A DNA stretch of 39,110 nucleotides from IMG/VR virus record IMGVR_UViG_3300023179_000245, positions 1-39,110 of that record; one strand, 5' to 3'. The stretch's first letter is position 1. Each line of letters opens with the position of its first letter. The translations under genes and the position numbers were made by a program. The notes below the pieces were generated by a model. It ran no database searches and had not been told where the DNA came from. It was given only the letters and a program-made list of their open reading frames with translations. Positions 1-39,110 of the stretch are shown one piece after another. Origin of the DNA: a virus.

Positions 1-3000
1 GTGTACAAGGCATACAGGGCGTACAAGGCATACAGGGCGTACAAGGCATACAAGGTGTACAAGGCATACAAGGTGTACAAGGCATACAAGGTGTACAAGG
101 TATCCAGGGCGTACAAGGTATCCAGGGTGTACAAGGTATCCAAGGTGTACAAGGTATCCAAGGTGTACAAGGTATACAAGGTATTCAAGGATATAGTATT
201 ATATGGAAAGGAACTTGGGATTCTTCTACAACATATTATCAAAATGATGTAGTATTCTATGATGGCGCTTCATATATTGGAGTTAATACTACTCCAACTG
301 GTTTCACAAATCAAAGACCTGAAACTAATGATGTAGTTAATACCACATATTGGAATATGATGACCAGCCAAGGTATCCAAGGTATCCAAGGTGTACAGGG
401 TATTCAAGGTGGTCAAGGTATACAGGGCGTTCAAGGTATACAGGGCGTTCAAGGTATACAGGGTATTCAAGGTGTACAGGGTATTCAAGGTGTACAGGGT
501 ATTCAAGGCGGTCAAGGTATACAGGGTGTACAGGGTATCCAAGGTGTACAGGGTATCCAAGGTGTACAGGGTATTCAAGGTGTACAAGGCATACAGGGCG
601 TACAAGGTATTCAAGGTGTACAGGGTATACAAGGTGTACAGGGCATACAAGGTGTACAAGGTATACAGGGTGTACAAGGTATTCAAGGTGTACAGGGTAT
701 TCAAGGCGGTCAAGGTATCCAAGGTGTACAAGGTATCCAAGGTGTACAGGGTATCCAAGGTGTACAGGGTATCCAAGGCGGTCAAGGTATACAGGGTGTA
801 CAAGGTATCCAAGGTGTACAGGGTGTACAAGGTATTCAAGGTGTACAAGGTATCCAAGGTGTACAAGGTATCCAAGGTGTACAAGGTATCCAAGGTGTAC
901 AAGGTATCCAAGGTGTACAGGGTATCCAAGGCGGTCAAGGTATACAGGGTGTACAAGGTATACAGGGTGTACAAGGTATTCAAGGTGTACAGGGTATCCA
1001 AGGCGGTCAAGGTATACAGGGTGTACAAGGTATTCAAGGTATTCAAGGTGTACAAGGTATTCAAGGTGTACAAGGTATACAGGGTGTACAAGGTATTCAA
1101 GGTGTACAGGGTGTACAAGGCTTCCAAGGTACTAAGGGTGAGGGCTTTACATTCTTGGGTGATTGGAGTTCAATCACAAGATACGTTAAGAACGACTCTG
1201 TTTACTATAATGGATCAAGCTATACCAGCACATATGGTGATGAAACCTATGCTGGCGGCGCTTATGTTAACCTAAACCAAGTTCCAGGTAGCCTAGTAGA
1301 TATTACAGGTGTGGGCCTAACAGCTACCAGCGGTGTGTTTACTTGTAATGCTGTCAATATTTACAAAGCTGAAATTATTAGAGTCAGTGGTACAGTACCA
1401 GCTGGATTTACCATTGAGAATCCAGATAGTCCCGCCCAAGCACCAACATATTATACAGCTGGACAAACTGTTAATAATGATTACTATGTAATTGATTATC
1501 CAAACAACCCAGCTACTGGATTTACATTGGGTCGTAGCCAATTCGCTACAACAGCTATTGGTACTACTGGAACAGGTAGCTTAACAGGATTAACATTCAA
1601 GGCTATACCATGGTTGATCATTAGTGCTCAAGGCATTCAAGGCGTACAAGGTGTACAAGGTATACAGGGTGTACAAGGTATACAGGGTGTACAAGGTATA
1701 CAGGGCGTTCAAGGTATACAGGGCGTTCAAGGTGTACAGGGTATTCAAGGTGTACAAGGACGCCAAGGTGTACAAGGTATTCAAGGTGTACAGGGCGTTC
1801 AAGGTATCCAGGGTGTACAAGGTATTCAGGGTATTATTGGTACACCAGGTGGGTATACAGCAGCCTACTTATGGGATAGTGCAACTACAGCCAGTGACCC
1901 AGGACCAGCTAATGTTAGAATAGGTCGCAGCTGGACTACAACCACTGCTGGTAATACTAACTTATATTTTGATATCATAGACGCAGATGGTCAGGATAGA
2001 ACAGCTTGGTTAAGCGCATTTACATTCTTCGGTTCACAACAGAGCTATTTTGGTACACTAACAATAATGCCAGAAGGTTCATCAAACCAAAGATGGTCAG
2101 GTATTATTACCAGTGTAACCAATAATACTGGATGGTTCAATATTGGTGTATTGTTTATTGACAGTCAAGGTACAGCACCAACAGCAGGGCAAAAAGTTAA
2201 CATAGCATTCCAGCCAGCTGGTCAACAAGGTATTCAAGGCGTACAAGGTGTACAAGGTATACAGGGTGTACAAGGTATACAGGGTGTACAAGGTATACAG
2301 GGTGTACAAGGTATTCAAGGTGTACAAGGTATTCAAGGTGTACAGGGCGTACAAGGACGTCAGGGCGTACAAGGTATTCAGGGCGTACAAGGTATACAGG
2401 GCGTACAAGGTATACAGGGCGTACAAGGTATTCAAGGTGTACAAGGCATACAAGGTGTGCAAGGCATACAAGGTGTACAAGGTATTCAAGGTGTACAAGG
2501 CATACAGGGCGTACAAGGTATTCAAGGTGTACAGGGTATACAAGGTGTACAAGGCATACAAGGTGTACAAGGTATACAGGGTGTACAAGGTATTCAAGGT
2601 GTACAAGGCATACAGGGCGTACAAGGCATACAGGGCGTACAAGGTATTCAAGGTGTACAGGGTATACAGGGTGTACAAGGTATACAAGGTGTACAAGGTA
2701 TTCAAGGTATTCAGGGTTCAAGTATTGTTTGGAAAGGAGTATATTCTCCAACTACAATTTATAACACTAACGACGTAGTATTTGAAAATGGACAGAGTTA
2801 CATTGCCGTATATGGTAGTGGTAATAGTGCTAACCTTACTGGTGTTGCTATTGGATCAAGTGGATCATTTACTTGTACCGCGGGAGCAACTCTAAGAGTT
2901 GGTGATCAGATTACTGTATTAGGCGTTAACACTGGCACTGGCTCTATTACAGGCTACAACAGTGCTGGCACAAATTACTACATTACAGCTACAAATGGTT

Positions 3001-6000
3001 CAACATCATTCACCTTAAGTGCTACATTAGGTGGTGCAGCAGTAACAACCAGTGCTGGTACAGTAGCAGGTGGCATGATCTTTACACATCCAACAGGATT
3101 TGGAAATCAAAGACCAACAATAACCAATACTACATATTGGAACTTGATGACCAGTCAAGGTATCCAAGGTATCCAAGGTGTACAAGGCATACAAGGTGTA
3201 CAGGGTATCCAAGGCGGTCAAGGTATTCAGGGTGTACAAGGTATTCAGGGTGTACAAGGCATACAAGGTGTACAAGGTATCCAAGGTGTACAAGGTATAC
3301 AGGGCGTACAAGGTATTCAAGGTGTACAGGGCGTACAAGGTATACAGGGTGTACAAGGTATTCAAGGTATTACTGGTCTTGGTATTACTTGGAAGGGTAC
3401 TTGGAATAGTACAACTATTTACAACAGCAATGACGTTGTATTTTATAATGGTAATAGCTGGATCGGTGTTCGTGGTACAGGCAACAGCGTAGCCCTTTCA
3501 GGTGTAAGCATTGGCGCAAGCGGTGTAATCACATGTACAGCAACAACATTGCCAGCAGGATTCCAAGTTGGTGACCAAGTATTAGTAGCAGGTATCAATA
3601 GTGGAACTGGATCATTACCAAGCTATAATGCTGTTGGTACTTATTATTATATTATTAGTACAAATGGTTCAACCTCATTAACCATAAGCACAACATTAGG
3701 TGGAAGTGCTGCTGCTACAGCCGCTGGCACCGTTAGTGGAGCAATGACCTTTACTGTGGCTACAGGCTTTGGTAATGTCATTCCAAACCTAACCAATACA
3801 AACCATTGGAACCAAATGACCAGCCAAGGTATTCAAGGTATCCAAGGTGTACAAGGTATCCAAGGTGTACAAGGTATACAGGGCGTACAAGGTATACAGG
3901 GCGTACAAGGTATTCAAGGTGTACAAGGTATACAGGGCGTACAAGGTATTCAAGGTGTACAAGGTATACAGGGCGTACAAGGTATTCAAGGTGTACAAGG
4001 TATTCAAGGTGTACAAGGTATTCAGGGCGTACAAGGACGTCAGGGCGTACAAGGTATCCAGGGCGTACAAGGTATCCAGGGAGTACAAGGTATACAGGGC
4101 GTACAAGGTATACAGGGCGTACAAGGTATACAGGGTGTACAAGGTATACAGGGTGTACAAGGTATACAGGGTGTACAAGGTATACAGGGTGTACAAGGAC
4201 AACAAGGTATTCAAGGTTCAGGCTTTAAGTGGCGTGGTGTTTGGAAGCCAGAGAATGACTATGCTGTCAGTGACATGGTTTCACATTTGGGTAGTACATA
4301 TGTTAGCTTAACAGCATATATTCCACAAACTTTAGCCAGTGTATCAATATTAAGTAGTGGTCAGATTAGCTTTAATAATCCAACAAATGCTGCCTCTGTT
4401 GGTCAGGTTATATATGTTAATGGTGTTAAGACTGGATCAGGTGTATTACAAAATTATGCTAGTACAGGGACAGCCTATTATGTTAAGGCTGCTAGTATTG
4501 CTGGTGGAACAACTACAGTAACATTAAGCGGTGACGCTCCAAGAAGTAATGTAACAGGTACATTAAGTGGCACAACAATAAGTGGATTAGCTACTACTAG
4601 TACTTTATATGTTGGAATGTCTCTAACCAAAGTATCAGGAACTGGTGTTTTCAATGGAACTCCAACTATCACTGCTATTAATAGTTCCACACAAGTTACT
4701 ATAAGCACTTCAGCTACGTCAAATGGATCAATAACATTTAACGCAACTGGAGCTACAATAACTAGTACTGCTGGAACAAGTACGGGAATGAGTTTCTATA
4801 TTCCAACTTATGTTCCTAACTTACATACCAGTACAGTATACAATGCACTTGGTCCTAGTCCTGAATCAGAATATGAAAGATGGGAATTAGCGGGTTCACA
4901 GGGTATCCAAGGTATTCAAGGTGTACAAGGTATTCAAGGTGTACAGGGTATTCAAGGTGTACAGGGTATTCAAGGAGTACAAGGTATACAAGGTGTACAA
5001 GGTATACAGGGTATTCAAGGTTCAAGCTTTACTTGGAAAGGCATCTATTCAGCTAGTACCAGCTACTCAGCTAATGATAGTGTGTTCTATAATGGTAACA
5101 GCTATATTGCTATATATGGTAATGCTAATAGTGAAAACTTAAATGGTGTAAGTATTGGAAACAGCGGTACATTTACTTGTTCAGCAACAACTAAGACATT
5201 AGTAGTTGGAACAGGTGTTAAGGTAACTGGTATAGCAGCTGGTACAGGAAATATTAGTGGATTCTCAGATCCAACAACATACTATATTACTGCTACGAAC
5301 GGAAGTACAAGCTTTAACCTAAGTGCTACACTTGGCGGAGCACCAGTAACAACAACCTCGGGCACCAGTACTGGTTTAACATTTATGTGGCCAGTGAGCT
5401 TTTCTAACCAAGTTCCAGCAAATGGTCAGCCACCAGTAACTAATAGTACATATTGGAATCAGTTAACAAGCCAAGGTATCCAAGGTATTCAAGGTGTACA
5501 GGGTATTCAAGGTGTACAAGGTATACAGGGTGTACAAGGTATACAAGGTGTACAAGGTATTCAAGGCGTACAAGGTATTCAAGGCGTACAAGGTATCCAA
5601 GGTATCCAAGGCTTCAGCGTAACATATCAAGGTGCTTACAATCCTTCTACAACTTATACACAGAATGACGTAGTATTTGAAAATGGACAGAGTTGGATAG
5701 CTATATGGCCAATAACAACTGGAACATTTAGTAATATTCGTCCAGGTGTTACAGCAGGTTGGGCCACATATTGGGGCAGATTAAGTCAACAAGGTATCCA
5801 AGGTGTACAGGGTGTACAAGGTATTCAAGGTGTACAAGGTATTCAAGGCGTACAAGGTCGTCAAGGCGTACAAGGTATTCAAGGTGTACAAGGTATCCAA
5901 GGCGTACAGGGTATCCAGGGTATCCAAGGTTTAAGCATTAATTGGATAGGTACATATAACCCAGCAACAGCCTACAGCCAGAATGATGTAGTATTTGAAA

Positions 6001-8237
6001 ATGGTCATAGTTGGATTGCTATCTATCCATATGCTAATGGTACATTTACAAATATCAGACCAGGTGTTACAGCAGGTTGGGCCACATATTGGAATATGAT
6101 GACCAGCCAAGGTATCCAAGGTGTACAGGGTGTACAAGGTATTCAAGGTGTACAAGGTATTCAAGGCGTACAAGGTCGTCAAGGCGTACAAGGTATTCAA
6201 GGTGTACAAGGTATCCAAGGCGTACAAGGTATCCAAGGTGTACAGGGTATACAAGGTGTACAGGGTATACAAGGTGTACAGGGTATACAAGGTGTACAGG
6301 GTATACAAGGTATACAGGGCTTCAGTGTAACTTATAGAGGAATATATAATCCTTCCACAGTATACACACAGAATGATGTAGTATTTGAAAATGGACAAAG
6401 CTGGATTGCTGTATATCCAATAACAACAGGCACATTTAGTGGACAGCGTCCAAGTCTAGCAAATACAACGTACTGGGGTCAATTAACAAGCCAAGGTATT
6501 CAAGGTGTACAAGGTGTACAGGGTATACAAGGTGGTCAAGGCATACAGGGTGTACAAGGTATCCAAGGTATCCAAGGTGGTCAAGGTATCCAAGGTGTAC
6601 AAGGTATTCAAGGCATACAGGGTGGTCAAGGTATACAAGGTGGTCAAGGTATCCAAGGTATTCAGGGTGGTCAAGGTATTCAGGGTATACAAGGTGGTCA
6701 AGGTATACAGGGCGTCCAAGGTGTACAAGGAATCCAAGGTGGTCAAGGTATACAGGGTGTTCAGGGCATACAGGGTATTCAGGGCTTCAGTGTAACCTAC
6801 AGAGGTATCTACAATAACGCTACTGTATACACACAAAACGATGTAGTATTTGAAAATGGACAAAGCTGGATTGCTGTATATCCAATAACAACAGGCACAT
6901 TTAGTGGACAACGTCCAAGCCTAGCAAATACAACATACTGGGGCCAACTAACAAGTCAGGGTATCCAAGGTATCCAAGGTGTACAAGGCATACAGGGTGG
7001 TCAAGGCATACAGGGTGTACAAGGTATCCAAGGTATCCAAGGTGGTCAAGGTGTACAAGGTGTACAAGGTGTACAAGGCATACAGGGTGGTCAAGGTATC
7101 CAAGGTGTACAAGGTGTACAAGGCATACAGGGTGGTCAGGGTATACAAGGTGTACAAGGTATACAAGGTGTCCAAGGTCGCCAAGGTATCCAAGGTGGTC
7201 AGGGTGTACAAGGTGTACAAGGTATCCAAGGTATCCAAGGTGGTCAAGGTATACAGGGCGTCCAAGGTGTACAAGGTATCCAAGGTGGTCAAGGTATACA
7301 GGGTGTACAGGGTGTACAAGGTATCCAAGGATTCAGCGTAACATATCAAGGTGTATACAACAATACGACAACTTATACACAAAACGATGTAGTATTTGAA
7401 AATGGACAAAGTTGGATAGCTATATATCCTGTAACTACAGGGACATTTAGTGGAATAAGACCAGGAGTAACAGCGGGTTGGGCTACTTATTGGGGCAGAT
7501 TAAGTCAACAAGGTATCCAAGGAATTCAAGGTGGTCAGGGTATACAGGGCGTTCAAGGTATTCAAGGTATCCAAGGTGGTCAGGGTATACAGGGCGTTCA
7601 AGGTATTCAAGGTATCCAAGGTGGTCAGGGTATACAGGGCGTTCAAGGTATTCAAGGTATCCAAGGTGGTCAGGGTATACAGGGCGTTCAAGGTATACAG
7701 GGAGTCCAAGGTTATCAAGGTACTCAAGGCGTCCAAGGATTCCAAGGATTCCAAGGATTCCAAGGTTATCAAGGTACTCAAGGTCAGCAAGGTATACAGG
7801 GTCAACAAGGTACTCAAGGTCAGCAAGGTATACAGGGTCAACAAGGTACCCAGGGTCAACAGGGCATCCAAGGTCAACAGGGTACCCAAGGTCAGCAAGG
7901 TATACAGGGTCAACAAGGTACCCAAGGTCAACAAGGTGTACAAGGTCGTCAAGGCGTACAAGGAACTCAAGGTCAGCAAGGTATACAAGGCTTCCAAGGA
8001 TACTATGGTAATACAGGTGCTCAAGGTACTACAGGTACTACAGGTACTACAGGCTTACAGGGATTACCAGGACCACAAGGTACAGATGGTACTCAAGGTT
8101 CAACCGGAGCACAAGGTTCAACTGGAGCACAAGGTGCAGATGGAACTATTGGAACATTAAGTCTAGCCCAAATAAAGGCTGCGGTAAACAGTAGTCCAAC
8201 ATACGAAGAGTTTGTGGCATATATTCAAGGGTTGTAA
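1..8237 (+). CDS. Giant collagen-like tail fibre with CBM5/12-like inserts (5' end outside window)
   Basis: The reading frame (first full codon at 3) is open to the left edge, so the ATG at 357 is an internal methionine and the gene is 5'-partial; about 2,744 residues are visible. Thirteen Gly-X-Y tracts, mostly GIQGVQ hexapeptides, alternate with 12 globular inserts at about 192-368, 1135-1628, 1836-2225, 2715-3158, 3372-3824, 4218-4898, 5022-5471, 5613-5789, 5931-6107, 6321-6491, 6783-6956 and 7331-7508. Eleven of these carry a motif like [13 protein letters not shown] preceded by W-x-G-x-(Y/W) and followed by a W near the end, which resembles CBM5/12 chitin-binding modules. Four inserts carry an additional beta-rich module ([16 protein letters not shown] type). 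The C-terminus switches to GQQGTQ repeats, then a proline-containing GLPGPQG stretch and a short non-collagen end. Expected to be a trimeric, host-contacting fibre on the virion. The collagen and CBM-like reading is firm; the exact receptor is unknown. Confidence 0.93.
6321..6956 (+). repeat. Duplicated CBM-like inserts (6321-6491 and 6783-6956)
   Basis: The two inserts share long stretches of nearly identical DNA, for example around the NDVVFENG motif and the following [16 protein letters not shown] segment, with only scattered, mostly synonymous changes. The related inserts at 5613-5789 and 7331-7508 also resemble each other, with a shared [15 protein letters not shown] end. This suggests domain duplication or recombination through the flanking collagen repeats. 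Confidence 0.85.
7530..7709 (+). repeat. 45-nt perfect tandem repeat inside the fibre gene
   Basis: A 45-nt unit coding for [15 protein letters not shown] starts at 7530, 7575, 7620 and 7665. The first three copies match exactly, including synonymous positions, and the fourth diverges in its last third. This looks like a very recent tandem duplication. Confidence 0.9.
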
Positions 8238-8253
8238 TAGGAGATGATAAAAG

Positions 8254-11200
8254 ATGTCAATTAATTTAGATCAGACGGGCCCAGCGCATTTATTAAGCAC
8301 CGATGAAGATGGTCTGATCCTTAATGGCAGTCCAGTCATCTCAAAGAGTATTCATGTCAGCAACATTGAGCCAAAGACCTATTTCGGTGATACTAACACA
8401 AAACTACTATGGTTAGACACTGGTACACAAGGTATTAGTGCGTTTCCTAATGGTGGAGCAGCCAATTGGATATTAAGAACTAACGGAAATGGTACAGTAA
8501 GTTGGACCCCGCCAAGTGCATTAGATGCAACAAAGTTTCATTATCGCATCAGCACAGCTATATTTGACGATCAAGATCCTACATCTGGATTCATAAGATT
8601 TGTTAATAGAACTGGTGCTACGATGTCAACAGCCACTCAACTTACCATAAGTGGATATACAATTGCCGGAGATCCTAATTATGTAGTTGGCGCCACACCA
8701 GCAGTGTCTAGTTATAATTTGATTAGCAGTTTTATTAATAGTTTGACCAGTTATGGTAATAGTAACCGTAGAGGATTTATTAAAATAGAAAAAGAAAATG
8801 ATCCAAATCATTTTCAAATATATGAATTTAGTAACATTACAGATAATATAGGTTGGTTTACAATTAATGTAGTTCCTATAAGAATAGATTCAGGTGATGA
8901 AAACTTTCCTAATAATGAACCAGTCAGCGTAACTTTTAGTGTTGCTGGTCCACAAGGAGTTACTCAAGACCTAACAAATTATGTTACATTTAATGGTACA
9001 CAAAATCTTAAAATAAAAACTTTAACTAAACCTTTTATTGTAGAACCTGTACTTAAGGAGTCTACTTTTAGTTTAACTGGAGTCAGTATTGCAGCTAACG
9101 GAGTAATAAATTGTAATGCTAAGACTCTTAACTCAGTTACTATCGAAGCAAATGGAAGTTTTCAATGTACATCTGATTCATTTGCCATAAATGATGCTAT
9201 CTATATTAGTGGCACGTTGACTGGAACTGGAACTATTACCGGTTATACTACTGGAACAACATATTATGTTGTAGGAACAAATAGTAATACATCATTTACT
9301 CTCAGTACTAGCTTGGGTGGCAGTCCTATTACTACAAGTACAGGAACTAGTACTGGTCTTACTTTTACCAAGATAATTTTTAATATAAATGATATTGTAA
9401 AAGTAACAGGTAATAATGATGGTGACGGTGTGATAGCTGGTTATGATAATAACGGATCATTATATTTTATAGTTGCTACTAATGGCAGAAATCAATTCAC
9501 TCTAAGTGAGAACATAGCAGGAATAGCAGTTACAACCACTGCTGGTACAGTTTCAGGTGCTATGACATTTACTAGTAATGTTGGAACTAGTATTACTTTT
9601 GATGATGGATTTAGCAACAATGGTTATGAAACCAAACTTACAGTACTAAAAAATACAGCAGATCGTAAAATTATATTACCAGATGCGGATACAACACTAG
9701 TTGGTATTGATAATACTCAAACTTTAACAAATAAAACTATAACATCTCCAGCAATTATCGATCCAAATATTAACTTGACTTATACTGGCGGGGCTACTGC
9801 TAAAAATATCACAGTATCAAGTGGACTGGCCACTGATTTTAAAACAAGAATTGGCACTACAGCCAATAATCAATATAGTTGGACTACTAATCTTTACTAT
9901 AATGGCACAATTTGGGTTAAGGATGATCCTCTAAGAGGTGCTTGGAGACTGAATCAAGTGGCTCTTGATGCTGACAATACTAGTGAAATAGCCATAACCT
10001 ATGCTCCAATTGGTACTCCTAATGTACAAGACTACTTAAAAATAGATGGATTAGGAGTAGTTAGACTACCAATTAATGTAGCTAGTACCAATACTACTAC
10101 AGGAACATTGGTAGTGAATGGTGGTGTTGGTATTGCAGGCACAGTTAATATTGGAGGAAATACAAATATAACTGGAGCATTAGATGCAGGTAGTTTACAG
10201 TCTACTCCAATCGGTACAACTTTTAGATCAAGTGGAGCATTTACTACGTTAGCTGCTAATGGGGTATTTGAAGTAACTGACAATACCGCCAGTACTAGTC
10301 AAACAACAGGTGCAGCAGTTATAACAGGTGGGTTAGGAGTCGGTGGTGCTGCTCATATTAATGGACCTGTGTATCTAAATGATTTAGATGAATTAGAAAC
10401 ACAAAAAGCAGGTTATAGTCTAGTAGTTCAAAATCCTCAAGCAAAAGTTAGGGTTGGTCCTAGTTATACTTTAACTGATATAGACTATATTGATCTTATT
10501 ACACTACCAAATCGACCAAAGATATCAACAACTAGTGATGATTTCTTATTTGAAAATGTTAAAGTTGGTGGTAATATAACATTAACTGCTACTGATGCTG
10601 CCGTAATTGTTTCAGAAAATACAGAAGCAACAGATAAAATTACTGGTGCATTACAGGTTGTGGGCGGATTAGGTGTTAGCTTAGATATACACGCAGATGA
10701 TATCTATGTATATGGACAAACAGGACTATCAAATACAGCAAGTCAAGTAGTTAGTTTAGCTGCCACACAAACTTTAACAAATAAAACTCTTACATCGCCA
10801 AATATAAGTGATGTAGTTCTTACAGGTACTATTAATACTGGTGCAAATACTCCAGGTATTGCCGGACAATTGCTATCTAGCACAGGAACAGGTATTGCTT
10901 GGGTTAATCCTGTGAACACCAGTGCTATAGTTTATTATAAATCCAGCGACCAAAACATTAACCCATCAGGCGATGTGACTATGCCAACAAGTTCAACTAT
11001 AAGTATTGGTAGTAGCTTTGGCTCTATGGCAGGTAATGGCAGTGGTATATTTACTTTTAGTGTTGCAGGAACTTACCAAATTACTGTTAATTATAGTATT
11101 ACTGATATTAATGGTGGTGCCACATATCCTGTAGTTGATTTTTGGCTTAAGAAGAATAATTCAGATACAATAAAATATTGCCAAGTTTTGACAAATGGTA

Positions 11201-11340
11201 GTAGAAGAGGTGCTGTAACTGAAATCGTATCATTTGCTGCTAATGATACATTGATTTGGTATGCCAATAGTACAATGAGAATTAATGGAGGAAATCCAAG
11301 TGCTACAGGCAGCAGATTAACTATAGTTCGAGTAGGATAA
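8254..11340 (+). CDS. Second fibre/structural protein with C1q/TNF-like C-terminus
   Basis: A 1,028-residue protein starting MSINLDQTGPAHLL, with AGGAG 10 nt upstream of the ATG and 16 nt after the giant fibre stop. Residues about 95-230 resemble the insert at 1836-2225 of the previous gene (NIGWFTINV against NTGWFNIGV, both ending in V-x-(V/I)-x-F-x-x-A-G). Residues about 270-450 hold two copies of the beta module seen in several fibre inserts (SNTSFTLSTSLGG). TQTLTNKT motifs at about residues 488 and 839 and three GGxGV motifs are typical of phage fibre and needle-like proteins. The last ~135 residues (FSVAGTYQITVNYS, then a basic loop and a closing hydrophobic strand) look like a C1q/TNF jelly roll, a common trimerising receptor-binding tip. 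Likely a virion appendage. The domain readings are by eye. Confidence 0.88.
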   Translation: MSINLDQTGPAHLLSTDEDGLILNGSPVISKSIHVSNIEPKTYFGDTNTKLLWLDTGTQGISAFPNGGAANWILRTNGNGTVSWTPPSALDATKFHYRISTAIFDDQDPTSGFIRFVNRTGATMSTATQLTISGYTIAGDPNYVVGATPAVSSYNLISSFINSLTSYGNSNRRGFIKIEKENDPNHFQIYEFSNITDNIGWFTINVVPIRIDSGDENFPNNEPVSVTFSVAGPQGVTQDLTNYVTFNGTQNLKIKTLTKPFIVEPVLKESTFSLTGVSIAANGVINCNAKTLNSVTIEANGSFQCTSDSFAINDAIYISGTLTGTGTITGYTTGTTYYVVGTNSNTSFTLSTSLGGSPITTSTGTSTGLTFTKIIFNINDIVKVTGNNDGDGVIAGYDNNGSLYFIVATNGRNQFTLSENIAGIAVTTTAGTVSGAMTFTSNVGTSITFDDGFSNNGYETKLTVLKNTADRKIILPDADTTLVGIDNTQTLTNKTITSPAIIDPNINLTYTGGATAKNITVSSGLATDFKTRIGTTANNQYSWTTNLYYNGTIWVKDDPLRGAWRLNQVALDADNTSEIAITYAPIGTPNVQDYLKIDGLGVVRLPINVASTNTTTGTLVVNGGVGIAGTVNIGGNTNITGALDAGSLQSTPIGTTFRSSGAFTTLAANGVFEVTDNTASTSQTTGAAVITGGLGVGGAAHINGPVYLNDLDELETQKAGYSLVVQNPQAKVRVGPSYTLTDIDYIDLITLPNRPKISTTSDDFLFENVKVGGNITLTATDAAVIVSENTEATDKITGALQVVGGLGVSLDIHADDIYVYGQTGLSNTASQVVSLAATQTLTNKTLTSPNISDVVLTGTINTGANTPGIAGQLLSSTGTGIAWVNPVNTSAIVYYKSSDQNINPSGDVTMPTSSTISIGSSFGSMAGNGSGIFTFSVAGTYQITVNYSITDINGGATYPVVDFWLKKNNSDTIKYCQVLTNGSRRGAVTEIVSFAANDTLIWYANSTMRINGGNPSATGSRLTIVRVG

Positions 11341-11342
11341 AC

Positions 11343-11370
11343 TTGACAAAATAAAAAATTCCTGTATTAT
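11343..11370 (+). promoter_or_regulatory. Sigma70-like promoter before the glycosyltransferase cassette
   Basis: TTGACA at 11343-11348 and TATTAT at 11365-11370 with a 16-nt spacer, in the gap after the second fibre gene. An alternative -10, TATAGT, lies at 11368-11373. The predicted leader before the ATG at 11393 is about 15 nt and has no clear Shine-Dalgarno. The same TATAGTAGCATA 12-mer recurs at 23338. Confidence 0.65.
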
Positions 11371-11392
11371 AGTAGCATAGATAACTATAACT

Positions 11393-12136
11393 ATGCAAGA
11401 ACTAGGAATGTATTGCCTATCATATGTAGGCAAAGAACCAAAAAAACATCAGTTTGACCAGCGCAATTTAATGTGCGGTTCGGTCAATTACCATCAATTT
11501 GACGTTTTAGAGATGCAGCGTCGTGGTTTCCTTATGGATCACGTAGGTGAAAACATTAGTCATATGAATAGTGACTTTGGTAGCCTAACTGGAATATTTT
11601 GGGTTTGGAAAAACGTAGACCATGAATATAAAGGGACTAATACCTATAGAATTTTTTGGGATGAATCTTTTGATTTAAGACCAAATAGGGTATATATTCC
11701 ACAACCAAAAGACATAGTAACTGCTATAAAAGGCTATGCACCTCATGTAAACAGTGTGTATGATCATTTTAGTCATTGTCATAATAACTTAGGATGGCAG
11801 CTATTATATGGCCTAGCAGGAGATAGACGTATTCCTATTACTGTAGATATGATAGATCAATTAAGAACTTACAAATATCTAATTCCATTCCATATGTTTA
11901 CTAGTGATAGAATAACATTTAATCGTATTTGTGAAATACTTTTTCAAGTATTATTTGAATTTCATTCAAATTATTCAAATATTTTACCTGAAATATACAG
12001 GCGTAATCAACAGGTTAGGTTTTATGACTTTTTTGGTGAGAGAATATTACACTTGATTTTAACTAACAACTATCATTTTTTAGGAAATGTAGATATAGCA
12101 CATTTAAATATATTGGACATTGACCATAATGCTTGA
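11393..12136 (+). CDS. DUF4422-type glycosyltransferase
   Basis: A 247-residue protein. The segment GENISHMNSDFGSLTGIFWV followed by WKN and Y-R-I-F matches the DUF4422 hallmark (NIS..N....LT..YW.WKN...HYRR) found in capsule and exopolysaccharide glycosyltransferases, and FYDFFGERILHLIL matches its conserved C-terminal R-x-x-G-F-x-x-E-R-x-L block. It probably transfers a sugar in the cytoplasm, either to a virion component or to a host glycan. There is no signal peptide or membrane segment. It is the first gene of a three-gene run with the methyltransferase and GT2-like genes, behind a sigma70-like promoter. The second Arg of the usual HYRR is not clear (T-Y-R-I-F here). The ATG lacks a Shine-Dalgarno; an in-frame ATG at 11408 is the alternative start. 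The acceptor is unknown. Confidence 0.75.
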   Translation: MQELGMYCLSYVGKEPKKHQFDQRNLMCGSVNYHQFDVLEMQRRGFLMDHVGENISHMNSDFGSLTGIFWVWKNVDHEYKGTNTYRIFWDESFDLRPNRVYIPQPKDIVTAIKGYAPHVNSVYDHFSHCHNNLGWQLLYGLAGDRRIPITVDMIDQLRTYKYLIPFHMFTSDRITFNRICEILFQVLFEFHSNYSNILPEIYRRNQQVRFYDFFGERILHLILTNNYHFLGNVDIAHLNILDIDHNA

Positions 12137-13382
12137 AAATAAAATACAACCACATTTATTAAGATATATTGAAAACCCATCAGATCCAGAATTAAATTTT
12201 ATGATGGCTTTAGAGTATGATGTGATGGGCCAACATGCCAGTGCTGTCAGTTATTACTTAAGAACAGCTGAAAGGGCACATACTGATCTGCTAAAATATG
12301 AAGCTTTAATTAGAGCAAGCATTTGTTTTGAAAGACAGGGTAGTAGGAACTTTACAGTGAAAGGATTACTACAACATGCTGTAGCTATATTACCAGGTCG
12401 TCCAGAAGCTTACTATCATCTAAGCAGATTTTATGAACACAAACAGGATGATGGGCATTGGAATGATACTTATATGATTGCCACTGTTGGTGAGAGTGTA
12501 GCAGACAATATTAGTGAAGGGTTAAGAACAGATTTAAGTTATTTGGGCAAAGATCATTTAAAGTTTCAAAAAGCACTAAGTGGTTGGCATTGTGGATTAT
12601 GTGATGAGAGCAGAACAATATTTAAAGAGCTTATGCGTAGTAAAGTACTCCCTAATGATTATAAAAAAATTGTATATAATAATTTAAAGTTTATGAGTGG
12701 TTATATTGAGATACCTTTTGATGCTTATGACAATACTAAATATTCTAAATTAAGATATAAATTTCCAGGTGCTGAAAATATTGAAACAAATTATAGTGAA
12801 GCATATCAGGATATGTTTGTTCTTAGTATGCTTAAAGGTAAGAGAGAAGGTACTTTTATTGAGGTTGGTGCAGGTAGACCATTTTACGGAAATAATACTG
12901 CTCTACTAGAAAAACAATTTGGATGGAGAGGCATCAGTATTGATATTGATGAACGTCAAGTTACTAACGATCGTAAAACACCATTCCTAATTAAAAATGC
13001 CTTAGAAATTGATTACGGTAAAATTATCACAGAATTAAACTTAGGCCCAGTAGTTGACTACCTACAACTTGATTGTGATCCACCTGAAGTAACATTTGAA
13101 ATACTAAAACGTATTCCTTTTAATGAATACAAATTCAAAGTAATAACATATGAACACGATTATTATAATACAGACAAAAAAGAATTACGTGAACAGTCTC
13201 GTCAATATTTAGAATCAAAAGGCTATACACTAGTAGTAAATGATATTGCACCAGATGAATGGCGTAATTATGAAGATTGGTATGTGCATCCGGATTATAT
13301 TGATAAAGATATAATGTTGGTAATGAAAGATCGCCGTGATATAGTGAAAAAAGGCGAAGACTATATTTTATCAGGAAATTAA
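12129..13382 (+). CDS. TPR-like plus FkbM-family methyltransferase fusion
   Basis: A 417-residue protein starting at the ATG that overlaps the previous stop by 8 nt; the TTG three codons earlier (12120) is a weaker choice. Residues ~1-190 are helical with alternating A, Y and R typical of TPR-like repeats (LNFMMALEYDVMGQHASAVS, EAYYHLSRFYEH). Residues ~215-400 form a SAM-dependent methyltransferase of FkbM type: SEAYQDMFVLSML, then motif I FIEVGAGRPFYGNNT (about 242-256), the acidic strand end ISIDIDE, VDYLQLDCDPPE and VITYEHDYY. This architecture is familiar in T4-like aquatic phages near glycosyltransferases. It probably O-methylates a sugar. Substrate unknown. Confidence 0.82.
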   Translation: MLENKIQPHLLRYIENPSDPELNFMMALEYDVMGQHASAVSYYLRTAERAHTDLLKYEALIRASICFERQGSRNFTVKGLLQHAVAILPGRPEAYYHLSRFYEHKQDDGHWNDTYMIATVGESVADNISEGLRTDLSYLGKDHLKFQKALSGWHCGLCDESRTIFKELMRSKVLPNDYKKIVYNNLKFMSGYIEIPFDAYDNTKYSKLRYKFPGAENIETNYSEAYQDMFVLSMLKGKREGTFIEVGAGRPFYGNNTALLEKQFGWRGISIDIDERQVTNDRKTPFLIKNALEIDYGKIITELNLGPVVDYLQLDCDPPEVTFEILKRIPFNEYKFKVITYEHDYYNTDKKELREQSRQYLESKGYTLVVNDIAPDEWRNYEDWYVHPDYIDKDIMLVMKDRRDIVKKGEDYILSGN

Positions 13383-13385
13383 TTT

Positions 13386-14165
13386 ATGATTCCAGTAATA
13401 GGTACCTGTGTAGTTTTTACTACACATTGGGTTGAACGTTTATTAGCCAGCGTAGATTTCCCTGTAGAAAATTTCCTTATTATTAATAACAATGGTAAGG
13501 GAGAAATTACAGAAGACTTAGATGCATTGGCTAATATCAAACGTCATTATATTAAAAAAGTTCATGTTATTCATATGCCTTGTAATTTAGGGGTTCCAGC
13601 AAGTTGGAATCTAATAATTAAAAGTTATATGATGGCTCCATATTGGGTAATTGTAAATGATGATGTAGCATTTGGTTTAGGATTATTAAAAGAAATATAT
13701 GACACTGTTAACGAAGACCCAGAGGTAGGTATTATACATGCTAATCAAGGTGATTTTAATGTGGGTAGTTGGGATCTCTTTATTTTAAGAGATCACCTTG
13801 TGGCTAAATTTGGGCTGTTTGATGAAAATATGTATCCTGCCTATTGCGAAGATGACGATTATATTATGCGTATGATGCATGCCGGAGTGAAGAAAAAGCT
13901 AGGCTTAACTAAAAATTATCTACACGGACACGGCGATAAGACCGAATACCATTTCCATGGTGGTAATACACGAAGGCACGATCCTGAAGTTATGAAAAAG
14001 TTGGATGAGGCTAGAGATATGAACATAGAATATCTCACATCAAAGTGGGATAAACACTGGCGTACCTGTTGGCCCACACAAGAACCATGGTTAGGTCAGC
14101 CGCATAGTTTGACTGAACAAAGATATGATTTGGAATTTTTACGTAAAAAGTATGTAGGATTTTAA
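13386..14165 (+). CDS. GT2-like glycosyltransferase
   Basis: A 259-residue protein, three bases after the methyltransferase stop. It has the GT-A layout: a hydrophobic N-terminal strand (PVIGTCVVFT), a conserved N-L-G-x-x-x-x-W-N segment (NLGVPASWNLI, residues ~76-86), a metal-binding motif in DxD position as VNDDV (residues ~89-93), and the acidic motif EDDDY at about 154-158, where the catalytic base of GT2 enzymes is expected. Many His residues follow (HGHGDKTEYHFHGG). Soluble, no membrane segments. It probably works with the DUF4422 and FkbM proteins upstream. Its stop overlaps by 4 nt the stop of the convergent Nudix gene, and no terminator is visible between them. Confidence 0.8.
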   Translation: MIPVIGTCVVFTTHWVERLLASVDFPVENFLIINNNGKGEITEDLDALANIKRHYIKKVHVIHMPCNLGVPASWNLIIKSYMMAPYWVIVNDDVAFGLGLLKEIYDTVNEDPEVGIIHANQGDFNVGSWDLFILRDHLVAKFGLFDENMYPAYCEDDDYIMRMMHAGVKKKLGLTKNYLHGHGDKTEYHFHGGNTRRHDPEVMKKLDEARDMNIEYLTSKWDKHWRTCWPTQEPWLGQPHSLTEQRYDLEFLRKKYVGF

Positions 14166-14596
14166 AAAAAGTTCATTATTTCAAAAACAATATGTAGTTT
14201 TTGTCTAATCATTTTATTGCTTAGGCTGCTTTTTAATCCTTGATGCAAAGGCTTAGGAGTAAAATCTATATTAGTCCAACTATATCCGCAATGCTCTTTG
14301 CTTAATGTTGGAACAAATTCATTTTTTACTACACATAGGTAAGTATGAAAATTAAACACACTATCATTACTGACAAAAGTTTCTAATGGTATGCTTTTAA
14401 TTATTTCTGGCTGTAGTCCAAGTTCTTCTTTAATTTCTCTAGTAAGACTTTGCCAAGCATTTTCACTTTCTTGAGCAGTGCCACCTACCAAGCTCCAAGT
14501 TCCTTGATGTTTACCTAATGCTTTTTGTAATAATAAAATACGTTTAGTTGAATTAGCATAAAATAATGCTCCACTACAAACAATTTGATTCTTCAT
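14162..14596 (-). CDS. Nudix hydrolase
   Basis: A complete Nudix box GX5EX7REUXEEXGU is present: G39-T-A-Q-E-S-E45 ... R53-E54-I-K-E57-E58-L-G60-L61, counting from the chosen start. Nudix enzymes hydrolyse nucleoside diphosphates linked to another group, such as oxidised dNTPs, ADP-ribose or NDP-sugars; substrate specificity cannot be read here. The start chosen is the ATG that overlaps the gp15 stop as ATGA (14593-14596), the usual sign of translational coupling; an in-frame ATG five codons earlier (14609-14611) is also possible and gives 149 residues. It is odd to find it as the last gene of a gp14-gp15 structural transcript. The strand and order imply late expression, unless it also has its own promoter. 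Confidence 0.88.
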   Translation of the reverse strand: MKNQIVCSGALFYANSTKRILLLQKALGKHQGTWSLVGGTAQESENAWQSLTREIKEELGLQPEIIKSIPLETFVSNDSVFNFHTYLCVVKNEFVPTLSKEHCGYSWTNIDFTPKPLHQGLKSSLSNKMIRQKLHIVFEIMNFF

Positions 14597-16230
14597 AAAA
14601 TTAAACGCCATTGTCCTCTGCGATATTCACCTTCAAAACTTTTAACCCAAGTTAGGCCATTCCATTTGTATTGTACGTTGCTGTGAATATTTGTAAGGTA
14701 TTTAATATTATCCCTATTAGCAGTACTATCAAATATAATTTGCCACTTTGACCCAGTCCATTCTATAATATCATTAGCATTGGCTACAGTATCAGATCCA
14801 TCAAGATTTTTCCAAGCATCTGGTCCGTCCTCATTAACATGCAATACATATGTGATGACGTCATTAACTTCTGCATCTCTGTTTAGTCTTATTACTAACT
14901 TATCATCGATATTAAGCGAAGTGAATAATACTGCGTTATCATTGACATATACTTCAACATCTCTAACTAAAACAAAATCTATTGTAGTATCTATTCTATT
15001 ACTGGCTACTTCGGCGATTAAAGTTTCTCTGTGACCACCACCTATACTATCTACTAGTAAGTACCTAGTTCCTACTGATGGAACAGGTAGTCCACTATTT
15101 GGGCCTTTGGCTGTGGGATCTATAATTGCATCAAAAGTTCCAGGACTTGAATTTCTGTAACCAGTATCTATATCTGTATTACTAGGATATGTATCTGTAT
15201 TCCAATTAATATTTAAAATACTAGCATCCATAGGATTTATAGCTATAGTTCCTACTACTTCAAAACCTGATTGTTGGCGTAAAAATATCTTACTTTCGCC
15301 GGCTGTATATTTGTTAGGATATTTGTCAATGATTTCATACCAACTTACAGCATTTGAAGAATCTAAACCTGTTTCTCTTATTTGAAGATTAAGGTGTCCT
15401 TTTTCAGTAGGACCAAAAATTTTAGCTTGCCCTCCGTAGACAACCAGATCGTAATCTATAATTTCTATTATTACTGGAGTGGCAACTTCTTCGTCAAAGC
15501 TCACTGATCCTTCACTAGGATCCTGACCAAATCCCTCCAAATATCCATCAGCAGCATCACCAATGTTAGTATACATTCCCGTAACTATACTGGATACTAT
15601 GCCTAGTTTTTTAACTTTACTAGGAGGGCTAATCCAAATAGGCATACTAAAAGTTAATGTGGCTATATCTATTTGACTTTCAGGACCTACAGGTATCTGT
15701 CTACCACTAAATTGAACATCTTCTAAATATACTACGCTAAGGCTAGTCCAATCAACATAATTATCTGTAGTTTGTATTTCAAGACTGGGATTAAACAACA
15801 TCAAAATTTGTTCTAAAATCTGTAATTTTTGTTCGGTGTTCCCAGCCCATATATCAGCTTTAACAGTGAGTTTATATGGGCTTGGCATTAATCGTTCTAT
15901 AGTATAATTTGCACCTTGTGTGCTAGTGTATTTGCCATCTTCCACAGCACGTTCTCTTATATGTACTTTGCCTACAAATGTTGGATCAGCTAAACGATCC
16001 TTTTCCATCTCTAATCCACTTACATAAACTGCTATACGTGGAGCACCGTTAATTTTATTTTCACTATTTTGTTTTATTAAATTAGCTACCTGACGATCCA
16101 TATCTCCGTACATTACAGGAACCTGTACTAATCTACCATCCCCATACTTTACAACAAACTTACTTAAAAGTCTTATTGTTTGTATTAGATATCTTCTTAT
16201 TTGACCATCATAGAAAAACTGAATAATAAT
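14593..16230 (-). CDS. 15: Tail sheath stabiliser/completion protein gp15 (non-canonical start)
   Basis: The core (SPYKLTVKADIW, QILEQILMLFNPSLEIQ, LTFSMPIWISPP) aligns with T4 gp15, which caps the tail and joins it to the neck. The first ATG in frame is at 16113, but the 39 codons upstream are clearly gp15 too: FFYDGQIRRYL matches T4 gp15's YFYN..FRRY and LVQVPVMYGD matches its IRVPITYA. Between the in-frame TGA at 16231-16233 and 16113 there is no ATG, GTG or TTG; only three tandem ATT codons (16222-16230) precede CAG-TTT-TTC. The start is therefore placed at ATT 16230 as the limit, giving 545 residues. No Shine-Dalgarno is at normal spacing. The C-terminal ~280 residues are an extension absent from T4 gp15 (272 aa), ending in TWVKSFEGEYRRGQWRLIL. 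The identity is firm; the start is not. Confidence 0.87.
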   Translation of the reverse strand: MIIQFFYDGQIRRYLIQTIRLLSKFVVKYGDGRLVQVPVMYGDMDRQVANLIKQNSENKINGAPRIAVYVSGLEMEKDRLADPTFVGKVHIRERAVEDGKYTSTQGANYTIERLMPSPYKLTVKADIWAGNTEQKLQILEQILMLFNPSLEIQTTDNYVDWTSLSVVYLEDVQFSGRQIPVGPESQIDIATLTFSMPIWISPPSKVKKLGIVSSIVTGMYTNIGDAADGYLEGFGQDPSEGSVSFDEEVATPVIIEIIDYDLVVYGGQAKIFGPTEKGHLNLQIRETGLDSSNAVSWYEIIDKYPNKYTAGESKIFLRQQSGFEVVGTIAINPMDASILNINWNTDTYPSNTDIDTGYRNSSPGTFDAIIDPTAKGPNSGLPVPSVGTRYLLVDSIGGGHRETLIAEVASNRIDTTIDFVLVRDVEVYVNDNAVLFTSLNIDDKLVIRLNRDAEVNDVITYVLHVNEDGPDAWKNLDGSDTVANANDIIEWTGSKWQIIFDSTANRDNIKYLTNIHSNVQYKWNGLTWVKSFEGEYRRGQWRLIL

Positions 16231-16239
16231 TCAACGGCG

Positions 16240-16326
16240 TTAAACCGAGGCCTCCATCCAAACACGTTTACCATCTACGAGCTTCCATGTTTTACCTCGA
16301 CAATGAGTAAACTTATAGATATGCAT
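16240..16326 (-). CDS. Small 28-residue ORF between gp14 and gp15
   Basis: The ATG overlaps the gp14 stop as TAATG (16324-16328). The predicted peptide begins MHIYKFTHCRGKTWKL and ends in VWMEASV before TAA at 16240-16242. Its DGKRVW resembles the DGKRW of the gp14 C-terminus. It is in the same frame as gp15, separated by TAA, two codons and TGA. It may be a real small protein, a remnant of a longer gene, or a device that delivers ribosomes to the gp15 start. No function can be assigned. Confidence 0.5.
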   Translation of the reverse strand: MHIYKFTHCRGKTWKLVDGKRVWMEASV

Positions 16327-17642
16327 TATAAATCTGCCTTGGGTCTTAAAACTTTACTGAGCGCCTGTCTTTCTGGAACAGCTTCACCATTAATAATATT
16401 AACATTAGTATTATTAATAAAGCCTGTTTTTTGTGTAGTTCTAACTACACGCCAAAAAGTTGGATGATCTATTGGATTTTTATTAAGGCTAGGTGCCACA
16501 GCAATATATTGTACAGTTCCATAGTTAATTAAATCGTTAATTACATATGAAATTGTGGGATCAAATGCACCTCTAGGAGTAGCGAAGTTAGCGTCCGTAT
16601 TTGTAAACGTGTGCCTTATAGCATCTTCTACCTTAATCCATCTTTTTCCATCATATCTAAATAATCTATTAGGAGCAAAATCTGTTCTTAAGAAATAATC
16701 ATTAACGTATGGATCAGCAGGAAAGGTTATACCATGACCAAATTCATAACCGTTAGGAGGAAATCCATCTCCTAACAGGTATCCTGTATATCCTGATCTT
16801 ACTGCACGACCGTGTATTCTACTAGTGTCTAGCCCAGTGCTACTTGCGTCTATATCAGTTTGATCAGCAGTTTCTATTACAGGTTTACCAGTTGTACGAT
16901 CTATGGCCAAAGTATAAAATTGTCTAGTTTCAAATCCATTTTGAGCAGCATCGGCCTCTGCTTGATTTATTATAGCATCATTTATTTGTAATTCTTGACC
17001 TTTAGTGCTTAATATTTCACGTAAAGTTTGATCACTAGGATTACCATTTGCGTCTCTAGCAGGTTGATCTAATATATCTGCAAATGTTTGACCGTCTACT
17101 ATTTTCTTAAGTTTTAATCTGTATAAATGTGGCCACCAAGTTTGACTGAATCCTTCACTAGCACGACTAACATCCTCTATAACAAAGTATCGTGGTAAGG
17201 CAATATTATAATCATTAAGAGCATATTCGTCTATAAGATGAGGTAATTCAAAAACATCACCACTCAATGGTTTGCGCCCCACAGTTTTAATCCAATCGTT
17301 AATATGAACTGTGGCAAAAATGGTGTCGTTATCTATAAAAAGCCCAAATTGGCTGAGATTGAAGTCTAAATTTTGTACTTGGTAATGTCCTCTTATTTTA
17401 TAAATGCTAGGGTCATATTTTCTGTCACGATTCTCCAGCAGCAATAAATCTTGTATATTACTTTCCTTAGTTTCAGCATAGTGAGGCTGGTCTGCGGTGG
17501 CATTTTCTGGAGCCGTATTCGAACCAATATATTTGTGTAAGTAGAAATCAGTACCCCCAATTTGGAACATTTCACTGATCTGTCGATCTATGAATTTAAA
17601 ATCTTTTCCACGTTCTGGACGATATAGACTTAGGCGGGGCAT
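16326..17642 (-). CDS. 14: Neck protein gp14
   Basis: A 438-residue protein (MPRLSLYRPERGKDFKFIDR). The segments FQIGGTDFYLHKYIG, LLLLENRDRKYDP, DFNLSQFGLFI, ELPHLIDEYAL and EDVSRASEGFSQTWWPHLYR are those I associate with the gp14 neck protein of cyanophage-type T4-like phages. T4 gp14 itself is shorter (256 aa). It acts at the head-tail junction with gp13 and gp15. The C-terminal part holds a small W-rich module (NRLFRYDGKRWIKVED) that resembles motifs in gp15 and in the second fibre protein. It is transcribed leftwards, divergent from gp13. Directly upstream is ATAAATA, four bases, then ATG, with no Shine-Dalgarno. Confidence 0.85.
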   Translation of the reverse strand: MPRLSLYRPERGKDFKFIDRQISEMFQIGGTDFYLHKYIGSNTAPENATADQPHYAETKESNIQDLLLLENRDRKYDPSIYKIRGHYQVQNLDFNLSQFGLFIDNDTIFATVHINDWIKTVGRKPLSGDVFELPHLIDEYALNDYNIALPRYFVIEDVSRASEGFSQTWWPHLYRLKLKKIVDGQTFADILDQPARDANGNPSDQTLREILSTKGQELQINDAIINQAEADAAQNGFETRQFYTLAIDRTTGKPVIETADQTDIDASSTGLDTSRIHGRAVRSGYTGYLLGDGFPPNGYEFGHGITFPADPYVNDYFLRTDFAPNRLFRYDGKRWIKVEDAIRHTFTNTDANFATPRGAFDPTISYVINDLINYGTVQYIAVAPSLNKNPIDHPTFWRVVRTTQKTGFINNTNVNIINGEAVPERQALSKVLRPKADL

Positions 17643-17645
17643 AAT

Positions 17646-17654
17646 GTATTTATC
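17646..17654 (-). promoter_or_regulatory. Late-promoter-like box before gp14
   Basis: On the minus strand the sequence reads GATAAATAC, close to the T4 late consensus TATAAATA. Only CATT separates ATAAATA from the gp14 ATG, so a transcript starting at the usual distance would be leaderless or nearly so. Confidence 0.55.
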
Positions 17655-17658
17655 GGCA

Positions 17659-17666
17659 GCTAAATA
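17659..17666 (+). promoter_or_regulatory. Late-promoter-like box before gp13
   Basis: GCTAAATA, facing rightwards, followed by AGGAG at 17671-17675 and the gp13 ATG at 17684. It lies back to back with the gp14 box in a 41-bp divergent gap. The same GCTAAATA octamer precedes the tail sheath gene. Confidence 0.55.
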
Positions 17667-17683
17667 TACTAGGAGACCTAAAT

Positions 17684-18451
17684 ATGGCTAAGAATCCAGT
17701 TGTAGAAGAACGTGAAAAAGTTTACAAGTACGTTAGAACCATGCTGGGTGATGGTATGGTTGATGTAGAATTAGACCCTGATCATTATGAAATAGCCCTA
17801 GATCGAGCTATTGCCAAATATCGTCAAAAAAGTCCAAATGCTGTAGAAGAAGCCTACTATTTTTTAGAACTTAAAGAAGATACCAACGACTATAGATTGC
17901 CTAAAGAAATCATGGAAGTTCGTAGTATATTTCGTCGTACTATAGGTAGTCGTACAGCAGGCGGTAGTGGTAGTACACAGTTTGAACCATTCAATCTAGC
18001 CTATACAAACACATATCTATTGAATAGTACTATGCTAGGTGGTATAGCAACTTATGATATGTTTGCCCAATATCAGGAACTAGTAGGACGTATGTTTGGT
18101 GCTTTCATCGAGTTTCAATGGATTCCAACTACACATACCTTGCGTATTCTACAACGTGCCTATGGCGATGGTGAGCAGGTATTGATCAGAGGGTATAACT
18201 ACAGACCTGATTATATTTTGCTACAAGATCCTTATGCGGCACCATGGTTTAAGGATTATACTCTAGCCAATTGTAAATTAATACTAGGAGAAGCCAGAGG
18301 CAAATTTAGTCAAATAGCAGGCCCCGGTGGAGCGGGCGGATTAAATGGCTCTGACCTAAAAGCAGCAGCCAAAGAAGAAATAGAAAAGTTAGAAAAAGAG
18401 ATAGATACCTATGTGGCTGGTGGTACAGGGTATACTTTTATTATCGGATAA
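17684..18451 (+). CDS. 13: Neck protein gp13
   Basis: A 255-residue protein. KVYKYVRTMLGDGMVDVELD, the EVRSIFRRTIGSRT block, FEPFNLAYTNTYLL, YQELVGRMFGAF and the final DTYVAGG...FIIG segment match gp13 of cyanophage-type T4-like phages; I recall this family well but cannot align it here. gp13 joins gp14 to close the DNA-filled head and receive the tail. AGGAG lies 8 nt before the ATG, so the start is well supported. The gene is divergent from gp14 and is followed by a promoter for the dNMP kinase gene. Confidence 0.88.
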   Translation: MAKNPVVEEREKVYKYVRTMLGDGMVDVELDPDHYEIALDRAIAKYRQKSPNAVEEAYYFLELKEDTNDYRLPKEIMEVRSIFRRTIGSRTAGGSGSTQFEPFNLAYTNTYLLNSTMLGGIATYDMFAQYQELVGRMFGAFIEFQWIPTTHTLRILQRAYGDGEQVLIRGYNYRPDYILLQDPYAAPWFKDYTLANCKLILGEARGKFSQIAGPGGAGGLNGSDLKAAAKEEIEKLEKEIDTYVAGGTGYTFIIG

Positions 18452-18453
18452 AC

Positions 18454-18482
18454 TTGACTTTGTCTACTGAATCACATACTAT
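18454..18482 (+). promoter_or_regulatory. Sigma70-like promoter before the dNMP kinase gene
   Basis: TTGACT at 18454-18459 and TACTAT at 18477-18482 with a 17-nt spacer, starting two bases after the gp13 stop. The ATG at 18502 has AGGAG at 18491-18495. An early or middle-type promoter inside a late structural block fits a nucleotide-metabolism gene. Confidence 0.65.
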
Positions 18483-18501
18483 ACGGAAAAAGGAGTATAC
18501 T

Positions 18502-19173
18502 ATGATTGTGGGTATTTGTGGTCTTATTGGTAGCGGTAAAGATACTATTGCCGACTACCTAGTTAATTTCCATGAGTTTCGTAGAGAAAGTTTTGCTCGT
18601 AGTTTGAAAGATGCCGTAGCCGCTGTGTTTGGTTGGGATAGGGTTATGTTAGAAGGTCGCACCAAACAGAGTAGGGAATGGCGTGAACAAGTAGATTTTT
18701 GGTGGAGTAGTCGTTTAGGAATGAAAATTACTCCACGTTGGGTATTACAGAATTGGGGTACAGAAGTTTGTCGTCAAGGATTTCACGATGATATTTGGAT
18801 TGCTAGTCTTGAAAATAAACTGAGGAATAGCAATGATAGTGTGGTTATAAGTGATTGCAGATTTCCTAATGAAATCAGTGCTATTAAGAAAAATGATGGT
18901 ATCATAGTATGGGTTCAGAGAGGAGATTTACCTGAATGGTACGACACTGCCATCAATGCTAATTTAGGTGATAAGCGTGCCTTAAAAACTATGACAGACA
19001 TTGGAATTCATCCTAGTGAGTGGAAATGGATTGGTACAGATTTTGATCTAGTATTAGATAATAATCATAGTTTAGATGACCTATACAATAAAATTGAAAC
19101 CCTAGTTATTAACAAACCTACAGTGATTGCTGATACTAAAATTACGTATTTGTATAGTACAAGCGCGGAATAA
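18502..19173 (+). CDS. 1: Deoxynucleoside monophosphate kinase (T4 gp1-like)
   Basis: A 223-residue P-loop protein starting MIVGICGLIGSGKDTIADYL. The Walker A is GLIGSGKD (residues 7-14), as in T4 gp1 (SGVKRSGKDTTADF). Also as in gp1, there is a mid-protein LQNWGTEVCRQGF segment, a VVISDCRFPNE strand-turn, and a closing DLVLDNNHSLDDLYNKIETL block. It should phosphorylate dNMPs to dNDPs in the cytoplasm. The ATG at 18502 with AGGAG seven bases upstream is preferred over the in-frame TTG at 18454, which lies inside the predicted -35 box. Its TAA overlaps an ATAAATA (19170-19176). A related P-loop kinase of different nucleotide specificity is the main alternative. Confidence 0.82.
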   Translation: MIVGICGLIGSGKDTIADYLVNFHEFRRESFARSLKDAVAAVFGWDRVMLEGRTKQSREWREQVDFWWSSRLGMKITPRWVLQNWGTEVCRQGFHDDIWIASLENKLRNSNDSVVISDCRFPNEISAIKKNDGIIVWVQRGDLPEWYDTAINANLGDKRALKTMTDIGIHPSEWKWIGTDFDLVLDNNHSLDDLYNKIETLVINKPTVIADTKITYLYSTSAE

Positions 19174-19176
19174 ATA
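19170..19176 (+). promoter_or_regulatory. Possible upstream late box for the tail sheath gene
   Basis: ATAAATA overlapping the stop of the kinase gene, about 80 nt before the sheath start. It may be a second late promoter or simply a stop codon in A+T-rich DNA. Confidence 0.3.
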
Positions 19177-19217
19177 GCGTTTCTTCTAATCTTACTCGGT
19201 ATTTTTTGTAGTTTTCC

Positions 19218-19225
19218 GCTAAATA
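19218..19225 (+). promoter_or_regulatory. Late-promoter-like box before the tail sheath gene
   Basis: GCTAAATA, identical to the octamer before gp13, followed 15 nt later by a Shine-Dalgarno (AGGAGA from 19240) and the ATG at 19255. A normal leader is possible here, unlike the close-set boxes at gp14, 23372, 25261 and 28547. Confidence 0.55.
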
Positions 19226-19254
19226 CATGAGCAAGATTTAGGAGAAATCTAACA

Positions 19255-22200
19255 ATGGCCCAACTTAATTCACCTGGTGTAGCAGTCACAGTTATTGATG
19301 AAAGCTTTTACACACCAGCCGCACCAAGCACAGTACCTTTAATAATTGTAGCATCAGCTGAAAATAAGCCAAACGGAGCAAACACAGGTATTGCTCGAGG
19401 AACAATTAAGGCTAATGCAGGACTAGCATACTTAATTACCAGTCAAAGAGATCTATCAGAGACTTTTGGAATCCCTATTTTCAAAACTGATTCAAACAAC
19501 AATCCAGTCCATGCAGGCGAACAAAATGAATATGGTTTACAGGCTGCGTATAGTTATTTAGGTGTTAGCAATAGGGCATATATTGTCAGAGCCGATATTG
19601 ATTTAGGATCCTTAGACCCATCAGCAGATGCTCCTCAGGCTGATCCAGAAAGTGGAACTTATTGGTTAGATATTGCTAAGAGCTCATGGGGTGTATTCGA
19701 GTGGAATGGAGATCCAAAAGGTTTGGGTAAGGGTCAAAGTTTTGCAAAGAAGGGGCCAATTCCTGTAACAGATCCAGCATTGATAAATGGTCTTACAGGT
19801 GGTCCTAAAGATAGCGTAGGTACTGTGGGCGATTATGCTATAGTGACCTTAATGAATTTAAGTACAAGCTATAACGCTGCTGATGTACTATGGTTTAGAA
19901 ATAGTTCAACCTGGGTTAAAGTGGGCAGTGAAGATTGGCGTACAAGTTGGCCAGCAGTAATTAGTACAAAGTCAACAATTACAATACCAGCAGGTAGTGA
20001 AGATTTGTTTATAGATTTAAATGATGATCAGGATACACTTGATCTTGGTGAGCAATTGAGTGGTGCTTTTTCACTTACAGCAGGTGCAAATACAGCAGCA
20101 TCTATAGCACAAAAAATTAATGCATTTGCTCCTAGTCTTATCAATGCAGAAGTTAGAAATGATCGTCTAGTACTATCAAGTATTACAGGAAGATTTAAAA
20201 TTTCTGGACCAGCCTGTGAGCACATAGGTATCCCAGAAGGAACATACTATAGTCCAAAAGTTGAAATTGCTCCACATACAAGAGTTCCATTATTTAAGAC
20301 AAGTGATCCAACACCAAGACCAACAGGCAGTGTTTGGATCAAGACTACAGCAGCTAATGGTGGTGCTGAATTTGTTCTAAAAAAATACAATGCAGATGCA
20401 GATACATTTGAAAGAAATGACTGTCCTATACTGCCAAATGGAGCAGCAGCCATTTATGCACTAGATAAAACAGGTGGCGAAAAAATATCAGTTGGTGCAG
20501 TGTATGCAAAATTTAATACAACTGAATTTTTATATCAATATCCTACAGGGGATGTTGGACCAGAACAAGTTGACTTTTATTTTTATAGAAAGAGTAGTTT
20601 AGGACCAACAACAATTACAAGTAAAGTTATAGCTGCTTCAACATTTACTACAGGTTCAAGAACATTCAAATTACAAGAAACAAGAGCAGCAGATCCAAAT
20701 TATAGTGCTGCTGCAACTTTCACAGTGAACCTAGCTGGAACAGCAGCAGATGCAGAAAAAATAGCTAAAGCTATTAATGACAGTACAGATTTAGTAAATG
20801 TTAAAGCTAGGGTAACTCCACAAAATAAATTAATTATTCAACATTTATTAGGTGGTGATATTAGGATAGAAGAACCAAATGCCGCAGCAGATAGAATCTT
20901 TACAATTTTATTTGGTGGTGAAAAGAATCCTAATTTACATGCAAGTCTATTTAATGATAGTTCAGCCACTTTCCAACCACAGTGGGAAGTAAGTCATTGG
21001 GAACCATTGCGTTTTACATCTAGTTCATTTGCACCAACAAGTTTAACCAAAGATCAAACTTTATGGTATAACAGTATTGTAGATGAAGTCGATATCATGA
21101 TTCATAATGGTCAAAAATGGGTAGGTTATAAAAACTTTAGTGGTCTAACAGGAACAGATCCAAATGGTCCAATAGTTAGTGCTACAAAACCATTATTACA
21201 AAGTGATGGAGTCAGTACACTTGTTACAGGTGATTTATGGATTGATACTAGCGACATAGATAATTATCCTGTAATTTATAGATTTGATGCTACTAAACCA
21301 GGTACAGCAGCTACAAAATGGGTGTTGGTAGATAAAACAGATCAAAGTAGTGAAGAAGGTGTTTTATTTGCTGACGCACGTTGGACAACTGCGGGACCTA
21401 ACGCTACATACACTGAAAGTACTATTCAAGATTTATTGGTTAGTGACTTTGTTGACCCAGATGCTCCAGATCCTGCACTATATCCAAAAGGTATGTTGCT
21501 ATGGAATATGCGTCGCAGTGGATTTAATGTGAAGAAATTTGTTCACAATTATATAGATGTTAACGAATCAAACAATAGATTCCAAGTATTTAATATTAAT
21601 AGTAGTTTATTGATTGATGAATCTATGGCTGACTATTACCCACATCGTTGGGTAACAATTAGTGGTAATCAAGAAAATGGTGCAGGTTGGTTTGGGCGTC
21701 AGGCACAACGTAGAGTTGTAGTACAGGCACTACAGGCTGTAGCAAATAGTTCAAGAGATATTCGTGAAGAAGCCCGTGTATTCAACTTAATCGCTACACC
21801 TGGTTATCCAGAATTAATTGGTGAAATGATTAGCTTGAATTTCGATAGAGGATTAAGCGCATTTATTGTTGGTGATACTCCAGCAAGATTAACACCAGAT
21901 GCTACTAGTTTACAAGCTTGGGGTGATAACCTACGTCTAGCAGTAGAGGACAATGATCAAGGTGCTGCCAGTTATGACGAATATATGGCCATGTTCTATC
22001 CTTGGGGATTCACAAGTGACTTATTAGGTCGTAACATTGTGGTACCTCCAAGCCATATGATGCTAAGAACTATAGCACTAAGTGATAGTGTAAGCTATCC
22101 TTGGTTCGCTCCAGCAGGTACACGTAGAGGTGGAATCAGTAATGCTAGTAATGTAGGTTATATTGATGATGAAGGCGAATTTGTAGTAGTTGCTCTTAAT

Positions 22201-22632
22201 ACTGGTCAAAGAGATACATTATATGATGTAAAAATTAACCCAATCACATTCTTTACAGGTGTTGGACTTGTTAATTATGGACAGAAAACAAGAGCTAAGA
22301 ATGCAAGTGCCCTAGATCGTATCAATGTAGCTAGATTAATCGTATATCTACGTAGACAGTTAGATATTTTAGCTAAACCATACATTTTTGAACCTAATGA
22401 TAAAATTACTAGGGATGAAATTAAAGGTGCAGTTGAAAGTTTATTACTTGAATTAGTTGGACAAAGAGCGTTATATGACTACATTGTAGTTTGTGATGAA
22501 TCAAATAATACTCCATCAAGAATAGATAGAAATGAACTTTATGTTGATGTTGCTATTGAACCTGTCAAAGCAGTTGAATTTATCTACATTCCATTAAGAT
22601 TGAAGAACACAGGTGAAATTGCTGGTCTATAA
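19255..22632 (+). CDS. 18: Tail sheath protein gp18 (enlarged)
   Basis: A 1,125-residue contractile sheath protein. The N-terminus (LNSPGVAVTVIDES, then AYLITSQRDLSETFG and GLQAAYSYLGVSNRAYIVRA) and the C-terminal third (DESMADYYPHRWVTISGNQE, YDEYMAMFYPWGFTSDLLGR, YDYIVVCDESNNTPSRIDRN, VEFIYIPLRLKNTG) are gp18-like. T4 gp18 is 659 residues, so this protein has roughly 450 extra residues in the middle. The extra region contains several small W-rich beta motifs (GTYWLDIAKSSWGVFEW, GSVWIKTTAANGG, TLWYNSIVDEVDIMIHNGQK, GDLWIDTSDIDNYPVIYRF), which read as surface decorations. It assembles around the gp19 tube and contracts during infection. ATG with AGGAGA upstream. Confidence 0.93.
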   Translation: MAQLNSPGVAVTVIDESFYTPAAPSTVPLIIVASAENKPNGANTGIARGTIKANAGLAYLITSQRDLSETFGIPIFKTDSNNNPVHAGEQNEYGLQAAYSYLGVSNRAYIVRADIDLGSLDPSADAPQADPESGTYWLDIAKSSWGVFEWNGDPKGLGKGQSFAKKGPIPVTDPALINGLTGGPKDSVGTVGDYAIVTLMNLSTSYNAADVLWFRNSSTWVKVGSEDWRTSWPAVISTKSTITIPAGSEDLFIDLNDDQDTLDLGEQLSGAFSLTAGANTAASIAQKINAFAPSLINAEVRNDRLVLSSITGRFKISGPACEHIGIPEGTYYSPKVEIAPHTRVPLFKTSDPTPRPTGSVWIKTTAANGGAEFVLKKYNADADTFERNDCPILPNGAAAIYALDKTGGEKISVGAVYAKFNTTEFLYQYPTGDVGPEQVDFYFYRKSSLGPTTITSKVIAASTFTTGSRTFKLQETRAADPNYSAAATFTVNLAGTAADAEKIAKAINDSTDLVNVKARVTPQNKLIIQHLLGGDIRIEEPNAAADRIFTILFGGEKNPNLHASLFNDSSATFQPQWEVSHWEPLRFTSSSFAPTSLTKDQTLWYNSIVDEVDIMIHNGQKWVGYKNFSGLTGTDPNGPIVSATKPLLQSDGVSTLVTGDLWIDTSDIDNYPVIYRFDATKPGTAATKWVLVDKTDQSSEEGVLFADARWTTAGPNATYTESTIQDLLVSDFVDPDAPDPALYPKGMLLWNMRRSGFNVKKFVHNYIDVNESNNRFQVFNINSSLLIDESMADYYPHRWVTISGNQENGAGWFGRQAQRRVVVQALQAVANSSRDIREEARVFNLIATPGYPELIGEMISLNFDRGLSAFIVGDTPARLTPDATSLQAWGDNLRLAVEDNDQGAASYDEYMAMFYPWGFTSDLLGRNIVVPPSHMMLRTIALSDSVSYPWFAPAGTRRGGISNASNVGYIDDEGEFVVVALNTGQRDTLYDVKINPITFFTGVGLVNYGQKTRAKNASALDRINVARLIVYLRRQLDILAKPYIFEPNDKITRDEIKGAVESLLLELVGQRALYDYIVVCDESNNTPSRIDRNELYVDVAIEPVKAVEFIYIPLRLKNTGEIAGL

Positions 22633-22634
22633 GG

Positions 22635-22642
22635 CATAAATA
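22635..22642 (+). promoter_or_regulatory. Late-promoter-like box before the tail tube gene
   Basis: CATAAATA (22635-22642) just after the sheath stop, followed by GGAG at 22651-22654 and the ATG at 22663. It matches seven of eight bases of the T4 late consensus. Confidence 0.55.
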
Positions 22643-22662
22643 ATAATAACGGAGCACGAATT

Positions 22663-23286
22663 ATGGCAATTGCAACATTAAATAGATTTACAGTACCATT
22701 AGCAACAGATTCTAGCGCATCAGCACAAGGCATGTTGATGCCTAAATTAAAGTACAGATTTAGAATTATGTTTGAAAATTTTGGAGTAAGCACACCATCA
22801 ACAGAGTTAACTAAACAGGTTCAAACAGCAGTTAAACCTACAGTTGTATTCCAAAATCAAGTTATTGATACTTACAACAGTAAAATCAATTATGCTGGTA
22901 AATGGACTTGGAATGCTATGCAGGTTGTACTACGAGATGATGCTACAGGTATTGTTAGCAAACTAGTTGGTGAACAAATGCAGAAACAATTCGACTTCTT
23001 CGAACAGGCCAGTGCTGCTTCGGGTATTGATTATAAATTCTTAATGCGTATTGAAATCACAGAAGGTGGTAACGGTATTCATGTTCCAACAGTATTAGAA
23101 ACTTGGGAATGTTATGGTTGTTATATACAACAGGCTAATTGGCAAAGTTTAAGTTATGCAGATGCTGCGCCACAAACAATAGACCTTACTATTCAGCCAG
23201 ATAACTGTATACAAATCCCACAAGGCAGCGGTGTTGGTGCTGCTATTGGCAGAACTGTACGTACAATGTCTACAGGTGTAGCTTAA
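22663..23286 (+). CDS. 19: Tail tube protein gp19
   Basis: A 207-residue protein. LMPKLKYRFRIMFENFG near the N-terminus, VVFQNQVIDTYNSKINYAGK, the helix with EQMQKQFDFFEQ, and CYIQQANWQSLSYADAAPQT followed by IDLTIQPDNCIQ are characteristic of the T4-like tail tube. T4 gp19 is 163 residues, so this is slightly longer. It forms the hexameric rings of the inner tube beneath the sheath. It follows gp18 directly, as in T4, has GGAG 8 nt before the ATG, and is followed by a strong terminator. Confidence 0.93.
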   Translation: MAIATLNRFTVPLATDSSASAQGMLMPKLKYRFRIMFENFGVSTPSTELTKQVQTAVKPTVVFQNQVIDTYNSKINYAGKWTWNAMQVVLRDDATGIVSKLVGEQMQKQFDFFEQASAASGIDYKFLMRIEITEGGNGIHVPTVLETWECYGCYIQQANWQSLSYADAAPQTIDLTIQPDNCIQIPQGSGVGAAIGRTVRTMSTGVA

Positions 23287-23305
23287 TATTATTCAAAAAC
23301 AAATT

Positions 23306-23324
23306 AGGGCGTAAGCCCTTTTTT
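23306..23324 (+). terminator. Rho-independent terminator after gp19
   Basis: Stem AGGGC (23306-23310), loop GTAA, stem GCCCT (23315-23319), running straight into a T tract ending at 23324. It closes the sheath-tube unit. Confidence 0.9.
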
Positions 23325-23360
23325 GTCGACTATGCAATATAGTAGCATATTATTTTTATA

Positions 23361-23367
23361 ATAAATA
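23361..23367 (+). promoter_or_regulatory. Late-promoter-like box 4 nt before the baseplate gene
   Basis: ATAAATA in an A+T-rich run, then TAGT, then the ATG at 23372. No Shine-Dalgarno precedes the ATG. A terminator lies just upstream, so this gene needs its own promoter, which strengthens the case for this box. Confidence 0.6.
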
Positions 23368-23371
23368 TAGT

Positions 23372-24454
23372 ATGGCAAGTAAGTTTAATGGATTACTAGA
23401 TCAACTAGGCAACGGGCTGCTACGACCCAAGGGCCAAATGGGCGATTGGCAACATGCTGCTAGAACTTTTGTTGACGATGAATATAGACTAGCTCCTAAA
23501 TCTAAGTTTCTATATCACGTATATTTTAAGATAAACAAGAGTACTGTATTTTTTCAAAATTTAACTGAACGTCATGGTACTGAGTTAGGATTATTAGTTA
23601 AGTCTGTAGAATTGCCAAAGTATAGTATTAAAACGCAAACACTAAATCAGTACAATAGGAAAAAAGTAGTTCAAACAGGACATAATTTTCAACCCATAGC
23701 TATAAAATTTCATGATGATAGATCACACATTGTTAATATGATGTGGCAAGCATATTACAAATATTACTATGCTGATAGCACTACAGGAAATATACCAGGT
23801 GCTTTTAAGAGAAATAGTATGGAAGGGTTTAGATATATTAAAGGTAATTATGGTTTTGACAATAATAGTTCCATACCATTTTTTGATAGCATATTAATAT
23901 ATCAATTGAATAAAAGAGAATATGTTAGTTACACATTGATTAATCCTCTGATACAACAATTTAGTCACGATAATATGAATAGCGGAGATCAAGGTTCAGC
24001 AGGTGCAGAATGTTCTATGACAGTATCCTATGAAGCAGTTACATATGATTCAGGAACTATAACAGGATCAAATATCAAAGGATTTGCACAGGAACATTAT
24101 GATAAAGTACCAAGCCCTTTAAGTGCAGCTGGTGGAGGTACTCGTAGTTTATTTGGCACAGGTGGTGTGCTTGAGGGAGCTGCTGATGTTATTGGTGGTA
24201 TAGCCAGCGGCAGAGCATTTAGTAGTTTAGATAATATAATTAATACAGCCGCTACGGCAGTTAATACATATCAAAATGCTAAAGGATTAACCAAAGCTGG
24301 CCTTAAACAAGAAGGTAAGGGTTTATTAACTGCTGCGGCTGTTAGTGCTGTAGGAGTTGCAGCCAGTAATATAGGAACATTTTTTCCTATAGTTAGTTCT
24401 AAAGAAGGTCCAAAAGCAGCACAGAGAACGGATTTATTACCTCCAGGAATATAA
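23372..24454 (+). CDS. Baseplate/tail-tube-fold protein, gp48/gp54-like
   Basis: A 360-residue protein. The core KFLYHVYFKIN, GLLVKSVELPKYSIKTQTLN, QYNRKKVVQTGHNFQPIAIK, FHDD and YTLINPLIQQFSHD matches a family I recall from cyanophage-type T4-like phages, annotated as baseplate tail tube initiator/cap or tube-like structural protein. The length is close to T4 gp48 (364 aa) and gp54 (320 aa), but I cannot choose between them. The last ~100 residues are low-complexity, Ala/Gly-rich and probably flexible or helical. It likely starts tube polymerisation on the baseplate. Its stop overlaps the next ATG as TAATG. There is no Shine-Dalgarno; ATAAATA ends 4 nt before the ATG. Confidence 0.75.
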   Translation: MASKFNGLLDQLGNGLLRPKGQMGDWQHAARTFVDDEYRLAPKSKFLYHVYFKINKSTVFFQNLTERHGTELGLLVKSVELPKYSIKTQTLNQYNRKKVVQTGHNFQPIAIKFHDDRSHIVNMMWQAYYKYYYADSTTGNIPGAFKRNSMEGFRYIKGNYGFDNNSSIPFFDSILIYQLNKREYVSYTLINPLIQQFSHDNMNSGDQGSAGAECSMTVSYEAVTYDSGTITGSNIKGFAQEHYDKVPSPLSAAGGGTRSLFGTGGVLEGAADVIGGIASGRAFSSLDNIINTAATAVNTYQNAKGLTKAGLKQEGKGLLTAAAVSAVGVAASNIGTFFPIVSSKEGPKAAQRTDLLPPGI

Positions 24455-24819
24455 TGAAAACTAATTTACCTATTAATCAAAATACATCTGATAAAGAAGT
24501 TAAATCTTTTTTTAACAATTATTTCACTGAGGAAATAACTTTTCCTAGTAATCAGGTAGATGCTGTATTAGGATTTTTTGAAAAAAGAGGTTTTGATACA
24601 CAGGCAAGTAGAAGTGTTAGTATAATTTTACTCAATCAGGCTAGAATTGATAATGTAAACGTCTTTGTTTTATTGGACAAACTGAAAACTGTAGAGACTG
24701 TGCAACTGAATAGAGTAATAACACAGGTATTAAATTTTTATAGAACACAGACTAGTGTATTAGGATATAAAGTATCTAACAATACTGAGTCATTTGAAAA
24801 TCGTAATATTTTAGTATGA
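24454..24819 (+). CDS. Conserved T4-like phage small protein, function unknown
   Basis: A 121-residue protein with start overlap TAATG and a 4-nt ATGA overlap with the next gene. The segment VDAVLGFFEKRGFDTQASRS followed by a run of helical, hydrophobic residues (IILLNQARIDNVNVFVLLDK) is familiar from T4-like aquatic phages next to tail and baseplate genes, where it has no assigned role. Predicted mostly alpha-helical and soluble. Tight coupling to its neighbours suggests a structural or assembly role; that is inference only. Confidence 0.78.
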   Translation: MKTNLPINQNTSDKEVKSFFNNYFTEEITFPSNQVDAVLGFFEKRGFDTQASRSVSIILLNQARIDNVNVFVLLDKLKTVETVQLNRVITQVLNFYRTQTSVLGYKVSNNTESFENRNILV

Positions 24820-25253
24820 GTAAATTTGCAAAAGGTAAATTTACACCAAAAAATCCACACAAATATATAGGACTAAAGAATCCAACTTATCGTAGTAGTT
24901 GGGAATGGGCCTTTATGAATTTTTGTGATACTCACCCCAGTATACAGCGTTGGGCTAGTGAAGCAGTTAAAATACCCTATAGAAATCCTCTTACTGGACG
25001 ACAAACAATCTATGTGCCAGACTTTCTTATACAATATTTAGATAAGAATAATAAGCTATTAACAGAGATAATTGAGATTAAACCAAGTAATCAACAACTT
25101 GTCGAGAAGGTAGGACGTAATCCAGCTAGGGCCACAGCATATGCAATAAATCAAGTAAAATGGGCAGCAGCTACTAACTGGTGTAAAAATGAAGGATTAA
25201 AATTTAGAGTTCTCAATGAGACAGATATTTTCCATCAAGGTAGAGTAAGATAA
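24816..25253 (+). CDS. 4: Head completion nuclease-like protein gp4
   Basis: A 145-residue protein, close in size to T4 gp4 (150 aa). YRSSWEWAFMNFCD, IQRWASEAVKIPYRNP, YVPDFLIQY and EIIEIKPS match T4 gp4 segments (YFRSSWEHTFMKICDENP, YPDFFIEYYNGKKELIEIKP). Candidate PD-(D/E)XK residues are E30, D69 (in P-D), E87 and K89, the TnsA-like nuclease arrangement. T4 gp4 completes heads before tail joining. The gene overlaps its upstream neighbour by 4 nt, and its TAA stop lies inside the ATAAATA box of the small terminase gene. Confidence 0.87.
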   Translation: MSKFAKGKFTPKNPHKYIGLKNPTYRSSWEWAFMNFCDTHPSIQRWASEAVKIPYRNPLTGRQTIYVPDFLIQYLDKNNKLLTEIIEIKPSNQQLVEKVGRNPARATAYAINQVKWAAATNWCKNEGLKFRVLNETDIFHQGRVR

Positions 25254-25256
25254 ATA
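25250..25256 (+). promoter_or_regulatory. Late-promoter-like box 4 nt before the small terminase gene
   Basis: ATAAATA, then AGCT, then the ATG at 25261. It contains the gp4 stop codon. No Shine-Dalgarno at normal spacing. The arrangement is identical to those at gp14 and 23372. Confidence 0.5.
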
Positions 25257-25260
25257 AGCT

Positions 25261-25740
25261 ATGACTAAAAAACTAGAAGAAGTGCTTAATTTACCTGAAA
25301 GTAAAAAGATAGCCAAGGAAGAAAAGGCAGAAAAGTCTAAGCCTGAAAACTTTTTAAGGGATATGGCAGAGTTTGATAAAATATCAGCTGCACTACCTCA
25401 GGTCAAGGGTTTAGGCGATCTTAGTGATACTGAATTTGATGACCTAGCTGAGCGTGCTACTAATGCTTATGATGATCTAATGGATTTAGGAATGAATGTA
25501 GAAGCACGTTATAGTGGACGTATTTTTGAAGTAGCAGGCACTATGCTTAAAAATGCTATTGAAGCTAAAGCAGCTAAAATAGATAAGAAGCTTAGAATGG
25601 TAGAATTACAGTTGAAAAAACAAAAGTTAGACAACGATGCTGAAGCAGATGCTAATAAAGGTATTAATATTCCTGGAGATGGATACATAGTTGCCGATCG
25701 AAATAGTCTTCTAGAAAAACTGAAAAATATGAATAAATAA
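25261..25740 (+). CDS. 16: Terminase small subunit gp16-like
   Basis: A 159-residue acidic and basic helical protein; T4 gp16 is 164. A long helix pair from about residue 60 to 125 (FDDLAERATNAYDDLMDLGM, RIFEVAGTMLKNAIEAKAAK, MVELQLKKQKL) matches the central coiled coil of T4-like small terminases, in which a helix carries an (Y/F)EV(A/F)xxL motif and is followed by K-rich helices. The C-terminus has a conserved-looking YIVADRNSLLEKL tail. gp16 regulates packaging and gp17 nuclease activity. In T4 it abuts gene 17; here two conserved unknown genes lie between. Assigned by pattern and by neighbourhood. Confidence 0.75.
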   Translation: MTKKLEEVLNLPESKKIAKEEKAEKSKPENFLRDMAEFDKISAALPQVKGLGDLSDTEFDDLAERATNAYDDLMDLGMNVEARYSGRIFEVAGTMLKNAIEAKAAKIDKKLRMVELQLKKQKLDNDAEADANKGINIPGDGYIVADRNSLLEKLKNMNK

Positions 25741-25757
25741 AGTATACGGGAATTCTT

Positions 25758-26321
25758 ATGAGTACTTTTAAACAATATCTAGCTGAGAGTAAAAAAGTTT
25801 ATAGCTTTAAGGTAAAAATTGCCGGTGAGGTGGATAAAAAAATTGTAGAGCATATGAAAGTTGCTCTAAGTAAATTTGACTGTGCCAGTGTAAGTAAGCC
25901 CAAGCGTACTCCTATTACAGAAACTCCATTAGACTTTCCAGAGCAAAAATATAATTTTGTAAACATTTTTGATGTTAGTTGTAATTATCCTACAAGCCCA
26001 GTAGAGATGGCCAGTTATTTGGCAGAAAAATTACGTATTCAAGCCTGTTGTATTAAGGTACAAACAGAAGGTGAAGATTTAGAACAAAATCAAAACTTGC
26101 AGTCTTATAAGAGAATAGGTACAAGCACAGAATCTATACTTAATAAACCATATGAAGAAACTCCAGCAACAGTGCAAAAATTAGTAGGTGCAAATCGTTT
26201 GGGTTTTTTACAAGAGTTAGGCAAAGTAAAACATGCAGGTGAACAAGTTAAAGGTGTAAATGATCAGTTATTAGCCAAGAGCGTGCCTACAGGATCATCA
26301 CCAAAAGAAAAAGGACGCTAA
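25758..26321 (+). CDS. Conserved T4-like phage protein with MSTFKQYLAES N-terminus
   Basis: A 187-residue protein. The N-terminal FKQYLAES is the kind of short amphipathic tag seen on several capsid-associated proteins of T4-like phages. It is followed by YSFKVKIAGEVDKKIVEHMK, an IQEKPLDFP-like segment (ITETPLDFPEQ), and a predicted alpha/beta ferredoxin-like layout (VNIFDVSCNYPTSPVEMASY, LRIQACCIKV). I recall this family from environmental T4-like phages between terminase genes or near head genes, without known function. A weak GGGA precedes the ATG. A capsid-associated or assembly role is inference. Confidence 0.75.
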   Translation: MSTFKQYLAESKKVYSFKVKIAGEVDKKIVEHMKVALSKFDCASVSKPKRTPITETPLDFPEQKYNFVNIFDVSCNYPTSPVEMASYLAEKLRIQACCIKVQTEGEDLEQNQNLQSYKRIGTSTESILNKPYEETPATVQKLVGANRLGFLQELGKVKHAGEQVKGVNDQLLAKSVPTGSSPKEKGR

Positions 26322-26322
26322 A

Positions 26323-26952
26323 ATGGATTTTAATAAACTTTATAAAAAAATAGCAGCACTAGATCAAGGACGTCAAATACTTAATGAGAGTGAGCAGCCA
26401 GTAGAAGAATGTGGTATGATGGGTATGAGCCCGTTAGGTGGTATGGATGAACGGCCAACTACTATGAGTGTTAATATGAACGCTAGTGGTGCTGAAGGTA
26501 TCCGTGAACTATTAAACATCCTACAAGGCAAGGGTGATGATGGTGGTATGGGAATGGACAGTCCAGATAATGCCCCAGCAGGTGCAATAGTAAGTATAGG
26601 TTCAGATGGTCCTGATGATGGACCTGATATGGGACCAGATGGTAGTCTAGATATGCACGATCATGGTGACGAACCTTCAGATGACGATATGGGCGATGAC
26701 GAAGAACCAGATGGTAAAAAACCCATGTTTGGTCGTGAACCAGACATGGATGAGGAATTTGCTAATGAGCCTCAAGAACGTATGGCAGCAGGTTTTGATC
26801 GTATGGCTGGAACAGATGGTAGTGGTCAAGGCTTAGATAGACCTAAAAAGACATTCCCTAAAGTAGCAGGCGGTGACAATCCTATGCAGCAGATGAGTGA
26901 AAACTTACGCTATCGCTTAATGAATTTATACAAAGAAATCAAAGTTAGATAA
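26323..26952 (+). CDS. Conserved acidic Gly/Met/Asp-rich phage protein, function unknown
   Basis: A 209-residue protein starting one base after the previous stop. The N-terminus is short and helical (MDFNKLYKKIAALDQGRQIL) and is followed by EECGMMGMSP. A middle segment (NASGAEGIRELLNILQG) is followed by a strongly acidic, low-complexity run (about residues 75-150) and a helical C-terminus (LRYRLMNLYKEIK). It is probably disordered over much of its length. The family is familiar from T4-like aquatic phages in this same gene order. Its charge and composition would suit a prohead core or scaffold-associated protein, but I see no protease site to prove it. Its stop overlaps the gp17 start as TAATG. 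Confidence 0.75.
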   Translation: MDFNKLYKKIAALDQGRQILNESEQPVEECGMMGMSPLGGMDERPTTMSVNMNASGAEGIRELLNILQGKGDDGGMGMDSPDNAPAGAIVSIGSDGPDDGPDMGPDGSLDMHDHGDEPSDDDMGDDEEPDGKKPMFGREPDMDEEFANEPQERMAAGFDRMAGTDGSGQGLDRPKKTFPKVAGGDNPMQQMSENLRYRLMNLYKEIKVR

Positions 26953-28535
26953 TGGTTAAGTCGTTAGATGGTGTACTAACTAAAAAAGCTCACAAGAAAG
27001 AAAAATTTACAGAACAACAGATACAGGATTTGTTACTATGTAGTGATCCTGATACTGGTTACCTACACTTTAGTAAAAACTTCTACTATATTCAACATCC
27101 TGTACAAGGTAAGTTACTATTTGATCCTTTTGATTTTCAAGTAAGGCTTATGCATGCCTATCATAATCATAGATTTACCGTAAATATGCTACCACGTCAG
27201 ATGGGTAAAACTACCTGTGCTGTATGTTATTTGTTATGGTATGCTATGTTTAACCCAGATCAAACAATTCTTATAGCAGCACACAAATATACTGGTGCAT
27301 ATGAAATTATGCAGCGTCTACGCTATGCTTATGAATTGTGTCCTGATTACATACGTTGTGGTGTTATTAACTATAACAAAGGCAGCATAGAATTTGACAA
27401 CGGTAGTCGTATTGTCAGTGCTACAACTACTGGTAATACTGGTCGTGGTATGAGTATTTCTTTACTATATTGTGATGAGTTCGCTTTCGTCCCACCAAAC
27501 ATTGCTGATGAGTTTTGGACTTCCATTTCTCCAACATTGGCAACTGGTGGTCGTGCTATTATTACTAGCACACCAAATAGTGACGAAGACACATTTGCTA
27601 ACATTTGGAAAGAAGCTAATAATAAATTTGATGAGTTTGGTAATGAAGCAGAACTAGGCCTAAACGGTTTCTTCCCATTTACTTGTAGTTGGAATGAACA
27701 TCCAGATCGTGATGAGCAGTGGGCTAGAGAAGAACAGGGTCGTATCGGTGAAGAACGTTTTCGTCGTGAATATGGCTGTGAGTTTTTGATCTATGATGAA
27801 ACACTGATCAATAGTATTAGACTTAGTGAACTTATTGGACGTGATCCTATATGGAAAATGGGACAAACACGTTGGTACCGTAAAGTTGATCCAGAAATGC
27901 TATATCTTGTAGCACTTGATCCTAGCTTAGGAACTGGTGGAAACTACAGTGCTATTGTAGTGTTTGAGTTACCATCATTCAAGCAAGTAGCAGAGTGGTA
28001 TCATAATATTACTCCAATCCAAGGTCAAATTAAGGTATTAAAAGATATATTGGATTATATTGCTAGTCAAATGAATGGCAATCTTAATAACATTTATTGG
28101 AGTATAGAAAATAATACAGTTGGTGAAGCAGGTCTAGTAGTTATACGTGATCAAGGAGAAGAAAAGTTTCCTGGGCTTATGGTAAGTGAGCCTATACGCA
28201 AAGGTCATGTACGTAAGTTTCGTAAAGGATTTAACACTACTCACAGTGCTAAAATTGCTGCCTGTGCTAGATTAAAAGCACTTATAGAAACAGGACAAAT
28301 GGAAATATATAGTCGTCCTATGATCAGCGAACTTAAAGCATTTATAGCACACGGATTTACTTTTAAGGCCAAAGAAGGTGATCACGACGATCTTGTTAGT
28401 GCCTTGTTATTACTGTGTAGAATGAGTAATCTAGTAGCAGATTGGGATCCTAGAGTGTTTGAAAGCCTTAGTGGCGTGCATACAGAAGAGGATTTTGTGG
28501 CACCATTACCAATCTTTGTTTCTCAAGGTTTCTAA
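26952..28535 (+). CDS. 17: Terminase large subunit gp17
   Basis: A 527-residue packaging ATPase/nuclease. The Walker A is PRQMGKTT (about residues 81-88), compared with SRQLGKTT in T4. The Walker B is LLYCDEFAF (about 171-179), with the motif III-like ITSTPNS after it. The RNase H-like nuclease domain begins at LVALDPSLGTGG (about 317-328, first catalytic Asp), has WSIENNTVGEAG (second acidic residue), and ends with DHDDLVSALLLL (about 476-487, final Asp). It is shorter than T4 gp17 (610 aa), mostly at the N-terminus. It translocates DNA into the prohead and cuts concatemers. Coupled to the upstream gene by TAATG. Confidence 0.95.
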   Translation: MVKSLDGVLTKKAHKKEKFTEQQIQDLLLCSDPDTGYLHFSKNFYYIQHPVQGKLLFDPFDFQVRLMHAYHNHRFTVNMLPRQMGKTTCAVCYLLWYAMFNPDQTILIAAHKYTGAYEIMQRLRYAYELCPDYIRCGVINYNKGSIEFDNGSRIVSATTTGNTGRGMSISLLYCDEFAFVPPNIADEFWTSISPTLATGGRAIITSTPNSDEDTFANIWKEANNKFDEFGNEAELGLNGFFPFTCSWNEHPDRDEQWAREEQGRIGEERFRREYGCEFLIYDETLINSIRLSELIGRDPIWKMGQTRWYRKVDPEMLYLVALDPSLGTGGNYSAIVVFELPSFKQVAEWYHNITPIQGQIKVLKDILDYIASQMNGNLNNIYWSIENNTVGEAGLVVIRDQGEEKFPGLMVSEPIRKGHVRKFRKGFNTTHSAKIAACARLKALIETGQMEIYSRPMISELKAFIAHGFTFKAKEGDHDDLVSALLLLCRMSNLVADWDPRVFESLSGVHTEEDFVAPLPIFVSQGF

Positions 28536-28541
28536 TAAATA
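28535..28541 (+). promoter_or_regulatory. Late-promoter-like box 5 nt before 28547
   Basis: ATAAATA, then TTACT, then the ATG. Its first A is the last base of the gp17 stop. No Shine-Dalgarno is at normal spacing. Confidence 0.5.
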
Positions 28542-28546
28542 TTACT

Positions 28547-31159
28547 ATGAGTGCAAATTTTCAACGCATCGCTGTGGATTTGGGTCGTCAATTACAGACT
28601 AGATTCCCCAGCCTAAAGAAGAGTACAGCAGATGACAAGCCTATTGATGGGGTTAATTTAAAAGATGAGGATGCAAGAATATTTAACTTTGATTTTGTAG
28701 ATGAAAGTGGCGCAAAGCTAGTTAATGTAACAGTAAGTCTTAATGAAAAAGATGATGGAGGCGGTGGTCCAGGATTGGATGTAACTTGGAATGAACAGGT
28801 TCAAAGTAGGTCTTGGGATAGGTTTATTCGTAGTATTTTACCTAAATTTGCACAAACTCACGGACTTAACTTTAACGCACAAAATCCAAGTCAAAGTAAT
28901 CTAGTTAAAAGATATTCCTTTGGGGAAGGTAATATGAATGAATCAAAATTATTTGGGACCAGTAAAACCAGTTACCAAGAAGTAGGAGAAGCTAAAATTA
29001 TAGTAAGGCACACACAGCCTATTAATTTTAATGCTCCTAATGGTCGAACACAACATATTGAAAATATCTATGTGGAAAACAGCATAGGTGAACGTTTTCG
29101 TTACCCAATAAAGCACCTAAATGGAGCTAGAGCAATGGCTCGTCACATAGCGGAGGGTGGAAGTTTTTTCGATGATATTGGCAACTATATTATTGGGCTT
29201 AGTGAAGAACTAGGTAAGTTAAGAATATTTAAAAACTACGTAGACCGTAGCCCTGTTGTTAGTGAAAATATGGGCAATATACAAACTAAAGTGATTGATC
29301 GTATTGGCAACATTAAAGAAGAGATACATGCTCTACAAGTACAAAAACATTATGTTCAGTTTAAAGAGAATTTTAGTGTAGCAACTAAAAATGATATACC
29401 AGAAGATATTCTAAATGATTGGATTGATCGACTAACTGTACGTAGTTTTAATGAAGAACTTAAGGATGCTTTTCCCTATATCTATAAACTAGTTGATGAA
29501 ACAGAAATACCAGTTAAAGAGTTAAGTGCAGATGATATTCTAGAAGGTGATAAAGAGTACGATGAAAATGATCCACCATTTGATCCAGATCCTCCTAAGA
29601 AAAAGAAACCTGCTGGTGATGGTGCAGAACACGGTGGACATAGTCGTGCTAAACATCTTGCCAAGCAGGCTATGAAAGATAAGGAAAAAGAAGTTAAAGA
29701 ATTCAGTATGTTTGAAAAGTACTTGAATCAGATTGTCAGTGAAACAGATGATGTTTTTAGTGGCGATGAAGAAGTACAAAATCAAGCAATGGAACAACTT
29801 AAACAGTTATTCTCCAGTGAACTTCCATTAGGCACTAATGGATCAAATGCTATAGATAGTGTTGCTGGAATGATTGATGAGAAAAAACTTAATAAAGCAT
29901 TTGCTCTACTAGCAGATCTTGGTTTAGATGAAATGGATGCTAGACCAATCATCAACGAGTTTTTAAGAAGTTATGATGCAGAGAATGGAACAGACTTGAG
30001 TGATCGTTTAGGATTTGATGGAGCAAGTTCAGCACCAGCAGCACCTCCTCCCCCACCTGCTCCAGCACCAGCAGCACCTCCCCCTGAAGCCGCTGCACCA
30101 CCTGCCCCTGGTATGGCAGCACCAGCAGCACCTCCAATGGATCCTATGGCAGCAGCCGGTGGAGCAGCACCTGGCCCAATGATACCAAATCCTGCCGCTC
30201 CTATGATGGAAGGAAAGATGATGCACCGCATAGTGGATGAAATCTTTAGTCGTGTTAGTGGGTTCTTCAATGAGAACAATGGTACATTTACTATTGGTGA
30301 AGAAGGCTTTGTTACCAAGATGTGTAAGGAGTTAAAGGAAAAATATCGTATTGATCCAAAAAATCCTAAAGCAGAAATGTTTGATCGTATGGTAGAAGGT
30401 GCCTGTGGTCGAATAATGGAAAAACTTAAAGAGCGTCATCACGCACGTTATGAACAGGCTCGTATGTTGGAACTATCAGGTATTAAAGCACCAAGTTTTG
30501 ATCAAGATGCAGAAGAAGGAATTGTAAGTGGGCACATGAGTCCAAATTATGGAAGTGCAAGAGCAGGTGGAGGAGCACAGGCTTATAATAAACCATCAGC
30601 AGCACCAAAGCCAACTAATCCTAATTACAAAGGAGTGATCAATAATATACCAAGTCCTCCAGATGGTGCCACAGCGCCCCCACCAAAAGGCAAGCCAGTC
30701 ACTAGAGAAAGTGGTGAATTGGCTGCTATTTTAAAACTATCGGGAATTAAAGAATTTTTAAATCCAGATCAAATGATGAAGGACATTACCAGTAAAATTC
30801 CTGCTCAAAATATGACTAAATCAAATACCAGTAGTGGTCAGATTGATGGTAAGGAAGTAGGATATGATCAGGCAATGGATAAGTTTAGGGGCATGTCAGG
30901 TAATATGAAATTACCATTTGGTATGAAATTCAACCCAGATGATATTGGTGGCAGTGTAACCAATATGATGAAGGGTGTACAAGGACAAGCTGGCAATATG
31001 ATGAAGGGTGTACAAGGAAATATGCCAAATATGGGTGGTATGGATTTGAATAAAATGATGGGCGATTTAATGAATGGCACATTGAATCCAGAGCAATTAA
31101 GTCCAGAACAAGCTAAAGGTATGTTGAAACAAATTCAACAAATGACAAAACAACAATAA
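28547..31159 (+). CDS. Large conserved T4-like phage protein, probable virion-associated, function unknown
   Basis: An 870-residue protein. MSANFQRIAVDLGRQLQTRF, SKLFGTSKTSYQEVGEAKII, FRYPIKHLNGARAMARHIAE and NDWIDRLTVRSFNEELKDAF are conserved in a family I recall from environmental T4-like phages, near terminase and head genes and without assigned function. Layout: a folded N-terminal region (about 1-330), a charged linker (about 330-400), helices around LFSSELPLGTNGSNAIDSVA, a Pro/Ala-rich linker (about 494-550) and a C-terminal part with glycine and methionine repeats (NMMKGVQG twice). It starts 11 nt after gp17 with no Shine-Dalgarno. It could be a minor head protein or packaging-associated protein; this is inference. 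Confidence 0.8.
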   Translation: MSANFQRIAVDLGRQLQTRFPSLKKSTADDKPIDGVNLKDEDARIFNFDFVDESGAKLVNVTVSLNEKDDGGGGPGLDVTWNEQVQSRSWDRFIRSILPKFAQTHGLNFNAQNPSQSNLVKRYSFGEGNMNESKLFGTSKTSYQEVGEAKIIVRHTQPINFNAPNGRTQHIENIYVENSIGERFRYPIKHLNGARAMARHIAEGGSFFDDIGNYIIGLSEELGKLRIFKNYVDRSPVVSENMGNIQTKVIDRIGNIKEEIHALQVQKHYVQFKENFSVATKNDIPEDILNDWIDRLTVRSFNEELKDAFPYIYKLVDETEIPVKELSADDILEGDKEYDENDPPFDPDPPKKKKPAGDGAEHGGHSRAKHLAKQAMKDKEKEVKEFSMFEKYLNQIVSETDDVFSGDEEVQNQAMEQLKQLFSSELPLGTNGSNAIDSVAGMIDEKKLNKAFALLADLGLDEMDARPIINEFLRSYDAENGTDLSDRLGFDGASSAPAAPPPPPAPAPAAPPPEAAAPPAPGMAAPAAPPMDPMAAAGGAAPGPMIPNPAAPMMEGKMMHRIVDEIFSRVSGFFNENNGTFTIGEEGFVTKMCKELKEKYRIDPKNPKAEMFDRMVEGACGRIMEKLKERHHARYEQARMLELSGIKAPSFDQDAEEGIVSGHMSPNYGSARAGGGAQAYNKPSAAPKPTNPNYKGVINNIPSPPDGATAPPPKGKPVTRESGELAAILKLSGIKEFLNPDQMMKDITSKIPAQNMTKSNTSSGQIDGKEVGYDQAMDKFRGMSGNMKLPFGMKFNPDDIGGSVTNMMKGVQGQAGNMMKGVQGNMPNMGGMDLNKMMGDLMNGTLNPEQLSPEQAKGMLKQIQQMTKQQ

Positions 31160-31183
31160 TTAATACACCTTTTTACTTGATTT

Positions 31184-31191
31184 TATAAATA
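31184..31191 (+). promoter_or_regulatory. Perfect T4 late promoter box upstream of gene 32
   Basis: TATAAATA, an exact match to the T4 late consensus and the only exact one I noticed outside genes. Transcription from it would run through the hairpin at 31193-31220 before reaching gene 32. Confidence 0.6.
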
Positions 31192-31192
31192 C

Positions 31193-31220
31193 AAACGCAT
31201 ACAATAACATGTATGCGTTT
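31193..31220 (+). terminator. Hairpin terminator between 28547 gene and gene 32
   Basis: AAACGCATAC (31193-31202) pairs with GTATGCGTTT (31211-31220), extended by one A-T pair to an 11-bp stem with a 6-nt loop. The T-rich flank TTTTGTTTG and the A-rich opposite flank make it a plausible terminator. It could also serve as a 5' mRNA structure for transcripts from the late box at 31184. Confidence 0.75.
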
Positions 31221-31223
31221 TGT

Positions 31224-31277
31224 TTGACAGGTGTCAGACATATAGGCAAATATTTTAAACATAGGCAAATACAGGAG
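31224..31277 (+). promoter_or_regulatory. Gene 32 control region: TTGACA, palindrome, direct repeat, RBS
   Basis: TTGACA at 31224-31229 overlaps the palindrome TGACA-GG-TGTCA (31225-31236). The -10 is poor (AAATAT at 31248-31253, or TATAGG too close). ATAGGCAAATA occurs twice, at 31242-31252 and 31261-31271, 19 nt apart; the second copy lies two bases before the AGGAG Shine-Dalgarno (31273-31277). T4 gp32 represses its own translation by binding its mRNA leader, so these repeats are good operator candidates. That link is inference. Confidence 0.5.
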
Positions 31278-31284
31278 AAAAACT

Positions 31285-32271
31285 ATGGCAACTTTGGCAG
31301 AAATTAGGGCAAAACTTAAAGAGCAAGAACTTAAAGGTGGTTCAACAGGAGGCGGAGACCTCACCATTTACCCCTTCTGGAATTTAAAAGAAGGCGGCGA
31401 AAGCACAGTAAGATTCCTTCCAGACGGTGATTCAAGCAATACCTTCTTTTGGGTAGAGCGCAGTGTTATTAAACTTGAGTTCGCTGGTATCAAAGGTGAA
31501 ACTGACAATAAAAAAGTAGCAGTACAAGTTCCTTGTATGGAAATGTACGGCGAAGCTTGCCCAGTACTCAATGAAGTACGTGGTTGGTTTAAGGACCCAA
31601 ATCTTGAAGCAATGGGTCGTAAGTATTGGAAAAAGCGTAGTTATCTTTTCCAAGGCTTTGTAGTAGAAGATGGTCTTAAAGAAGATCAAAAACCAGAAAA
31701 TCCTATTCGTAGATTGATTATCGGTCCTCAAATCTTTACCCTTATCAAAGGGGCTTTGATGGACCCAGAGATGGAAGATCTACCCACTGACGTAGTAAAT
31801 GGTGTAGACTTTAAAATGATCAAATCAAGCAAAGGTGGTTATGCTGATTATGGTACCAGCAAGTGGAGTCGTCGTAGTCGTCCACTCAACGAGAAAGAAC
31901 AAACAGCATTGAAAGAATATGGCTTGTTTAATCTTAAAGATTTTCTACCTAAGAAACCTACTGAAGTAGAAATTAAAGTAATCAAGGAAATGTTTGAAGC
32001 CAGCGTAGATGGCGAAGCATATGATATGGATCGTTGGGGTCAATATTTCAAACCCAGCGGTGCAAGTGCTAGTACAGGTGATCCTGTTGCTACAACTCGT
32101 ACATCGGCTCTAGCAGCACTTCCAGTAGATGATATGGATGATGAGCCAGTGAAGGTCGAGTCAAAGCCAGCGGCTAAGGCAGCACCAAAAGCCACAGATG
32201 AGACTAAGAGTGCAGATAGTCGTGCCTCAGACATCTTATCTATGATCCGTAATCGTAATAAACAACAATAA
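31285..32271 (+). CDS. 32: Single-stranded DNA-binding protein gp32
   Basis: A 328-residue protein (T4 gp32 is 301). The N-terminal basic LAEIRAKLKEQEL corresponds to the cooperativity arm. The OB-fold core includes FWVERSVIKLEFAG, MGRKYWKKRSYLFQGFV, RLIIGPQIFTLI and FLPKKPTE, then MFEASVDGEAYDM. The acidic C-terminal tail (DDMDDEPVKVE) is the partner-binding region, and it ends in a helical DILSMIRNRNKQQ. The zinc module is incomplete: only CMEMYGEACPV is present, lacking the last Cys of the T4 C-P-V-C and with no obvious His ligand; cyanophage gp32 looks the same from memory. It coats ssDNA in replication, recombination and repair. AGGAG is 7 nt before the ATG. Confidence 0.95.
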   Translation: MATLAEIRAKLKEQELKGGSTGGGDLTIYPFWNLKEGGESTVRFLPDGDSSNTFFWVERSVIKLEFAGIKGETDNKKVAVQVPCMEMYGEACPVLNEVRGWFKDPNLEAMGRKYWKKRSYLFQGFVVEDGLKEDQKPENPIRRLIIGPQIFTLIKGALMDPEMEDLPTDVVNGVDFKMIKSSKGGYADYGTSKWSRRSRPLNEKEQTALKEYGLFNLKDFLPKKPTEVEIKVIKEMFEASVDGEAYDMDRWGQYFKPSGASASTGDPVATTRTSALAALPVDDMDDEPVKVESKPAAKAAPKATDETKSADSRASDILSMIRNRNKQQ

Positions 32272-32283
32272 TCAATAACACGG

Positions 32284-32321
32284 CTCGAACTGGGAACAAG
32301 GTTCTTGGTTCGAGTTCTTTT
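32284..32321 (+). terminator. Rho-independent terminator after gene 32
   Basis: CTCGAAC (32284-32290) pairs with GTTCGAG (32308-32314). The inner GAAC/GTTC closes an AAG loop, with G-U pairs joining the two stems. It is followed by TTCTTTT. It separates gene 32 from uvsX. Confidence 0.85.
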
Positions 32322-32340
32322 CATTCTATAGGATAATAAT

Positions 32341-33399
32341 ATGGTTACAAAGGCATTTGATTTAAGTAAGTTTCGAAAAACTTTGACAAAAAGTATTGAT
32401 GGACTTGGCGTAGGTTTTAATGATCCCACAGATTGGGTCAGTACTGGTAACTATGCTCTAAACTATTTGATTAGCAGTGATTTTAAGAAAGGTGTTCCAT
32501 TAGGCAAGGTTACAGTATTTGCTGGTGAAAGTGGTGCCGGTAAAAGTTATATCTGTAGTGGTAACTTGATTAAGAATGCTCAGGAACAAGGCATCTTTGT
32601 TGTATTGATTGACAGTGAAAATGCTTTAGATAAGGCTTGGTTAGAAGCATTAGGTGTAAACACAGATGAAGCAAAACTTTTAAAACTCAATATGGCAATG
32701 ATTGATGATGTTGCCAAAACTATCAGTGAGTTTATGAAAGAGTACAAGGCTATGCCAGAAGATAGCAAGCCTAAAGTATTATTTGTTATTGATAGTTTGG
32801 GTATGTTATTGACTCCTACTGATGTAGATCAGTTTGAGGCAGGTAATATGAAGGGTGATATGGGCCGTAAACCTAAGGCATTGACCAGTTTGGTACGTAA
32901 CTGTGTTAATATGTTTGGTAGTTATAACGTAGGTTTAGTCGCTACCAATCATACTTATGCTAGTCAAGATATGTTTGATCCAGATGACAAGATCAGTGGT
33001 GGTCAAGGGTTTATCTATGCGTCAAGTATTGTAGTTGCCATGAAGAAACTTAAGCTAAAAGAAGATGAAGATGGTAATAAGGTAACACAGGTTAAGGGTA
33101 TTCGTAGTGCCTGTAAGATTATGAAGACCAGATATGCTAAGCCTTTTGAAAGTGTATATGTTAAAATACCTTATGAGTCTGGTATGGACCCTTATAGTGG
33201 GTTAGTTGATTTGTTTGAGGAAAAAGGCATACTAGTACAACAGGGTAATAGACTTAAATTTATTCATAGCAATGGAAAAGAGCACTTATTTTACAGAAAA
33301 GAATGGAAAAATGATAAATTAGATATGATAATGGAAGATTTTCCAAAAATCAAACCTAAAGAGGAAACCATTTTAGAGGAAACTGTAGAAAATGAATGA
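32341..33399 (+). CDS. uvsX: UvsX recombinase (RecA family)
   Basis: A 352-residue protein (T4 UvsX is 391). The Walker A is GESGAGKS (residues 62-69). VVLIDSENALDKAWLEALGV follows the first strand. The Walker B is VLFVIDSLGML (from about residue 146). L1/L2-region segments follow (MGRKPKALTSLVRNC, LVATNHTYASQDMFDPDDKI then SGGQGF). It forms presynaptic filaments on ssDNA with gp32 and UvsY and drives recombination-dependent replication. AGGAT precedes the ATG. It heads a cluster with UvsY two genes downstream, and its stop overlaps the next ATG by 8 nt. Confidence 0.95.
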   Translation: MVTKAFDLSKFRKTLTKSIDGLGVGFNDPTDWVSTGNYALNYLISSDFKKGVPLGKVTVFAGESGAGKSYICSGNLIKNAQEQGIFVVLIDSENALDKAWLEALGVNTDEAKLLKLNMAMIDDVAKTISEFMKEYKAMPEDSKPKVLFVIDSLGMLLTPTDVDQFEAGNMKGDMGRKPKALTSLVRNCVNMFGSYNVGLVATNHTYASQDMFDPDDKISGGQGFIYASSIVVAMKKLKLKEDEDGNKVTQVKGIRSACKIMKTRYAKPFESVYVKIPYESGMDPYSGLVDLFEEKGILVQQGNRLKFIHSNGKEHLFYRKEWKNDKLDMIMEDFPKIKPKEETILEETVENE

Positions 33400-33631
33400 T
33401 ACACAAATTGCTGAAATCTGGGTATTTTTTAAAGAGTATTTGCGTAAAGAGGACATTAGTGTAGCAGCAGAGTCATTTGTAGATTTATTAGCAGACTTTG
33501 GTGTAAAAGATAGGGTACTTGAGAACGCATTAGGAACAGATCCAGATTTAGACAATGCTATTGAATATTATCTTGAGGATGATAGTGAAGAAGAAGAATA
33601 CGACGAAGGCTACGATGACGATGATAATTGA
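33392..33631 (+). CDS. Small acidic protein between uvsX and uvsY
   Basis: A 79-residue protein starting in an 8-nt overlap with uvsX. A helical body (SFVDLLADFGVKDRVLENAL, then LDNAIEYYLE) is followed by a run of about 18 acidic residues and Y/G at the C-terminus. A similar small protein next to uvsX is familiar from cyanophage-type genomes, without known function. The acidic tail could mimic DNA or the gp32 tail; this is speculation. Confidence 0.75.
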   Translation: MNDTQIAEIWVFFKEYLRKEDISVAAESFVDLLADFGVKDRVLENALGTDPDLDNAIEYYLEDDSEEEEYDEGYDDDDN

Positions 33632-33633
33632 TC

Positions 33634-34086
33634 ATGTGGTATTCTAAAATACTTAAAGATATAACTGTACTGCCCGATGCTATTGAATACTATAATGATG
33701 AGTTAGTGCAAGCCAAATTAGATATCCGTATAACGGGAAATATTGAAAAGGCTGCTGCCAGTATGCCAGGCATTGTAGAACATAGATTCGGGCAGTTACA
33801 GGAAATTGAGGCTATTTTAGAGTACTTAAACATTGAACTTCGTCAACTTAAAAGCCAACATTTTCGCAAGTATTTAGAAAACTATCAACGTGCCTTAAGT
33901 AGTAGAGATTGTGAAAAATACGTAGATGGAGAAAGCGATGTAGTTGATATGGAAAAGATCATCAACGAATTTGCTCTACTACGTAATAAATGGTTAGGTA
34001 TCACAAAGGCACTTGATGTCAAGCAATGGCAGCTAAGTAATGTTATTAAATTACGTACTGCTGGTATGGAAGACGCAACACTATGA
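33634..34086 (+). CDS. uvsY: UvsY recombination mediator
   Basis: A 150-residue helical protein. FGQLQEIEAILEYLNIELRQ, HFRKYLENYQRALSSRDCEK, YVDGESDVVDMEKIINEFAL and DVKQWQLSNVIKLRTAGMED match the UvsY form of cyanophage-type T4-like phages as I recall it; T4 UvsY (137 aa) is more distant but has the same helical layout and a similar C-terminal half. UvsY helps load UvsX onto gp32-coated ssDNA. The ATG at 33634, two bases after the previous stop, is preferred over the TTG two codons upstream. No Shine-Dalgarno is visible, so it is probably translated by coupling. Confidence 0.85.
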   Translation: MWYSKILKDITVLPDAIEYYNDELVQAKLDIRITGNIEKAAASMPGIVEHRFGQLQEIEAILEYLNIELRQLKSQHFRKYLENYQRALSSRDCEKYVDGESDVVDMEKIINEFALLRNKWLGITKALDVKQWQLSNVIKLRTAGMEDATL

Positions 34087-34093
34087 GGATAAA

Positions 34094-34444
34094 ATGAATG
34101 AGGAAATAAAGAAAACTTTTGATACAGTTAACTTAATGAACAGTTTAAATAATCAAAAGCAGATTTTATACGAGGAATTTAATCAAAGTTTATTGTACTA
34201 CTATAATGGTGCAGTATTTACAGTTAATATAGCTTTATTATCCTTTATTGGCAACTATCTTTATATGGAAAAAGATAGTGTTGTATTACTTGATGACAAC
34301 AAAATGCCAATATTAGTAAATGATATTCCTGAATTTCATAGAAATATTACAGCTATATATACTGAAGCTACAAATCGTTACTTTTACGAGTATAATAAAG
34401 TAACACATCCAAAATTTATAAGTTCACTAGTTAATAATGACTAA
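34094..34444 (+). CDS. Small conserved phage protein downstream of uvsY, function unknown
   Basis: A 116-residue protein starting MNEEIKKTFDTVNLMNSLNN, with AGGAT just upstream; the longer reading from 34040 overlaps uvsY in another frame and is unlikely. A hydrophobic stretch GAVFTVNIALLSFIGNYLY (about residues 42-60) could be a buried helix or a single membrane segment. It is followed by a short beta-like VVLLDDNKMPILVNDI and a helical end. Similar small proteins occur near uvsY in cyanophage-type genomes as I recall. Function unknown. An 8-nt overlap links it to the first gene of the glycosyltransferase-like cassette. Confidence 0.7.
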   Translation: MNEEIKKTFDTVNLMNSLNNQKQILYEEFNQSLLYYYNGAVFTVNIALLSFIGNYLYMEKDSVVLLDDNKMPILVNDIPEFHRNITAIYTEATNRYFYEYNKVTHPKFISSLVNND

Positions 34445-35243
34445 AGGTATATTAATATTTGCACAAGGTCAAGATATAAATTATCTTAGTCTAGCTAAAA
34501 TAGCGGCTAAAAGGGTAAAATATTTTTTAGATCTACCAATTAGTGTAGTCGTCGATTATGATTATGATAATAATGATAAAATTTTTGATCAGGTAATTAA
34601 GAAAAGTACCAATAAAACTCAATCAAGAATTATTCATGATGGTGAAAATTCTAAAAAAATAAAATGGTACAATTTTGATAGATCAGATTGCTTTGAACTA
34701 ACACCGTATGATGAAACTATTGTTATAGATTCAGACTATATTATTAATTCAAAACATCTTTTACGTTGTTTTGATTTGAATAGTGATCTTTTACTCTTTA
34801 AAAATCATTATCATTTATTAGGAAATAGATATAATTCTATATTCACTTATATAAATGAATTTGGAATCCCTTTTTATTGGGCTACAATTTTTTATTTTAA
34901 AAAAACAAACTTTACTAGATCCTTTTTTAATTTAGTTCAATATATTAGAGAAAATTGGACTTACTATTCATTATTATATCAAATTAAAGATCCTAAATTT
35001 AGAAACGATTTTGCTTTTAGCATAGCAGTAAACCTAATGACATTACACATGACTTCTGATAATTTTGGGTTTATACCAGGTAAGTTATATTATGTAATTG
35101 ATCGAGATGAATTAATAGATATTAAAGATGATAAACTAGTGTTTTCTATGAAATCTTCGGATCAGTCTAATATTTTTTCACAAACTAGTATATTGGATGT
35201 TCATATTATGAATAAAGAAAGTATATTGAGGGTATTAGAATGA
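34437..35243 (+). CDS. GT-A-like glycosyltransferase family protein 1 of the right-hand cassette
   Basis: A 268-residue protein. It opens GILIFAQGQDINYLSLAKIA, resembling the next gene's HVIFAQNSSINYVRQAYALA, and has IVIDSDYII at about residues 98-106: a hydrophobic strand ending in DxD, the typical metal/sugar-nucleotide site of GT-A glycosyltransferases. Next come a predicted acceptor-side region rich in aromatic residues (NHYHLLGNRYNSIFTYINEF) and NDFAFSIAVNLM, which is like the conserved (D/N)-x-x-(A/S) helix of GT8-type proteins. It is very A+T-rich compared with uvsX and gene 32. No membrane segments are obvious. The fold assignment is by motif only. Possible targets are fibre proteins, DNA bases or host glycans; none is proven. 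Confidence 0.7.
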   Translation: MTKGILIFAQGQDINYLSLAKIAAKRVKYFLDLPISVVVDYDYDNNDKIFDQVIKKSTNKTQSRIIHDGENSKKIKWYNFDRSDCFELTPYDETIVIDSDYIINSKHLLRCFDLNSDLLLFKNHYHLLGNRYNSIFTYINEFGIPFYWATIFYFKKTNFTRSFFNLVQYIRENWTYYSLLYQIKDPKFRNDFAFSIAVNLMTLHMTSDNFGFIPGKLYYVIDRDELIDIKDDKLVFSMKSSDQSNIFSQTSILDVHIMNKESILRVLE

Positions 35244-36055
35244 GCATGGGTCATGTTATTTTTGCACAGAATTCTTCAATCAATTATGTTAGACAAGCAT
35301 ATGCTTTAGCGTTAAGCATTAAAAAGTATAATACAATCAATAATGTTTGTTTAATAACAAATGATTCAATTCCATTAGAATATATTAGTGCTTTTGATCA
35401 TATAGTTAAGATACCTTGGGGTGATATGTCTAAGGATAAAGAGTGGAAAATTGAAAATAGATGGAAAATTATCTATTGTACTCCGTTTAGTAAAAACTTA
35501 GTCTATGATGCTGATATGATTTTGTTGAATAGTAATGATCATTATTGGTATCACTTAGAAGATTATGAAATAGCTCTCACTGAAACTGTAAGAAATTATA
35601 AAGGTAATAAAATAATATCAAAGGATAATCCCTATCGTAAGGTGTTTTATAATAATGATCTTCCAGATATATATTTTGGATTACATTATTTTAAAAAATC
35701 ACCTTTAAGTTTTTCTTTTTATAAATTTTTAGAGCATATGATTAAAGAATGGCCTCTCTTTTCAAAAGAGTTTACTAAATTTAACACACAGAAAAATCCC
35801 AGTTTAGATGTTGCAAGTGCTATGGCTTTAAAATTCGGTAATTTTTATAGAAAGAATAATCTTTTAAGTTTTATACATATGAAACCATTAGTTCAAGAAT
35901 GGACAAGTACTTCAGTAGATAAATGGCAAGATCATGTAGTATATAATTGGTCTGATGATTTATCTTTAAAAATTGGTAATTATAATCAATCTGGATTATT
36001 ACACTATATTGATGATGAGTTTTTAACAGATAGTTTAATTGAAAAGTTAAAATAA
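35240..36055 (+). CDS. GT-A-like glycosyltransferase family protein 2, paralogue of the preceding gene
   Basis: A 271-residue protein overlapping its neighbour by ATGA. It opens MSMGHVIFAQNSSINYVRQA, then AYALALSIKKYNTINNVCLI, which is the usual start of GT8-like proteins (array of small residues before a K-x-Y/N strand). LVYDADMILL (about residues 90-99) is the DxD motif. IYFGLHYFKKS and LDVASAMALKFG fit later GT8 elements. It is clearly related to the previous gene by its N-terminus and overall order. Probably a soluble sugar transferase. Donor and acceptor unknown. Confidence 0.72.
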   Translation: MSMGHVIFAQNSSINYVRQAYALALSIKKYNTINNVCLITNDSIPLEYISAFDHIVKIPWGDMSKDKEWKIENRWKIIYCTPFSKNLVYDADMILLNSNDHYWYHLEDYEIALTETVRNYKGNKIISKDNPYRKVFYNNDLPDIYFGLHYFKKSPLSFSFYKFLEHMIKEWPLFSKEFTKFNTQKNPSLDVASAMALKFGNFYRKNNLLSFIHMKPLVQEWTSTSVDKWQDHVVYNWSDDLSLKIGNYNQSGLLHYIDDEFLTDSLIEKLK

Positions 36056-36056
36056 T

Positions 36057-36593
36057 ATGGACAATATTTTCGATATCTCTTCCTTATCTTTACCAGAAAT
36101 TAAGTTTTATCTTTATTACGATAATGATGGAAATATATTAGAGTTATTAGATTATAAAAAAGATAATGGAAATTATATTGAAGTAAGTGAACAGTTTGTA
36201 GTTGAATTTAGAGAAAGTGGAAAAGAATTTCATTCATATTCTCTTGAAATAGATGATAAGCCTAAAATTATTAAAAAATTAGAAAATGTACAGATCGGTC
36301 AGTTATTTAAAATATTAACAATGAACAGTCTAGCTGATTTTATAATATCTGTAACTAGTACTAAAATGATATTTAAAATTCGAGAGTTTGATCCTTACTC
36401 AAATATATCTGATAATTTTGAGCATTTTTTCTTTATTGTTGACAATAATGACTTGAATTTTTTAAAAAAAACTGTTATTATAAAGCATAAGGATTTAAAA
36501 CAAGGTTATGAATTAGATTATAACTTTATATTAAGAGACGAATCAATCCTTACTAAAAAATATTTTGAGTCATATGGGTTAAGTTATGATTAA
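36057..36593 (+). CDS. Hypothetical protein in the glycosyltransferase-like cassette
   Basis: A 178-residue protein, very A+T-rich, starting one base after its neighbour's stop. It has a predicted beta-rich composition (EIKFYLYYDNDGNILELLDY, NYIEVSEQFVVEFRES) and FFIVDNNDLNFLKKTVIIKH. No family is recognised and no signal peptide, membrane segment or catalytic motif is evident. Its place between two pairs of DxD-motif proteins, with an 8-nt overlap to the next gene, suggests a shared role. Confidence 0.65.
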   Translation: MDNIFDISSLSLPEIKFYLYYDNDGNILELLDYKKDNGNYIEVSEQFVVEFRESGKEFHSYSLEIDDKPKIIKKLENVQIGQLFKILTMNSLADFIISVTSTKMIFKIREFDPYSNISDNFEHFFFIVDNNDLNFLKKTVIIKHKDLKQGYELDYNFILRDESILTKKYFESYGLSYD

Positions 36594-37515
36594 AACAATA
36601 AAATTATTTGATTGTGATGTTATATATTTGAGTTATGATGAACCAAATAAAGAGCGTAATTACGCAGATTTACTCACCAAAGTACCTTGGGCTAAACGTG
36701 TTGATGGAGTTGAAGGTAGTGATAGCGCACATAAGGCCTGTGCTAGACTAGCAGAAACAGAACGTGTAACTATTATTGATGGTGATAATATCATTAAACC
36801 TGAACTATTGAATCAGGTTATAGAACTAGCAGGCCATGCAGATCCTAATATATGTGTCTTATCATTCCCAGCGAATAATATAATTAATGGTCTTATATAT
36901 GGCAATGGTAGTGTTAAAAACTGGCCTACACAATTAGTTTTGGATATGAAAACACATGAAAATGCAGAACCTTCTAATGATAAAACACAGGTAGATTTTT
37001 GTTGGGAAATAAAATATTTACAAATGAAAAATTGGATGAGTTGGGTTTATAACAATGCCAGCCCTAGACAAGCCTGGCGTGCTGGTTTTAGAGAAGGTGT
37101 TAAGATGTGTCTAATGGAAGGGATTAAACCAACATTAGATAAACCATTTGATAAGCAGGTGCACTGGAAAAACTATCATAGATTAGTTACTTGGATGAAT
37201 GTAGGCAGCGATGTAGATAATGGCTTATGGGCTATATATGGTGCAAGACTTGGATGTTATATGACCATGCTTACTGATTGGGATCATATTAATGTTAGAA
37301 CATTTACTTTTCTAAATGATTTATTTGAAGATTTAAAACCAAATGATAATAAAACATTGATTAAAGAAATTAATAGACTAGGTGAAACATTACGTGATCA
37401 ATTAGGAATATTAACTGGTCCAGGTTATATGGATCCAGATCAAAGCAAATTTTTTAAAGCAGTATATACCAATCCCCCTAGATTGAGCAATGATTGGACA
37501 ATTGAGAATGTATGA
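36586..37515 (+). CDS. Putative glycosyltransferase-like protein 3 (DGDN motif)
   Basis: A 309-residue protein. CDVIYLSYDEPNKERNYADL opens the protein, then VPWAKRVDGVEGSDSAHKAC and VTIIDGDNII (about residues 63-72), a DxD-type strand end. GNGSVKNWPTQLVLDM, RQAWRAGFREGVKMCLMEG and GLWAIYGARLGCYM complete a pattern shared with the next gene. I recall this family from cyanophage genomes as uncharacterised proteins. The GT-A-like reading rests on the N-terminal strand order and the DxD site. The substrate is unknown. Confidence 0.72.
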   Translation: MIKTIKLFDCDVIYLSYDEPNKERNYADLLTKVPWAKRVDGVEGSDSAHKACARLAETERVTIIDGDNIIKPELLNQVIELAGHADPNICVLSFPANNIINGLIYGNGSVKNWPTQLVLDMKTHENAEPSNDKTQVDFCWEIKYLQMKNWMSWVYNNASPRQAWRAGFREGVKMCLMEGIKPTLDKPFDKQVHWKNYHRLVTWMNVGSDVDNGLWAIYGARLGCYMTMLTDWDHINVRTFTFLNDLFEDLKPNDNKTLIKEINRLGETLRDQLGILTGPGYMDPDQSKFFKAVYTNPPRLSNDWTIENV

Positions 37516-38185
37516 TGTTATATTCATAAGTTATAAAGAGCCCAATGCAGAGGAAAATTGGAATTCCTTGATCAAAAGATTTCCTTTATCTAAAAGAATA
37601 CATGGTGTTCAAGGAATACATCAAGCTCATATAGCTGCTGCCAAATTAGCTAACACTAGAATGTTTTGGGTAGTTGATGGCGATGCTGTTATTTTAGATA
37701 AATTTAATTTTGATTTTAGAACCACTAATTTTGATACAGTACATGTTTGGCGAAGTCGTAACCCTATTAATGATTTAGAATACGGTAATGGTGGTGTTAA
37801 ATTGTTGCCCACAAAAATGACAATTGATATGGATTTATCCAAACCAGATATGACCACCAGTATAAGTGAAAAATTTATTCCTATGAAAAATATCAGTAAC
37901 TTGACTAATTTTAATAGTGATCCATTTAATACTTGGAAAAGTGCTTTTAGGGAATGTTGCAAATTAGCAAGTAAAGTTATTGATAGGCAAAAAAGTGAAG
38001 AAACTGAACATAGATTAAATGTTTGGTGTACAAAAGGTGCGAACAAGACATATGGTAACTATGCCATTGATGGCGCAATAATGGGAAAGAATTATGGTGA
38101 GTTACATAAAAGGTCGATTATGGATCTTAAAAAAATAAATGATTTTGATTGGCTGTTTTCTAAGTTCAAGGAAATATATGAGTGA
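37508..38185 (+). CDS. Putative glycosyltransferase-like protein 4 (DGDA motif), paralogue of the preceding gene
   Basis: 225 residues from the ATG at 37508, which overlaps the previous stop by 8 nt; an ATG six codons earlier (37490) is less likely because MYDVIFISYKEPN aligns with the start of the preceding family member. KRIHGVQGIHQAHIAAAKLA and MFWVVDGDAVILDKFNF (DxD) align with the same blocks of the neighbour, as do YGNGGVKLLPTKM and FNTWKSAFRECCKLAS. The C-terminal half is shorter than the neighbour's. It is probably a duplicated, diverged copy working in the same pathway. Confidence 0.75.
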   Translation: MYDVIFISYKEPNAEENWNSLIKRFPLSKRIHGVQGIHQAHIAAAKLANTRMFWVVDGDAVILDKFNFDFRTTNFDTVHVWRSRNPINDLEYGNGGVKLLPTKMTIDMDLSKPDMTTSISEKFIPMKNISNLTNFNSDPFNTWKSAFRECCKLASKVIDRQKSEETEHRLNVWCTKGANKTYGNYAIDGAIMGKNYGELHKRSIMDLKKINDFDWLFSKFKEIYE

Positions 38186-39110
38186 AAAGGGTAATAATGT
38201 AGAGTTCTTATTAGGTGTAGAAGACTATCTAAGGTATTTAGATAATGCTAGTTATGCTGATAGATTACACACTTTTTCTAGGACAATAAATTCAGAGTCA
38301 AAAGAAGAAGATAGTATACGGGCATTTTTTCAAGATTTTGGGTCAGTATTACAAAAGGATCATAGAAATTATGCTGATTTATTACATGGGTTTTGTAAGA
38401 ATTCAGATGCAATCTCGTTAAAAAAAATAAGTTTACATTTTTTTGGCAAAATTATAACTGATATTAATCTAGTAGATTTTATTTTTGGTATCCTTAAGGG
38501 ACAATCTAATATTGGATTTTATAAAGCTACATTACAATATGTTATAAAATTAAATCTTCATAATTTAATTTTGAATGATTTAATACATGGCATAACTACT
38601 AAGGCTGAATCGAATGAATTGGTTTATAAATCATTATTACAATATGTTCTAAAATTAAATGTTAATGGTTTAGAATTAAATGATTTAATACATGGCATAA
38701 CTACTAAGGCTGAATCGAATGAATTGGTTTATAAATCATTATTACAATATGTTCTAAAATTAAATGTTAATGGTTTAGAATTAAATGATTTAATACATGG
38801 CATAACTAAGGCTGAATCGAATGAATTGGTTTATAAATCATTATTACAATATGTTCCAAAATTAAATGTTAATAGTTTAGAATTAAATGATTTAATACAT
38901 GGCATAACTAAGGCTGAATCGAATGAATTGGTTTATAAATCATTATTACAATATGTTCTAAAATTAAATGTTAATAGTTTAGGATTAAATGATTTAATAC
39001 ATGGCATAACTAAGGCTAATTCAGAAGAAACTGTATATAAATCATTATTACAATATGTTCTAAAATTAAATGTTAATAGTTTAGAATTAAATGATTTAAT
39101 ACATGGCATA
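38178..39110 (+). CDS. Tandem-repeat protein, 3' end outside window
   Basis: The ATG at 38178 overlaps the previous stop by 8 nt, and the frame stays open to the right edge (311 codons visible). The N-terminal ~110 residues (VEFLLGVEDYLRYLDNASYA, SIRAFFQDFGSVLQKD) are helical. A degenerate repeat follows, and then near-identical 34/35-residue repeats of the form NDLIHGIT-KAESNELVYKSLLQ-YVLKLNVN(G/S)LEL. The period and the Leu/Ile spacing suggest an alpha-helical solenoid, as in TPR or HEAT-type arrays, but the sequence matches neither consensus that I can see. It is co-oriented and overlapping with the glycosyltransferase-like cassette, so it may be an adaptor or an acceptor. No function is known to me. 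Confidence 0.8.
   Translation, partial: MSEKGNNVEFLLGVEDYLRYLDNASYADRLHTFSRTINSESKEEDSIRAFFQDFGSVLQKDHRNYADLLHGFCKNSDAISLKKISLHFFGKIITDINLVDFIFGILKGQSNIGFYKATLQYVIKLNLHNLILNDLIHGITTKAESNELVYKSLLQYVLKLNVNGLELNDLIHGITTKAESNELVYKSLLQYVLKLNVNGLELNDLIHGITKAESNELVYKSLLQYVPKLNVNSLELNDLIHGITKAESNELVYKSLLQYVLKLNVNSLGLNDLIHGITKANSEETVYKSLLQYVLKLNVNSLELNDLIHGI
38574..39110 (+). repeat. 102/105-nt tandem repeat array at the right edge
   Basis: The 21-mer that encodes NDLIHGI recurs at 38574, 38679, 38784, 38886, 38988 and 39090, so unit lengths are 105, 105, 102, 102 and 102 nt. The 3-nt change is loss of one of two ACT codons. Middle copies are almost identical at the DNA level. The array continues past the window. 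Confidence 0.93.

Follow-up and report, generated by a model that had tools for sequence, protein, structure and literature searches.

A very large, probable virion-fibre gene of a jumbo myophage, built of almost proline-free collagen-like tracts and CBM5/12-fold beads

The window analysed here comprises all 39,110 bases of an IMG/VR virus record and derives from a T4-like jumbo myophage, of whose genome it is a fragment. Neighbouring the gene described below are genes for a tail sheath stabiliser, tail sheath, tail tube proteins, a large terminase and gp32-like and UvsX-like proteins. The large terminase shares 54.6% identity with its counterpart in jumbo phage PA5oct and 50.2% with the one in Sinorhizobium phage Phosso. 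No isolated lineage matching the virus was found, and a host search among cellular genomes with the sheath stabiliser returned no relative. The right edge of the window (38531–39110) is occupied by a 102-bp tandem repeat (5.6 copies, 94% match), where an ORF encoding 34-residue repeats runs off the end. At the left edge, in the tail and packaging region with the sheath, tube, sheath stabiliser and terminase genes, lies the 3' part of a giant fibre gene. Its frame (frame 3) contains no stop from base 3 until 8235–8237, and needs no start at the left edge. That edge falls within an 18-bp tandem repeat and is likely an assembly break. The features of the locus are as follows.

3–8237, + strand: part of the giant fibre gene for the final 2,744 residues, open at the left, stop at 8235–8237; full-length relatives exist
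189–371, + strand: bead 1, CBM5/12-fold, 58 residues plus the preceding triplet
372–1145, + strand: collagen-like tract of 86 triplets
1146–1631, + strand: bead 2, FTFLGDW type with a long insertion of its own, present in all full-length relatives
1857–2219, + strand: insert 3, a module of another type than CBM, which aligns with the N-terminal part of the following gene's product
2724–3158, + strand: bead 4, with a nested module of about 85 residues
3384–3827, + strand: bead 5, with the nested module (model mean pLDDT 79.9)
4224–4892, + strand: bead 6, with the nested module and a further insertion inside it
5028–5474, + strand: bead 7, with the nested module
5610–5792, + strand: bead 8, simple CBM5/12-fold (modelled, mean pLDDT 88.9)
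5928–6110, + strand: bead 9
6318–6494, + strand: bead 10
6792–6959, + strand: bead 11
7338–7511, + strand: bead 12
7512–8159, + strand: last collagen-like tract, 72 triplets (72, 91 and 100 in relatives)
8160–8234, + strand: short C-terminal segment of 25 residues, similar in relatives
8254–11340, + strand: next gene, 1,028 residues, with two module types in common with the giant fibre and 10 relatives in viral contigs

A mechanical split of the ORF yielded 13 unbroken Gly-X-Y tracts, 475 triplets in total, which are separated by 12 inserts. From the N- to the C-terminal end the tracts measure 21, 86, 25, 56, 25, 44, 15, 16, 16, 24, 33, 42 and 72 triplets. A degenerate core of the CBM5/12 type (aromatic-x-G-x-aromatic...Y..N-D-x-V) was found in 11 of the 12 inserts, six of which carry the literal string NDVVFENG and five variants of it. 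The first-pass annotation had described a single protein of at least 2,744 residues, open at the left, in which GIQGVQ tracts alternate with 12 inserts, 11 of them with such a core; this plan is borne out, with the literal NDVVFENG confined to the six. Two features are additional to that description: four inserts hold the module of about 85 residues nested within the CBM domain, and a different insertion is present in insert 2. The exceptional insert 3 (residues 619–739) is a different, non-CBM domain; its alignment with the N-terminal part of the following gene's product shows 23% identity. The nested module also recurs in the next gene (window 9061–9645; hhalign probability 98.8%), whose product is probably a second fibre protein. 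For the nested module and the GGYT module, sequence searches against solved structures gave marginal matches or none, and the structural matches of the nested-module model were weak. No annotated phage with close homologues of two of the window inserts was found.

Further along the window, a virion structural protein encoded at 16326–17642 (− strand) contains a bead-like CBM5/12 segment in its C-terminal part (hhalign 92%, E 6.2e-7), so that this module is used by more than one virion protein. Following the fibre genes, the region 11393–14165 encodes a DUF4422 protein, a protein with a weak TPR match and a glycosyltransferase-2-like protein; in the relative L078, ORFs of 247, 417 and 259 residues occur in the same order. 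The products of this region might glycosylate the fibre.

The tracts have glycine at every third residue throughout their length, and the whole protein scores 604.8 bits against Pfam Collagen (PF01391; cut-off 27.2). As had been noted at first pass, the triplets are made of Ile, Val and Gln with almost no proline. The X position is Ile in 212 and Val in 172 of the 475 triplets (384, or 81%), the Y position is Gln in 447 (94%), and proline occurs three times in about 950 X and Y positions (about 0.3%). The 144 GIQGVQ units are written in 29 DNA spellings, which indicates that the pattern is kept at the level of the protein and is not an accident of DNA repetition. Studied collagens are proline-rich at X or Y, and these tracts are not. 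In viral collagens proline takes on average 22% of X positions, and the collagens of E. coli phages are proline-rich at X and almost devoid of Val and Ile (PMC3368898). A triple helix with a proline content of about 0.3% and 81% Ile or Val at X would be unlike the phage collagens studied, which weighs against the trimeric rod proposed below. Among the papers searched, none has the GIQGVQ motif and none combines phage collagen with glutamine-rich sequence.

Relatives of the fibre gene were located through its neighbouring genes. The true start had been placed to the left of the contig edge, and uncut copies in three metagenomic relatives do extend far beyond it, with 6,003, 6,249 and 6,482 codons; the records that hold them measure 399,796, 183,192 and 159,920 bases, respectively. 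All three begin with MSVLKRYFQG. The 6,003-codon relative (G001) was read fully and comprises 29 tracts with 1,194 triplets; the others were read over 6,197 and 6,364 codons, ending within the last collagen-like tract, and hold 1,425 and 1,156 triplets in the stretch read. Each sequence as read contains 24–25 CBM cores, corresponding to about 25 beads per chain. The inserts of the window match those of the C-terminal part of G001 in order and type, and the window is accordingly equivalent to some 45% of the chain. The N-terminal domain of the full-length fibre gave weak matches, mostly to phage families of unknown function and some in Dickeya and Erwinia phages. In G001, matches to tail-fibre and structural proteins were found in the gene cluster upstream of the fibre gene.

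The DNA is repetitive, the contig is broken inside a repeat and all copies, including every full-length one, come from metagenomic assembly of such repetitive sequence, which weighs against the fibre reading and raises the question of whether collapse or expansion of a repeat, and not a single gene, gave rise to the long ORF. Long stop-free frames are, however, present on several independent contigs, their codon spelling is varied, and several genomes have in common both the order of distinct inserts and the tract lengths. An assembly artefact is thus very improbable and was rejected on the strength of the independent contigs and the codon variety. The gene is real and very large, and probably encodes a virion fibre.

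Other observations were made in the same set of genomes. One bead of G001 is broken by a glycine-rich domain (L080, at about residues 2955–3292 of the fibre ORF). Further collagen-like matches lie in separate, smaller ORFs of G001 (C1:52142-52567, 365 residues), G005 (C1:126546-128012, 905 residues) and G006 (C1:125824-126087, 425 residues). Two more distant genomes, G010 and G011 (L085, L086), encode large proteins with tandem CBM5/12-like repeats and no collagen-like tracts.

Ten consecutive tracts are equal in length between the window and G001 (25, 56, 25, 44, 15, 16, 16, 24, 33 and 42 triplets), while the flanking tracts are unequal (86 versus 69 and 72 versus 91). Across the same comparison 16–42% of codons differ where the residue is unchanged, and the inserts are 46 to 98% identical. 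Since tract lengths are identical despite this abundant synonymous change, and despite a next gene product that shares only about 62% identity between the two genomes, the spacing of the beads looks constrained. Slippage in a 9- or 18-bp tandem repeat should alter lengths easily, and a constraint such as the register of chains in a trimer would explain why it has not. Because the fibre region is closer to G001 than the neighbouring gene is, however, recent exchange could partly explain the equal lengths. A further relative, L079, has the same tract series as G001, but at 92.6% DNA identity to G001 its spacing is not independent. In more distant relatives, tracts of 15 and 16 triplets after one bead type are also present.

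The beads were aligned as 95 non-redundant copies, and this alignment was the basis of the bead model (mean pLDDT 88.9). The best PDB matches of the model were the tail fibre of cyanophage A-1(L) (PDB code: 8kec, TM 0.73), followed by a baseplate protein of the Anabaena contractile injection system and chitinase C, all three with probability 1.00 yet E above 0.001. More broadly, the model matches the A-1(L) fibre, the CBM5 of ChiC and ChiB with probabilities mostly of 0.95–1.00, every PDB match having E >0.001. Of the matches to predicted viral structures, 23 pass E 0.001, and several of the proteins concerned bear the name collagen repeat or tail fibre. At the sequence level, the best solved match of the bead profile is the chitin-binding domain of ChiA1 (E 1.2e-5). 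Pfam CBM_5_12 (PF02839) scores 68.2 bits for the whole protein against a cut-off of 26.2, a total summed over many copies of which the best single one reaches 21 bits. The match to CBM5/12 that had been expected of the inserts was in this way obtained by profile and by model, and the description as CBM-fold beads is supported, by alignment and prediction. Bead-like domains are widespread in phage tail fibres.

The hydrophobic core of CBM5 includes Y265 and W299 in CjCBM5, and an exposed aromatic pair is reported to be almost fully conserved in the family (PMC8449059). By alignment, the core residues correspond to bead positions Y16 and W55, each invariant (95/95 copies), whereas at the exposed pair, which was placed by hand from the alignment, the first position is aromatic in 35 of the 95 copies and the second in none. 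The equivalent of Trp687 of ChiA1 (CBM12), a residue that we take to act in chitin binding, is likewise aromatic in 0/95 copies. The fold thus appears to have been kept while the chitin platform was lost.

These counts bear directly on the original proposal of a multivalent polysaccharide-binding fibre that grips chitin-like matter or a host glycan through CBM5/12 sites. Similarity in both sequence and fold speaks for it, and many copies per chain would yield avidity; the loss of the aromatics at all but the first position of the pair makes it an unlikely account overall. Chitin-type binding by the beads is not supported by the aligned residues, and a chitin-specific main role was ruled out as the best reading. 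It is possible that the beads bind a different glycan by another face.

The same residues would suit beads that are purely structural, acting as trimer clamps or register nodes that start and lock the collagen-like segments of a passive whisker, with host recognition residing elsewhere, for example in the product of the next gene or in other tail fibres. Invariant core aromatics without ligand aromatics in 95 copies are as expected for such nodes, and so are the fixed tract lengths between beads. In A-1(L), the region matching the beads (residues 139–179) lies within the joint domain, which was found bound to the baseplate wedges, and the CBM of the neck fibre of that phage did not bind host cells (PMC10966104). 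Jumbo phage CBB, moreover, is described as bearing hair-like appendages on its tail, to which no gene is assigned. The surfaces of the beads and their nested modules nevertheless differ greatly among copies and genomes, a diversity that a pure clamp would not call for, and with some 25 beads of diverse sequence a function beyond spacing is suggested. A solely structural role is in our judgement doubtful, though to be taken seriously.

The account we favour, and regard as reasonably probable, is that the gene encodes a virion fibre of a T4-like jumbo myophage, with N-terminally anchored chains of about 6,000 residues forming a trimeric beaded rod of about 1 micrometre for the capture of host cells or polysaccharide. 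The N-terminal domain would probably attach the chain to the particle; about 25–30 Gly-(Val/Ile)-Gln rods of the collagen type would follow, linked by about 25 small CBM5/12-fold beads, and the chain would end in the short C-terminal segment. With a rise of about 0.29 nm per collagen residue (PMC3368898), the 1,194 triplets of G001 would correspond to a rod of about 1.0 micrometre, and the range across relatives (1,150–1,425 triplets) to about 1.0–1.2 micrometres, if the tracts are triple-helical. Three chains probably make up this rod, judging from the sequence pattern and 2.9 Å per residue. The fibre would most likely extend from the tail to catch host cells or surrounding polysaccharide, making contact through many weak bead interactions, through its distal end or both. 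The beads would also maintain the register of the three chains, and may touch envelope or matrix material weakly and many-fold. The fibre account is favoured by the resemblance of the bead model to the cyanophage tail fibre and the Anabaena baseplate protein, its best PDB matches, and E. coli phage collagen proteins have been described as trimeric side-tail proteins (PMC3368898). The missing canonical ligand aromatics would weaken the sugar-binding part of the role.

More tentatively, the gene may specify a micrometre-long, almost proline-free collagen tether of a jumbo phage, in which chains of about 6,000 residues carry about 25 beads at fixed spacing, owe their stability to Gly-(Ile/Val)-Gln triplets in a manner unlike studied collagens, and give a capture radius several-fold beyond the body of the phage. 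If so, the fibre would be among the longest of any phage, at about a micrometre compared with 119 nm for the tail hairs of CBB, and could point to the kind of gene behind the appendages of 'hairy' jumbo phages, which have none assigned. Nature would also have provided a case in which to see whether Gln and branched residues can hold a collagen triple helix together almost without proline, which bears on collagen design.

Among known systems, the chitinase CBM5 and CBM12 modules (ChiA1, ChiC, ChiB) have the fold and core aromatics in common with the phage beads and differ in their exposed chitin-binding aromatics, which the beads lack. Proteins named collagen-like in the giant viruses Megavirus and Tupanvirus, which are unrelated to the window phage, hold a domain that matches the bead model in predicted structures. 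The CBM5/12-like fold nearest to the beads is that of the trimeric short tail fibre gp33 of cyanophage A-1(L) (PDB codes: 8ke9/8kec), but that protein has 462 residues in the PDB entry and one matching region, in the joint domain, and the paper describing it makes no mention of 'collagen' (PMC10966104). The side-tail proteins of E. coli prophages (EPclA; PMC3368898) are likewise phage collagen-like proteins, for which a triple helix was shown experimentally and trimeric side-tail fibres were proposed; in contrast to the window fibre, EPclA has a collagen domain of 111 residues, proline at 48% of X positions, nearly no Val or Ile and no series of beads. CRP-114 gp42 and Opt-719 gp10 each carry one such bead at the N-terminus of a collagen-like protein. 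Closest in plan is gp29 of the isolated jumbo Tunturiibacter phage Tunturi_5 (XOB77472.1, annotated as a tail fiber protein), in which several CBM5/12-like beads likewise lie between collagen tracts in one chain, although it is only 1,470 residues long and its collagen is of the Pro/Thr type (GPTGPTG, GATG), with no Gln-type tracts. The alternation of tracts and beads is therefore already known, at smaller scale, in other phages, and what is new here is the size of the protein, its Ile/Val-Gln collagen and the conserved spacing of its beads.

Follow-up and report, generated by a model that had tools for sequence, protein, structure and literature searches.

Class I SAM-dependent methyltransferases such as Rv2258c, NodS and RebM, together with the spermidine synthase fold, resemble the relatives of the protein described here in their predicted C-terminal fold and in conserved columns reminiscent of a SAM site. 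The relatives, however, add a long N-terminal solenoid, and our window, a 39,110-base IMG/VR virus record, holds only the N-terminal part. The sole relative in a named phage, annotated as a putative methyltransferase, is Mosig_00090 (QOI69054.1) of Pelagibacter phage Mosig EXVC030M. Its homology is distant and concerns the C-terminal domain (24.8%, E 6e-7), and its island carries radical-SAM-type, aminotransferase, carbamoyltransferase and Asp/Arg-hydroxylase genes; it differs in having no solenoid, a length of about 225 aa and other neighbouring genes. Glycan islands in the host-recognition cluster of pelagimyophages combine glycosyltransferases, GT8 being the commonest, with radical-SAM cassettes, and their authors favour O-chain modification (PMC7029224), whereas the cassette of the window follows uvsX/uvsY, belongs to another phage lineage and keeps a fixed synteny. 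The moraphages (PMC12619734) are jumbo phages of fresh water, of 307 kb at most, whose core includes four glycosyltransferase orthogroups. They are alike in being aquatic and of jumbo size and in this core set of four putative glycosyltransferases, but some relatives here lie on contigs of up to 399.8 kb, above that maximum. Repeats of the PPR, TPR and TALE type share with ours the 34-35-residue unit, two helices per unit, near-identical tandem units and a local 3Di likeness to designed PPR; they differ in that no sequence profile matches, the global structural match is poor and the solenoid of the window's family is net acidic.

The large terminase of the window is closest to those of the jumbo phages PA5oct/MIJ3 (54.6%), and neither a tRNA nor an Rfam element was found in the window. 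An ORF at 32341 is RecA/UvsX-like, as judged from its sequence, and one at 33628 matches a UvsY-like PHROG (E 3e-16). The gene order that follows is 34040-GTa-GTb-36057-GTc-GTd, with the repeat ORF directly downstream of GTd:

34040..34444, + strand, small conserved cassette protein
34437..35243, + strand, GTa, a paralogue of GTb
35240..36055, + strand, GTb, glycogenin/GT8-like (weak; invariant DxD)
36057..36593, + strand, conserved cassette protein without assigned function, between GTb and GTc
36586..37515, + strand, GTc, GT2-like (weak Glycos_transf_2)
37490..38185, + strand, GTd, GT2-like paralogue of GTc; in relatives it immediately precedes the repeat gene
38168..38173, + strand, AAGGAA, Shine-Dalgarno-like by sequence, just 5' of the ATG at 38178
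38178..39110, + strand, repeat ORF, N-terminal solenoid part of the predicted solenoid-methyltransferase protein (from the ORF and its homologues), with no stop codon before the contig end
38178..38369, + strand, N-terminal cap, aa 1-64, common to L002, L004, L006 and L087
38370..38468, + strand, diverged repeat unit, aa 65-97 (repeat HMM 36.7 bits)
38469..38570, + strand, diverged repeat unit, aa 98-131 (repeat HMM 41.1 bits)
38571..38675, + strand, repeat unit 1, 35 aa
38676..38780, + strand, repeat unit 2, 35 aa, sharing a 130-bp exact repeat with unit 1
38781..38882, + strand, repeat unit 3, 34 aa, L to P variant
38883..38984, + strand, repeat unit 4, 34 aa
38985..39086, + strand, repeat unit 5, 34 aa, ANSEET variant, about 90% identical to the other units
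39087..39110, + strand, start of unit 6, 8 residues, cut by the contig end

From its ATG at 38178, the repeat ORF shares 8 bp with the end of GTd; this overlap with the preceding stop and the AAGGAA just upstream support the start. The readable ORF spans 311 residues, comprising the cap, two diverged units, five complete near-identical units (aa 132-303, window 38571-39086) and eight residues of a sixth, at which the array runs off the end at 39110. The initial annotation had described five or more near-identical copies of a helical repeat running off the window; this description holds, and the two older diverged units extend it. TRF gives the array a period of 102, 5.6 copies, 94% matches and a score of 964. 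When the first 117 aa are aligned locally with the repeat consensus, the score is 68, a value reached by none of 1000 shuffles (mean 29, sd 6.8), and the units fit the pattern D-L-[IF]-[HF]...K...K-LL-Y..K, while the cap motif of the family (EFLLG-E-YL...QDF) is present as well. No family match to the repeat was found in Pfam, PHROG, NCBIfam or PDB, in keeping with the earlier statement that no family could be recognised, and PDB searches with ORF, family and repeat profiles, including a two-unit profile, returned nothing relevant. Matches to DUF6612, DUF4209, VapC and function-unassigned PHROGs were sub-threshold, scattered and inconsistent, and were rejected as compositional.

Neither a direct peptide-pattern scan of viral contigs nor tblastn against phage records found relatives of the window protein. 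They were reached among IMG/VR records through the neighbouring gene: a scan with GTd yielded 80 loci, in three of which (L002, L004 and L006) the next ORF after the GTd homologue encodes a homologue of the repeat protein. L002 is 67% identical over the first 174 aa, and its contig ends inside its own array; identity falls to 35% over 312 aa for L004 and 30% over 315 aa for L006. L083, L085, L087, L089, L090 and L094 joined the set when the cap alignment and the family alignment served as queries, and in L083 and L085 the homologue likewise stands directly after that of GTd. All complete repeat-bearing relatives (L004, L083, L006, L085, L090, L094, L089 and L087) end in the methyltransferase domain, the conserved domain of about 200-217 aa that closes complete family members. 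The part N-terminal of this enzyme domain ranges from 56 aa (cap-only) to 370 aa (solenoid), most members having only a short cap. A profile-HMM search with the repeat, as the initial annotation had suggested, detects eight units in L083 and in L090, seven in L004, five in L006, three in L094, two in L089 and one in L087. No relative of the methyltransferase family was found in GTDB genomes. A degenerate DNA pattern of the second helix matched L002 and L169, the latter being rejected as a 15-codon frame. Within the methyltransferase family, the distant member L022:8656-9774 (also L023, L025 and L026) bears a different N-terminal helical repeat, with a spacing of about 21-27 aa and five copies of a 70-nt match that are 60-77% identical to the reference copy.

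The fold is described from the model of one relative, taken as a proxy for the window protein. AF2 was run on L004 (584 aa) with a 42-member alignment, from which the window ORF was omitted because a ten-sequence alignment containing it was misaligned over the methyltransferase domain. The resulting model (pLDDT 92.1, pTM 0.85) has 22 helices (7-379), which form a predicted alpha-solenoid, followed by an alternating alpha/beta domain. This modelled C-terminal domain is of the Rossmann-type alpha/beta class and has the fold of a class I SAM methyltransferase. Foldseek returns SAM methyltransferases, with spermidine synthases, throughout the best 50 matches, including Rv2258c-SAH (E 4e-5), BioC, NRMT2, RebM and NodS (TMt 0.67); the best-matching viral structures, at a TMt of up to 0.87, belong to uncharacterised phage proteins. 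The conserved columns fit the positions of a SAM site, with AGWFGQ, an atypical glycine-rich loop, after b1, an acid ((D/E)xD) at the end of b2, AD(I/V)N after b3 and an invariant N-S-EH after b4. No curated family reaches its cut-off against this domain, Pfam Spermine_synth matching weakly in 5 of the 42 family members. Single-sequence AF2 also gives a two-helix solenoid, at low confidence (pLDDT 60), and the helical nature of the repeat stated in the initial annotation holds.

The synteny of the cassette with the repeat/methyltransferase gene is conserved in more than 15 loci, bearing out the link to the glycosyltransferase-like genes drawn by the initial annotation. The assignments of these genes are based on weak matches: glycogenin to the GTa/GTb profile at E 0.03, and Glycos_transf_2 to the GTc family at a best E of 8e-4, the window's own GTc scoring 17.0 bits against a cut-off of 23.3 bits; no PDB relative of the GTc profile was found. 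Downstream of the cassette, L017 encodes radical SAM/SPASM enzymes and an Asp/Arg beta-hydroxylase (Asp_Arg_Hydrox). The protein at 36057-36593 matches no family; its relatives are 27-67% identical and keep a constant place between GTb and GTc. In L035:2250-3833, L068:779-2884 and L075:7044-8678, GTc and GTd matches fall in one long frame, which suggests a fusion of the two paralogues.

Based on the above data, we propose that the window ORF is probably the N-terminal part of a phage protein of the class I SAM-dependent methyltransferase fold, in which a helical cap is followed by an alpha-solenoid of variable length and then by the catalytic domain, the solenoid serving as the binding arm of an enzyme in a glycan- or surface-modification cassette. 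Each solenoid unit would consist of 34-35 residues folded as two helices, and the arm may bind a protein or glycan substrate or, as partner enzymes, the adjacent glycosyltransferases. The putative cassette would comprise two GT8-like and two GT2-like proteins and the methyltransferase, to which relatives add radical SAM/SPASM enzymes and the Asp/Arg beta-hydroxylase, and it may serve to build or decorate a glycan, whether of the virion or of the host surface. We infer such a glycan- or virion-modifying pathway from the glycosyltransferase-like neighbours, the downstream radical SAM/SPASM and hydroxylase genes, and the pelagimyophage islands. The binding scaffold proposed in the initial annotation is retained insofar as the repeat is helical, yet it is probably not free-standing, since in each complete relative found it extends the N-terminus of an enzyme with a methyltransferase fold; for the anti-defence decoy suggested there, we found no evidence.

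The units of the window are far more alike among themselves than they are to those of the closest relative, L002. Units 1-4 are 97-99% identical in DNA, with unit 5 at about 90%, while their identity to the full array unit of L002 is 68.6%; the cap, GTc and GTd are 82-85% identical between the two loci, the flanking genes by themselves 83-85%. Synonymous divergence between the two phages is about 1.06 in GTd and about 1.15 between their units, as opposed to 0.13 between window units 4 and 5. Each array has therefore been amplified or homogenised separately, in agreement with the recent expansion noted before. L094 carries a tandem duplication of 123 bp, 94% identical, inside a 44.8-kb contig, which is a third, separate duplication event. 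Copy number, whose variation in relatives the initial annotation proposed to survey, ranges from one to eight units across the family by the repeat HMM but is equal within the pairs L004/L083 and L006/L085. In these pairs dN/dS is 0.16-0.20 for the solenoid and 0.08-0.16 for the enzyme domain; the solenoid is thus under purifying selection, and hence a working part. In the tree of the C-terminal domain, long forms are nested among short ones (two changes at the fewest), and in the GTc+GTd tree the lineages nearest the window after L002 (L113, L114, L017 and L009) carry short-form proteins, so that solenoids have been gained, lost or exchanged.

Exact repeats extend to 130 bp, and the contigs of the window and of L002 both end within an array, so the exact number of copies, taken from short reads, is uncertain and may be an assembly estimate. 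Collapse or expansion during assembly would mean that the recent amplification is overstated; we consider this unlikely, since the units bear distinguishing differences (35 versus 34 aa, L/P, E/G and the ANSEET unit), incompatible with a pure assembly loop, L002 has an independent array with its own consensus, and the duplication in L094 lies inside its 44.8-kb contig. The same contig end leaves room for a free-standing scaffold, adaptor or decoy whose methyltransferase was lost or never present. Both the window ORF and its nearest relative, L002, stop short of the C-terminus, and the C-terminus of the window protein could differ from those of its relatives because solenoids have been gained, lost or exchanged, with short forms in the nearest lineages after L002. 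The window protein nevertheless shares its cap and cassette position with relatives of which all complete repeat-bearing ones found end in the methyltransferase domain, and we regard a free-standing protein as improbable; its own ORF presumably continues into such a domain beyond the point at which the contig stops.

The unit length of 34-35 aa and the fusion to a methyltransferase fold also recall a nucleic-acid reader of the PPR/TALE type, which would guide the enzyme to RNA or DNA, and designed PPR-RNA complexes rank first in Foldseek of the low-confidence single-sequence model. These matches (best E 7e-5) were rejected as local hairpins only, with TM-scores of about 0.2-0.3 and rmsd values mostly of 16-22 A, and the two-unit profile recovers no such protein from the PDB. 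No PPR, TPR or TAL model of Pfam matches the window ORF at E <= 1; within the family there are two TPR-like matches, each in a single member (E 0.04-0.1). Nucleic acid is further disfavoured as a ligand by the charge of the solenoid, which is net acidic (-3 to -11) in all members checked. Near-identical units would, moreover, read a near-homopolymer, and the neighbours are sugar and radical-SAM enzymes. We therefore judge a nucleic-acid reader very improbable and prefer the methyltransferase with a protein- or glycan-binding arm.

Because the units are nearly identical, unequal recombination between them, or slippage during replication, would change the length of this arm rapidly. A more speculative extension, which we hold to be possible though rather doubtful, is that the phage tunes its methyltransferase through the number of N-terminal units, recombination producing populations with differing arm lengths and an altered reach for substrate or assembly, and that unrelated helical repeats (34-35 residues here, about 21-27 in L022) were acquired more than once; if that holds, retargeting phage modification enzymes by means of repeat arms would be a general strategy. 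The finding overturns nothing by itself. A repeat family that had gone unrecognised now has a setting, a sugar-modification cassette conserved in aquatic phages, and a likely role, that of a variable arm on a phage methyltransferase; the forms from cap-only to about ten units, with recent and old duplications together, offer a natural series for the growth of solenoid arrays and for binding.

Elsewhere in the window, a second cluster of three ORFs just after a fibre-like gene (11393-14165) appears by eye to be sugar- or FkbM-methyltransferase-like, and a small ORF at 14162-14611 on the minus strand, opposite to most of the surrounding structural genes, appears Nudix hydrolase-like. The left end lies in a giant collagen-like ORF (3-8237; 2744 aa, open on that side) in which small repeated domains punctuate the GIQGVQG triplets, so that both contig ends break in repetitive coding DNA.
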